This document shows, piece after piece, positions 1 through 42,452 of a DNA stretch of 42,452 bases. This DNA is from a virus. The position numbers were made by a program, and so were the translations under genes. The stretch spans positions 1 through 42,452 of the IMG/VR virus record IMGVR_UViG_3300042569_000885. One strand, written 5' to 3'. Under the pieces are notes generated by a model. That model was not told the origin of the DNA, did not search any database, and saw only the letters and a list, made by a program, of their open reading frames with translations. How positions within the stretch are numbered: position 1 is the stretch's first letter; the number at the start of each line of letters is the position of its first letter.

Positions 1-105
1 CTCCTCTGATGTATTGACAATGAACTCAATGCCACCAATATCCTTGGTGTTATTGTATCGCTCACCATTTATTGGCTTCACGATAAAATCAAATGGGGAC
101 TGCAT
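1..105 (-). CDS. Partial protein, possibly GroES-like co-chaperonin (C-terminus outside window)
   Basis: An ATG at 105-103 overlaps the stop of the upstream gene (TAATG), and the frame stays open to the window edge for 35 codons. The visible protein begins MQSPFDFIVKPINGERYNNT and continues through an IGGIEFIV segment. The V-K-P, then N-T-K, then G-G-I-E spacing resembles the start of GroES-like domains (valine-lysine-proline, mobile loop, glycine-glycine-isoleucine), and I recall similar phage proteins annotated as co-chaperonins. With only 35 residues this is an inference. It could equally be an unrelated small structural protein. It is the last gene seen in the leftmost minus-strand block. 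Confidence 0.45.
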   Translation of the reverse strand, partial: MQSPFDFIVKPINGERYNNTKDIGGIEFIVNTSEE

Positions 106-332
106 TAGTAGTTTATATTGTATTCAATTGCAACAGGCATAGTGTAGTTGAACTCCTTCCAGAGAACTACCTCCTGCTTCTCGTTGATAATATAAATTCT
201 AATGGCCCCTGTGTCTATGGTAAACTTAATGAGATGAATCTCATGGCTATCACCAAGTACCTTCTGCCCTACGATGTAGTGCATGGAGCTACCCTTATAG
301 TCTGGTCCTACTGATATTTTTCTTATGTCCAT
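105..332 (-). CDS. Hypothetical small protein, 75 aa
   Basis: The frame starts MDIRKISVGPDYKGSSMHYI and its stop overlaps the start of the next gene by one base (TAATG), which indicates translational coupling. It is a mixed alpha/beta-looking sequence with no signal peptide or membrane segment. It lies directly downstream of the tail-fibre-type genes in the same direction, so it may be a small tail accessory protein, but I recognise no family. The opposing ORF at 93-314 is its shadow. Confidence 0.7.
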   Translation of the reverse strand: MDIRKISVGPDYKGSSMHYIVGQKVLGDSHEIHLIKFTIDTGAIRIYIINEKQEVVLWKEFNYTMPVAIEYNINY

Positions 333-355
333 TAGATTAAATTTTATTAAAGCTA

Positions 356-592
356 CTACCAGACTACTCCAGCAGTATCAGTTCCTGTAATTCTGTATAT
401 CTTTCCTACTGCCAATCCTCCTGCTTTTGCTGCTGTGTTGTTAGCATAGACAGGCACAGATGGTAAAGGCATAGCTAGGATGCTACCTACAGTAAAGTTT
501 TTAGTCTTGTTGCTGTCCTCAGCATCAGTACCAATAAGTTTATCGTTGTATGATACGCTTCCATCTACAGCGTATGAGCTAATGTTTGACAT
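356..592 (-). CDS. Short tail-associated protein sharing the N-terminal module of the giant fibre
   Basis: A 78-residue protein. Residues 3-40 (ISSY, then LIGTD-EDSNKTKNF-GSI) match residues 3-41 of the 1871-residue fibre encoded just upstream (ISSY, LIGTD-EDLNITKNFSIGSI). After this module it has only a short Ala/Gly-rich part, ending GKIYRITGTDTAGVVW. The shared module is probably a virion-attachment or trimerisation head. The protein could be a small decoy, adaptor or alternative tip for the same docking site. Its start lies 2 bases beyond the stop of the preceding gene. The similarity is seen directly; the role is inferred. Confidence 0.75.
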   Translation of the reverse strand: MSNISSYAVDGSVSYNDKLIGTDAEDSNKTKNFTVGSILAMPLPSVPVYANNTAAKAGGLAVGKIYRITGTDTAGVVW

Positions 593-594
593 AA

Positions 595-894
595 TTATTC
601 AGCAGTTATAGGTTGAGGATCTGGAGGCACTGGTGGTACATAGTCACCTGTGATAGTTAGGTTCAGCTGTGCTGCAACCCAATCATAGGCATAATCATTT
701 GTCTGCCATGCTTGATAGTCCTCTCCAGTCATAGTCAAGTTGCCTTGAGCAAGTTGCTGTTGAGCATCACTCAATAGAGAATAGTAAAATGTTCCTGAGG
801 TACTTAGATTGTCATTAATGCAATATGCATTTAGAATAGTTGCCTCTAGTACTTGTCCATTGTCCCAAATTTGGACGCTTTCAATTTGTTTCAT
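595..894 (-). CDS. Hypothetical tail-cluster protein, 99 aa
   Basis: It starts MKQIESVQIWDNGQVLEATI and ends in a proline-rich tail (VPPVPPDPQP). No membrane segment or signal peptide is visible. It lies between the giant fibre and a short paralogue of the fibre's N-terminus, in the same direction, which suggests a tail-tip or fibre-assembly accessory role. I have no family assignment. The 77 bases upstream (895-971) hold only an A/T-rich leader and a 12-codon open frame that I do not call. Confidence 0.7.
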   Translation of the reverse strand: MKQIESVQIWDNGQVLEATILNAYCINDNLSTSGTFYYSLLSDAQQQLAQGNLTMTGEDYQAWQTNDYAYDWVAAQLNLTITGDYVPPVPPDPQPITAE

Positions 895-971
895 TTTTTT
901 GTTGTTTATAATTATTTAATCATTTCCGATGTCCCCGTATTCTTGCTCATTAGGTAATATTATTTATTTCT

Positions 972-3900
972 TTAATTTAATTTTAAATATTTCCATTGCA
1001 CATTTACAGTAACTCCTGAGCCATTTAGAACTTGAACAGCTCCACCTGATACTCTCATTACTAATCCCGCAGAAGAAGTATAACCTTGCATTACAACAGC
1101 TGAACTATTAACTACAACAGTTGCAGTAGTACAATAATCTGCCCCATTACCTGGTGAAAAAGCATACACTAAATAACTTGCATACTCCCCAACAGATGGG
1201 GAAAATATTGTAGTCCAAGTATTAAAAGGATTACTGACTGAACCACCTGTTGTTGTTGCTTGCGATACTCTTATACTTCCATTAACGTCTAGCTTATATC
1301 CTGCATCAGTTGTCGTTCCAATCAGCACGTTTCCGTTTGTATTGATTAGCATAGAAGATGATGGCGCAGAATTAGGAGCAGATGTTAAAAACCTAATAGC
1401 GCCACCACCTGTTGCGTCACCACAAGATGTAATGTCAAAAACTCTTGTGTATGCATTTGATGAAGGAAAATTTTGTGCTTGGTAAAAATTTGTTATACCC
1501 CTATCTTGATTAGAACTATAAGACACAAATGATGAATTGTTCCCAGTGTTTGGATACTGAATTTGACCGCCTGAGGTAATTCGCATTCGTTCGGAGCCAT
1601 TGGTAAAAAAAACTGTACTTGATGCGGTTGAATTATTTATAAATAAATCATTTACAATATATCCAATATAACCAAGCCTAGTTCCGCTTTGAGTATAATC
1701 AATAACATTTGTTCCAGAATCTGTTCTGTTAATAGTTAGCCACGCACCTGTTCCAGTTCCTTCAATTTGTAACCTACTTGCTGGCGAACTCGTCCCGATC
1801 CCAACGTTGCCGCCATTTGTTATAGTAACTAACTCAGAAGTTCCACGATAAAATCTATAACCACCACCGTTAATGCTTCCTGTTTGAAACCAAATATCGT
1901 AGTTACCATTTCTTATTGCACTAAGACCAATGCCAAAATTGTTAATAGTACTAACCCCATTTAAAGCATATACTGTTCCATTTGTTAAAGTATTATCATT
2001 TGTAGGGTCAGTTATTGTATTATTTGCAATTACTTGATTTAAAACAAATAATCTACCACTAACGTTCAACCTCGCTCCGTTATCCGTTGTCGTGCCGACA
2101 AGTAGGTTGCCGCCTGATGCAATAACAACATCTGCACTATTTCCTGAACCACTTAGGACTAACCCACTTTCAGCTCTTACTGCAAATTTTCCATTATGTC
2201 CTGTAATAATACCTTGTGCTCCACCTACAAAACCTACTGTTGTTGCTGACTCAGTCCATCTTGCGTGAGACGAACCTGCTGCTGCGGTTATTTGTAAACG
2301 ATTGCTTGGGTTTGGAATTCCAATACCTAAATTACCACTCGCATCCAATGTCATTGCTTGGGTAAATGTAATCGCATTACCAGCCGTTCCACTTGGGGCA
2401 TTAAACCATTGGTGCTGACCTGATTGCTGATTGTAAAGAGTTGCAAAATTGCTAATCTTATAAGAAGCAGTACCGCCACTCCAAGAAATGTTTGACCCGT
2501 TTAAATTTTGATTTGGTCCGCTATATATTGAAGCACCTCCGTTCGCAAGTTCAAACAAAACATAACCACTTAATCCACCAGCGCTAGGTGTAACTCCTAA
2601 GCCAAGGTTTCCGCCTGTGCTTATTATCAGTCTAGTTGCTGAATTTACAACGTCTACAATTGAATAACTACCGTCTCCAGCGTTATATCTAGTATACCAT
2701 TTTAGGCCGTTATTTTCAGAAAATGCAAGCGTTGAATTTGAGCCACTTGCAGAGTTAATTTGTAGATTTAATAATGGCGAACTTGTACCGATGCCAACGT
2801 TGCCTCCGTTAAAATAACTATTTCCACTTGCTAAAATTTGAGTAGTTAATGATCCTGAATGTAATAGATTTATAAGACCTGTATTTGAACCAGTCCAAGA
2901 AAGTTGCACCGCATTTACACCACTAGCCAATAATGTTAAAGTATCTCGAAATGCACTACTGCCAGCAACGTCTAGCTTAAATCCAGCGTCTGTGGTTGTG
3001 CCTACAAGTAGGTTGCCGCCAGCAGTAAGTTGCATTCTTGTAGACCAAGATGTTCCGTTAAAACTCCACCAATCTAATCCAAAAGACGCGTTTATTTGTT
3101 GTAATATCCACCTAGTTTGGGTCGAATTTGCTAAAGCTAAAAATGAGCCACCTCCTACTGTATCACTTGAACTAGTAGATATTACAAATCCATCTCCTGT
3201 ATTTTGAGTTAGTCTTGTACCTGAATCTTGTAAAATACTATTTCCAATCGTTGTACTACCTGTAAACTTTGGCAAATAATTAGTCGTTCCAGTTCCTGTT
3301 ACTGGGTTAGTTAAAGCTCCTTGTGCGCCAATATCTGTTAAGACCTGAGCCGGAGTTCTACGTCTAATTGTATTGCTGACATCAATTGTAGCAAAGTCAC
3401 CAGTTGCATTTGTTGCAGTGACAGTTAGGTTAGACCTTATTATAGCAGCACCATTTACATCTAGTCGTAAGCCTGAGTCTGTTGTCGTTCCAATTAGGAA
3501 GTTTCCAGTTGAGGTTAAAGTAACTTGCGTACTAACTCCGCCAGCCGCTAGTCTTAACTCAGAACCGCTGGTAAATATCTCCAAAGGAAGGTTTGAACTT
3601 TCAATTCTATTGACAGAACCTCCAAGATTTGGAGTTAATAAAATTGATTGCCCTCCTGTATTTAAAAACAACCTTTTAGTAATGTTTACCTCGTTAGTAT
3701 TATCAGCAATTGAGCTGTCACCAATCGTACTAGTACCTGTGAATTTTGGCACCACATTAGTAGTCCCTGTTCCAGTTACAGGATTCGTTAAAGCATTCTG
3801 TTTGTTGTTAAATGTGTTCCAATCGGTTGATGATAGGAATCCATTTGTAGATCCGCTTGCTTGAGTAATACCTACATCACCACCACTCGCAATAAACAAA

Positions 3901-6587
3901 GGAGCATTGAAAGTAATTGCAGGCATTTTTGCGTTAAACGTAGACCAATCCGAAGCACTTAATGCACCTCTATTAACAGCACTTGCCGTTGGTAGGTTAA
4001 AGGTATGCGTATCAACTGAACTTACAATATTGAAGTCAGTTCCACTTGTTCCTGTAGTAAGGTATTGAACCTGCTTAGTAATCCCATTAAGCGCAGTTAA
4101 TCCTGTAGTAAATGTTGTAATAACCTGACACAGGTGACTATTCTCAGTATGCAAGGTTATTGTTCTGCCTGCATTGGTAACATATATTCTAATAGCAAGC
4201 CTATCAGTAGCAGCCAATACAGTCTCAGGAACACCTAGTGTTGAGAAGTAAGGATTAATTGTAGTCCCTAAAGATATTAGCTCAGGGTTTGTAGAATTGC
4301 TCGCAATCAAAGTAAATGTAGTGCCATTATACTTGTACAACTCTACATAGAATGTTGGACTACCTCCACCTGATGAAGCAGAGAAATAAAACTCAAGGTT
4401 CCAGTTACCTCCAGGAATTAGTAGTAAATCAGGATCATTAGCATCAGTAATAAACTGAGCAATGTATCCATTTGTATTAATATTAAAGTCAGTACCTGCT
4501 CCAAATATTGGAACCTTATTCATCTCATAATAAGTATTCCCAACAAATGTCCCTTGATTTACTGAACCATTTAGGTAGTAAGATACAGAGGCTCCTCCGC
4601 CTCCGCCTCCACCTGGAAAGTCTCCAAGAGTACCATCACCTCTAACATACTGCGCTGCTGTACCTGCACCTACAACAGTAAGTGTACCAGCACTTGTAAC
4701 AGGGCTATTCGATACAGTAAATGCAGATGGCATACTAAGACCTACTGAAGTAACTGTACCAACACTCCAACTTCTATCTGCACTTAAATCATACGCAGTG
4801 CCATTAATAGTAAGCTGTCTTGTAGTAGGAACAGCTCCAATATCACTTAATAACTGAGCACCTGTTCTGTACTTAATAAGGCCACCATCAGATACAATGA
4901 ATCTGTCAGTGTCAGTAGTAGCATTTACAATGCTGTTCACATACAGGTTGCCACTAATCTCAAGCTTGTACCCATTGTCTACTACACCAGCACCAAGTAT
5001 TGTGTTGCCATTGGAAAACACTCTAGACACCTGTGTACCACCAATAGATTGAACTACAACGCCATCAGTATAACTATGGACAGTTGACCTCGGAGAACCG
5101 AAGTTGTTCATCTGAATTGAGTACGTGTACGAAGTCAATCCGATGTTTGTAAAGTTTACAGTACCACCAGTTGCGCTATTATATTGGAAGTTAAACGTAT
5201 CAGGACCATAAGACAATGGGCTATCAACTAGTGATGTAGCCCCACTCCACATTGGCAAAGTGAAAATTGTACCAGTCCCTGTTACAGGATTAGTTAATGC
5301 GTTCTGCTTATTGTTAAATGTATTCCAGTCAGTGCTAGATAGATATCCATCTGAGCTTGCTCCTGCCTGCGTAATGCCTATCGTTCCAGACCCTGTAATA
5401 GTACCACCTGTCAATGGACCACTAGTCCCTACACTTGTTACAGTCCCTACGTTCCACGTTCTATTCGCAGACAAGTCAAATGTTGTCCCATTAATAGTAA
5501 GGGTAGTGGTATTTGAAGCACCATCAGTAATGCCGTAGCCTGCTAGGGTAGTAGGCGTACCTGTAATCTTACCCCATGCAAGTGAACTAATCCAAGTAGG
5601 GTTAGAATAAGTCTGGTCTGTACGTACATCACCTACAGTCCATGATCTATTAGCAGTTAAGTCAAATGTTGTACCATTGATGGTAAGCGTTCTTGTTGCT
5701 GGAGGTGCTCCGACATCGCTGAACGTAAGCACAACAGCACCGGTGTATCCGTTAACGCTGACAACTGCATCTGTATTGTCTACCTTCTCCCAGATTGAAC
5801 CATTGAATATAGCCCAGTCTCCTAGTTTCCAGTCAGTAATACCATTTAAGTTAGTATTTCCAGGAACACTTACTACATAGTAGTATCCCTTTGTACCTAC
5901 TGAACTAGTAAGAGTAGGTGTGTTGGTAGCAGCATTCCATGTACCCTGGTAAGTAACCCCACCAGCAAGACCATTTATCTGGTTCTGTACCTTACCAAAT
6001 GCAGTAAGGATACTGTCTGTATCAGTAAGAGTTCCACCAGTGATATTCAAACCAGTAAGAATTTTACTGATTACAGCCAAATTACTTAATGTAACAGTAG
6101 CATTACCAGGTCCAACAGCAGTGGCCTCACCACTTAACTGAGTGATGTAGTTACCTTGAGCCTGATACTGAGGAATGTTAAGAGTCTTACCAATATAAGT
6201 TGCAGCTCCACTTGTTCCTAAAGTTGTTAATGTATCAATGGTATTTAAATTCCAAGATCTATTAGCACTTAGGTCGTAAGTTACAGAGTTGATGGTAAGA
6301 GTTCTGGCAGCAGGTACATATACTGTAGAGTCAAGCGTACCATTAGCCTTTAAAAATTGAGAGGATAATCCTCCCGGAACAATAAATGCAGAGGATGTAA
6401 TATTAAAAGCACCTAAGTTTACATTGCCAATTGCACCAACGTATGGAACAAATTGATCCCCAACTATATCAATTATAGAACCTATTGAAAAGTTCTTGGT
6501 AATGTTTAAATCTTCTACATCAGTTCCAATTAGAATATCACTGATAGTAGGATCTGATAGTATTGGGTATGAACTTATCTTTGCCAT
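972..6587 (-). CDS. Giant tail-fibre / receptor-binding-type protein, 1871 aa
   Basis: A very long Ser/Thr/Gly/Asn-rich protein typical of phage fibres. The N-terminal module (residues 1-41) recurs in a 78-residue protein downstream. The shaft is built of repeats: NPVTGTGT blocks near residues 430, 935 and 1095, T-x-N-G-T-x-[FY]-D-L-[ST]-A-[ND]-R-[ST]-W blocks in the first third, and many LLVGTTTDAG-LDV-G and GNVGIGT blocks in the last two thirds. A run of seven glycines sits near residue 660. The C-terminus (VNVQWKYLKLN) has no recognisable S74 intramolecular chaperone peptidase. It probably forms a trimeric fibre for host-surface binding. The internal repeats suggest growth by duplication. 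Function rests on composition and context, not on a named domain. Confidence 0.85.
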   Translation of the reverse strand: MAKISSYPILSDPTISDILIGTDVEDLNITKNFSIGSIIDIVGDQFVPYVGAIGNVNLGAFNITSSAFIVPGGLSSQFLKANGTLDSTVYVPAARTLTINSVTYDLSANRSWNLNTIDTLTTLGTSGAATYIGKTLNIPQYQAQGNYITQLSGEATAVGPGNATVTLSNLAVISKILTGLNITGGTLTDTDSILTAFGKVQNQINGLAGGVTYQGTWNAATNTPTLTSSVGTKGYYYVVSVPGNTNLNGITDWKLGDWAIFNGSIWEKVDNTDAVVSVNGYTGAVVLTFSDVGAPPATRTLTINGTTFDLTANRSWTVGDVRTDQTYSNPTWISSLAWGKITGTPTTLAGYGITDGASNTTTLTINGTTFDLSANRTWNVGTVTSVGTSGPLTGGTITGSGTIGITQAGASSDGYLSSTDWNTFNNKQNALTNPVTGTGTIFTLPMWSGATSLVDSPLSYGPDTFNFQYNSATGGTVNFTNIGLTSYTYSIQMNNFGSPRSTVHSYTDGVVVQSIGGTQVSRVFSNGNTILGAGVVDNGYKLEISGNLYVNSIVNATTDTDRFIVSDGGLIKYRTGAQLLSDIGAVPTTRQLTINGTAYDLSADRSWSVGTVTSVGLSMPSAFTVSNSPVTSAGTLTVVGAGTAAQYVRGDGTLGDFPGGGGGGGASVSYYLNGSVNQGTFVGNTYYEMNKVPIFGAGTDFNINTNGYIAQFITDANDPDLLLIPGGNWNLEFYFSASSGGGSPTFYVELYKYNGTTFTLIASNSTNPELISLGTTINPYFSTLGVPETVLAATDRLAIRIYVTNAGRTITLHTENSHLCQVITTFTTGLTALNGITKQVQYLTTGTSGTDFNIVSSVDTHTFNLPTASAVNRGALSASDWSTFNAKMPAITFNAPLFIASGGDVGITQASGSTNGFLSSTDWNTFNNKQNALTNPVTGTGTTNVVPKFTGTSTIGDSSIADNTNEVNITKRLFLNTGGQSILLTPNLGGSVNRIESSNLPLEIFTSGSELRLAAGGVSTQVTLTSTGNFLIGTTTDSGLRLDVNGAAIIRSNLTVTATNATGDFATIDVSNTIRRRTPAQVLTDIGAQGALTNPVTGTGTTNYLPKFTGSTTIGNSILQDSGTRLTQNTGDGFVISTSSSDTVGGGSFLALANSTQTRWILQQINASFGLDWWSFNGTSWSTRMQLTAGGNLLVGTTTDAGFKLDVAGSSAFRDTLTLLASGVNAVQLSWTGSNTGLINLLHSGSLTTQILASGNSYFNGGNVGIGTSSPLLNLQINSASGSNSTLAFSENNGLKWYTRYNAGDGSYSIVDVVNSATRLIISTGGNLGLGVTPSAGGLSGYVLFELANGGASIYSGPNQNLNGSNISWSGGTASYKISNFATLYNQQSGQHQWFNAPSGTAGNAITFTQAMTLDASGNLGIGIPNPSNRLQITAAAGSSHARWTESATTVGFVGGAQGIITGHNGKFAVRAESGLVLSGSGNSADVVIASGGNLLVGTTTDNGARLNVSGRLFVLNQVIANNTITDPTNDNTLTNGTVYALNGVSTINNFGIGLSAIRNGNYDIWFQTGSINGGGYRFYRGTSELVTITNGGNVGIGTSSPASRLQIEGTGTGAWLTINRTDSGTNVIDYTQSGTRLGYIGYIVNDLFINNSTASSTVFFTNGSERMRITSGGQIQYPNTGNNSSFVSYSSNQDRGITNFYQAQNFPSSNAYTRVFDITSCGDATGGGAIRFLTSAPNSAPSSSMLINTNGNVLIGTTTDAGYKLDVNGSIRVSQATTTGGSVSNPFNTWTTIFSPSVGEYASYLVYAFSPGNGADYCTTATVVVNSSAVVMQGYTSSAGLVMRVSGGAVQVLNGSGVTVNVQWKYLKLN

Positions 6588-6597
6588 TATTCGAATT

Positions 6598-7029
6598 TTA
6601 TTTTAAGTCATCGATATCGGACTTAATCTCTTTGGCTCTGCTCAGCAAACGCTTAAGCATATTCCATATATCGATGTTATAAGCTTCCTCTATGTTTTCC
6701 TTAACTGATACTAGCTCTATAAATATAAGAACTATAGCGCACATTTTGGTAAACATAAACTCAATACCCCACCATAAAATTACAAACTCATTCAATAAAT
6801 ACTTGTCCATAAGGAAAAGTAAAAGAACTGTAACCTCATATAGAAACATCTTACTAATGATAGTAGATAACTTTCTACTTCTAATACTTTTCAAACCGTG
6901 AAGTTTAATTGACTTGAATATTCCTGTAAAGGTATCAAGAGTAATAGCCATAGCAACGGCAACAAGAAGTCCATGTATTGGAACAAAAAATAAAAGTATA
7001 GAGGCGAAAAGATATTGTAGATATTTCAT
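6598..7029 (-). CDS. Holin, phage_holin_4 (toxin secretion/phage lysis) family
   Basis: A 143-residue inner-membrane protein with hydrophobic segments near residues 5-30, 62-82 and 87-105. The sequence ALDTFTGI-KSIK-type signature, seen here as ITLDTFTGIFKSIK followed by SRKL, is characteristic of the phage_holin_4_1 family. Holins make the inner-membrane lesion that releases the endolysin; here the amidase is at 12662-13312. The start ATG overlaps the stop of a 43-residue basic protein (ATGA). The charged C-terminal tail (KEIKSDIDDLK) fits a cytoplasmic regulatory end. The family is fairly certain; timing and topology are inferred. Confidence 0.85.
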   Translation of the reverse strand: MKYLQYLFASILLFFVPIHGLLVAVAMAITLDTFTGIFKSIKLHGLKSIRSRKLSTIISKMFLYEVTVLLLFLMDKYLLNEFVILWWGIEFMFTKMCAIVLIFIELVSVKENIEEAYNIDIWNMLKRLLSRAKEIKSDIDDLK

Positions 7030-7157
7030 CTTCCCTGTCCTTTATAAGATTTCTTATAAAGTTTGCTCCCCTTATTGCTGCTGGTAGAATTCTTAGCAGC
7101 TAAGCCTTTCTTCTTGTGCTTCTTCTTGTAGATGCTACTTACTATTACCTTTGCCAT
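7026..7157 (-). CDS. Small lysine-rich basic protein, 43 aa
   Basis: Found by reading the gap between its neighbours. ATG at 7157-7155, then 43 codons, and a TGA at 7028-7026 that overlaps the holin ATG (ATGA). The protein starts MAKVIVSSIYKKKHKKKGLA and ends KSYKGQGR. It is extremely rich in lysine with no hydrophobic core, like the other small basic proteins of this block. It may bind nucleic acid or be a minor virion protein. The tight overlap with holin supports its reality; the function is unknown. Confidence 0.65.
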   Translation of the reverse strand: MAKVIVSSIYKKKHKKKGLAAKNSTSSNKGSKLYKKSYKGQGR

Positions 7158-7181
7158 GTTAGATGCTGATAATAATTCCGA

Positions 7182-7448
7182 TTACCATAGTGCTACAATG
7201 TTTAATGCTGTTGTAGTAGATGCAAAAACTCTAACTACTTGTACAGGAATAAAGGTTCCATTTGGTACATTCTGAAATGTAATGTCATCTCCTCCTGCTG
7301 TTAGCACTCGAAGAATTCCTCCAGTACCAACGTATAGTACACAGCCATTATTTCCTGATCCATTTTCAGTAGATACACTTGGAATGTCAACAGTATCACT
7401 CTTAGTTACTTCTGCTGCTCTTGATGCTTGTAATTTTTGATATGCCAT
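7182..7448 (-). CDS. Small structural-type protein, 88 aa
   Basis: It starts MAYQKLQASRAAEVTKSDTV and continues with a glycine-rich CVLYVGTGG-LRVLTAGGDDITF core and an FIPVQVVRVFASTTT end. I recall this pattern (S/D-T-V-D-I-P, then G-CVLYVG-GG-V-L-AGGD-V-F-NV-G-F-PVQV-RV) from small structural proteins of many aquatic phages, probably a head or tail decoration beta-sandwich. No signal or membrane segment is seen. It lies in the minus-strand structural block, 24 bases from the next gene. The exact location in the virion is not deducible here. Confidence 0.7.
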   Translation of the reverse strand: MAYQKLQASRAAEVTKSDTVDIPSVSTENGSGNNGCVLYVGTGGILRVLTAGGDDITFQNVPNGTFIPVQVVRVFASTTTALNIVALW

Positions 7449-7459
7449 GATCTTATTAA

Positions 7460-7618
7460 TTAATCTTCGTTATATGGAAATGATTTGTTTAGTGCATCAC
7501 GTCTTTTTGCACAACCACAATCTTTACCTGCTGCTTTAGCTACAGTCTCAACTACCTTTTTAATTCCAGTAGCTGTAGTTACTTTCTCAATAGTATCTCC
7601 TAGTCCTTTACTTTTCAT
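7460..7618 (-). CDS. Small protein with DCGC...KR motif, 52 aa
   Basis: The in-frame ATG at 7618 gives MKSKGLGDTIEKVTTATGIK as the start. A longer start at 7645 adds MVPFFLIKN but looks less likely, because the family I recall begins at MKSKGLGD. The sequence has a lysine-rich amphipathic helix, then KDCGCAKRRDALNKSFPY. The Cys-x-Cys pair followed by R-R and L-N-x-x-F-P-Y recurs in small phage proteins of unknown role from Bacteroidota phages. Two cysteines could bind metal in a dimer, but this is speculative. Confidence 0.7.
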   Translation of the reverse strand: MKSKGLGDTIEKVTTATGIKKVVETVAKAAGKDCGCAKRRDALNKSFPYNED

Positions 7619-7689
7619 ATTCTTTATAAGAAAGAATGGCACCAACCAATTAAGACTGATGCCGTTCTTACTGTTTTTAGATGAATAAT

Positions 7690-8091
7690 TTATTCAACCT
7701 CTTCAGCAGATTGTTCAGCCTCAATGCTTTCAACCCATCCTGCTAAGAACTTAAAGTTCTCAATACCTTCACTTGAGAAAGTAAACTGATAAAACTCAAA
7801 AGTCTCATCAAGTAATGCTTTCATATCTCTAGACATACCCTTAATACCTTCTTTGGTAAAGTTGTAGTCACCATTCTCTTTCAAATTCAAAATACCTTTA
7901 GAATCTGTATGAGCATGATCGAGACGAATATCTTCTCTCTTTTCATTGTACGCATCAAAAAGAGGTTTGATTTTTTCTACAATCTTTTTGATTTTTGATT
8001 CTGCCTTACTGCCTTTCTCAGTAGGGATTACGTTTAACGCTCTTACTAACTCTAGCAATTCAGCGTTTGTCTTTGTTACTTTCTGTGCCAT
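7690..8091 (-). CDS. Hypothetical protein with helical N-terminus, 133 aa
   Basis: It starts MAQKVTKTNAELLELVRALN and is largely helical and charged. It has a middle segment GILNLKENGDYNFTKEGIKG and an acidic C-terminus (EAEQSAEEVE). The layout (an N-A-E-L-L-x-L-x-x-x-L-N start, a long lysine-rich helix, then a K-G...L-x-x-N-G-x-Y-x-F-x-x-E hinge) reminds me of small phage proteins such as DUF1617, but the match is weak. It is in the structural block and well separated from the gene on its left. Possibly an assembly or tail chaperone-type protein; not assigned. Confidence 0.7.
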   Translation of the reverse strand: MAQKVTKTNAELLELVRALNVIPTEKGSKAESKIKKIVEKIKPLFDAYNEKREDIRLDHAHTDSKGILNLKENGDYNFTKEGIKGMSRDMKALLDETFEFYQFTFSSEGIENFKFLAGWVESIEAEQSAEEVE

Positions 8092-8123
8092 TTGATTTAA
8101 ATTTTAATGATGAACAAATATAG

Positions 8124-8459
8124 TTAAACTTTAGAAATTCTTTTACCCATTCCAACTTTACTCTTCTCTAATTTTTTTGCAGCAAGTTTTGCCGGACTTA
8201 TTTCACTCTTAGTCTTTGGTGTTTCTGATGATATTCTCTTGGTGGGTCGGCAATATTCATTACGACCACCAGCACCACAAGCTTTACCAGTCTTGGTGTC
8301 CTTCCACTTCTCCTTCTCCCAACGTTTTAGGCTTGTACCCTTCTCAGACTTAGTCACATTGCCAGATGCCTTCCTGCACTTAGCAATAGCCTGAGATGCC
8401 CTAGCAGAAGGGAACACATCATACGATGCCTTTACCTTTTTGTAGCAAGCGTCTTTCAT
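8124..8459 (-). CDS. DUF5872-like basic protein, 111 aa
   Basis: The N-terminus has CYKKVKASYDVFPSARASQA followed by IAKCRK. The centre has SLKRWEKEKWKDTKTGKACG followed by GGRNEYCRPTKRIS, and the C-terminus is Lys-rich. This W-x-x-E-K-W-x-D-x-x-T-G-K-x-C-G ... Y-C-R-P-T-K-R signature is, to my recollection, the DUF5872 family found in marine phages and large DNA viruses. Five cysteines and several histidine-free basic stretches suggest a compact metal- or nucleic-acid-binding virion protein. Its stop region is 33 bases from the next gene, and its start overlaps the upstream gene's stop (ATGA at 8459-8456). Confidence 0.75.
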   Translation of the reverse strand: MKDACYKKVKASYDVFPSARASQAIAKCRKASGNVTKSEKGTSLKRWEKEKWKDTKTGKACGAGGRNEYCRPTKRISSETPKTKSEISPAKLAAKKLEKSKVGMGKRISKV

Positions 8460-8740
8460 TTTCTTCTATTCATTCTAGTAGACAAACGAGAAAACTTTCT
8501 TTCAGCCCTACCTCCTGTCAAGTACTTACCTTTTTCTCCCTTAACAAAGTTACCTGACATAGTACCATCCTCATTTTTCTTTAATGAAGCACTTCGATAC
8601 TTACCCTTATCACCCTTAACTATATTCTGAGTGACCATCTTGGTGTCTCCTGTATCTATATTGAATGTAGCAATAGAAGAAAATTTTCCATCTTTATTAG
8701 TACTTCTCCTATAAGTGTTTACGGAAATAGGCTTTTTCAT
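8456..8740 (-). CDS. Hypothetical basic protein with internal repeat, 94 aa
   Basis: It starts MKKPISVNTYRRSTNKDGKF. It carries an internal repeat, VKGDKGKYRSAS and VKGEKGKYLTGG, about 25 residues apart, and ends in an arginine-rich tail (RKFSRLSTRMNRRK). Both ends overlap neighbours: the start shares one base with the previous stop (TAATG at 8740) and the stop overlaps the next start (ATGA). It is clearly part of a translationally coupled run of basic proteins. The function is unknown; nucleic-acid or capsid contact is plausible. Confidence 0.75.
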   Translation of the reverse strand: MKKPISVNTYRRSTNKDGKFSSIATFNIDTGDTKMVTQNIVKGDKGKYRSASLKKNEDGTMSGNFVKGEKGKYLTGGRAERKFSRLSTRMNRRK

Positions 8741-9030
8741 TAGTACTTACCTCTCTTGCTCTTAGGTGATGATTTGGTAGATCCTCCTGGACCTGCCCAT
8801 AAGTTCTTACATGCCCAGTATTTAGCAGACAATTTATCTGTAGCACTGTCGCATTTATGACGAGCCTTAAATGAAGACCGTGCCGCTGCTGAATAGTTAT
8901 GACCATACCCCTCGGCACCAAAGTGAATTAGTTTTTCTTGTCCATTAGCACAAGCCTTAACCATTCTCTTCTTGCCAGGTCTGTCAGAAGCAACGACACG
9001 ATTACATTTCATCTTTGACTTCTCAGCCAT
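8740..9030 (-). CDS. Conserved aquatic-phage basic protein with ARHKCD...YWACK motif, 96 aa
   Basis: It starts MAEKSKMKCNRVVASDRPGK and has KKRMVKACANGQEKLIHFG, then SFKARHKCDSATDKLSAKYW followed by ACKNLW. The [KR]SF+ARHxCD ... DKLSA+YW[AS]CK pattern is shared with small proteins common in marine phages, including cyanophages and pelagiphages, which are usually encoded among virion genes. Conserved cysteines (residues 9, 27, about 60 and 73) may bind zinc. Its biochemical role is not known to me. The alternative frame at 8709-8921 is a shadow. Confidence 0.8.
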   Translation of the reverse strand: MAEKSKMKCNRVVASDRPGKKRMVKACANGQEKLIHFGAEGYGHNYSAAARSSFKARHKCDSATDKLSAKYWACKNLWAGPGGSTKSSPKSKRGKY

Positions 9031-9036
9031 GATTAT

Positions 9037-9441
9037 TTATTTTTTAGCTCTAAGTCTAGCATTATAAGCTCGAGCAGCAGGCTTAGCTTCTTTCTCAAGT
9101 TTTCTTACTTTGATACGTTTATCAAACTTATCAAGTGCAGAAAGACCTTCTCTTACAGAAGATTTTTCAACACCTGAATTAACAGGCGTTGCCTTCTCAA
9201 CTGCTTTACGTGAAGCGTTAATCAACTTGTCTTTAGCCTTGTTTACTTTATCAACAGCCTTAGCTATTTTAGGAGCAGTCTTAGCTTGCATTTCTTTTTT
9301 CTTGAAATAAACATCAGGACCATCGGTACTTGCAATTCCATATTTGCCAACCAATTTTGATACTTTACCTTTTGCTTTATCTACTTTCTTCTCGGCTCTA
9401 GCGACTCTGCCGCCCGGACCAATTCCTTTACCTGTTGCCAT
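9037..9441 (-). CDS. Lys/Ala-rich helical basic protein, 134 aa
   Basis: It starts MATGKGIGPGGRVARAEKKV and is dominated by lysine/alanine helices (KKVDKAKGKVSKLVG, KAVDKVNKAKDKLINASRK). It ends AYNARLRAKK. Composition resembles histone-H1-like or coiled-coil DNA-binding tails. It shares two segments with the next small protein at 9444-9653: RVARAEKKVDKA against REARAAKKIDKA, and SALDKFDKR against SAFDKSYTK. They appear to be diverged duplicates. The stop and the next start are 2 bases apart. A role in DNA condensation or as a minor virion component is inference. Confidence 0.7.
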   Translation of the reverse strand: MATGKGIGPGGRVARAEKKVDKAKGKVSKLVGKYGIASTDGPDVYFKKKEMQAKTAPKIAKAVDKVNKAKDKLINASRKAVEKATPVNSGVEKSSVREGLSALDKFDKRIKVRKLEKEAKPAARAYNARLRAKK

Positions 9442-9443
9442 GA

Positions 9444-9653
9444 TTATTTCTTCTTGTTGTAACGATCTGTAATTTTTTGAGCTTTTTTTTCAAACTTTGT
9501 ATAAGATTTATCAAATGCGGACATAGGATTAGATGACCTTATGGTCTTCTTTATCATTTTGTCAGATGCCTTATCAATCTTCTTAGCAGCTCTAGCTTCT
9601 CTTCTATCAGAAGATTTACCTGAGCCACCACCGCTCATTTTATTTTTTAGCAT
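9444..9653 (-). CDS. Small Lys-rich protein, paralogue of the neighbour, 64-69 aa
   Basis: The frame allows two starts. The ATG at 9653 lies inside the end of the upstream 46-residue gene (ATGCTAA), which would permit coupling. The ATG at 9638 gives MSGGGSGKSSDRREARAAKK, which looks like the natural start with a glycine/serine lead. The rest is helical and basic (KKIDKASDKMIKKTIRSS, then KSYTKFEKKAQKITDRYNKKK). Two segments match the adjacent 134-residue protein, so it is probably a shortened duplicate. Confidence 0.65.
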   Translation of the reverse strand: MLKNKMSGGGSGKSSDRREARAAKKIDKASDKMIKKTIRSSNPMSAFDKSYTKFEKKAQKITDRYNKKK

Positions 9654-9787
9654 GACATTCCTTTTCTTCCCATCTTTTTAATAGGAGCTTTTTTAAATGT
9701 AGTTTTCTTACCTGCTTTTGGGGTTTTTGGTCCTTTTAGGACTCCGGCCTTGGGCATACCCATTGCCATTTTCTGATCTCCTTTCAT
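9647..9787 (-). CDS. Very small Lys/Gly/Pro-rich protein, 46 aa
   Basis: Found by hand reading. ATG at 9787-9785 and TAA at 9649-9647, 46 codons. The protein starts MKGDQKMAMGMPKAGVLKGP and ends KKMGRKGMSC. An internal ATG (9769) giving MAMGMPKAG is an alternative start. It overlaps the next gene's first ATG by 7 bases. It is the first gene of the leftmost minus-strand block, after a gap of about 80 bases that holds a minus-strand -7 element. Strongly cationic and without a fold I can recognise. Confidence 0.6.
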   Translation of the reverse strand: MKGDQKMAMGMPKAGVLKGPKTPKAGKKTTFKKAPIKKMGRKGMSC

Positions 9788-9838
9788 TTTGTTTTTGGTT
9801 TGGTTGCTGTTTTAACTCTTTGAGTGCAAGGTTGCATA

Positions 9839-9866
9839 TTGTTGTTGTTTAAATGTAATACCTTTG
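9839..9866 (+). promoter_or_regulatory. Bacteroidota-type promoter for the winged-helix gene
   Basis: TTG at 9839-9841, 17 bases, then TACCTTTG at 9859-9866, a perfect match to TAnnTTTG. Predicted transcription start about 9872, 22 bases from the end of the box to the ATG at 9888. This also argues against the TTG start codon at 9864, which lies inside the box. Sequence match only; not measured. Confidence 0.6.
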
Positions 9867-9870
9867 TTTA

Positions 9871-9897
9871 CAAATGTAATAATAAAAATGAAATCAA
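9871..9897 (-). promoter_or_regulatory. Candidate minus-strand promoter of the small-protein/tail block
   Basis: Reading the minus strand, TACATTTG lies at 9878-9871, with TTG at 9897-9895 and 16 bases between. It faces the plus-strand promoter at 9839-9866, and the two -7 boxes form the inverted repeat TTTGT-TT-ACAAA (9864-9875). Transcription would run toward the 46-residue gene starting at 9787 with a leader of about 75 bases. The spacer is shorter than usual, so confidence is moderate. Confidence 0.45.
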
Positions 9898-10364
9898 ATA
9901 AAAGAGACTATCTGAAATTCTGGAAAGTAATCCGTGAATACTTTAAAGTAAGGCACAATCTAAGTCAAGCAGATCTAGATATGCTGCTGTACCTATACTC
10001 AGAACGCTACTTTAACATCACTACATTTAGGCAATATGAAAAAATATTTGCCTGGGATAAAAGAAGATTCTACAGACTTAAGGATGAAGGATGGATTGAA
10101 CTGTTTGCAAGTAGACAAAAGGGTAGACCTGCTATGAGATCTAAAGCACTATACTGCCTTTCCTATAAAGCAAAGCGAATGATTAACTCAATCTATAAAA
10201 AATTAGAGGGAGAAGAAATTCCTGAGACAATGTGTAACAATCCTATGTTCAAAAAGAACGTAAGTTTTTCAGACAAGGTCTATAAGAATATGATTATTAC
10301 TATGAATCAGGAATTAAAAGAGAATAGACTCACAGGACAAGAACTACGTCACGTTCCTGAATAA
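9888..10364 (+). CDS. Winged-helix DNA-binding protein, 158 aa
   Basis: The start is the ATG at 9888 (MKSNKRDYLKFWKVIREYFK). The upstream TTG at 9864 lies inside a promoter box. Residues 20-90 (LSQADLDMLLYLYSERYF, then W-D-K-R-R-F-Y-R-L-K-D-E-GWIELF) look like a MarR-type winged helix with a basic wing (RQKGRPAMRSKALY). The family is common in Bacteroidota phages (NPMFKK and VYKNMIITMN in the C-terminal part). It sits beside overlapping divergent promoters, so it is a natural candidate to autoregulate and to switch the tail block. The end overlaps the convergent GroES-like gene by 35 bases. Fold moderately sure; regulatory target inferred. Confidence 0.75.
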   Translation: MKSNKRDYLKFWKVIREYFKVRHNLSQADLDMLLYLYSERYFNITTFRQYEKIFAWDKRRFYRLKDEGWIELFASRQKGRPAMRSKALYCLSYKAKRMINSIYKKLEGEEIPETMCNNPMFKKNVSFSDKVYKNMIITMNQELKENRLTGQELRHVPE

Positions 10365-10587
10365 TTACGCAGTGCTCATCATTAATGATCATGACATAAC
10401 TATTTGCCTTGTCGTAGTAAATCTCATCTCCAGCCTTAATATTTTGAACATCTGTTCCTGAATTAATTACTACTCCACGCTTGTACCTTAACTGATTGGT
10501 ATCCTCTCCAGATAGAATTAATCCTGAAGAAGTCTTTACTTCCTCATCAATAGATTTGATTACAATGTTTTTGCCTATTGCTTTCAT
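10330..10587 (-). CDS. GroES-like co-chaperonin, 85 aa
   Basis: The sequence follows the GroES plan: IGKNIVIKSIDEEVKTSSGL, where a mobile-loop-like segment (EVKTSSGLILSG, residues 16-27) precedes the core. It is followed by YKRGVVINSG, then IKAGDEIYYDK and a terminal ERDVVLVL, which matches the GroES end (E-x-D-I-L-A-I-V). At 85 residues it is slightly shorter than the bacterial protein (about 97). It would cap the phage GroEL encoded 3.4 kb away on the same strand and help fold virion proteins. It overlaps the next gene by 4 bases (ATGA). Confident at family level; pairing with the phage GroEL is inferred. Confidence 0.85.
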   Translation of the reverse strand: MKAIGKNIVIKSIDEEVKTSSGLILSGEDTNQLRYKRGVVINSGTDVQNIKAGDEIYYDKANSYVMIINDEHCVIIQERDVVLVL

Positions 10588-10832
10588 AAATAATTTTTTA
10601 CAAAGATAGGAGTTCCTTCTCCAAAGTAAGCATCTAGTATTTCAAAATCATAAAATTTTACAGCCTCATCATAAGTCATCCCATCAATTACAAGGATATC
10701 AATTACCTTATCCATGTCATAAACTAATCTTCTTCCTACTTCATCAAATCCTATTATTGCATCATCAAATCCATAAGCAATATAGAACTTCTCCTCAGGA
10801 TAGTCAATCATAATCTGTTCGACTATAGTCAT
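10584..10832 (-). CDS. Conserved phage protein (FDDAIIGFD...GTPIF type), 82 aa
   Basis: The sequence contains AYGFDDAIIGFDEVGRRLVY, then DKVIDILVIDGMTYDEAVKF followed by Y-D-F, and ends with YFGEGTPIFVKNYL. I recall this order (F-D-[DE]-A-[LI]-[IL]-G ... LVYD-DK-I-ILV--GM-x-[DE]-E-A-x-[ED]-[FY] ... G-EGTPIF) from small proteins widespread in phages, often beside nucleotide or host-takeover genes. No biochemical role is known to me. It is coupled on both sides by ATGA overlaps (10832 and 10587). Confidence 0.75.
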   Translation of the reverse strand: MTIVEQIMIDYPEEKFYIAYGFDDAIIGFDEVGRRLVYDMDKVIDILVIDGMTYDEAVKFYDFEILDAYFGEGTPIFVKNYL

Positions 10833-10933
10833 GTAAACGCTAAGAATAGGATGGTAGAAACAACAACTCCAAATACAAACCCCAATAGAAGTCCATCTAT
10901 AAAGTTTCGATAATCTCTTTCATTTAGTGCCAT
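10829..10933 (-). CDS. Small single-span membrane protein, 34 aa
   Basis: The ATG at 10933 gives MALNERDYRNFIDGLLLGFV followed by a hydrophobic end (FGVVVSTILFLAFT). A longer frame from 11011 would run into the divergent promoter region and is unlikely. There is one transmembrane helix, residues 13-34, with the N-terminus inside. The stop overlaps the next start (ATGA). Its function is unknown. Confidence 0.6.
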   Translation of the reverse strand: MALNERDYRNFIDGLLLGFVFGVVVSTILFLAFT

Positions 10934-10973
10934 AAGATTATTTTTTTTATGTGAACAATATAATGATTTTGTT

Positions 10974-11001
10974 TTGGAAATAAAAAAAAATGGTAACTTT
11001 A
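10974..11001 (+). promoter_or_regulatory. Candidate promoter for the metallophosphoesterase operon
   Basis: TTG at 10974-10976, 17 bases, TAACTTTA at 10994-11001, one mismatch from TAnnTTTG. The box ends 22 bases before the ATG at 11023, the same spacing as at the winged-helix gene. It overlaps the alternative upstream ATG (10990), supporting the downstream start. Confidence 0.45.
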
Positions 11002-11022
11002 TGGACAACAAATAAGCTTCTG

Positions 11023-11904
11023 ATGAATCTAAAAAAGGTTAACAGAAATGTTCACGTACTAGAACTTGATAAAGAAGAAACAAAGTTAGCACTACTATCA
11101 GATATACACTGGGACAATCCAAAATGTGATAGAGAAAAACTAAGGGATCATCTAGACTACTGTAAAAAACAAGATATCCCTATCTTTATCAACGGAGATT
11201 TCCTATGCCTCATGCAAGGGAAATATGATCCAAGAAGAAATAAGAAGGATATCCTTCCTGAACATAATAAGTCTAACTATATTGATGCAGTCATTGAAGA
11301 TGCTGTAGATTGGTGGTCCCCATACGCTCATCTTCTAACAGTAATTGGATATGGTAACCATGAGACTGCAATCATTAAGAACTTAGAGACCGACCCTCTA
11401 CAAAGGTTCGTTGATTTGCTAAACTATACCAACAAGACAAGCGTTTACACTGGTGGATATGGGGGATGGTTAGTAATTAAATATCATCTAGGTAATAATA
11501 CCTACATGTCAAAAAATTTAAAGTACTTTCATGGATCAGGTGGTGGAGGAATAGTTACAAAAGGAGCTATTAACTTGACCAGAGCCTTAGAAATGTATGA
11601 GAACATGGACATCTTTGTCATGGGTCACATACATGAGAACTCTAGCCGTAACGATGTTCGTGATACTATTCATTTTAATCCTGGAAAGCATGTTCATGAA
11701 ATAGTTCACAAGCAAATTCACCTAGCAATAACCGGAAGTTATAAAGAGGAATATGGTGATGGCTTTGGGGGATGGCATGTTGAACGTGGTGCTCCAATAA
11801 AACCTACAGGTGGAAGGATACTTAATCTATCTGGCAAGGAAACACACAGAAAAGATATAAGATCCTACGAGTTATTAGTAGATAGTTGCAAGTTCCCACT
11901 ATGA
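11023..11904 (+). CDS. Calcineurin-like metallophosphoesterase, 293 aa
   Basis: All core motifs are visible when counted from the ATG at 11023: SDIHWD (residues 26-31), NGDF (57-60), GNHE (111-114), HGSGGGG (170-176) and GHIHEN (201-206). These coordinate a two-metal centre that hydrolyses phosphoesters. Phage members are often of uncertain substrate (nucleotides, DNA ends or protein phosphates). No signal peptide, so it is cytoplasmic. The ATG at 10990 is an alternative start but lies before the predicted promoter. It heads a three-gene plus-strand operon; its last codons overlap the next gene (ATGA at 11901). Confidence 0.85.
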   Translation: MNLKKVNRNVHVLELDKEETKLALLSDIHWDNPKCDREKLRDHLDYCKKQDIPIFINGDFLCLMQGKYDPRRNKKDILPEHNKSNYIDAVIEDAVDWWSPYAHLLTVIGYGNHETAIIKNLETDPLQRFVDLLNYTNKTSVYTGGYGGWLVIKYHLGNNTYMSKNLKYFHGSGGGGIVTKGAINLTRALEMYENMDIFVMGHIHENSSRNDVRDTIHFNPGKHVHEIVHKQIHLAITGSYKEEYGDGFGGWHVERGAPIKPTGGRILNLSGKETHRKDIRSYELLVDSCKFPL

Positions 11905-12122
11905 AAGCAGTTCTAGAATTTGATTTGCCTGAAGATAATAAAGACTTCCAAGCAGCTATTAACGGAAGCAACTATAAAAGTGCTATTTGGGACTTTGACC
12001 AACTACTTCGTTCTGAAATGAAGTACAAAGAATTATCTGATGAGACCTATCAGGCTTATAAATGGTGTCGTGAGGAGTTAAGAAAAATATTAGCAGAAGA
12101 TAATTTATTTATAGAGCAATAA
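11901..12122 (+). CDS. Conserved small phage protein (LEFDLPED... type), 73 aa
   Basis: The start is the ATG at 11901 overlapping the previous stop, giving MKAVLEFDLPEDNKDFQAAI. A segment YKSAIWDFDQLLRSEMKY follows, then REELRKILAEDNLF. The order F-D-L-P-E-x-x-x-[DE]-F-x-x-A-x-x-G-x-x-[YW] ... W-[DE]-x-D-x-x-L-R is familiar from small proteins of very many phages. Their role is unknown to me. The gene is tightly embedded between the phosphoesterase and the membrane-anchored gene (one-base overlap with the latter). Confidence 0.8.
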   Translation: MKAVLEFDLPEDNKDFQAAINGSNYKSAIWDFDQLLRSEMKYKELSDETYQAYKWCREELRKILAEDNLFIEQ

Positions 12123-12670
12123 TGAGACAATTATTAGATGACGAGCGAATCAAAATAGCCACCCTATCTTTTTTAGCTGGCTTAATACTTGCATTTATTA
12201 TCTACCCTAAGCCTGAAAAAGAGACAATTTATAAGTTTGAAACCGTGACAAAAACAGACACTTTGATATTAGAGGTAAAAGACACGGTATATATCCCAAA
12301 AAACAAAATAAAAACTCAGGTTCTTAGGGATACAATCCTAATTAATAACAAGCCTACTATTAAAGCCTTCAGCACGACAACTCCTTTCGAGTATGGCAAC
12401 ACCTATGTAAGTGGAGAAGTCCTTGGAGAGGTACTTAAAATAAGCGTTACAAACGATTTTAAAATACCTACAGTAACTAACACAGTTACCAACACAAAAA
12501 CTGAGACGATTGTTAAAAAGCCTAAGGGATTTTACCTAGGTGTAGGAGTAAATTCACTACTCCAACCTAACGCGTCAGCCTCATACCTGGACAATAAGTA
12601 CTTATTCCAGTACCAGTACCAGCCATTGCAGCGTATTCACCAGATTGGAGTAGCTAAAAAACTATTTTAA
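12122..12670 (+). CDS. Membrane-anchored envelope protein, candidate spanin, 182 aa
   Basis: Residues 1-10 are charged and 11-28 form one hydrophobic helix (IATLSFLAGLILAFIIY) followed by charged periplasm-like sequence. Residues 29-135 are lysine/threonine-rich extended sequence (FETVTKTDTLIL, TVTNTVTNTKTETIVKKP). Residues 136-182 (GFYLGVGVNS, YLFQYQYQPL, IGVAKKLF) alternate polar and aromatic residues and end in phenylalanine, like the last strands of an outer-membrane beta barrel. Anchoring in the inner membrane with a C-terminus that could insert in the outer membrane would suit a spanin that fuses the two membranes. The gene ends against the convergent amidase gene (9-base overlap). Spanin is an inference; a structural adhesin-like role is possible. 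Confidence 0.6.
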   Translation: MRQLLDDERIKIATLSFLAGLILAFIIYPKPEKETIYKFETVTKTDTLILEVKDTVYIPKNKIKTQVLRDTILINNKPTIKAFSTTTPFEYGNTYVSGEVLGEVLKISVTNDFKIPTVTNTVTNTKTETIVKKPKGFYLGVGVNSLLQPNASASYLDNKYLFQYQYQPLQRIHQIGVAKKLF

Positions 12671-13312
12671 ACTCTTTAACATCTCAATCATTTTAGGATG
12701 AGGGTAGATATCAATCTTATCTCTCCTAACTGAGTTGTGAGTAAAGACACCTGACTCTCCTCTAAGAGCTCTTGGTGTAATATCCCAGATATCTTCGAAG
12801 TAATCTAGTGGAATGTTATACCTTTTGTTCCATAGCAATAGCAATTGCCTTACAGATTCTATCTGAGCATCGGTATAACTATGAAAATAAGTAAACCCTT
12901 TGTATGGTTTGTCTAGTTTTATAATCCCATCAGTCATTTCTCTTCCAACATAGTTATAAAACTTCCCATTTGACTCTCTCAAATTACCCCAGTTGCATAT
13001 CTCAATGCCTATACTGGTCTTATCTAATTGTTGAAAAGGAATTTTACGACTGCTAAATGTAGTTTTTTGCAAACCTAAGTGGTATGCCCAGAACTTTGAG
13101 CTAAATCCTTGAACAATCTGACCATCTATACAGCCCTTACCAATACCTGATATGGAAACACAGGTAGCAACTCTCTCAGTATTAGATGCCCACCAACCAA
13201 ATGTACCCACACCATTAGGACTTCCTGCTGTATGGTGAAGATATATCTGCTTCTTAGGATGTTCTTCAGCTATGTATTGAGTAGCAGGGAACTGAACTTG
13301 AAGTATGTTCAT
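12662..13312 (-). CDS. N-acetylmuramoyl-L-alanine amidase endolysin, 216 aa
   Basis: Amidase_2-type fold. IYLHHTAG (residues 23-30) supplies the first zinc histidine, WAYHLG (75-80) the second region, and THNSVRRDKID (191-201) the C-terminal H/D pair. SIGIEICNWG (100-109) is the conserved central strand. These enzymes cut the bond between N-acetylmuramate and L-alanine in peptidoglycan. No signal peptide is present, so export depends on the holin. No separate cell-wall-binding domain is visible. It lies next to the candidate spanin; the holin is 5.6 kb away on the same strand. Confidence 0.9.
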   Translation of the reverse strand: MNILQVQFPATQYIAEEHPKKQIYLHHTAGSPNGVGTFGWWASNTERVATCVSISGIGKGCIDGQIVQGFSSKFWAYHLGLQKTTFSSRKIPFQQLDKTSIGIEICNWGNLRESNGKFYNYVGREMTDGIIKLDKPYKGFTYFHSYTDAQIESVRQLLLLWNKRYNIPLDYFEDIWDITPRALRGESGVFTHNSVRRDKIDIYPHPKMIEMLKSLK

Positions 13313-13355
13313 ATAGTATGTTAAATTTTAAGTTTCTATTCGGTAAATATCCGAT

Positions 13356-13613
13356 TTATTTACTAATTTTTAGCAGCACTAGGTACCCAATCAGGTCATT
13401 CACCACATCCTCATCGTCCTTCTCAAGGCTACCGTTCTTGATTCGCTTAAGCTTATCATCAATGCGGATCAGTAGTCCTTCTTTTGCGGACAACTGACTG
13501 AATACACCTAGTGGCTCTAGTGCTGAGTTACCGTACTTACGATTCTTTTCGATAAGCATTTTCTCTATGCTATCAAGAACTAATTGTACCTTGATTGAGA
13601 ATGGTGCCTCCAT
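13356..13613 (-). CDS. DUF1599/Nmad1-like protein, 85 aa
   Basis: A helical protein with LIEKNRKYGNSALEPLGVFS (residues 20-39), LLIRIDDKLKRIKNGS and EDVVNDLIGYLVLL. The K-N-x-x-Y-G-N-S-A ... RIDDKL-RI ... ED--ND-IGYL-LL order is the DUF1599 family, which I recall as Nucleotide modification associated domain 1, related to all-alpha nucleotide pyrophosphatases. It could act on modified nucleotides. A C5 methyltransferase and a PP-loop enzyme also occur in the window, which fits. It overlaps nothing; a 35-residue membrane gene ends one base before its start. Confidence 0.8.
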   Translation of the reverse strand: MEAPFSIKVQLVLDSIEKMLIEKNRKYGNSALEPLGVFSQLSAKEGLLIRIDDKLKRIKNGSLEKDDEDVVNDLIGYLVLLKISK

Positions 13614-13614
13614 G

Positions 13615-13722
13615 TTAGTATACTATTGGATGTACCTTAATAAACTCATACCACCATATCACAAGTAGTGCAAATATAATTGCCATACCAACCACGATAA
13701 ACCATGACTCAAACCGTTTCAT
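13615..13722 (-). CDS. Small single-span membrane protein, 35 aa
   Basis: Recovered by hand. ATG at 13722-13720, TAA at 13617-13615. The protein begins MKRFESWFIVVGMAIIFALL and continues VIWWYEFIKVHPIVY. One transmembrane helix (residues 8-25) with a positively charged N-terminus. It overlaps the end of the 77-residue gene by 14 bases and ends one base before the next start (13613). Position and hydrophobic pattern support it; its role is unknown. Confidence 0.55.
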   Translation of the reverse strand: MKRFESWFIVVGMAIIFALLVIWWYEFIKVHPIVY

Positions 13723-13942
13723 AGTTCTCTCTAAACGTCTTGAACCGATCCCCGCTAAGATACTGACTTGTGCGGAACTTAGACCGCCCTTTCTTTACTA
13801 GCAGTCCATCATCGAACAGCACATAGAATTCATTCTCATCGTGCACCACAGCTGTCTGTAAGTACTCAGGCCACACCTTACGGTTCTCGTCAACGACTTT
13901 TGTCGCCTGGCCGTGGCCAAATGGGTTTAGTATTGTCTCCAT
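13709..13942 (-). CDS. Hypothetical protein, 77 aa
   Basis: It starts METILNPFGHGQATKVVDEN and contains a beta-rich core (YLQTAVVHDENEFYVLFDDG, then LLVKKGRSKFRTSQYLSGDR). It begins 3 bases after the groEL stop and so is probably co-transcribed and co-translated with it. Like groEL it is visibly more GC-rich than most of the window. No family recognised. Confidence 0.7.
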   Translation of the reverse strand: METILNPFGHGQATKVVDENRKVWPEYLQTAVVHDENEFYVLFDDGLLVKKGRSKFRTSQYLSGDRFKTFRENYETV

Positions 13943-13945
13943 ATC

Positions 13946-15559
13946 TTATTTGGTCTCGTATGATCTAGCCATCGTAATGATAGCGTTAGTGGATAGAATA
14001 GTTGTCGCTACACTCACAGCGTTCTGCAACGCACTGCGTGTCACCTTTAGTGGGTCAATCACACCCATCTTAATCAGGTCACCCATCTGCCCGGTCTTTA
14101 GGTTGTACCCATGACCAATCGCAGTCCCCTCCTTATACACGTCACTTGGCTTTAGGCCAGCGTTTGCAAGGATCTGCTGGAATGGTGCCATCATCGCATT
14201 GGATAGGATCTTAATCGCCACACTTAGCTCAGGGCTATAGTGGAAGCTGCCAGTAGGAATGAGAGTAGCTGTCTCATCTAGCAATGCCTTGCCAGCCCCT
14301 GGTAGGATGCCCTCCTCCAACGCACTACGCACAGCACACACCGCATCATCAACCCGGTCGTACAACTCTTTTTGCTCCAGGTCAGTCTGCCCACCTACGT
14401 AGATTACACCGATGCCACCAGTAAGTGAAGCAATGCGCTCCAAAAGGTGGTCCTTGTCAGCCTTCTTCTTAGCAATCTTATGTGCCTGCCATAACTGTGC
14501 CACTCTATCCTCGACCTTCACAGTGTCGAGCTTGAGGTCAGACTTAAGGATAATGGTCTTGTCCTTACCCACCACCACTCTGGCCGCATGCCCTAGGTCA
14601 TCAATAGTGATCTGACTCAGGTCATCCCCGGTCTTCTCACTGAAGTATGTCGCTCCAACACTCACAGCCAGGTCTTGCATCAGCTCATGCTGCTTGTAAC
14701 CAAAGCTAGGTGGTTGCACCACGCACATCTTTAAGTTGTTCTTCATCACGTTTGCCGCCAATGTGTTGACCACGTTCACATGGCACGGTGACACAATTAG
14801 GAGCTTCTTCCCATCAGTAATGATTGGCTTTAGCACGTTCTCAATCTGTAAGATGTTACTGATCTCAATGTCAGCCACTAGCACCAGCACGTCCTCAAAC
14901 ACGCACTCATCTCTGCTCTGATCGTTGATGAACAATGGGCTTGTGTACCCCCTGTCAATCTTTAGGCCCTTAGTGGTCTCAGCATATGTCTCAGATGTCT
15001 GGCTACGCTCCACCGTTACAATGCCATTCTTGCCGACCTCCTTGTACACCTCAGCAATAATGCGACCGATCTGGCTGTCATTGTTCGCAGAGATAGTTGC
15101 CACGTCAAGCAGCATTGAGTTAGTCACCTTCTTGCCCTTCTTCTTTAACCCCTCAATCACTTTTGAACTCAGGTCAGAAATGTTACGCAGCACCTCAGTG
15201 GTATTGAGCTCAGTCTGTCCAGCACCAATGTGCTCCAACCATCCAAGCACCAACCCCTCAGTCAATACTATGGCAGTAGTCGTGCCATCACCAGCAGAGG
15301 TAGCTGTCCTATCAGCAGCCTCCTTCATCATCTTCACCGCTAGGTTCTCAACAGGATCAATCAAGTCAACCGCCTTAGCGACAGTCACCCCATCCTTCGT
15401 TACAGTAATGCCATGCGTGTGGTTAGGACTCTCAATAAGCACCGTGTTGCCATATGGCCCCAACGTACTCTTGACCGCTCCAGCAATCTTCTTGATGCCA
15501 GAGATCAACTTTAGCCTGCCCTCCTGGGCGAACACTAAATCTTTAGGTGAGTATTCCAT
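13946..15559 (-). CDS. groEL: Phage GroEL-type chaperonin, 537 aa
   Basis: A full-length group I chaperonin (bacterial GroEL is about 548 residues). Nucleotide-binding motifs are intact: STLGPYGNTV (residues 31-40), KDGVTV (55-60) and GDGTTTA (90-96, with the catalytic Asp). The C-terminal equatorial VDDAVCAVRSALEEGILPGA matches the GroEL VDDALHATRAAVEEGV region. The C-terminus ends RSYETK without the usual GGM repeat tail. The apical domain is strongly diverged. It should fold phage proteins, with the GroES-like protein at 10330-10587 as cap. The start follows an A/T-rich leader, and a promoter lies just upstream. The visibly higher GC content (59 of 120 in 13981-14100) suggests a different origin or selected codon use. 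Confidence 0.93.
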   Translation of the reverse strand: MEYSPKDLVFAQEGRLKLISGIKKIAGAVKSTLGPYGNTVLIESPNHTHGITVTKDGVTVAKAVDLIDPVENLAVKMMKEAADRTATSAGDGTTTAIVLTEGLVLGWLEHIGAGQTELNTTEVLRNISDLSSKVIEGLKKKGKKVTNSMLLDVATISANNDSQIGRIIAEVYKEVGKNGIVTVERSQTSETYAETTKGLKIDRGYTSPLFINDQSRDECVFEDVLVLVADIEISNILQIENVLKPIITDGKKLLIVSPCHVNVVNTLAANVMKNNLKMCVVQPPSFGYKQHELMQDLAVSVGATYFSEKTGDDLSQITIDDLGHAARVVVGKDKTIILKSDLKLDTVKVEDRVAQLWQAHKIAKKKADKDHLLERIASLTGGIGVIYVGGQTDLEQKELYDRVDDAVCAVRSALEEGILPGAGKALLDETATLIPTGSFHYSPELSVAIKILSNAMMAPFQQILANAGLKPSDVYKEGTAIGHGYNLKTGQMGDLIKMGVIDPLKVTRSALQNAVSVATTILSTNAIITMARSYETK

Positions 15560-15575
15560 TTGAATTAAATTTTAC

Positions 15576-15604
15576 CAAATCTAAAGAAATTTTATATAAA
15601 ACAA
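15576..15604 (-). promoter_or_regulatory. Promoter for groEL
   Basis: Minus strand: TTG at 15604-15602, 18 bases, TAGATTTG at 15583-15576, a perfect TAnnTTTG. It lies immediately after the terminator at 15602-15630; the TTG is formed by the end of the terminator T-run. Predicted start about 15570, ATG at 15559. Confidence 0.6.
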
Positions 15605-15630
15605 AAAAAGCCATCCCGAAGAATGGCCTT
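15602..15630 (-). terminator. Intrinsic terminator after the 96-residue structural gene
   Basis: Minus strand GCCATTC-TTCG-GGATGGC: a 7-bp stem with one T-G pair, closed by the very stable C(TTCG)G tetraloop, followed by seven Ts. It lies 19 bases after the stop at 15649 and before the groEL promoter, so it separates the two units. Confidence 0.8.
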
Positions 15631-15648
15631 TTAAATAGATTGGTAAGA

Positions 15649-15939
15649 TTAACCAACTGTAATACCTGATACAGCAAACGGTAGGTTATCAACCTCAAAT
15701 GCTACATAAGTCCATGATGTAGCCAATGCACTTACAAGAGCATCTTGAATAGCATCACGCATAGACTCGTTACCTGCTGGTGCTGCTGCATGAGTAATTA
15801 CAACAACATCAGTTCCTGTGCTAGCCTTGTAGTGCACGTGAACAACTGTAGTTGATTCTTGCTCAATCAATACAATACCTGTCGCAGAGATCAATTGACG
15901 CTGCTCGTTTGTTACTGGGATACTTAAAAATTTCTCCAT
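15649..15939 (-). CDS. Small structural-type protein, 96 aa
   Basis: The ATG at 15939 gives MEKFLSIPVTNEQRQLISAT. A start at 15966 would lie inside the -7 box. The sequence has beta strands (TTVVHVHYKAS, DVVVITHA) and an MRDAIQDALVSALATSW helix, ending LPFAVSGITVG. I recall the M-E-K-[FY]-L-x-[IV]-P-V-T-x-E-Q start and the M-R-D-A-I-Q-D-A helix from small abundant virion-type proteins of aquatic phages. It is a single-gene transcription unit with its own promoter and strong terminator, as expected for a highly expressed protein. The virion role is an inference. Confidence 0.75.
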   Translation of the reverse strand: MEKFLSIPVTNEQRQLISATGIVLIEQESTTVVHVHYKASTGTDVVVITHAAAPAGNESMRDAIQDALVSALATSWTYVAFEVDNLPFAVSGITVG

Positions 15940-15963
15940 CTTGTTTTTTGGTTTTAGTGTACA

Positions 15964-15971
15964 CAAATATA
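15964..15971 (-). promoter_or_regulatory. -7 promoter element for the 96-residue gene
   Basis: Minus strand TATATTTG at 15971-15964, a perfect TAnnTTTG, 25 bases before the ATG at 15939. No TTG at the usual distance is seen; repeat element A starts 24 bases upstream. Confidence 0.5.
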
Positions 15972-15994
15972 TGGAAAAATTGAATATCGAATTT

Positions 15995-16140
15995 CATGTC
16001 AAAGTTCTTCTTCCCTATATATATATATATACTTATTTATATATTATTATTTTTTTTAATTTTAAACCAGTTAAAAAATCGACATAATCTATCAGTAGAT
16101 TGAATATCAATTAGTTACGTGACATATTTTCGTACATCTC
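15995..16140. repeat. AT-rich intergenic element, copy A
   Basis: About 145 bases related to copy B at 25192-25335. Shared in order: CATGTCA; a 23-base identical stretch at 16011-16033 (25208-25230 in B) made of TTCCC, a TA run and CT; TTATATATTATTATTT; CGACATAATC; a TATCA-x-TAGTTAC-type stretch; then GACA[TC]ATTT and CG-ACAT. It has two GACAT units (16081, 16121). It lies upstream of the minus-strand 96-residue gene. An origin or regulatory function is possible. Confidence 0.75.
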
Positions 16141-16160
16141 ATGTTAGAAAATCTAACATG
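16140..16160. repeat. Perfect inverted repeat, operator-like
   Basis: CATGTTAGA-AAA-TCTAACATG: 9-bp perfect arms with a 3-base centre. It lies at the right end of repeat element A and 14 bases from a terminator hairpin. It has no T-run of its own, so it looks more like a protein-binding palindrome than a terminator. Confidence 0.6.
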
Positions 16161-16164
16161 AACA

Positions 16165-16196
16165 GGAAAAAAGAAAGGGACTCCTAAAAGTCCCTT
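16165..16196 (-). terminator. Intrinsic terminator after the 65-residue gene
   Basis: Minus strand AAGGGACT-TTTAGG-AGTCCCTT: an 8-bp perfect stem with a 6-base loop, followed by TTCTTTTTTCC. It lies 24 bases after the stop at 16220. Confidence 0.75.
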
Positions 16197-16219
16197 CTCT
16201 CAATAAACCCAGAAAACTA

Positions 16220-16417
16220 TTACTTCAAGAACATCTCCTTAATATCTTCGACATTCTCTGCTTTCTGGATACCTAGTGACACAGCCTCAGAATACATCTC
16301 AAGCTTCTTTGCTTTCTTCAGATCTTTCCTGATCTGAACAGCCTCTTGGATACCAGTGATCCCATTAGGACGGTTGTTTATCAAACGACCATTCTTAATT
16401 GTTAGTCCATCGTACAT
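16220..16417 (-). CDS. Small helical protein, 65 aa (start tentative)
   Basis: The frame from the ATG at 16417 begins MYDGLTIKNGRLINNRPNGI and continues with charged helices (IRKDLKKAKKLEMYSEAV, ENVEDIKEMFLK). The frame is open to 16624, but the extra N-terminal part is low-complexity, arginine/proline-rich and lies in repetitive DNA, so I do not include it. A minus-strand TATATTTG lies at 16428-16421, only 4 bases before this ATG, so the message would be leaderless or the true start is elsewhere. A good terminator follows. No known family. Confidence 0.55.
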   Translation of the reverse strand: MYDGLTIKNGRLINNRPNGITGIQEAVQIRKDLKKAKKLEMYSEAVSLGIQKAENVEDIKEMFLK

Positions 16418-16598
16418 GTACAAATATAAGCATTTAGATGATAGGACTGATTGGGTAATACCGTAGGTTTTGCGTAGCGGACGAAAAACGGAAACGGATT
16501 TTTTTCGGCATGGGGGGGATGATGGCCTGACAGGTCCTTCTAGATTTTTTGGCTTTTTGCTACAGCCATGAATCCCAACAGCCATGATCAGTCCACAC

Positions 16599-16661
16599 CT
16601 ACCCACCTGCCTTCCTTCCTGCAATGATCCTACCTACCTGCCTGCCTTCATTCATGCAATG
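16599..16661. repeat. Imperfect direct repeat, about 30 bases, two copies
   Basis: Copy 1 (16599-16626) and copy 2 (16630-16661) both read CTACCYACCTGCCT followed by a CCTTC-rich stretch and TGCAATG. CCTN-type low complexity. Just before it GCCATGA occurs twice (16565, 16581). Not CRISPR-like (two copies, no proper spacers). Confidence 0.65.
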
Positions 16662-16915
16662 CGAAGCACAAATACATACATGCGAAAAGCGATTACTTCA
16701 TTGGAAAAATAATAGGACAACAAAGGGAGATCCACTAAAGGAATGCATTCCAGGCAAAGCAAAAAATTCAAAGAGATAAACAGATCCTTTGTGTTATACC
16801 CCACAGCGAAATGATATGAACAAATGAACCGTACATTTGTCATGAAATTTTTATCGCTGATTTTCAGTTAGTTAAGATAAACTTAAAAAAATATTGAAAA
16901 TAAATTAAACGAGTA

Positions 16916-17119
16916 TTAGGAATTGATAAAGTAATCGACCATCTTTGAACTATCGATTGCAACTAACTCATACGGAGTTCTAGTATTCGATGGGAGTACC
17001 TCTCTCTTCTGCGTGTAGTTACGTATGACAAGGTCAGTTACGGCAATGGTTGAAATAGCCCATCCAAAGGTAACATTAGCAGAGGCACACGGATGCACGC
17101 TGAGAAAAAAAATACGCAA
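16916..17119 (-). CDS. Doubtful small ORF, 67 aa
   Basis: It starts MRIFFLSVHPCASANVTFGW and ends SSKMVDYFINS. The second half (LVIRNYTQKREVLPSNTRTP) reads like protein, but there is no recognisable family, no clear promoter, and it stands alone in a gene-poor region. It may be a gene remnant. Listed so that the region is not left unexplained. Confidence 0.25.
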   Translation of the reverse strand: MRIFFLSVHPCASANVTFGWAISTIAVTDLVIRNYTQKREVLPSNTRTPYELVAIDSSKMVDYFINS

Positions 17120-17150
17120 GCGATAGCAAGCGTTGAACTAGAAAATTACA

Positions 17151-17225
17151 AGCCACATGGGATCTTCCTTTGTGGCTGTTTATATTCCCCACATTATAGA
17201 TGTGGCCTTCGATGGCAATGGGGAA
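17151..17225 (+). promoter_or_regulatory. Structured 5' leader of the early operon
   Basis: Hairpin 1: AGCCACA (17151-17157) with TGTGGCT (17171-17177). Then a possible three-way junction: outer TTCCCC (17185-17190) with GGGGAA (17220-17225); inner CCACAT-TATAG-ATGTGG (17189-17205) and GCC-TTCGAT-GGC (17205-17216). Outer and inner helices compete for bases 17189-17190 and 17204-17205. It ends 25 bases before the first early gene (ATG 17251). It could be an RNA regulator or processing site; no known riboswitch recognised. Confidence 0.45.
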
Positions 17226-17250
17226 CACACATTTAAAACCCAATTGAAAC

Positions 17251-17439
17251 ATGGTAACTATTCAAAAAGTAATGGAAAAACACTACATAGTCAAGGTAGG
17301 AGATATGTACTTTGATTTGTACATAGACTTGAATGAAGATGGTAATTATGATTGCTTCTTTTTTGACGAATACATGGAAGCAAAAAGTATTAATGAACTA
17401 AAAAACAGAGTTAAAAAATTTATCACTAATCACAATTAA
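17251..17439 (+). CDS. Hypothetical early protein, 62 aa
   Basis: It starts MVTIQKVMEKHYIVKVGDMY and has an alternating beta pattern (YFDLYIDLNEDGNYDCFFFD) followed by a lysine-rich helix. First gene of the plus-strand early block, preceded by a structured leader and an A-rich TTGAAAC spacer. No family recognised. Such small acidic/basic proteins in early phage operons are often host-takeover factors, which is only contextual here. Confidence 0.65.
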   Translation: MVTIQKVMEKHYIVKVGDMYFDLYIDLNEDGNYDCFFFDEYMEAKSINELKNRVKKFITNHN

Positions 17440-17441
17440 TC

Positions 17442-17702
17442 ATGGAATTACAAGAAAACATGGAATGGCTAATGCAATGGTTTCCTGATGAAAATCACAT
17501 CAGAGGATTTGAGTTAGCAAAGAAAACTCCTCATAGTAAAAGCACTTCGTACCATTCGGGCGGAGGGTATACGCATCTGTTCTTACATCTAATGGATGGC
17601 AAGGTGATGGCGATACACTTTATGGATTTTGAGGTAGAAACCTCAGAGAAGAGTTTTGATACCTTAGAAAATTATCTTAATGAATGTTTTAACACTTACT
17701 AA
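17442..17702 (+). CDS. Hypothetical early protein, 86 aa
   Basis: It starts MELQENMEWLMQWFPDENHI and contains STSYHSGGGYTHLFLHLMDG, then KVMAIHFMDFEVE. A compact alpha/beta protein without membrane segments. It begins 2 bases after the preceding stop. Unknown function. Confidence 0.7.
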   Translation: MELQENMEWLMQWFPDENHIRGFELAKKTPHSKSTSYHSGGGYTHLFLHLMDGKVMAIHFMDFEVETSEKSFDTLENYLNECFNTY

Positions 17703-17703
17703 A

Positions 17704-17880
17704 ATGAAAAATGTAACTATTGAAGATTTGCAGTCATTCAATCGAGAGCAGTTAATCGAATGGCTTTGTTGGAATGACAGAAATGGTATCTACAGAGATG
17801 AAGATGCCATAGGTGAGGGATTCGATCCGTTAACATTAGAAGAGGCATTAGAAATAGCAACTGAACAAATAAAAGGGTAA
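17704..17880 (+). CDS. Hypothetical acidic protein, 58 aa
   Basis: The ATG at 17704, one base after the previous stop, gives MKNVTIEDLQSFNREQLIEW. The frame also permits an in-frame ATG at 17680 inside the previous gene, which is less likely. Acidic and helical, ending LEIATEQIKG. Its stop overlaps the next gene's ATG (TAATG). No family recognised. Confidence 0.65.
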   Translation: MKNVTIEDLQSFNREQLIEWLCWNDRNGIYRDEDAIGEGFDPLTLEEALEIATEQIKG

Positions 17881-17987
17881 TGAATAAGCAAGATGTAAAG
17901 GCATGGCTAATAGCCATAGCAGTCCTGGGGATTGCAGTTATTATAGGCAGTTATTTTGGAATTGAACTTGAAAAAACTATTTGGTAA
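17880..17987 (+). CDS. Small single-span membrane protein, 35 aa
   Basis: Found by hand. The ATG at 17880 overlaps the previous stop (TAATG), and the TAA is at 17985. It starts MNKQDVKAWLIAIAVLGIAV and continues IIGSYFGIELEKTIW. One transmembrane helix at residues 9-24, N-terminus inside. The next gene starts one base after its stop. Coupling on both sides supports it. Confidence 0.6.
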   Translation: MNKQDVKAWLIAIAVLGIAVIIGSYFGIELEKTIW

Positions 17988-17988
17988 A

Positions 17989-18207
17989 ATGAGACTATCA
18001 GAAGCAAGAGAACAAAAAGAAATTGCATTCGAAAAGGAATGTAGAAAAATGGGCAAAATAAATGCCATGAAAAAACAGATGATTGAAGAAACAATAAAGT
18101 CTGAATTGGAAAGGCTTTATCTGATATTAGATCTAAAGTATTACACAAATGCTAAGGCATCAATACAAAGATTAATAGAATTAAACGATAAATTATCCGA
18201 ACTATGA
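17989..18207 (+). CDS. Hypothetical coiled-coil protein, 72 aa
   Basis: The ATG at 17989 gives MRLSEAREQKEIAFEKECRK; the frame opens earlier (17956) only from a non-ATG codon inside the upstream membrane gene. It is mostly helical and charged (KKQMIEETIKSELERLYLIL) and likely coiled coil. The stop overlaps the next ATG (ATGA at 18204). No family recognised. Confidence 0.65.
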   Translation: MRLSEAREQKEIAFEKECRKMGKINAMKKQMIEETIKSELERLYLILDLKYYTNAKASIQRLIELNDKLSEL

Positions 18208-18305
18208 AAAATAAGATAACACTATTCGACATTTTCCAGGCAATCATCGCAATTGCATTAATTGGAGGATTCGGCTTTATGGTCGGAGTCCACATCCTAA
18301 AATAG
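18204..18305 (+). CDS. Small single-span membrane protein, 33 aa
   Basis: Found by hand. The ATG at 18204 is in an ATGA overlap, and the TAG is at 18303. It starts MKNKITLFDIFQAIIAIALI and continues GGFGFMVGVHILK. A hydrophobic helix from residue 11 to 29 has a GGFGF motif. Second tiny membrane protein in this operon. Unknown role. Confidence 0.55.
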   Translation: MKNKITLFDIFQAIIAIALIGGFGFMVGVHILK

Positions 18306-18347
18306 GCCATCTATGGAGCATGGAGGGAATCGTTTCCCCTCATGGCC
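18305..18347 (+). promoter_or_regulatory. Intercistronic hairpin
   Basis: GGCCAT (18305-18310) pairs with ATGGCC (18342-18347), enclosing AGGGAA-TCGT-TTCCC (18324-18338). It lies between the 33-residue gene and the next start; the stem contains the upstream in-frame ATG (18342). No T-run, so not a classic terminator; it may control message stability or translation. Confidence 0.5.
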
Positions 18348-18368
18348 TCAAACTTAAACCAAAAAAAT

Positions 18369-18542
18369 ATGGAACTCAAAAAAGGGGATAAAATCCAAAT
18401 CAAATTAAGGCAAGATGAAATCTATCAAGTAACTTTTGTTGATTATTCAACTACCAAAGGAATCGCTTGGGGAAAGTTCATTAATGCTGAAGGGGAAGTT
18501 CAAACCAAACCATTTTCTTTAAGCAGTATCATAAATAAATAA
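18369..18542 (+). CDS. Small beta-rich protein, 57 aa
   Basis: The ATG at 18369 follows a TTAAACCAAAAAAATATG leader that resembles the leader at 18780-18798. The ATG at 18342 lies in a hairpin stem and is less likely. The protein starts MELKKGDKIQIKLRQDEIYQ with strands (YQVTFVDYS, AWGKFIN), suggesting a small SH3-like or OB-like barrel. No family recognised. Confidence 0.65.
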   Translation: MELKKGDKIQIKLRQDEIYQVTFVDYSTTKGIAWGKFINAEGEVQTKPFSLSSIINK

Positions 18543-18554
18543 TCAAAATCTAAT

Positions 18555-18779
18555 ATGGAAAAAATCAATTTAGATGCTGAGTTCAGCACAAACCAGGCAA
18601 AGGCCAAACTTTTGATCATGATTCGTTCACTAGATGTTATGAGCGAAAATTTCGAAGAAAAATGCAGAGAATCTGCAAGAAAAAATTTCGAATCTGATAA
18701 CATGAAAAGATGTGAGGATCATTTCTTCCTATTTGCATCGGGCATGCCATCGGCTTTTGATAAACTATTCAAACTTTAA
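18555..18779 (+). CDS. Hypothetical helical protein, 74 aa
   Basis: It starts MEKINLDAEFSTNQAKAKLL. All-helical, charged, with two cysteines (CRESARKNFE, KRCEDHFF) and an end AFDKLFKL. No membrane segment. It lies 12 bases after the preceding gene in the early block. No family recognised. Confidence 0.65.
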   Translation: MEKINLDAEFSTNQAKAKLLIMIRSLDVMSENFEEKCRESARKNFESDNMKRCEDHFFLFASGMPSAFDKLFKL

Positions 18780-18797
18780 TTTAAACCAAAAAAAACT

Positions 18798-19076
18798 ATG
18801 AACATTTTTGAAAGTACAAAAAATCGATTTGGTTATTCAGATGCAATGAGCAAGTCAAATATTTGGGAGAGGTACGCAAATTACTTTGCGGGCGAAGAAA
18901 TCATAGAGGAGGGATTCAATCTTAACTCTGGGTATCTATACTTAGCATTAGAGAACGGTGTCACAATTGCATCATGCTTTGGTCAACCTGCTGAATTCTT
19001 TGTGTATGACGAAGAAACAGAGGAAGAAATATCTTTCTTATTCTATCAAGATTTACAAAATTATTTAAATAAATGA
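18798..19076 (+). CDS. Hypothetical acidic protein, 92 aa
   Basis: It starts MNIFESTKNRFGYSDAMSKS and has GYLYLALENGVTIASCFGQP, then an acidic EETEEEISF stretch. It is preceded by the A-rich leader TTTAAACCAAAAAAAACTATG typical of starts here. The stop overlaps the next ATG (ATGA). Unknown function; the charge suggests possible nucleic-acid mimicry, which is speculative. Confidence 0.7.
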   Translation: MNIFESTKNRFGYSDAMSKSNIWERYANYFAGEEIIEEGFNLNSGYLYLALENGVTIASCFGQPAEFFVYDEETEEEISFLFYQDLQNYLNK

Positions 19077-19222
19077 AAGCAGTAATCTATATGCGAGGGA
19101 TCTATGGAAGATCCTTCGCACAAACCAAAGAATTCAAAGACGATAAACATCTAGACAATTGGCTTGCCTGGATGGACAAAAATCAAGATAGAGTAAAAGT
19201 AATTGGAACAAAAATAATTTAA
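19073..19222 (+). CDS. Small hypothetical protein, 49 aa
   Basis: Found by hand. The ATG at 19073 is in an ATGA overlap and the TAA is at 19220. It starts MKAVIYMRGIYGRSFAQTKE, then FKDDKHLDNWLAWMDKNQDR and VKVIGTKII. A short beta-helix-beta layout with D-N-W-L-A-W-M-D. Stop and next start are 4 bases apart. No family recognised. Confidence 0.6.
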   Translation: MKAVIYMRGIYGRSFAQTKEFKDDKHLDNWLAWMDKNQDRVKVIGTKII

Positions 19223-19226
19223 GACT

Positions 19227-19508
19227 ATGGAAAATTTAATCAGAGAAAAATTAGTGGAGTACTACAGAGAGTGTAGTGTAGATAGGTACGGGCAAGTGGG
19301 AGTGATTCGAGCATACGATGTATTCAAAGATCAGACAGATGATGTGATGGAGTACGCTAAAGAAAATAAATCCTTGATAAATATATCAACCTATGGTGGT
19401 AGACTAGGTACATTCAGAGGTCTACAAATATTGGATTCAGATTTACAAAGTGAATGCAGAAATGCATTAAGAAATAATGAGAATTATGTATACGCAATGA
19501 CACATTAA
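19227..19508 (+). CDS. Hypothetical protein, 93 aa
   Basis: It starts MENLIREKLVEYYRECSVDR and contains VIRAYDVFKDQTDDVMEYAK. The end YVYAMTH precedes the next gene by 4 bases. Alpha/beta, slightly acidic; no signal or membrane segment. Unknown function. Confidence 0.7.
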   Translation: MENLIREKLVEYYRECSVDRYGQVGVIRAYDVFKDQTDDVMEYAKENKSLINISTYGGRLGTFRGLQILDSDLQSECRNALRNNENYVYAMTH

Positions 19509-19512
19509 TAAC

Positions 19513-19758
19513 ATGAACAAAACAGAATTCTTTAAAACGTATGGTCATCTGTTGGTAAAAGTTAACGAAGATGATGCTAGTACTGGGGACTACATGCTGT
19601 ACTATCCAGAGGAGAAACAAATTGCCAAAGATTATTTGGACAATGGGTACATGGTTGCCTCAGTTTTTGAGGTTGAGAATGAGGAAGACAATGTGTTGCT
19701 AGACAATGACATCAGCAATGCACACCACAAAATTGGACTACTAATATTAGAAAAATGA
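19513..19758 (+). CDS. Hypothetical acidic protein, 81 aa
   Basis: It starts MNKTEFFKTYGHLLVKVNED and includes GDYMLYYPEEKQIAKDYLDN, then an acidic stretch (ENEEDNVLLDND). The stop overlaps the next ATG (ATGA). No family recognised. Confidence 0.7.
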   Translation: MNKTEFFKTYGHLLVKVNEDDASTGDYMLYYPEEKQIAKDYLDNGYMVASVFEVENEEDNVLLDNDISNAHHKIGLLILEK

Positions 19759-19949
19759 AAGCACTACTAATTGCCCTATGCCTATGGGGATGTGATGACA
19801 AAATTAAAATTGAGAAAGCAGGTGATGTGGATGGTCGCAAGACCTACCACGTAAAGGTAGGTAAGCACACCTACGAGTATATGTATGCAGAAGAGATTGC
19901 CAATGCCTTGAAGACAGGTGATTGGGTATATAATGAGGACTTAAAATAA
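19755..19949 (+). CDS. Small protein, possible lipoprotein, 64 aa
   Basis: It starts MKALLIALCLWGCDDKIKIE. The hydrophobic start followed by LWGC-D-D resembles a short lipoprotein signal, but the tryptophan at -2 and the very short n-region are atypical. The mature part (GDVDGRKTYHVKVGKHTYEY, YAEEIANAL) is beta-rich. If exported it would be an envelope protein; otherwise a cytosolic small protein. ATGA overlap with the previous gene. Confidence 0.65.
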   Translation: MKALLIALCLWGCDDKIKIEKAGDVDGRKTYHVKVGKHTYEYMYAEEIANALKTGDWVYNEDLK

Positions 19950-19956
19950 AATAACT

Positions 19957-20517
19957 ATGCCTAATTGGTGTTCAAATGAAATCACAATTTCCGGAGACGT
20001 TACAAGGATTGTAGAGGCTCTGGAGTCTATTGAAAGTAAGCAAGAGAATAATGTATTCAAGACATTAATTGATGTCCCACAGGATGAGGACTGGTACAAC
20101 ACAAATCTAAAGTACTTTGGTACAAAATGGGATGTATCTTACTATGAATGTGATCCCCAAGAATTTGATGGAGGATTGGTGCTAATGCCCAATACTGCAT
20201 GGTCACCACCGATTGAGTTTGGTGTAAACTTAGCCAAGAAGTATGGTGTAGAAGTGGAGATGTACTACCATGAATCTGGCATGGATTTCTGTGGCAAGAC
20301 ATCTATCAACTCAGATGGAACATACACAGAGGAGGATTATGGATACATGGAGGGACTCTACAATTTTGATGCAGACTATTTCTGGGTAGAGATTGAGTCC
20401 TACATAGAGTACGCAAAAGAGGATGGACAATCTGTCGAGGAATTCCTAGAAGATTATGACTACTTACCTACTTATGACAAGAAAGAACTAACTAAAATAT
20501 ACAATGAAAGCCTTTGA
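19957..20517 (+). CDS. YubB/Api92-like (DUF1281) protein, 186 aa
   Basis: It starts MPNWCSNEITISGDVTRIVE, the hallmark N-P-N-W-C-x-N start of the DUF1281/Api92 and YubB ferredoxin-like family found on phages, plasmids and integrative elements. The middle (TKWDVSYYECDPQEFDGGLV, then NTAWSPPIEF) is the usual W-x-[PA]-P element. Compact alpha/beta domain, cytoplasmic. Family members accompany mobile DNA, but their role is not settled to my knowledge. It overlaps the next gene by 14 bases. Confidence 0.8.
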   Translation: MPNWCSNEITISGDVTRIVEALESIESKQENNVFKTLIDVPQDEDWYNTNLKYFGTKWDVSYYECDPQEFDGGLVLMPNTAWSPPIEFGVNLAKKYGVEVEMYYHESGMDFCGKTSINSDGTYTEEDYGYMEGLYNFDADYFWVEIESYIEYAKEDGQSVEEFLEDYDYLPTYDKKELTKIYNESL

Positions 20518-20728
20518 AATTAACACAACTGCATGGGATGAGGAGAACTTTGTAATCCTCACAGACTTGAATGAGATTCAAATTAAAAAAGTGATTGAGC
20601 CCATAGTTAATCGGGAGCGAGAGTATGGTGAGGAGTATACCAACGATACGCTCATCGATGCCCTATTGGATGCCTATCCAGAGAACCAATTCTATTCATA
20701 CACAACACCTAAACTAATCAGCATATGA
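20504..20728 (+). CDS. Hypothetical protein, tandem paralogue 1, 74 aa
   Basis: It starts MKAFEINTTAWDEENFVILT and ends LISI. It is homologous in outline to the protein at 20928-21149: W-[DE]-x-[ED] near residue 11, TxLxExxxxKVIEPIV-type middle (TDLNEIQIKKVIEPIV here, TTLTEENVRKVVEPMA there), and ALLDAYPEN against ALEDAYPKK. The two copies are separated by one gene, suggesting a small duplication. Unknown role; ATGA overlap with the next gene. Confidence 0.7.
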   Translation: MKAFEINTTAWDEENFVILTDLNEIQIKKVIEPIVNREREYGEEYTNDTLIDALLDAYPENQFYSYTTPKLISI

Positions 20729-20931
20729 GAACTATTGAAGGATTAGAGAACGACTTTCTCAGAAGTGAAATCAAGAGGCTCAAGGAGATCCGAGAGGATC
20801 AGGAGCAGATGTTGGTGGATGACATCTACCAGTGGATAATGTCCAACGAGGACATGGGCATGGGTGAATGTGCGGATGCACTATACGAGGCACAAAAAAT
20901 TGTACACAACTGGAAAAGAAAATGCAAATGA
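20725..20931 (+). CDS. Hypothetical helical protein, 68 aa
   Basis: It starts MRTIEGLENDFLRSEIKRLK and is helical throughout (EIREDQEQMLVDDIYQWIMS), with a methionine/glycine stretch (DMGMGE) and a basic end (HNWKRKCK). ATGA overlaps on both sides (20725 and 20928). No family recognised. Confidence 0.65.
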   Translation: MRTIEGLENDFLRSEIKRLKEIREDQEQMLVDDIYQWIMSNEDMGMGECADALYEAQKIVHNWKRKCK

Positions 20932-21149
20932 ATGTATTCAAATTAAAAATTAACAACTGGGAAGGTGACCAGTGTACCTTATACACCACCTTGACTGAGG
21001 AGAATGTAAGGAAGGTAGTAGAGCCAATGGCAAAGCAACATGAGGAGATGAATTATTTCATCGAGGACTACATCGTTGCATTGGAGGATGCATATCCTAA
21101 GAAATTAATCTTATCAAATTTAAGTGACACCATAACAATTCAACTATGA
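20928..21149 (+). CDS. Hypothetical protein, tandem paralogue 2, 73 aa
   Basis: The ATG at 20928 overlaps the previous stop (ATGA), giving MNVFKLKINNWEGDQCTLYT. The longer frame from 20868 is a shadow inside the upstream gene. It matches the protein at 20504-20728 in the central TxLTEExxxKVVEPM and DAYP segments. The stop overlaps the next ATG (ATGA at 21146). Unknown role. Confidence 0.7.
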   Translation: MNVFKLKINNWEGDQCTLYTTLTEENVRKVVEPMAKQHEEMNYFIEDYIVALEDAYPKKLILSNLSDTITIQL

Positions 21150-21556
21150 AAATTACAATCGAAGTAAATGTACCGGAGGATGTGGATTTAGATCACACCT
21201 ATCAGGCAGTAACAGATGCATTGTATCTGCCACGTAGTGTAACTCAAGCAGAGTATACACTAGTATCAAGTATCCTTAATCAGTTAGCATCAAAGAAGTC
21301 AAAGGATGTACTCAAGCATGGGTTCAGGGACTGGGCGGAGACTCACCATGAGGTGGTGTGTACCATCCATGCACTGATTGACAATGAAACAATACCATCT
21401 AGGCTACAAAATATCCTAGATACTGAGGGTACTGGTGGACTTTATGATCTAGGTATAGACTTGACAAATGACTTTGAGAATACCTATGTCGGAAGGGTAT
21501 GGGATGGAGACTGGATTGATACTATTATTGATTTTGTAAACGAAAAACTACAATGA
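21146..21556 (+). CDS. Hypothetical protein, 136 aa
   Basis: It starts MKITIEVNVPEDVDLDHTYQ. A beta start (ITIEVNVP) is followed by helices, including FRDWAETHHEVVCTIHALID, and ends WDGDWIDTIIDFVNEKLQ. No signal or membrane segment. Coupled to both neighbours by ATGA overlaps. I do not recognise a family. Confidence 0.7.
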   Translation: MKITIEVNVPEDVDLDHTYQAVTDALYLPRSVTQAEYTLVSSILNQLASKKSKDVLKHGFRDWAETHHEVVCTIHALIDNETIPSRLQNILDTEGTGGLYDLGIDLTNDFENTYVGRVWDGDWIDTIIDFVNEKLQ

Positions 21557-21747
21557 CACTAGAAGAAAGACTACGGATGTACCAGATGGTACATGGAATG
21601 AATGACAGACTGCTTTATCTGGATGAGAAAAGAAAGGCAAAGTTCATCAAAGCAATTGACTCATTGTTCACCAAGTACCCATGCCCCAGAGAGGTAAGGT
21701 ATGGATCAGAAGCAAGACTAAAGTATGGAAGCGAAGCGAATGTTTAA
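21553..21747 (+). CDS. Hypothetical protein, 64 aa
   Basis: It starts MTLEERLRMYQMVHGMNDRL. Helical, ending with a small repeat VRYGSEARLKYGSEANV (YGSEA twice). Its 3' end overlaps the next gene by 23 bases. Unknown role. Confidence 0.65.
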   Translation: MTLEERLRMYQMVHGMNDRLLYLDEKRKAKFIKAIDSLFTKYPCPREVRYGSEARLKYGSEANV

Positions 21748-21871
21748 TGTGTACTACTATGGCAACCTGTATGCAAGGTTGCTATGTACCACCAAGTGGG
21801 AGGCTATCGACAGGATTTGCAATGAGCATTACTGGTTAAATAGAAGTAAAGTTTCTGCAAAAAAAGATTGA
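21725..21871 (+). CDS. Small protein (FNVYYYGNLYAR type), 48 aa
   Basis: Found by hand. Two in-frame starts: ATG 21725 (MEAKRMFNVYYYGNLYARLL) or ATG 21740 (MFNVYYYG). The sequence continues CTTKWEAIDRICNEHYW and stops at 21869-21871. The N-V-Y-x-x-G-x-x-x-A-R-[LV]-[LI]-C-T-T-x-x-E-A-I-[DE]-R layout looks like short phage proteins I have seen in Bacteroidota phages. Last gene before a new promoter region. Confidence 0.6.
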   Translation: MEAKRMFNVYYYGNLYARLLCTTKWEAIDRICNEHYWLNRSKVSAKKD

Positions 21872-21898
21872 CATTGTCTATTTATTGTTTTATATTGT
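21868..21898 (+). promoter_or_regulatory. Candidate promoter inside the early block
   Basis: TTGACA begins at 21868, then TATATTGT at 21891-21898 after 20 bases. The -7 box departs from TAnnTTTG by a one-base shift. Its end is 22 bases before the ATG at 21920, the same distance as at 9888 and 11023. One of the few gaps in the otherwise overlapping early block. Confidence 0.35.
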
Positions 21899-21919
21899 AT
21901 CAAATTTAAATCAAATCTA

Positions 21920-22183
21920 ATGGAATATGACGAGAGTGAAGTATTTATCAATGAGGAAGTTGAGTTCAGCATTGATAATAAGGACTACCTATGGGTAGGA
22001 AGTTATGAGGTGCACCAGTATGGTGAGGAATCCACTTGGGATTCAATGGGAATCGGTGAGACTGAGATCAATATACTATCTACCATTCGCCTATGCGAAC
22101 ACGATGGTGATGATTGGTTTAACATCACACCCACAACAGATCATATGCATGGTCTTGTAGAACAAATAATCAAAAATTTATGA
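21920..22183 (+). CDS. Hypothetical acidic protein, 87 aa
   Basis: It starts MEYDESEVFINEEVEFSIDN and has DYLWVGSYEVHQYGEESTWD. Strongly acidic and beta-rich. The leader ATTTAAATCAAATCTA is typical for this genome. ATGA overlap with the next gene at 22180. No family recognised. Confidence 0.7.
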   Translation: MEYDESEVFINEEVEFSIDNKDYLWVGSYEVHQYGEESTWDSMGIGETEINILSTIRLCEHDGDDWFNITPTTDHMHGLVEQIIKNL

Positions 22184-22359
22184 GCGAGTTAGATGTTATG
22201 TTCACAGCTGGACTACTGGTTGTGTTGGCAAACTTTACCGTATCAAGAATGATCAGAAAAAGTGATGACTCTAACAAGGGTCATCAACTTCTGATTGAGG
22301 TGGCAAGTCTTGGACTGCTTATAGTATCATTTATTATTTATATAATTATAATATCATGA
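22180..22359 (+). CDS. Small two-span membrane protein, 59 aa
   Basis: Found by hand. The ATG at 22180 is in an ATGA overlap, and the TGA at 22357 overlaps the next ATG. It starts MSELDVMFTAGLLVVLANFT, has a charged loop (RMIRKSDDSNKG), then IEVASLGLLIVSFIIYIIII. Two transmembrane helices (residues 7-22 and 39-58). Coupled on both sides, upstream of the DnaA-like gene. Unknown role. Confidence 0.65.
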   Translation: MSELDVMFTAGLLVVLANFTVSRMIRKSDDSNKGHQLLIEVASLGLLIVSFIIYIIIIS

Positions 22360-22646
22360 AAATTGAAATCTTTAATAACTATTTAGAAAACATTATCAAA
22401 CTTTATTCCATCCCCATAGAGTGGATCTTCTCAAAGAATAAAAAGATGGAGGTAGTAGATGCAAGACACATGCTGTACTACCTGTGCTCAAAGAGAAACA
22501 TACCGGTGAGTTACATCCAGAGGTACATGGACATGAATGGGTATGTGATAGGTCACTCATCCATTATTCATGGGATCAAATCAATTGAGAATAAAGTACA
22601 AGCAGACGCAGACTATAAACAACTAATTAAAAATCTAGAAAAATGA
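22356..22646 (+). CDS. DnaA domain IV-like DNA-binding protein, 96 aa
   Basis: Residues 33-80 (VVDARHMLYYLCSKRNIPVS, then YIQRYM-G-VIGHSSIIHGIK) match the order of the DnaA C-terminal DnaA-box-binding domain: AR-x-x-x-[MY]-[YL]-L-x-x-x-x-x-x-S-[YF]-x-x-I-x-x-x-[MF] ... G-x-x-H-[ST]-[ST]-[IV]-I-H. No AAA+ ATPase part is present, so it is a stand-alone binder. It probably recognises specific DNA sites, perhaps at the phage origin. It precedes the annealase gene by an ATGA overlap. A second DnaA-like protein is at 31033-31488. Confidence 0.75.
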   Translation: MKIEIFNNYLENIIKLYSIPIEWIFSKNKKMEVVDARHMLYYLCSKRNIPVSYIQRYMDMNGYVIGHSSIIHGIKSIENKVQADADYKQLIKNLEK

Positions 22647-23263
22647 AATCAGAAAAATCAGTATTCGAAAGACTATCAGCCATCAATGTTAACGAGCATG
22701 TTGAGAAGAAGGACAACCTCACCTACCTATCATGGGCATGGGCATGGTCTGTGACTAAGAAGGAGTGCCCAGATGCATCTTATAAAATTTTGCCTACAGA
22801 GTACGATGATGACCTTGGATTCATGTGCCATAGCGAGGTGACTATTGAGGGTCAGACACTTGAGATGTGGTTGCCTGTCATGGATGGCAAGAACAAGAGC
22901 ATGAAAAAGAAGCCTTACTCCTACGCTACCAAGTACGGAGACAAGCAGGTGGATGCAGCAACTACGTTTGACATCAACAAGACAATGATGCGTTGCTTGG
23001 TTAAGAACCTAGCCATGTTTGGATTGGGCATCTACATCTACGCTGGTGAGGATCTTCCAGAGAGTGAGCCAAAGGTGGTAGAGGAGAGCAGACCTACAGC
23101 ACTGGTTACATTGGTGAAGGACAGTGATGATTGGAAGAAGGTGATAAAGTATGTGGCTGACAATAAGAGCAAGGGTCTGGCATTCATTGGCAAGCAGTTG
23201 AATACTAAGTATGACATGTCTGTAGAATTGAAGAAAGAAATAGCCGACTTGGTTAATGCTTAG
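22643..23263 (+). CDS. DUF1071 / Sak-type single-strand annealing protein, 206 aa
   Basis: It starts MKSEKSVFERLSAINVNEHV and has KKDNLTYLSWAWAWSVTKKE and, near residues 117-136, MRCLVKNLAMFGLGIYIYAG. The L-S-x-I-N-V-x-x-x-x-E-K-x-x-x-L-[TS]-Y-L-S-W-A-W-A-W ... M-R-C-L-[VT]-K-[NA]-[LI]-A-[ML]-x-G-L-G-L-Y-I-Y-A-G-E signature is the DUF1071 family, a Rad52-like phage recombinase group. It should anneal homologous single strands during phage recombination and replication. The neighbouring exonuclease at 24148-24879 would make such strands. A 4-residue overlap with the methyltransferase gene. Confidence 0.88.
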   Translation: MKSEKSVFERLSAINVNEHVEKKDNLTYLSWAWAWSVTKKECPDASYKILPTEYDDDLGFMCHSEVTIEGQTLEMWLPVMDGKNKSMKKKPYSYATKYGDKQVDAATTFDINKTMMRCLVKNLAMFGLGIYIYAGEDLPESEPKVVEESRPTALVTLVKDSDDWKKVIKYVADNKSKGLAFIGKQLNTKYDMSVELKKEIADLVNA

Positions 23264-24167
23264 ACATGGATCACTATTCAGTGGAATCGGGGGTTTTGAT
23301 TTGGCCTCCGATTGGATGGGATGGGAGAACGTGTTCCATTGTGAATGGAATCCATTCGGTCAGAGAGTCTTAAAATATTATTGGCCTAATTCAATATCAC
23401 ACAATGACATTACCAAGACAGACTTCTCTATTTACAGAGGAGAAATTGACATCATTACAGGAGGATTCCCATGTCAGCCCTACTCAACAGCAGGGAAGCG
23501 ACTCGGCAAGGAGGATAACAGACATCTCTGGCCTGAAATGCTTAGAGCAATTCGAGAAATCAAACCACGCTGGGTTGTGGGCGAAAACGTTCGTGGGCTT
23601 ATTAGTTGGAATGGAGGGATGGTATTCGAAGAGGTGCAAGTTGACCTGGAATCTGAAGGGTACGAAGTCCAACCGTTTATACTTCCAGCTGCAAGCGTCA
23701 ACGCTCCCCATCTTAGACAAAGAGTATGGTTCGTTGCCCACTCCATGTGCGTACGATTGGAACAGTCCAAAGAAACCGGAGACATTTCAGAAAGCAAAGG
23801 AAAGACATGCACTGAAGGGAGTAAATGTTCAGAATCCTTTGAAGCAAATGGCATCAATGGGAATGCTTCCTACTCCAGTATCATCGGACAAGAATGCAGG
23901 AAGGAGAGGGAACGCTCCGAGAGAGGGTCACAATCCCATGACAAACAGTTTGAAGGATGCAATAAATTACCAAGAGCAGACTTCGAAATGTTCCCATCTG
24001 TCCCCCCAATTTGTGATGGAGATGATGGGCTTTCCAGTAGACTGGACTCTATTACCTTTCCTAAATGGAGAAAAGAATCAATCATGGCAGGAGGAAATGC
24101 CATAGTACCACAGGTAGTCTATCAAATATTTAAAACTATAGAAAAATATGAACACAATAATCGATGA
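23256..24167 (+). CDS. dcm: C5-cytosine DNA methyltransferase, 303 aa
   Basis: Motif I SLFSGIGGFDLA (residues 6-17) binds S-adenosylmethionine. Motif IV GGFPCQPYS (69-77) has the catalytic Cys73. ENV at 110-112 is motif VI, RQRVWFV (154-160) motif VIII, and GGNAIVPQVVYQIF near the C-terminus motifs IX-X. Residues 165-265 are the target-recognition region, low-complexity and cysteine/serine-rich. It methylates cytosine at C5, likely to protect phage DNA. A second reading frame (23404-24105) is wholly embedded in the gene. It overlaps its neighbours on both sides. Orphan: no restriction endonuclease partner is seen. Confidence 0.92.
   Translation: MLRHGSLFSGIGGFDLASDWMGWENVFHCEWNPFGQRVLKYYWPNSISHNDITKTDFSIYRGEIDIITGGFPCQPYSTAGKRLGKEDNRHLWPEMLRAIREIKPRWVVGENVRGLISWNGGMVFEEVQVDLESEGYEVQPFILPAASVNAPHLRQRVWFVAHSMCVRLEQSKETGDISESKGKTCTEGSKCSESFEANGINGNASYSSIIGQECRKERERSERGSQSHDKQFEGCNKLPRADFEMFPSVPPICDGDDGLSSRLDSITFPKWRKESIMAGGNAIVPQVVYQIFKTIEKYEHNNR
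23404..24105 (+). CDS. Candidate overprinted protein inside the methyltransferase gene, 233 aa
   Basis: ATG at 23404, offset +1 from the methyltransferase frame, open for 234 codons including the stop. It starts MTLPRQTSLFTEEKLTSLQE and reads like a protein: WYSKRCKLTWNLKGTKSNRL, YGSLPTPCAYDW, then MGMLPTPVSSDK, and near the end LSPQFVMEMMGFPVDW. The repeated LPTP-x-x-x-D element and the L-[SN]-P-x-[FW]-V-x-x-[ML]-M-G-[FW]-P-x-x-[W] end match proteins I recall beside phage C5 methyltransferases. Those are sometimes annotated as methyltransferase-associated. It could be real, or an out-of-frame echo of a conserved methyltransferase gene. Minus-strand frames are also open here, so caution is needed. 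Confidence 0.5.
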   Translation: MTLPRQTSLFTEEKLTSLQEDSHVSPTQQQGSDSARRITDISGLKCLEQFEKSNHAGLWAKTFVGLLVGMEGWYSKRCKLTWNLKGTKSNRLYFQLQASTLPILDKEYGSLPTPCAYDWNSPKKPETFQKAKERHALKGVNVQNPLKQMASMGMLPTPVSSDKNAGRRGNAPREGHNPMTNSLKDAINYQEQTSKCSHLSPQFVMEMMGFPVDWTLLPFLNGEKNQSWQEEMP

Positions 24168-24879
24168 GCTCAGGGATGATGATGAGTACTACAATGGTAA
24201 GGGTAAGTACTACCTATCCAACTCAGACATCTATGCATTGCTCACAAATCCTAAGCGATTTAGAGCCCGATCAGAGGACTCAAAACACTTTCATGAGGGG
24301 AGACTATTCCATCAGTTAATTCTCGAGCCTGAGAAGGCTGTAAACGTGCCACAGGTGGATGTCAGTACACGTAATACAAAGGAGTACAAGAAGTACCTTG
24401 AAGATTATGGACTTGAGTTCGCTATGTTGACCAAGGAATACGATGAGATTGTTCGTCTTGCTAGTGTAATGAAGTCAAACTTCCAGTTCTACAATGACAT
24501 CTATAAGTATGGCAACCTATACGAGGAGCCAATCATTGGTGAGATTAAGGGACTGCAATGGAAGGCGAAGGCAGACATCGTTACTAGCGATTCAATCATT
24601 GATCTCAAGACTACATCAGACATCAACAAGTTCAGATGGTCTGCAAAGAGTTACAACTATGACTCTCAGTGCTACATTTACCAGCAATTATTTGGAAAAC
24701 CCCTATACTTTTACGTTATTGACAAGGAATCTGAGCAGCTTGGTCTGTTCAGACCATCCGAAGAGTTCGTGAAGGGCGGAGAAGCCAAGGTAGAGCGAGC
24801 AATGGAGGTATACTACAAGTACTTCGGACCAAATCCAACAGATGATATTGACAATTACTTTATAAACGAAACACTTTAA
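24148..24879 (+). CDS. PD-(D/E)XK exonuclease (RecE/DUF3799-like), 243 aa
   Basis: Residues 52-62 (RLFHQLILEPE) carry the early helical His motif of RecE/lambda-exonuclease-like enzymes. KADIV (141-145, Asp143) and IIDLKTT (150-156; Asp152-x-Lys154) form the PD-(D/E)XK metal centre, and QCYIYQQLFG (174-183) the conserved Q-x-x-x-Y helix. The start MNTIIDELRDDDEYYNGKGK overlaps the methyltransferase end by 20 bases. It should digest duplex DNA to give single strands for the DUF1071 annealase, making a two-component recombination pair. DUF3799-type assignment is from memory; the nuclease fold is well supported. Confidence 0.85.
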   Translation: MNTIIDELRDDDEYYNGKGKYYLSNSDIYALLTNPKRFRARSEDSKHFHEGRLFHQLILEPEKAVNVPQVDVSTRNTKEYKKYLEDYGLEFAMLTKEYDEIVRLASVMKSNFQFYNDIYKYGNLYEEPIIGEIKGLQWKAKADIVTSDSIIDLKTTSDINKFRWSAKSYNYDSQCYIYQQLFGKPLYFYVIDKESEQLGLFRPSEEFVKGGEAKVERAMEVYYKYFGPNPTDDIDNYFINETL

Positions 24880-24883
24880 TCAA

Positions 24884-25150
24884 ATGGAAAAGAAAGAAAC
24901 AATTTACGCAAACGGATTCGTAGCAAAGAGAACTGAAAAGGATCCAGACTTCATGGTAGTTAGACTATCAATCTCTAAAGATGATGCCATCGCATTCATC
25001 AACAAGCATGCAAATGCTGAGGGATGGGTCAACTTAGAGATTAAAAATGGTAGAGAGGCCGGCAAGTTTAACGTAACTCTCAATACCTATCAAGCTCCTA
25101 AGAAGAAGTACGATATGAATAAGGGGACTAAATGGGAGTCTCCGTTCTAA
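24884..25150 (+). CDS. Conserved small protein of the recombination cluster, 88 aa
   Basis: It starts MEKKETIYANGFVAKRTEKD. A beta-rich core (FMVVRLSISKDDAIAFINKH, NLEIKNGREAGKFNVTLNTY) ends in a basic, disordered tail (PKKKYDMNKGTKWESPF). I recall similar proteins next to annealase and exonuclease genes in Bacteroidota phages; single-strand-binding-like function is conceivable but unproven. It is the last gene before a strong terminator. Confidence 0.7.
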   Translation: MEKKETIYANGFVAKRTEKDPDFMVVRLSISKDDAIAFINKHANAEGWVNLEIKNGREAGKFNVTLNTYQAPKKKYDMNKGTKWESPF

Positions 25151-25156
25151 AAAATG

Positions 25157-25183
25157 GAGGGGGTAACTCCCCCTCTTTTTTTT
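25157..25183 (+). terminator. Strong intrinsic terminator of the early block
   Basis: GAGGGGG-TAACT-CCCCCTC: a perfect 7-bp stem (25157-25163 with 25169-25175) and 5-base loop, followed by eight Ts (25176-25183). It lies 7 bases after the stop at 25150 and ends the 17251-25150 unit. Confidence 0.9.
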
Positions 25184-25191
25184 CTCTAACC

Positions 25192-25335
25192 CATGTCATT
25201 TTTGCTTTTCCCTATATATATATATATACTACTTATATATTATTATTTCTTTGAATCTAAAAGGAAATTTAAATTGACATAATCGACATTGGGTTAATTA
25301 TCAGTAAGTTACACGACACATTTACGACATTCATC
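25192..25335. repeat. AT-rich intergenic element, copy B, with GACAT repeats
   Basis: Diverged copy of 15995-16140, sharing the 23 identical bases at 25208-25230 and the order of blocks after them. Copy B is richer in [TC]GACA[TC] units, at 25275, 25284, 25314, 25325, 25336 and 25345, the last overlapping the primase start codon. The 25314/25325/25336 units are exactly 11 bases apart, about one helical turn. This layout suits an iteron-type origin or a regulator site, upstream of the primase gene. Confidence 0.75.
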
Positions 25336-25343
25336 TGACATTT

Positions 25344-27734
25344 ATGACATATCAAGTAACAATATTCCAGAATATTAAGGAGACAAGTACCCCATTCCAT
25401 AGGAATATTGGTCTAATCCTAGAGCGAATTAAGTCTGGATCATCTAAAGATCTGGTTAAAAAAATCAGGGCAGAGAAGCGGAAGCCTGAGCGACAAGAAC
25501 TAAAGAAGCAGTTGCCTGCGATATGCTTCAGTGGTATATTCACCAAGCGATCCGATACCTCCATCACGGAGCATAGTGGTCTGATATGTTTGGACTTTGA
25601 TGGCTATCAAGGACAGAAGGAATTACTACAGGACAAGGAGAACTTGTCTAAGAACAAGTACGTCTACTCAGTATTCATCTCACCATCAGGCAATGGACTT
25701 AAGGTATTGGTAAAGATACCGGCAGACATAGACAATCACATCAACTACTTTAACAGCCTAGAGAAGTACTTCAAGAGCCAATACTTTGACAAGACTAGCA
25801 AGAACATATCACGTGTATGCTACGAGTCTTATGATCCACTCATCCATGTGAATGAGAACTCATCTGTATGGGACGTACTGGAGGAGCCAGAGTACACAGA
25901 GGTTAGCAAGTTCAAGGACAAGCCAACCATACCTATCACTGATGAGAACAAGGTGGTTGACATCTTGGTCAAGTGGTGGATGAAGAAGTACCCAATGGTG
26001 GAGGGACAGCGGAACCATAACGTGTACATCCTAGCGATGGCATTCAATGACTTCGGTATCAACAAGAGCCTTGCATCCTACGTGCTGAACCAGTACGCTA
26101 CGGAGGACTTTTCTATACGTGAGATAGGTATGACAATTGACTCAGCCTATCGGAACACCACCAACTTTGGTACCAAGTACTATGAGGATGAGGAGAAGAT
26201 TAACTCAATCAAGGCTAAGCTGAGAAGGGGTGTATCAAAAAAAGAGATACGTATCCAACTACAGGACTCCCAACTGGATACGGATACTATCGAAGCAGTA
26301 TTGACCAAGGTGGAGGAGGAGAATTCAAAGAAGACATTCTGGGAAAAGAGCGAGAAGGGAGTCATTCGAATAGTACACATTCAGTTCAAGCAGTTCCTTG
26401 AGGACAATGGATTCTATAAGTACTGCCCAGAGGGTAGCAAGAACTACGTGTTCGTGAAGGTTACCAACAATCTGATTGATCATACATCTGAGAAGGAGAT
26501 TAAGGACTACGTTCTGAACCACCTGCTTGAGTTGGATGACATCATGGTGTACAACTACTTCGCTGATCAGACTAGATTCTTTAAGGAAGAGTTCCTATCT
26601 ATGCTATCAACCATAGACATCTTCTTCATTGAGGACACCAAGGATACATCCTACCTGTACTACAAGAACTGTGCTGTGCAGGTAACCAAGGATGGGGTAA
26701 AGCCAATTGACTACATTGACTTAGGTGGATACGTGTGGAATGATCACGTGATTGACCGCAACTTTATCATGTGTGATGTCACAGATGCATGCAACTATAA
26801 GAAGTTTATACGAAACATCTGTGGGGATGATGATGGTAGGGTACAGGCGATGGAGAGTAACATAGGGTTCCTGATGCATGGCTACAAGAACCTAAGCTTC
26901 TGTCCGGCAGTGATCCTTAACGATGAAGTGATTAGCGACAACCCTGAGGGTGGCACAGGCAAGGGTCTGTTCATGAACGCACTGGGAAAGATGAAGAAGG
27001 TGGTAACAATTGATGGCAAGTCATTCACCTTTGAGCGGAGCTTTGCCTACCAGTTAGTGTCTGCCGATACGCAAATCCTAGTGTTCGATGATGTGAAGAA
27101 GTACTTTGAATTTGAGCGTTTGTTTAGTGTGGTAACTGAAGGCTTAACTCTGGAGAAGAAGAACAAGGATGCAATCAAGATCCCATTCAGCAAGTCTCCA
27201 AAGATTGCCATCACTACTAACTATGCCATCAAGGGATCTGGCAACAGCTTTGCAAGACGTAAGTCTGAGTTAGAGCTACACCAGTACTACTCCAAGTCAT
27301 TCACTCCATTGGATGAGTTTGGTAAGCTGATGTTTGGAGACTGGAACGATGATGACTGGTGTGAGTTTGACAACTACATGATTGGTTGCCTATCCAACTA
27401 CCTACATACAGGGATAGTAAAGAGTAATTTCGTGAACCTAAAGATTAGACAGCTATCTGCTGAGACTTCTCATGACTTTATCGAATGGTGTGGTCTGGTG
27501 GATGGTCAGCCTAAGAACAACACGCTGGAGCCAGAGGTAAGGCTGTACAAGAATGACTTGTACAATGACTTCGTCAACGAGTACCCTGACTACGGACCAA
27601 AGTCTAAGATGACAATCAGCAGGACTAAGTTCTACAAGTGGTTGGTATCCTACGGCATGTTCAAGTATGGTGTTGCACCTGAAGAAGGAAGAGACATGAT
27701 GGGAAGGTGGATCATAATTCATTCAAATGATTGA
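25344..27734 (+). CDS. VirE/BT4734-like primase with SF3-type helicase, 796 aa
   Basis: The N-terminal part (residues about 60-130) has LICLDFDGYQ (80-89) and SPSGNGLKVLVKI (113-125), typical of the BT4734-like/VirE N-terminal primase family of Bacteroidota elements. A central linker region follows. The C-terminal half has Walker A NPEGGTGKGLF (about residue 536), Walker B ILVFDD (about 577) and a KIAITTNYAIKG sensor element, as in superfamily 3/D5-type helicases. It should unwind and prime at the phage replication fork. The start ATG at 25344 lies inside the last GACAT unit. It overlaps the next helicase gene by 8 bases. Polymerase partner not seen in the window. Confidence 0.88.
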   Translation: MTYQVTIFQNIKETSTPFHRNIGLILERIKSGSSKDLVKKIRAEKRKPERQELKKQLPAICFSGIFTKRSDTSITEHSGLICLDFDGYQGQKELLQDKENLSKNKYVYSVFISPSGNGLKVLVKIPADIDNHINYFNSLEKYFKSQYFDKTSKNISRVCYESYDPLIHVNENSSVWDVLEEPEYTEVSKFKDKPTIPITDENKVVDILVKWWMKKYPMVEGQRNHNVYILAMAFNDFGINKSLASYVLNQYATEDFSIREIGMTIDSAYRNTTNFGTKYYEDEEKINSIKAKLRRGVSKKEIRIQLQDSQLDTDTIEAVLTKVEEENSKKTFWEKSEKGVIRIVHIQFKQFLEDNGFYKYCPEGSKNYVFVKVTNNLIDHTSEKEIKDYVLNHLLELDDIMVYNYFADQTRFFKEEFLSMLSTIDIFFIEDTKDTSYLYYKNCAVQVTKDGVKPIDYIDLGGYVWNDHVIDRNFIMCDVTDACNYKKFIRNICGDDDGRVQAMESNIGFLMHGYKNLSFCPAVILNDEVISDNPEGGTGKGLFMNALGKMKKVVTIDGKSFTFERSFAYQLVSADTQILVFDDVKKYFEFERLFSVVTEGLTLEKKNKDAIKIPFSKSPKIAITTNYAIKGSGNSFARRKSELELHQYYSKSFTPLDEFGKLMFGDWNDDDWCEFDNYMIGCLSNYLHTGIVKSNFVNLKIRQLSAETSHDFIEWCGLVDGQPKNNTLEPEVRLYKNDLYNDFVNEYPDYGPKSKMTISRTKFYKWLVSYGMFKYGVAPEEGRDMMGRWIIIHSND

Positions 27735-29094
27735 GAGAGTACCTGGCTATTCGGATGAGCAGATGCTACGCTACTGCGGTGCACTTTACAATGTTGTATC
27801 AAAGGATAAGTATGCCGACCCAGATGTAGTAACTAATATAAAGAATTGCCTATCTCATTACGGAACAAGAAGCATGGAGTTTAGACCATACCAGAGGGAC
27901 ATAATATCGCAGGGGGCACAAGCCATAGAGCAACATGGCTTCGTGTACCTAGCGATGGAGGTACGGACAGGCAAGACCTTGACTAGCCTTGGCATAGCCA
28001 GTGAGTGCGGAGCAAAGTCTGTGCTGTTCGTTACAAAGAAGAAGGCCATCGGAAGTATTCAGAAGGACTACGATTTGCTACAGCCTAGTTACCAGATAAA
28101 GGTGATAAACTATGAGAGCCTCCACCACGTGGTAGATAGCCTCAAATTTGACCTAATAGTTATCGATGAGGCACATAGTATAGGTGCGTTCCCAAAGCCC
28201 AGCAATCGGGCTGTAATGATCCGACACGCTATCTCTAAGTACAGACCTAAGGTGATACTAATGTCTGGCACACCAACACCAGAGAGTTATTCTCAGATGT
28301 ACCATCAGGTGTATGGCATACCTAGCAATCCATTCAAGCGGTTCGTTAACTTCTATAAGTTTGCTGAGGTACATGTGAAGGTGAAGCAGAAGAACATCAA
28401 TGGGCTATTCATTAATGACTACAGCGGTGGGATGGACAGCATCATCGATGAAATGAAACCATACATGATTAGTTTCTCACAAAAGGAAGCAGGGTTCGTG
28501 TCATCAGTTACTGAGGAGATCCTAGAGGTGGAGATGAAGGAGTCTACCATGCAGCTTATAAAGAAGCTGGAGAAGGACCTAGTCATTGAGGGAAAGACTG
28601 AGGTGATACTAGCAGACACGGCAGCAAAGTTGATGATGAAGGTGCACCAGTTATGCAGTGGTACGATTAAGTTTGAGAGCGGTAACAGCATGGTGCTTGA
28701 CACCACAAAGGCTGAGTTCATTAAACAAAAATTTCAAGGAAGTAAGATAGGTATCTTCTATAAATTTAAAGAAGAGCTATCTGCCCTGAAGGATGTGTTT
28801 GGTGATGATCTTACAACTGATCTTAGTATATTTGAAAGTACAGATAAAAGCATTGCTCTTCAGATAGTTAGCGGCAGGGAAGGGATTAGCCTTAGGCATG
28901 CGAAGTACTTGGTGTACTACAACATTGACTTCAGTGCTACCAGTTACTGGCAGAGCAGGGACAGGATGACAACAAAGGATCGTTCGTTCAACCATGTGTA
29001 CTGGGTCTTCAGTAAGGGAGGCATTGAGCATGACGTGTACAAGACAGTGATAAAGAAGAAGGACTACACAGTTAATCACTTTAAAAATAGATAG
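27727..29094 (+). CDS. SF2 DEAH-type DNA helicase, 455 aa
   Basis: Q-like region FRPYQRDII (52-60), motif I MEVRTGKT (77-84), motif II DEAH (147-150), motif III LMSGTPTPE (178-186). The C-terminal lobe carries VSGREGISL and a Q-S-R-D-R-M motif VI (W-Q-S-R-D-R). This is the SNF2/helicase-restriction type of SF2 ATPase, common in phages as a replication or recombination helicase. The first 50 residues have no clear motif. It starts 8 bases inside the primase gene, so the two are coupled. It is followed directly by the tRNA-like element's promoter. Confidence 0.9.
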   Translation: MIERVPGYSDEQMLRYCGALYNVVSKDKYADPDVVTNIKNCLSHYGTRSMEFRPYQRDIISQGAQAIEQHGFVYLAMEVRTGKTLTSLGIASECGAKSVLFVTKKKAIGSIQKDYDLLQPSYQIKVINYESLHHVVDSLKFDLIVIDEAHSIGAFPKPSNRAVMIRHAISKYRPKVILMSGTPTPESYSQMYHQVYGIPSNPFKRFVNFYKFAEVHVKVKQKNINGLFINDYSGGMDSIIDEMKPYMISFSQKEAGFVSSVTEEILEVEMKESTMQLIKKLEKDLVIEGKTEVILADTAAKLMMKVHQLCSGTIKFESGNSMVLDTTKAEFIKQKFQGSKIGIFYKFKEELSALKDVFGDDLTTDLSIFESTDKSIALQIVSGREGISLRHAKYLVYYNIDFSATSYWQSRDRMTTKDRSFNHVYWVFSKGGIEHDVYKTVIKKKDYTVNHFKNR

Positions 29095-29103
29095 ATAGGG
29101 TTA

Positions 29104-29111
29104 TATGTTTG
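29104..29111 (+). promoter_or_regulatory. -7 promoter element before the tRNA-like sequence
   Basis: TATGTTTG at 29104-29111, a perfect TAnnTTTG. No clear TTG at the usual distance (TTA at 29081). Predicted start near 29117, about 27 bases before the tRNA-like sequence, with a small imperfect hairpin (GCTA...TAGC) in between. Confidence 0.4.
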
Positions 29112-29143
29112 GGTCGCTAGTGCCTACCAACAGTAGCAAACTT

Positions 29144-29213
29144 AGTCAGGTGGCGGAATAGAGGAAGACGCAGGCCAATAGGTCTGTTACAGGTTCGAAT
29201 CCTGTCCTGACTA
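29144..29213 (+). tRNA. tRNA-like element, Leu-type body without room for an anticodon
   Basis: Acceptor AGTCAGG (29144-29150) pairs with CCTGACT (29206-29212), followed by A. The T-arm is canonical: ACAGG-TTCGAAT-CCTGT (29189-29205). The D-arm TGGCGGAA...GACGC (29151-29171) looks like tRNA-Leu. The anticodon arm AGGCC-AATA-GGTCT (29172-29185) has a 5-bp stem and only a 4-base loop, so the usual 7-base loop and a normal anticodon are missing. The variable loop is 3 bases and the total is 70 bases, short for tRNA-Leu (about 85). The remainder is not CCA-encoded. It cannot decode normally if this fold is right; it may be a degenerate gene or a tRNA mimic. Confidence 0.6.
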
Positions 29214-29232
29214 CACATTAAAAAAAAACGAT

Positions 29233-29385
29233 ATGGAAAAGATTTGGAACTACGTATTTCATTGGAATGAATACACACAGAAGTGGTACGCTATACACAG
29301 GGATAGGTACCTAGACTATTGGAGTACTAACAAGGAGAACTTCCTATCAGATGAGGACTTAAACAATCTAATTAATAAACTATGA
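29233..29385 (+). CDS. Small conserved phage protein, 50 aa
   Basis: Found by hand. ATG at 29233 and a TGA at 29383 that overlaps the next ATG. It starts MEKIWNYVFHWNEYTQKWYA and continues IHRDRYLDYW and a helical end (DEDLNNLINKL). The N-Y-x-F-H-x-N-x-Y-x-x-x-W-Y-A-I-x-R-x-x-Y-x-x-Y-W pattern is familiar from short proteins in Bacteroidota phages. Unknown role. Preceded by an A-run leader. Confidence 0.65.
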   Translation: MEKIWNYVFHWNEYTQKWYAIHRDRYLDYWSTNKENFLSDEDLNNLINKL

Positions 29386-29627
29386 AACAGACAGCAGTAG
29401 ATTATTTATTCTCAGAATTATGGGATGGCCCAAAGGACAAATTAACATGGTATTATACTTTAATGAAAGCAGATGCAATGGAGAAGGAGCAGATTAAAGA
29501 AGCTTACAAATGTGGAGCATGTGATTTAGAGATTCAGTATTCAGATGTTGGAGAAATTAATTCAGAAAAATACTATCAAGAAACCTACGGAAAAGATGCC
29601 AGACATAACAATGTGCAGGGGGACTAA
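29382..29627 (+). CDS. Conserved small phage protein (EKEQI...YYQETYG), 81 aa
   Basis: It starts MKQTAVDYLFSELWDGPKDK and has ADAMEKEQIKEAYKCGACDL and INSEKYYQETYG. The A-V-[DE]-[WY]-L-x-x-x-L ... M-E-K-E-Q-I-x-x-A-Y ... Y-Y-x-[ED]-T-[YF] order is a common uncharacterised phage/prophage protein type. Two cysteines (KCGAC) may bind metal. It overlaps the next gene by 32 bases. Confidence 0.75.
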   Translation: MKQTAVDYLFSELWDGPKDKLTWYYTLMKADAMEKEQIKEAYKCGACDLEIQYSDVGEINSEKYYQETYGKDARHNNVQGD

Positions 29628-29787
29628 TTGTCCTGCAAAAGAATCCTGCTATAGGTTCACAGCAACTCCAAATGAGTTTAGGCAATCCTATTTTATGGAG
29701 CCACCAATCAAGGATAGTAAGTGTGAAATGTACTGGGGTGATACGCAGCATGAAATTTGGAACCAACTAAAAGATATAGTGAAATGA
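29596..29787 (+). CDS. Cys-rich conserved phage protein (MPDITMCRG...), 63 aa
   Basis: The ATG at 29596 gives MPDITMCRGTNCPAKESCYR, followed by F-T-A-T-P-N-E-F-R-Q-S-Y-F and a later KCEMYW. The frame also opens from 29545, but the conserved start is at MPDI. Four cysteines in the order C-x4-C-x5-C ... C suit a small zinc-binding fold; I recall this M-P-[DN]-I-x-[ML]-C ... C-P ... C-Y-R-F-x-A type in many phages. Coupled with the next gene (ATGA at 29784). Confidence 0.75.
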   Translation: MPDITMCRGTNCPAKESCYRFTATPNEFRQSYFMEPPIKDSKCEMYWGDTQHEIWNQLKDIVK

Positions 29788-30596
29788 AAATAATTAATAG
29801 TTTAAGTGGAGGCAAGACATCAAGTTACATGGCTATGCATTACCCTGCTGACTACAATCTATTTGCCCTGGTACAAATCAATGACATAAACTGCAAGCCT
29901 AAAGATGAGAGCATAGTTAAATATGTTTCTGAAAAAATAGGTAAAGACTTTATCGCTACAGCAGAGAGTGATTTTACTCTGTATGCAATGAGAGACCTTG
30001 AGCAGTTGATAGGACAAGAAATTATATGGGTTGTAGGCGATACTTTCGAAAGGGTAAATAGAAAAATAACCGGTGGTAAAGGCTTGCCAAATAACCAATG
30101 GAGATTCTGTACTACTGAGATGAAAATCAGACCTATCTTTGATTGGTGGTTTAAAAACATCAATGAGAAAGTAAGAATGGGTATCGGATTTAGATACGAT
30201 GAAAAAGAAAGATCAGAAAGATTTAGTACTACCTTCAAAGGAATTGTAGGCAAAAGAGGTACAAGAAATAAGTGGGAAGAATTAGAATGGAGAGAAGGAT
30301 ATTTCCCTTTAATTGAAGATAAGATAACTCACTATCCTATTTACCAATGGTCACAAAAAATAGGAATTACTTTCCCAGCAGATAGCAATTGCGTTGGATG
30401 CTTTTGGAAACCAGTGCAGCAGCTTAGAAAGAATTGGGACAATGAACCCAATAAGATGCAATGGTTTGCTGATCAAGAAACATATGCGAACTGGAAAAAG
30501 GAAATGAATTACGAGCAAATTAAAACGATTGGGTTGCAACAAGACTTCTTCTTTGGAACTGGAAGCGGATGTCAAGCAGGATTTTGTACAGACTAA
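29784..30596 (+). CDS. PP-loop ATPase, PAPS-reductase/DndC-like, 270 aa
   Basis: The ATG at 29784 overlaps the previous stop (ATGA). MKIINSLSGGKTSSYMAMHY shows the PP-loop SGGKTS (8-13) that binds ATP phosphates. RFCT (107-110) followed by M-K-I-R-P resembles the PAPS-reductase/DndC-type substrate region. The C-terminal part has DSNCVGCFWK and GCQAGFCTD, cysteine pairs that could bind Fe-S or zinc. Such enzymes activate carbonyl groups with ATP, for sulfur transfer or base modification. Here it lies in the replication block with a C5 methyltransferase nearby, so DNA modification is possible. Sulfate assimilation is an alternative. Confidence 0.8.
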   Translation: MKIINSLSGGKTSSYMAMHYPADYNLFALVQINDINCKPKDESIVKYVSEKIGKDFIATAESDFTLYAMRDLEQLIGQEIIWVVGDTFERVNRKITGGKGLPNNQWRFCTTEMKIRPIFDWWFKNINEKVRMGIGFRYDEKERSERFSTTFKGIVGKRGTRNKWEELEWREGYFPLIEDKITHYPIYQWSQKIGITFPADSNCVGCFWKPVQQLRKNWDNEPNKMQWFADQETYANWKKEMNYEQIKTIGLQQDFFFGTGSGCQAGFCTD

Positions 30597-30607
30597 ACAA
30601 TAATATC

Positions 30608-30826
30608 ATGACAATCTATCTAGGTGACCAAGCAAAGAAGTTATTCTACATGAGAGAGGTTCCTGTAGAATCCATAGGCGTGTTCGAATCCATAGGCGGA
30701 GACTGGCTATACTGGTTCAGCGATGGGTTCACCTACGACACAGGTGTTGCTGACACTGAAGCAGAGGCATTACAGATAGCAAAGAAAAACTTTAGGCCCT
30801 ATGACAGAGCAGCAGGTACAGACTAA
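30608..30826 (+). CDS. Hypothetical protein, 72 aa
   Basis: The ATG at 30608 gives MTIYLGDQAKKLFYMREVPV. The frame also opens from 30569, overlapping the PP-loop gene end; the downstream start is preferred because an A/T-rich leader precedes it. The sequence has GGDWLYWFSDGFTYDTGVAD and a helical end. It overlaps the next gene by 26 bases. No family recognised. Confidence 0.6.
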   Translation: MTIYLGDQAKKLFYMREVPVESIGVFESIGGDWLYWFSDGFTYDTGVADTEAEALQIAKKNFRPYDRAAGTD

Positions 30827-31055
30827 GTTAATCAAGGACCTTGAGGACCAGGGGTACTACGTTATTAAGTTAATCAAGACCAATAAGAATGGTATCCCAG
30901 ATCTCATTGCCATCCCTAAGAACTCTGACGTTGAGTTCTACGAGGTGAAGCGAGCAACAGGTAAGCCAAGTAAACTACAGGAATATAGAATCAAAGAACT
31001 ACAGAAACATGGAATTAAAGCGGAACTCTTTTATGGAGGATCAGAAAAAGATTAA
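30801..31055 (+). CDS. VRR-NUC domain nuclease, 84 aa
   Basis: It starts MTEQQVQTKLIKDLEDQGYY and has NGIPDLIAIPKNSDVEFYEV, then KRATGKPSKLQEYRIKELQK. E-x(n)-G-x-P-D-[LF] ... E-x-K-x-x-x-G-x-x-S-x-x-Q is the VRR-NUC (PD-(D/E)XK) signature: Glu3 region, Asp in GIPDL, and EVK as the metal pocket. Small stand-alone VRR-NUC proteins are structure-specific nucleases, probably for branched DNA. Cytoplasmic, in the replication block. Confident at family level. Confidence 0.85.
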   Translation: MTEQQVQTKLIKDLEDQGYYVIKLIKTNKNGIPDLIAIPKNSDVEFYEVKRATGKPSKLQEYRIKELQKHGIKAELFYGGSEKD

Positions 31056-31488
31056 TGCACTGAAGGACATAGTAGAACTAGTCACTGGTGTAAGAGTAAT
31101 ATCTGACTCAAGATATAGATCATATGTAGAGGCTAGAATTATATTTGCCTCAATGCTAAAGGATTTAGATATGCATGTAGAGAGCATAGCATATAACCTA
31201 AAGAAGAGCAAGTACGCTGCTCAATACTATTTAAATAAGTGTGATGACCTAGCAGAGGTGGACAAAGAATTCAGATTAAAGTATCTTAAATGCAAGGAGA
31301 TGGCTGTCATGAATAAATTTAAGGACGAACCTGTGAATTCCTACAATATTGTTGGTAGATTAGTGCAAGAGAATGAGGCACTTAAGCAGGAGATTAGATT
31401 ACTCAAAGAAAGAATGAGACCTATTTACAATTTTATAACTGAAAAAGAATGGATCGAAGAGTCCAAGAAGAAAGAGCAGCAAGGATAG
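31033..31488 (+). CDS. DnaA domain IV-like protein with coiled coil, 151 aa
   Basis: The ATG at 31033 (MEDQKKINALKDIVELVTGV) is chosen because it is close to the previous stop; an in-frame ATG at 31009 adds 8 residues. SDSRYRSYVEARIIFASMLK and the following I-A-Y-N-L-K-K-S-K-Y-A-A-Q-Y-Y match the DnaA C-terminal fold (VEAR-[IY]-x-x-x-x-[LM] ... I-A-x-x-L-x-[KR]-x-[HR]-[AS]-[TS]). A coiled coil (LVQENEALKQEIRLLKERMR) follows. Probably a dimeric site-specific DNA binder, possibly at an origin. It overlaps the next gene by 40 bases. Confidence 0.65.
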   Translation: MEDQKKINALKDIVELVTGVRVISDSRYRSYVEARIIFASMLKDLDMHVESIAYNLKKSKYAAQYYLNKCDDLAEVDKEFRLKYLKCKEMAVMNKFKDEPVNSYNIVGRLVQENEALKQEIRLLKERMRPIYNFITEKEWIEESKKKEQQG

Positions 31489-31640
31489 CCTTCACTACAG
31501 AAGGCTTCCATGCTAGTGTTGCCATGATCTACGAGAAGCTCGTGGACAGGGAGTACGAATCTGTTAAGGATGACGTAAAGTCATTGATAAAAGATCTTAG
31601 AGATATCATCAAGACAATAGAGTACGAGGAAGACTTTTAA
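31449..31640 (+). CDS. Hypothetical helical protein, 63 aa
   Basis: It starts MDRRVQEERAARIAFTTEGF and ends DLRDIIKTIEYEEDF. All-helical, acidic end. It overlaps the DnaA-like gene by 40 bases and ends 4 bases into the convergent giant virion gene. No family recognised; last gene of the plus-strand replication block. Confidence 0.6.
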   Translation: MDRRVQEERAARIAFTTEGFHASVAMIYEKLVDREYESVKDDVKSLIKDLRDIIKTIEYEEDF

Positions 31641-34600
31641 CGTCTTCCCCTTTCACTTCTAGATGATCCTCTATTTGATTTTCCTCTGCCCTTTCCTCTT
31701 CCTTTGGATGCAGGCTTACCATACATTGCCTCTTTCAATTCTTCCTCCTCCTTATTCTTCTCTTTGTCAGCTTCTTTTTTAGCTTCCTGAGCCTCACGAT
31801 ATGGACTGCCTTTGCCGTACAACTCCTCGTATTGTTCAGGGAAATACTTTTTCATATCTTCCATAGTCATCTCCTCAGCCTTGTATCCACCAGGAGTAGT
31901 AGAAGAATCCTTTTTAATATCTCTAATGAGTAGTCTAGTCATAGTACCAATCTCTGGAGCACCTGGCAACATACCAAGGTTAGATAATAAGAAAGGAACT
32001 ACAAATAGCTTCAGTGAATTTGCATCTCTGGACTTAATGTACTTAGTCTTACCGCTGTACTCGTCTGTATATTGTCCAGTATAAGCAAGAGAAGACAACT
32101 TAATAAACTGTTCAACTTTACCAGCACTGATACCAAGAGTACCTGCCTGCTCATAGATATCTTTTTCTTTTGCATCATAGAAAGGAATTCTATTCTTCTC
32201 TGACACCTTGAAAAAGTCCTGAACAACATCTAGTCCAAATGCTACACCAGACTGGAAGATAGGATCGAATGCTGGGAGTAATGAGAAAGTATCGACAATC
32301 GTAGAGGTGGTTGCACCTTTTATAATTGTAGATCTCTTTCTTTCACGATCCTCTTCGTCATCTCTCCTACCTGCAATAAACATTGCCGTTGATCCAAGCA
32401 ACGATGCAACACCAATCGATACTGCTCTGAATGTTACTAGTTCACTAAAGAATCCACCCAAAGATCTAGCAGCAATCGCCTTGTCTTCCTTGGTTGATAC
32501 CTTAGAAGTTAGCGTAGCCCAGTCGGATCCAAGTCTTGCAGACTGGTTGATTCTAAAGCTGGCGAACGGCAACAATAACTTGTTTATAAGTTGGTTCGCA
32601 GCATTTTTAGATGATATAAACTTACCAGCCAAGTCCATATCAGATACGTTCTGCTGTCTGTCCACCATTCTTTGTGCGTAATCCCCAGCCTGCTCATTTA
32701 CTTCATGGGTAGCATAGTCTATAGTCTTAGGGTCTATGCCCTGACTCTTTAAAGACTTCTCATAGTATGACATCCAAGCTGCACGTGCAACGTAGGCATC
32801 GGGCTTCTGTAAGAAGTACTTCAGCTGAATATTGTTAAGTGATAATATTAAATCGCCAGCCTTACCAAGAGGACCAGTCTCTGCTTGAGTAGAGAGCCTA
32901 TTAAGTGTAGCAATTTGGTTCTGGCTTGCAGCACTACGGTAGGCTATTGAATACCCAGATCTACTCATGAAGTTGTTCTTATCTTCATTGAAAGGAGCAG
33001 CCAAATCTATACCACCAGCATTAATAATAGTGTTGACAATCACCGGTATAGTTTGCTTTGGTATCTGAGTAGGTCCTGCAAGTATTTGGCCAGTACCTAG
33101 TGCAGCCAAGTTTTGAAGTGCTCTAATTGCCTTAGCAAAACTATCGTTGTCATAAGGATTCTTGTTTCGAATATTTCGAATAAATAAGTTTACTCTTGCT
33201 CTAAGTATTTTTCTGTCAGTAAGATCTGGTACGATTTGATCAAACGCAGGAGAGTTAAAGAATGCAGATACCTGTCGTATAGGACCAGCAGTATTTAAAT
33301 CAACCAGTGCATCATACATTGAGTTAGCATTGTTAGAATCAAATGACAGGTTAATGTAAGACTTCGTAGGAAGAGTGTCATCCATAGTAGGAGTCATCAA
33401 TACACCAGTTCTTTTTTTGTACTCAGTGTTATTGTTAGCATGGAACGTCATCAAGTGTGAGCTCATCTCATCTTTTTTGTCTCCTGGCTTAGTATCCTCT
33501 ATATCCCCTAAACTAGACACACGATCTGGAGTATAGTCCACATCCTTACCTAGAGTCTGGTTATAGATGTTCTCAGACAAGTCAGCTAGTTGATCATACT
33601 TATCAGCCCACTGCTCTTGCCAGAATTTAACAGCTTGTATGTTAGTAGGATGAGACCTCATCATAACATCTTCTGAGTTTTCAGAATCCTGAAGAATATT
33701 GTTGAAAGCCTTAGCATACTCAACTGCTAACTGCCTATGGTTTTTGTCACCATTCTCAAGGACTTTAATTGAATCAACAATTAGTTGCTTCCTTCTATCA
33801 AACTCAGCCTGCACTTCCTGTTCAGTACCAATAACATTTCGCATCATGTATGCAAGCATACCACGCTCAACTGTATTGTACAGGGTGTTAAATGCCTGAC
33901 CATTTGGAGTTAACTTGTAGAAATTATTGAAGTATTCATCAACGATAGCATCATTGATTGCTTTAGCTGTGGACTTCCCCTTCTTTATAGCAGAAACCCC
34001 AGACAAATACATGATCCTACCACCTCTTTCAAATCCCTTAAACATTCTTTCGAATAGGAGATCCAAAGATGTGAACTGCTCAAGCAAGAACTCACCTACA
34101 GTTTCATTGAAGTACTTCTTAATCTTCTGAGCTGTAATTCCTTTTGCCTTCTCTGAATTTACCTTACCTACATATGAACTGTAAACAGATTCCATCTTTG
34201 CAGTGGACCCATTCTGAATAAAGTTTTGTAGTGAATCAAACATGTCAAGAAGTTCATTGACATCAAGCAAGTTCAAGTCCATGCTCATGAATTTCTCCAC
34301 TACCTTTTTCTTGGCATCACTCACTGTTACATCTTCTCCTGTGAGAGGGTTAACATTTTTATCAAGAATCTCTCTTACGATACTCTTGTACATTTCAACC
34401 TCTTTTATTGCATCCTCCTTAACCTTAGCAGACTTCAACTCTTTCTTTAATTTGGCATCTTTGTTTCTAGATTCCAATACTTCGAAGTACTCTTCTTCAG
34501 TTAAGTTCTTGCCAACAATATCACTCATTCTAGCAATCTTGTCTTTGAGAATTTGTTTCTGCTGGTCTTCAATGGTCTTATTAATATATTCAGTAAGACC

Positions 34601-37600
34601 CTCTGTCTTTATTATCTCAGCGAATGTACCATCCTTACCTCTTAAACTTGAACCTGTTACAGCCTCAGCTATTTTATCTGCAATCTGATTGTACTTATCG
34701 ATGTCCTCAACCATTGATGGATCAATAACTGAGAACCGCTTGGCAAGGTCACGAAGATTTGCAGCAACCTCTTTACTGTTGGCTCCTCTTTTTATAGTTT
34801 TTTTCTTAGCCTTTGCATCGTTAAGTTTTTTACCGTACTCAGCATCTTTAAATATCTTACCGGCATAGGCAATGAACTTATCTACAGCTGTCTGATTGTT
34901 TAGGTTTACTATCTCTGCTCTCTTGATGATTGCTTCAACAGTCTTGGCATTAATCTTACCTCCCTTCTTGGACATACCTTTTACTGCATCAGCAATGGCC
35001 TTTCTCTTGGCATTCAAATCAGCACCTGCATCCTTGATTGCTTTAGAGATAACCTTGTCGATCTCAGACTTACCTCTAGATGGCTGTTCTCTTTCGTCAC
35101 GTATCTCAATCTCTGGAGCCTTTAACTCTAGACCTGTAGTACTGATACCACTGGTAGGGTATACTTTTTTTCTATCGCTTTCTTTAATGCCCCCCTCTTG
35201 TCCCTCTTTGTTGAACACATCATACCAATTCAATCTATCATTTAGTATGTGAATCTTCACAGGGTTCTTTGATTTGATGGCCTTTGGATATGACTCATGT
35301 AGATCTGAATCTACAGTCTCTACCTCCCCATCTACTTCAAGTATAGCATATACCTGACCTCCTTTAGATCTATCATTGAATCCTTCCTTAAGCATAGGCT
35401 CAGTAAACATTTCAGACAATGCCTGAGTCATGTTTGCCGGAGATATCTTTAACTTACCAGTCTTTGTGATTCCCTTGAAGTATTTGTTCTGAATACCTTC
35501 TGAGAATAGTTGTCCAAAAGAATTAACAGATACATCGTTCTTGTTAATCTGGTTTGACATTAGTCTTATCAACTCCAAGACAAAAGCCTTTCTGTCTTCA
35601 AAGGTGCTGTTGTCTGATGCTAACTTGTCAGCAATCTTAGACTTGATTGATTCAACACTTTCGTTCTTGCCAACATTTAATCTTAACCCTACAGTCTTTA
35701 TTTTCTCTACACCATTGGCATCTTTTACTTTCTTCTCTGCTTTAAATTTTGCAGCATCAACCAATGATGTTTTAAGTTGGGTCTCAGAAATCTTAAAGTT
35801 TTTGTCAAAAACATTTGATGAAAAGAAATCAACAACTGCGTTAGACATGGTTGTACTAGACAGCAGCTTATCATAAGGAGCTGAAGTTAGGGCCATGTAT
35901 ATCTTGCCATCATTTCTTTTTGATATCTCATTCAATGAGTTGGCTAAAGATGATGCACCATTCTTTGTACTTGCCCAGAATAAATTCTGATCGTGAAACT
36001 TAGCAGGGTAGAATATACCACCCTTACCTTCTACGATTGTCTCTCCATTCTTCTGGATTTCACCAGAGAATGCAGCATCAGGCTGGTGTAGTAATATAAT
36101 CTTACCATTGAACGCACTCAAAGGAACGTCATCATTTATAAAACCATCTCTCCTTAACTTATTGAATGCCTCAGAGTTCTTATCATAGACGAACGTAAGC
36201 TTAGAGAACTTATCTGAGAAGTCTGCTTGGAAGAAAGATTCAATGCCTTTAGCTGATTCTTTCTTAGTTTCTACCTTACCAATTGCTGGTTTAACATCTT
36301 GACCTTTAGCAATCAAGTCAGATATGTTGATCATAAACTCAAGGATGTTCTCAGGTGTGGCATCCTTCAAGAATATATCTTCCCCAATTATCTCTCTGGC
36401 AAACTTGTTGATTACCTCCTTGATTTTCTCAAGTAAACTCTTCTCTTCGCTGCTTAAGTTCTTAGGATCAAATCCTTTAGTAGCAAGTAATCCACCAAGT
36501 TCTGATAAGTATTCTTCATAAGATATCTCACCTTTGTATAGGCTTGAGAAGTTATCTAAGTAGTCGGCCACATCGCTGTAACCAGAGTCTCTTAACTGTT
36601 TATTTATGGAGTCCCTAAAGCTTTTAAATTTAACAGGGTCATCACCAAATGCATCCCTAAGAACAAGGTGCCAGGTCTCATGAGCAAGCGTACTAGGACG
36701 AGCTCTTTTCTTATCTACAATTACTGCGACTGGCTTCCCATCTGCAAACACAGCTCTTCCTTTAGCTCTATTAAATGTATCTGCTATCTTCTGGGCCTCC
36801 TTTCTACCAAATACTGGAGTCAACTGCTCGACTATCTGTGTCTTGGCATCTTCAATACCTTCAGCCAATATTACTTTCACATCAGGGAATGATGTACGCA
36901 ATGTCTCAGATGAAACTCTCATGGCCTCATCTATGTCATCTATTAATTCCTCCTGCTGAGGTGTCAACTTGGCTTCAGCAATCCTCTTCTTAAGGTCCTG
37001 AATCTGATTGAACATCTGGTCAGCCTGAGGCTTGTTCTCTTCTGTTATCTCAGCAGGGAAGTTGCTGTACAGCTCAGTAAGCTGTGCCTCTAACGCAGTA
37101 ACATCTTGAGCTACTGCTTGTTGCCCAGCCTTTAGTATCGTGCCCTTTGCCCCTATATTTAAAGCATAATCAATAGCCTTTCTTTTTGAGTCAATCCCTT
37201 TACCTTCTACAATAACATCATCTTCTAATATTAAATTAGCTATTGTTCCTATTGATACACCATTCTCTATAGCGTCATCAATCTGTTGATTTAACTCATC
37301 GTTACCTGTATCTAAACTTTCTTTTTTGGCTATAGCGTCTAGAATTTGTAATGAAAAAGAATCAGGGGATGATGCTCTCAGTGAAGCTCTTACCGTGTTC
37401 AATTCTTTATCATTTAATACTTTTCTAGAAATAGACTTATAGTCGGTCGCTTGTTCAGTAGCAACCTGAGGTTCTTCCGCAGTTACTACTTCTTGGACTT
37501 GACCTTCTTGGGTAGGGACTTCAAGTTCTGCTTGGGGTGCTCCTTCCTCCACTTCTTCGCTAACTCCGGCTGTTGGCTGTACAGGTACTTGACCTGCTGT

Positions 37601-40600
37601 TTGCTTTTGAATGGCATCGATTTGTTTGTTTAGTATTTCTATTTGTGTTTCATCATCGTTGTCTACTACGATCTTAGATCGTAGTAAACTTTTAGCAGTC
37701 ATGTTAGCTATCTCCTTGTTGAACTGTTCTTTACTTAAAACCTTTCCACCTATCTGATATCTTGACACACCTTCTCTCTTAGTACCTAGTATAAGGTCTA
37801 AGTTTACTTGTTCTTCTTTAGGCTTTACCTTCTTGTCCTCAGACAAACTAGCAATCTCTTCATTGATAGCTCTTATCTTAGGGGCATTGACTTCTCTTCT
37901 ATTCTGAGTAGAAGTCAACTCTTGTCTAGCCGCAAGAAGCTCCATCATTCTGGCTTCTACCTTTGATGTATTCCCAGTAAGCCTACTAACAGAACCTACA
38001 GACAATAGGTCTCTGGCCTCTCTTCTTAGGCCAACATTCTGTTGGATCCTCTGATTAACATCAGCATCAATCTTACCAAGCTGCTGCATGTTGTTAGCCC
38101 AATTAGATATTCTATCATCACTAACTCTCTGAGATGCTAGTGTACCAATATCTGTAAGCTCAAGAGCAAGCAAAGCACTTGTTTGGTTTCTAGAATCTAA
38201 ATACATATTTAGACCCATCATAGATGTATTGTTTCCTATACCACCTAATCCTTCGTAAGCAATCTCTTTTAAGTTAACTTCTTGTCCAGCAGTTTTTTGA
38301 GCAGCTAGTTCTCCTGTCATCTCAAAAGCAGGATCTACCAACACACGTTCGGCTGCCAATGCTCCAACTCTTGTTGTAGTAGGAGCAATCTTACTTACCT
38401 TAAATATTTTTCCTGCCAGACCAGCAGATAAGTAATCGACAATGGCAATTGGAATACCTCTCTTTAAACCACGCTCACCACCTTCAGACCAAACTGTTTC
38501 ATCCTCCAAAGCTTTCTCAACTTGAAGTGGATCGGTGATGTCGTAGCCTTTCTCCTTCATTACATCAAGTATTGAGTTGGTGTATTCAAGAGCAAAGAAT
38601 GATGCAGACATACCTGTCCTAACACCATATCCCAAACCAGTACCTGCACCTGCGATTGCACCAGGAACTCCTCCAGTTGATGCACCTATAGCAGTACCAG
38701 TTGCCACACCAGTCGCAGCAAATGATGGTATAATATAACTACCATACGGAAGAATTTGAGTGAATGAGGATGCAGTAAAAGTAGCTATAGCCTCTAATGG
38801 ATCTGACATTAAAGTCTTTAAAAATTCACCATCTCTAGATAGGTTAAGTCTTGTTAGTACACGAGACTGCTTACCACTAAGATTGCTAGATGCTTCAGCT
38901 ATCTTTGCTGCTATATCCTTCTTGTCTGAATTTATGTCAACATCTTTTATACCAAGAGTTGTCAATAATATTTGTTCAGCAGCTCTTCCATTTTCTAACG
39001 CATCTGCTAGTGCTGTCTTAAAACCTGAAAAGTTTTCCTCGTACTCCTCAGTAGCAGCTTTATTCCACTTAGCATCGTAGTATGTCTTTGCAACCTCGAA
39101 CTTATTGGCAGCATCTTTTCCTACAGCTATTAACTCCTTAGTTTTAAGAACTAAATCGTTTATTGTTTTTGCATCCTGACTTGTCTTTGGTACTACTGTA
39201 TAAAGTTTCTCAATGGGTACACCATACAAATTCATGGACATAAGATTGACCTGCTCAAGCTCAGAATTTGCTTCATTGTTTTGCTTAATAGCCTGAGCCT
39301 GAATCTCCTTTTGCTTCTTGTCCAAGACAATATCAAACTCTTCACGTGTCTTCTGAACTGGCCCATCATTTATACCAAGAAACTCAACATCGAACACCTG
39401 CTCTAGTAGTTGGTCCTTCTGAGCTATAGTCTTGTCTAGTCTTCCCTCAAGTTCTTTCTCACTATATAGTGGTCTCCCATCTTTAGCAAAGTATTGAGGG
39501 TACTTTAATTTTTCTTCTGGAGCAATATAGTCTCTATCAAGAACTTTCTCAAGAAACTCAACCTCATCCTGCAATGCAGTATAGTTCTCAAACTTTTTCT
39601 TCTCTGTGTAGTAGTCAAGACCTTTAGACTTGTATAGCCTTTGTCCTTCTATGTCAAATGCATTTACATTCTTCCAGTCACCCTCAGCAAATTTCTGAGC
39701 ATCAGCTTCGTTGTCAAACTCAAAGACTTCACCACGAGATCTGGCCTCTTTAAGAGCTTCATCAAATGGTAGGTCTAACCAATCCTTCTTTTCTGATGAG
39801 TAATCAAAAGGGTTCTTTGGGAATAGCGTAGGGATTACAAAGTGTTTGCCATCCTGTTCAAATGAAGTAAACTTTACAGTGGACTCAGTGCCATCGTCAT
39901 TCTTCATACCAAGTTCACGTAAGCTTTGAGCTCTTATCGCCTTGGTAATGTAGTCCTCATCCTTATAATTATAAGCGGGCTGAGAATTACTAGATATAAA
40001 TTTTCTAAGCTTCTCTGATTCCTCTATCTCTGTAGATTCAAGGAATGGATCTAGGTCAATCTCAATGGATTTTTTACCATCGATAGTGCGTGCTATCACA
40101 GCATCTCCTGCACCAGTTGGCTCAAAGTGAAATCCAAACTTGGAGAAGTTCTTATTTAAAAAGTCTGTTACTTCAGACTCTTCCTTATCTATTAGGTCCT
40201 TATTAATCTGTGTGATAAGAGACCCTAGTTCTGGATTCTGAAGGGCAATAATATTTTGCTGCTTGAACAACTCTTGTTGCTCAGCCTCCTTAAGTTTCTC
40301 TATGTTCTGAGCCTCATTCTTAAGTCTCTGAGTCTCTCGTATATACTTTTTGTTTTCTTCTACCTCAAGAGTTTGAGTCTTAGGTAGCCTAGGTACAGCA
40401 GTAACATCCTGAGAGGCCACTGGTCTATCAAGTGGTGATGGCTCAGGTCGAGGCTGCTTAGTTAGTAGTTTTGGATCTACATCAACAGCAAGACTACTAA
40501 GATCTCTATCCTGAGGTCTTTGAAACTGTGGCTGCCCCTGATTTAATAGACCAGTTCTTGGATCAAATCTCCCAAAGGCCGAAGAACCAAGTACCGAAGA

Positions 40601-40816
40601 CGATACCGTATCTTCTTTTTTTTTAAAAGGAACGACAGGCTGTGAAGACTGAGTATTAAATGTACTGTCTACACTTGAAACCCAATTAGTTAATCTGCCT
40701 GCATAATCCTGATCCTGCATCTTGCTTCTGAATAAATCAAAAGAAACCTTCTGCCGATAAGAAGGATCATTTTTTACTACTGCTCCGTACAGGTCTTGTA
40801 AATATTTCTCGTCCAT
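31637..40816 (-). CDS. Giant polyvalent virion protein with HETWH metalloprotease motif, 3059 aa
   Basis: One of the largest genes of the phage. It starts MDEKYLQDLYGAVVKNDPSY. Residues about 320-380 hold a VIPTLFP...A-x-x-x-G-[ED]-V-F type element seen in large phage injection proteins. A Gly/Ala-rich hydrophobic segment lies near residues 690-735 (ASTGGVPGAIAGAGTGLGYG). HETWH at residues 1379-1383 (LAHETWHLVL) is a zinc-metalloprotease motif. Membrane-like segments occur near 2790-2815 (SIGVASLLGSTAMFIAG). The C-terminus is Gly/Arg/Lys-rich (KGRGKGRGK) and could bind nucleic acid. Most likely an internal virion protein ejected with DNA, carrying enzymatic cargo domains. Functions of the middle domains are not assigned. 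Confidence 0.8.
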   Translation of the reverse strand: MDEKYLQDLYGAVVKNDPSYRQKVSFDLFRSKMQDQDYAGRLTNWVSSVDSTFNTQSSQPVVPFKKKEDTVSSSVLGSSAFGRFDPRTGLLNQGQPQFQRPQDRDLSSLAVDVDPKLLTKQPRPEPSPLDRPVASQDVTAVPRLPKTQTLEVEENKKYIRETQRLKNEAQNIEKLKEAEQQELFKQQNIIALQNPELGSLITQINKDLIDKEESEVTDFLNKNFSKFGFHFEPTGAGDAVIARTIDGKKSIEIDLDPFLESTEIEESEKLRKFISSNSQPAYNYKDEDYITKAIRAQSLRELGMKNDDGTESTVKFTSFEQDGKHFVIPTLFPKNPFDYSSEKKDWLDLPFDEALKEARSRGEVFEFDNEADAQKFAEGDWKNVNAFDIEGQRLYKSKGLDYYTEKKKFENYTALQDEVEFLEKVLDRDYIAPEEKLKYPQYFAKDGRPLYSEKELEGRLDKTIAQKDQLLEQVFDVEFLGINDGPVQKTREEFDIVLDKKQKEIQAQAIKQNNEANSELEQVNLMSMNLYGVPIEKLYTVVPKTSQDAKTINDLVLKTKELIAVGKDAANKFEVAKTYYDAKWNKAATEEYEENFSGFKTALADALENGRAAEQILLTTLGIKDVDINSDKKDIAAKIAEASSNLSGKQSRVLTRLNLSRDGEFLKTLMSDPLEAIATFTASSFTQILPYGSYIIPSFAATGVATGTAIGASTGGVPGAIAGAGTGLGYGVRTGMSASFFALEYTNSILDVMKEKGYDITDPLQVEKALEDETVWSEGGERGLKRGIPIAIVDYLSAGLAGKIFKVSKIAPTTTRVGALAAERVLVDPAFEMTGELAAQKTAGQEVNLKEIAYEGLGGIGNNTSMMGLNMYLDSRNQTSALLALELTDIGTLASQRVSDDRISNWANNMQQLGKIDADVNQRIQQNVGLRREARDLLSVGSVSRLTGNTSKVEARMMELLAARQELTSTQNRREVNAPKIRAINEEIASLSEDKKVKPKEEQVNLDLILGTKREGVSRYQIGGKVLSKEQFNKEIANMTAKSLLRSKIVVDNDDETQIEILNKQIDAIQKQTAGQVPVQPTAGVSEEVEEGAPQAELEVPTQEGQVQEVVTAEEPQVATEQATDYKSISRKVLNDKELNTVRASLRASSPDSFSLQILDAIAKKESLDTGNDELNQQIDDAIENGVSIGTIANLILEDDVIVEGKGIDSKRKAIDYALNIGAKGTILKAGQQAVAQDVTALEAQLTELYSNFPAEITEENKPQADQMFNQIQDLKKRIAEAKLTPQQEELIDDIDEAMRVSSETLRTSFPDVKVILAEGIEDAKTQIVEQLTPVFGRKEAQKIADTFNRAKGRAVFADGKPVAVIVDKKRARPSTLAHETWHLVLRDAFGDDPVKFKSFRDSINKQLRDSGYSDVADYLDNFSSLYKGEISYEEYLSELGGLLATKGFDPKNLSSEEKSLLEKIKEVINKFAREIIGEDIFLKDATPENILEFMINISDLIAKGQDVKPAIGKVETKKESAKGIESFFQADFSDKFSKLTFVYDKNSEAFNKLRRDGFINDDVPLSAFNGKIILLHQPDAAFSGEIQKNGETIVEGKGGIFYPAKFHDQNLFWASTKNGASSLANSLNEISKRNDGKIYMALTSAPYDKLLSSTTMSNAVVDFFSSNVFDKNFKISETQLKTSLVDAAKFKAEKKVKDANGVEKIKTVGLRLNVGKNESVESIKSKIADKLASDNSTFEDRKAFVLELIRLMSNQINKNDVSVNSFGQLFSEGIQNKYFKGITKTGKLKISPANMTQALSEMFTEPMLKEGFNDRSKGGQVYAILEVDGEVETVDSDLHESYPKAIKSKNPVKIHILNDRLNWYDVFNKEGQEGGIKESDRKKVYPTSGISTTGLELKAPEIEIRDEREQPSRGKSEIDKVISKAIKDAGADLNAKRKAIADAVKGMSKKGGKINAKTVEAIIKRAEIVNLNNQTAVDKFIAYAGKIFKDAEYGKKLNDAKAKKKTIKRGANSKEVAANLRDLAKRFSVIDPSMVEDIDKYNQIADKIAEAVTGSSLRGKDGTFAEIIKTEGLTEYINKTIEDQQKQILKDKIARMSDIVGKNLTEEEYFEVLESRNKDAKLKKELKSAKVKEDAIKEVEMYKSIVREILDKNVNPLTGEDVTVSDAKKKVVEKFMSMDLNLLDVNELLDMFDSLQNFIQNGSTAKMESVYSSYVGKVNSEKAKGITAQKIKKYFNETVGEFLLEQFTSLDLLFERMFKGFERGGRIMYLSGVSAIKKGKSTAKAINDAIVDEYFNNFYKLTPNGQAFNTLYNTVERGMLAYMMRNVIGTEQEVQAEFDRRKQLIVDSIKVLENGDKNHRQLAVEYAKAFNNILQDSENSEDVMMRSHPTNIQAVKFWQEQWADKYDQLADLSENIYNQTLGKDVDYTPDRVSSLGDIEDTKPGDKKDEMSSHLMTFHANNNTEYKKRTGVLMTPTMDDTLPTKSYINLSFDSNNANSMYDALVDLNTAGPIRQVSAFFNSPAFDQIVPDLTDRKILRARVNLFIRNIRNKNPYDNDSFAKAIRALQNLAALGTGQILAGPTQIPKQTIPVIVNTIINAGGIDLAAPFNEDKNNFMSRSGYSIAYRSAASQNQIATLNRLSTQAETGPLGKAGDLILSLNNIQLKYFLQKPDAYVARAAWMSYYEKSLKSQGIDPKTIDYATHEVNEQAGDYAQRMVDRQQNVSDMDLAGKFISSKNAANQLINKLLLPFASFRINQSARLGSDWATLTSKVSTKEDKAIAARSLGGFFSELVTFRAVSIGVASLLGSTAMFIAGRRDDEEDRERKRSTIIKGATTSTIVDTFSLLPAFDPIFQSGVAFGLDVVQDFFKVSEKNRIPFYDAKEKDIYEQAGTLGISAGKVEQFIKLSSLAYTGQYTDEYSGKTKYIKSRDANSLKLFVVPFLLSNLGMLPGAPEIGTMTRLLIRDIKKDSSTTPGGYKAEEMTMEDMKKYFPEQYEELYGKGSPYREAQEAKKEADKEKNKEEEELKEAMYGKPASKGRGKGRGKSNRGSSRSERGRR

Positions 40817-40822
40817 TTTATA

Positions 40823-42452
40823 TTAGTTAACTGGTGCTGCTAATTTCTGTGCTTTGGATTGAGTTAACTTTGCAGTTACCCAATCAATAAGTTTCTGTCT
40901 ATCTGCTGGTTCTGTACTATTGATTAGTAAAGGAACTGTTTCTCCAGAAGCTAATACTTCCATAGAATTAGCAAATGGGCCACCAGTATCTGTCACAGTA
41001 AACCCAGCCTTGCCCAATATAGTCTGAAGAGCAGGTGCAGTCTTGGCTGAACTTTGATTAAATAAGTCAGCAGTTATACCTGCATTCAATGCCTCAGTAG
41101 CTTGTGGTATGAAGTCTTCCTCTCCTTGATATGTAGTACCAATTTGTGTAGACCAGTCGCCTATGTCAAAGAATGTTTTGCCAGAAGCAGCCTGCTGTAA
41201 TTTTCTCTTATCGGTCTCTCCTGTCACCTCAGCTCCAATAGCTGCCCATGCATCTGGAGATATTGGTGTACCATTAGCATATCTAAATATAACTGGTACA
41301 GTATTATATGCTGGGTCTACATTTATAAATTGAATTGTTTGATTACCTGCTTGATCTTTAGCAAACTTAATATCATTTACACCATTATCTTTTGCTGCTT
41401 CAGTAGAAAGTAATGCACTTTTTGCTGTGGCCTTGTCCATTACATTGGCAGCAGAGTAAACATCCATCCATAGAGAAACAGCATTTGCTTGAGGTCTTGG
41501 GCCACTTCCACCTCCTGATACCACTTGTCTTTGTTGGAGAGTGTATGGATTCAATTTCTGTTCGTAAGCAATCTTCTGTTTAGTTTCTCCAATCAAATAA
41601 TCTAAAGCAGATTTTTTTTGTTCATCTGTATAAATAGGATTAGCCATTCCAGATACCGGATCTCTCTCTAAAAATATAACATTAGCTCCAGACTTATCAG
41701 TAAAAGAGTAAGTATATTCTTTCCCATTTTCATGAGTACCAATGTCATTTGTAAGAACTGAACTTAGATTGTATGGATTTTCTAAGTATGATTTTGCCTT
41801 GGTCTCAAGATATTTTTCTGCTCCAGGTCGTGCTAAAGCATCAGCGGTGGTGGTAATAATACCATTTAAAGCATCCTCTTTTTTTGTTGCTACAATGTAT
41901 TGATTCATCCCACCTGAAATTTCATCTGTAGCCTTGGTTGAGTCAAAGTAATCGTATTGAGCTTTGATCCTGTTCCTTAAATAGTTTACAGTTTCTACCT
42001 GATCAGTAAGTCTTAGTACCCCTTGGTTGTTAGGGTCTGGTTCCATGATGCCAATACTAACACTAAAGTCTGTTGGGTTAATAAGTGGCTTTGACTTTGT
42101 GAAGTTAGCAAATCCTTCAGCTGTTTCCATAAGGAAAACTTCTAGGTCTTGGGATCTAGTTGCTGGGTCCGCACTCTTCAATCTATCCATCTTTAACTTA
42201 AACTCTTCTTGGTATTCTTTAGATAGATTAAACAACTGAGAAGTTCCATCGTTTAGATTCTGTCTCATTATAGTATAATCTTTCACACTAAGACCACCTG
42301 ACTTAAGTAGTCTATCCTGAAGTAGTCTTGCTTGCTGTGCATCACTAGCGTATGCCAACGTCCATGCATTTGCACCTATGTGCTCTCCTGTCGGAGCGTT
42401 AGCTAACTGCTCTCCATATTCTCTTGATGCTTTGTCAATGGCTGCCTTCTTC
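40823..42452 (-). CDS. Internal virion-type protein, N-terminus outside window
   Basis: The frame is open to the window edge: before residue MAYASDAQ (a TTG at 42358) it continues upstream through KKAAIDKASREYGEQLANAP, so the true start lies beyond 42452. The visible part is about 542 residues, mostly helical and Ala/Gln/Lys-rich (AKSYLENPYNLSSVLTNDIG, YTLQQRQVVSGGGSG), and ends QKLAAPVN. It is followed after 6 bases by the giant virion gene. The size, composition and place fit an internal or injection protein of a podovirus-like particle. No motif recognised. Confidence 0.75.
   Translation of the reverse strand, partial: KKAAIDKASREYGEQLANAPTGEHIGANAWTLAYASDAQQARLLQDRLLKSGGLSVKDYTIMRQNLNDGTSQLFNLSKEYQEEFKLKMDRLKSADPATRSQDLEVFLMETAEGFANFTKSKPLINPTDFSVSIGIMEPDPNNQGVLRLTDQVETVNYLRNRIKAQYDYFDSTKATDEISGGMNQYIVATKKEDALNGIITTTADALARPGAEKYLETKAKSYLENPYNLSSVLTNDIGTHENGKEYTYSFTDKSGANVIFLERDPVSGMANPIYTDEQKKSALDYLIGETKQKIAYEQKLNPYTLQQRQVVSGGGSGPRPQANAVSLWMDVYSAANVMDKATAKSALLSTEAAKDNGVNDIKFAKDQAGNQTIQFINVDPAYNTVPVIFRYANGTPISPDAWAAIGAEVTGETDKRKLQQAASGKTFFDIGDWSTQIGTTYQGEEDFIPQATEALNAGITADLFNQSSAKTAPALQTILGKAGFTVTDTGGPFANSMEVLASGETVPLLINSTEPADRQKLIDWVTAKLTQSKAQKLAAPVN

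Follow-up and report, generated by a model that had tools for sequence, protein, structure and literature searches.

The window analysed here is the full 42,452-base virus record IMGVR_UViG_3300042569_000885, the whole record being this same fragment; judged against its relatives, it is a fragment of a podovirus-like genome of ~60 kb. Late genes in the window run leftward and early genes (17251–31640) rightward. Two similar intergenic stretches, hereafter copy A and copy B, lie 9.2 kb apart (Table 1). Copy A is found near a phage groEL gene (13946–15559; phrog_5725, E 8e-132) that also stands left of A in the genomes checked, and copy B has a terminator-like hairpin, belonging to the upstream operon, on its left and a primase start codon on its right. 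An apparent DNA cytosine methyltransferase (23256–24167, with a PCQP motif in its sequence) is encoded between the genes for a Sak annealing protein and an exonuclease, and the minus strand carries a 3059-aa ORF (31637–40816) whose location corresponds to that of the giant structural protein in MW202828 and Elemovirus. The non-coding DNA that separates A from the first of the rightward early genes contains short tandem-like CCTACCTGCCTTCC repeats (16597–16661).

An earlier note on this DNA had described two similar, non-coding stretches in the same orientation that share 23 identical bases around a TA run. Both were recovered: blastn aligned A and B with 105/138 identities (76%, 3 gaps) in the same orientation, the 23-mer TTCCCTATATATATATATATACT is common to the two, and no plausible gene was seen over either copy in the window. 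The 21-base core of this 23-mer, CCCTATATATATATATATACT, occurs exactly twice in the window versus 0.01 expected. Local alignment of A with B scored 72, compared with 19 ± 3.1 (maximum 37) in 1000 dinucleotide shuffles (z about 17), and the next best place in the window scored only 25. When the TA run was deleted from both copies the score was 56, versus 14 ± 2.5 (maximum 26) in mononucleotide shuffles; because the score stays high after this deletion, the similarity amounts to more than the TA run. Both copies are AT-rich and each contains a TA run, as chance similarity of AT-rich intergenic DNA would have it, but the strength of the signal over shuffles and the retention of the element in dozens of divergent genomes leave that explanation with a negligible probability, and it was rejected, together with a TA-run-only reading, by the shuffle tests with and without the run. 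The earlier note had allowed for a chance TA/T run lacking conserved flanks and for related phages lacking the element; instead, the similarity survived removal of the run and the element was kept in relatives. Its further statement that the copies bracket the whole early block holds for the first half of that block only, since 25344–31640, to the right of B, is also early.

The nearest named relative of the window is MW202828.1 (Podoviridae sp. ctfjg026); this metagenomic genome is circular, 60,850 bp long, and its primase shows 79% identity. A primase search returned 296 relatives, with 80 loci kept, and ~400 relatives were reported overall. Megablast of nearby DNA against the phage collection gave no match, and the only host clue from genome bins consisted of MAG contigs that looked mis-binned. 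The clade consists of uncultured phages of ~60 kb that form a large family, and no close cultured member of it was found here; Elemovirus (cultured, Flavobacterium) is a distant relative with a similar general gene order.

A profile built from the 175 bp upstream of primase identified the element in almost every locus having that region, with a second copy 8.5–10 kb upstream where the flank was long enough. Using a sequence-only model, two same-strand copies were present in 33/36 whole records, and the three single-copy records (G003, G009 and G020) are 33–46 kb contigs ending 7–10 kb upstream of B. MW202828 carries exactly two copies (42615–42785 and 53548–53720), neither of them annotated in its record, with copy A partly under an annotated hypothetical protein. 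The element was also found in 76/79 loci of a second sample, collected via the DnaA-IV protein. Nothing significant was obtained with the element profile in Elemovirus (NC_055853). Iterons at the B position of three loci (L222, L223 and L226) were too divergent for the profile, and copy A was not found in L222 and L226. The iterons upstream of primase in these three loci read TTAACACA/CCAACACA, a drift toward a CACA-ending, more DnaA-box-like unit.

Read from the left, the element opens with a GACAT unit in inverted orientation, followed by a TA/T-rich core, a pair of direct GACAT units, an IHF-like block (WATCARNNNNTTR) and more GACAT units. The left part in relatives consists of the inverted unit (two in many of them), CCCTATATATAT or a CT-rich run, and TTATTATT/T tract, followed on the right by AAAATTGACATAATCGACAT (two direct units ~9 bp apart), TTAATAATCAATNAGTTA and AAAATCGACATAAAATCGACAT, in which the unit spacing is 11 bp. 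Both copies conserve one arrangement: the core, a first iteron group, the IHF-like block and a second iteron group.

Table 1. Features of the two element copies and of the associated genes in the window.
Feature	Position	Strand	Basis
Bacteroidota-type −7 promoter box TATATTTG, outside copy A, for the operon running leftward on the groEL side	15964–15971	−	sequence
Copy A, origin-like element, intergenic, upstream of leftward groEL operon	15995–16138	+	blastn, 76% to B; profile, E 1e-16 and 3.2e-20
Copy A inverted GACAT unit (CATGTCA), left of core	15995–16001	−	sequence; alignment of A copies
Copy A TA/TTATT/T-rich core, putative duplex-unwinding element	16011–16062	.	overlaps least stable 100 bp of window
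Copy A iteron AATCGACAT; degenerate second unit CTATCAG at about +9	16077–16085	+	sequence, unit spacing, word enrichment
Copy A IHF-like site TATCAATTAGTTA	16105–16117	+	strict match to WATCAANNNNTTR
Copy A downstream iterons: TGACAT at 16120; CGTACAT, degenerate	16120–16135	+	sequence
Stand-alone DnaA domain-IV protein, 96 aa, paralog 1, candidate iteron binder	22356–22646	+	Bac_DnaA_C, predicted fold
Copy B, origin-like element, ends at primase start codon	25192–25344	+	blastn, profile
Copy B inverted GACAT unit (ATGTCA)	25193–25198	−	unit scan
Copy B TA/TTATT/T-rich core, putative duplex-unwinding element	25208–25250	.	stability calculation
Copy B two direct iterons, TGACAT (25275) and CGACAT (25284), 9 bp apart	25275–25289	+	unit scan
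Copy B IHF-like site TATCAGTAAGTTA	25299–25311	+	relaxed consensus WATCARNNNNTTR
Copy B downstream iterons: CGACAC 25314, CGACAT 25325, TGACAT 25336 (11-bp steps), TGACAT 25345	25314–25350	+	unit scan, sequence
Primase-helicase gene, candidate initiator/replicase directly behind B	25344–27734	+	Pfam BT4734-like_N, weak PriCT_1, DUF5906; phrog_28855 and primase/helicase families
Second DnaA-domain-IV-like protein, paralog 2, end of early region	31027–31488	+	Bac_DnaA_C in 22/30 members; hhalign to paralog 1, 96.8%

The most enriched 7-mers obtained de novo were AATCGAC, CGACATA, TCGACAT and ATCGACA (128- to 156-fold in elements), and AATCGACAT-type words were enriched ~130–150-fold. GACAT units occurred at 14.5 per kb inside elements versus 0.53 per kb outside, and successive units were spaced almost only 9 to 12 bp apart, chiefly 9 and 11. 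The units are therefore direct repeats in helical phase, as in iteron origins, and would be putative initiator sites. A strict IHF consensus, WATCAANNNNTTR, was matched by 29/48 A and 26/71 B copies and never on the opposite strand; with the relaxed consensus these counts rose to 39/48 and 54/71, against a background of 0.12–0.18 per kb. This conserved + strand block, which had escaped the earlier note, would represent the IHF/HU-type accessory site of an iteron origin in most copies. In 14/17 genomes, the 100-bp stretch with the lowest stability of all fell within A or B, which places an A+T-rich, easily melted region next to the iterons. The suggestion that AT-rich DNA with GACAT units resembles a replication origin or a regulator-binding region is thus borne out as regards the conservation, direct repetition and helical spacing of the units and the instability of the core; the choice between origin and regulator is one that we infer.

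Canonical DnaA boxes (TTWTNCACA), which cluster in oriC-type origins, were not found in the elements, and the identity of iteron TAATCGACA with the DnaA box TTATCCACA at 7/9 positions is a resemblance only. At the right edge of A lies a perfect inverted repeat, TCATGTTAGA-AAA-TCTAACATGA (16139–16162), whose counterpart in close relatives is imperfect and has one arm with an inverted GACAT-type unit. In two other loci (L220 and L244) a tRNA-like sequence (AGCTCAATTGGATAGAGCAAC...) is situated directly right of copy A.

In essentially all genomes checked, copy A had leftward groEL on one side, immediately adjacent or with a single small ORF in between, and on the other side a short ORF that also runs leftward. 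It is antiparallel to both, while copy B is parallel to its downstream gene. Since the element keeps the same orientation at A and B and the genes there face opposite ways, promoter function alone provides no explanation. The GACAT units could be operators through which a phage regulator controls the groEL operon from A and the primase operon from B; the TA-rich DNA would then ease promoter opening, and neither place would have origin function. Such a role would suit a copy B whose right end coincides with the primase start codon and whose iterons overlap it (one lies inside the primase start region; Table 1), and a copy A positioned just upstream of the leftward groEL operon, and promoters too can carry IHF sites and operators. 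However, the motif TAnnTTTG, which is the −7 promoter box of Bacteroidota, was nearly absent from the + strand inside elements, where a promoter for the downstream gene would be expected to carry it (0/48 A, 4/71 B), and not enriched there; at A it was found outside the element, in the left (groEL-side) flank of 29/48 distinct copies. A least-stable core combined with iterons and an IHF block is, furthermore, the pattern of an origin. On balance, we regard a purely regulatory pair as unlikely.

The cumulative GC skew, a check proposed in the earlier note, reached its minimum 0.2–2 kb right of A in 17/17 genomes. This agrees with A, but the skew tracks the coding strand (it is positive over + genes at 11–12 kb) and A adjoins the late/early divergence. 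Because skew follows gene direction, it does not constitute independent evidence and was rejected as independent proof of an origin.

Within one genome, A and B are only ~55–74% alike. A copies are nearer to other A copies and B copies to other B copies, with one clear exception (G023). This grouping led us to reject concerted evolution, by which A and B would stay near-identical, and indicates that the two are separate old lineages, both retained. The iteron differs in divergent members, and there the A and B of one genome tend to have the new variant in common (AGCAT/AACAT in L228, GACAG in G030 and AACAT in L240). Iteron-type similarity within genomes was 0.796 versus 0.721 ± 0.018 for mismatched pairs (53 genomes; permutation p 2e-4), a result that is inflated by phylogeny and in which a few records entered twice as overlapping loci. 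Joint iteron change in otherwise separate lineages is the pattern expected from one shared binding protein.

The two copies also differ in composition. Inverted units per copy averaged 1.8/0.8 in the left/right flanks of A versus 0.8/0.1 in those of B, with many A copies having extra inverted units on both flanks and B being richer in direct units beside its gene. These differences, along with the position of A at the skew minimum, could mean that only A or only B is an origin and that the other copy is a locus of control, acting on the initiator by titration or pairing and so limiting or timing initiation; the incA-type control iterons of plasmids are a model for such a locus. Nevertheless, no part is missing from either copy, core and IHF-like block included, and a titration locus would need no low-stability core. 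We treat this arrangement, which overlaps with the reading preferred below, as a real possibility, though not the leading one.

Contig starts of six loci (L012, L014, L016, L021, L023 and L078) fell within 250 bp upstream of primase, inside B, i.e. 6/80 loci versus ~1 expected from the other upstream ends; the cluster probably results from assembly breaks at the TA run, although it may reflect physical DNA ends. A recombination or packaging site, e.g. a direct-repeat resolution pair or a pac/cos region, might be read from these contig ends, from the arrangement of the elements as direct repeats with Sak and exonuclease genes between them, and from the IHF-like sites that attP and cos also hold. 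However, copies as dissimilar as A and B would be poor substrates for homologous resolution, both copies and the intervening early genes were kept in nearly all sampled records, and the terminase is far off in MW202828. A function of this kind is very improbable.

Candidate binders of the element are encoded nearby. The primase-helicase directly behind B belongs to the BT4734/DUF5906 family, which has been treated among the archaeo-eukaryotic primases (PMC5862659). Paralog 1 of the DnaA-domain-IV proteins was present in 38/38 loci with at least 9 kb of upstream DNA, and Pfam Bac_DnaA_C was matched by 29/29 of its members (best 8.7e-11), the window's own protein scoring 29.9 bits, just below the 31.5 cut-off. 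Its PDB relatives are DnaA, and its confidently predicted model (pLDDT 94), computed from proteins of the window and of the retrieved loci only, matched 1j1v, a structure of DnaA domain IV in complex with a DnaA box, at a TM of 0.78. The recognition motif of paralog 2 (family consensus KKDHSTIIHY) is degenerate in the window. No Pfam match to an AAA+ domain III, which a DnaA initiator should have, was obtained in the DnaA-IV proteins (96 and ~160 aa).

Iterons, an A+T-rich core and an IHF-like site are the recognised make-up of a replication origin (PMC5043065, PMC10380432). Because helical iterons, an IHF-like bend site, the least-stable core, an adjacent replication gene and a DnaA-type protein occur together, we consider it likely that A and B are an iteron/IHF/DUE replication origin present twice, with the missing origin-opening AAA+ domain of the DnaA-IV proteins, the lack of canonical DnaA boxes, the strongly divergent B-position iterons of L222, L223 and L226 and the negative result in Elemovirus counting against it. 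The two elements would then most probably specify the place at which copying of the phage DNA starts and have a part in its timing. One or more phage DNA-binding proteins would bind the direct, 9/11-bp-spaced (A)ATCGACAT units, and the WATCARNNNNTTR block that separates the iteron groups would be occupied by a host bending protein of IHF/HU type. The neighbouring TA/T-rich core would lose stability through this binding and bending, and the BT4734/DUF5906 primase-helicase of the phage would be loaded there. As iteron binder, one or both of the stand-alone DnaA-domain-IV proteins (paralogs 1 and 2) are most likely, with the primase as second choice. As regards a division of work, copy B probably also autoregulates primase, given that it overlaps the start of that gene, and copy A appears the better candidate for the main origin since it lies between groEL and a short ORF that both face the other way.

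We do not file the elements as a DnaA/oriC system, because canonical boxes are absent and the proteins are without an AAA+ domain. A more specific proposal, which we put forward tentatively and think somewhat unlikely, is a split DnaA system: two complete, separately maintained origins read by DnaA-IV proteins that use the (A)ATCGACAT-type iteron instead of the DnaA box, with AAA+ opening activity coming from the primase-helicase or from host DnaA.

The left half of E. coli oriC contains a DUE, DnaA boxes, the IHF site IBS1 and further DnaA boxes (PMC10380432). The element likewise has an AT-rich TTATT core, binding repeats, an IHF-like site and further repeats in the same orientation, with a DnaA-domain-IV gene nearby; unlike oriC, it is phage-borne, present in two copies and built on (A)ATCGACAT iterons, and the DnaA-like proteins are without domains I–III. 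Iteron plasmid origins (P1, F, RK2, pSC101, R6K; PMC5043065) share with it the helical-phase direct repeats, the adjacent A+T-rich region, the assistance of IHF/HU and, at copy B, a location just upstream of a replication gene with likely autoregulation. They differ in that, as far as seen here, no RepA/pi/TrfA-type initiator accompanies the element, its short iteron groups are split by the IHF-like block, and two complete copies lie 9–15 kb apart. The lambda-type origin resembles it in placing initiator-binding repeats beside an A+T-rich unwinding region in a phage. Lambda iterons lie within the O gene, whereas the duplicated element is intergenic, and no O-like protein was recognised among the proteins scanned. 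In lambda, dimers of O bind to iterons that have the form of inverted repeats (PMC5043065).

Among phages, MW202828 shares both element copies, the gene order and a DnaA-IV protein, annotated there as 'dnaA', in addition to its similar primase. Elemovirus resembles the clade in its size (~60 kb), giant structural protein, groEL/groES and terminase/portal order, and its primase is related over the N-terminal 300 aa, but no copy of the element was detected in it, its primase annotation is of TOPRIM type and it gave no match to the DnaA-IV protein.

Iteron origins in phages are of a known kind. Among open-access papers, no literature was found that describes this clade's origin or a stand-alone DnaA-IV protein from phages like these, and what appears to be new is the clade-wide retention of two complete copies together with one or two DnaA-domain-IV-only proteins, for which we found no description. 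Few environmental phages have a known replication origin, and in this case a specific, testable candidate module, two per genome across a clade, follows from nothing more than sequence. The finding raises the questions of what role a DnaA DNA-binding domain without its ATPase may have in the start of replication, and why there would be two origins, and the module would make it possible to try out autonomously replicating constructs for these phages.
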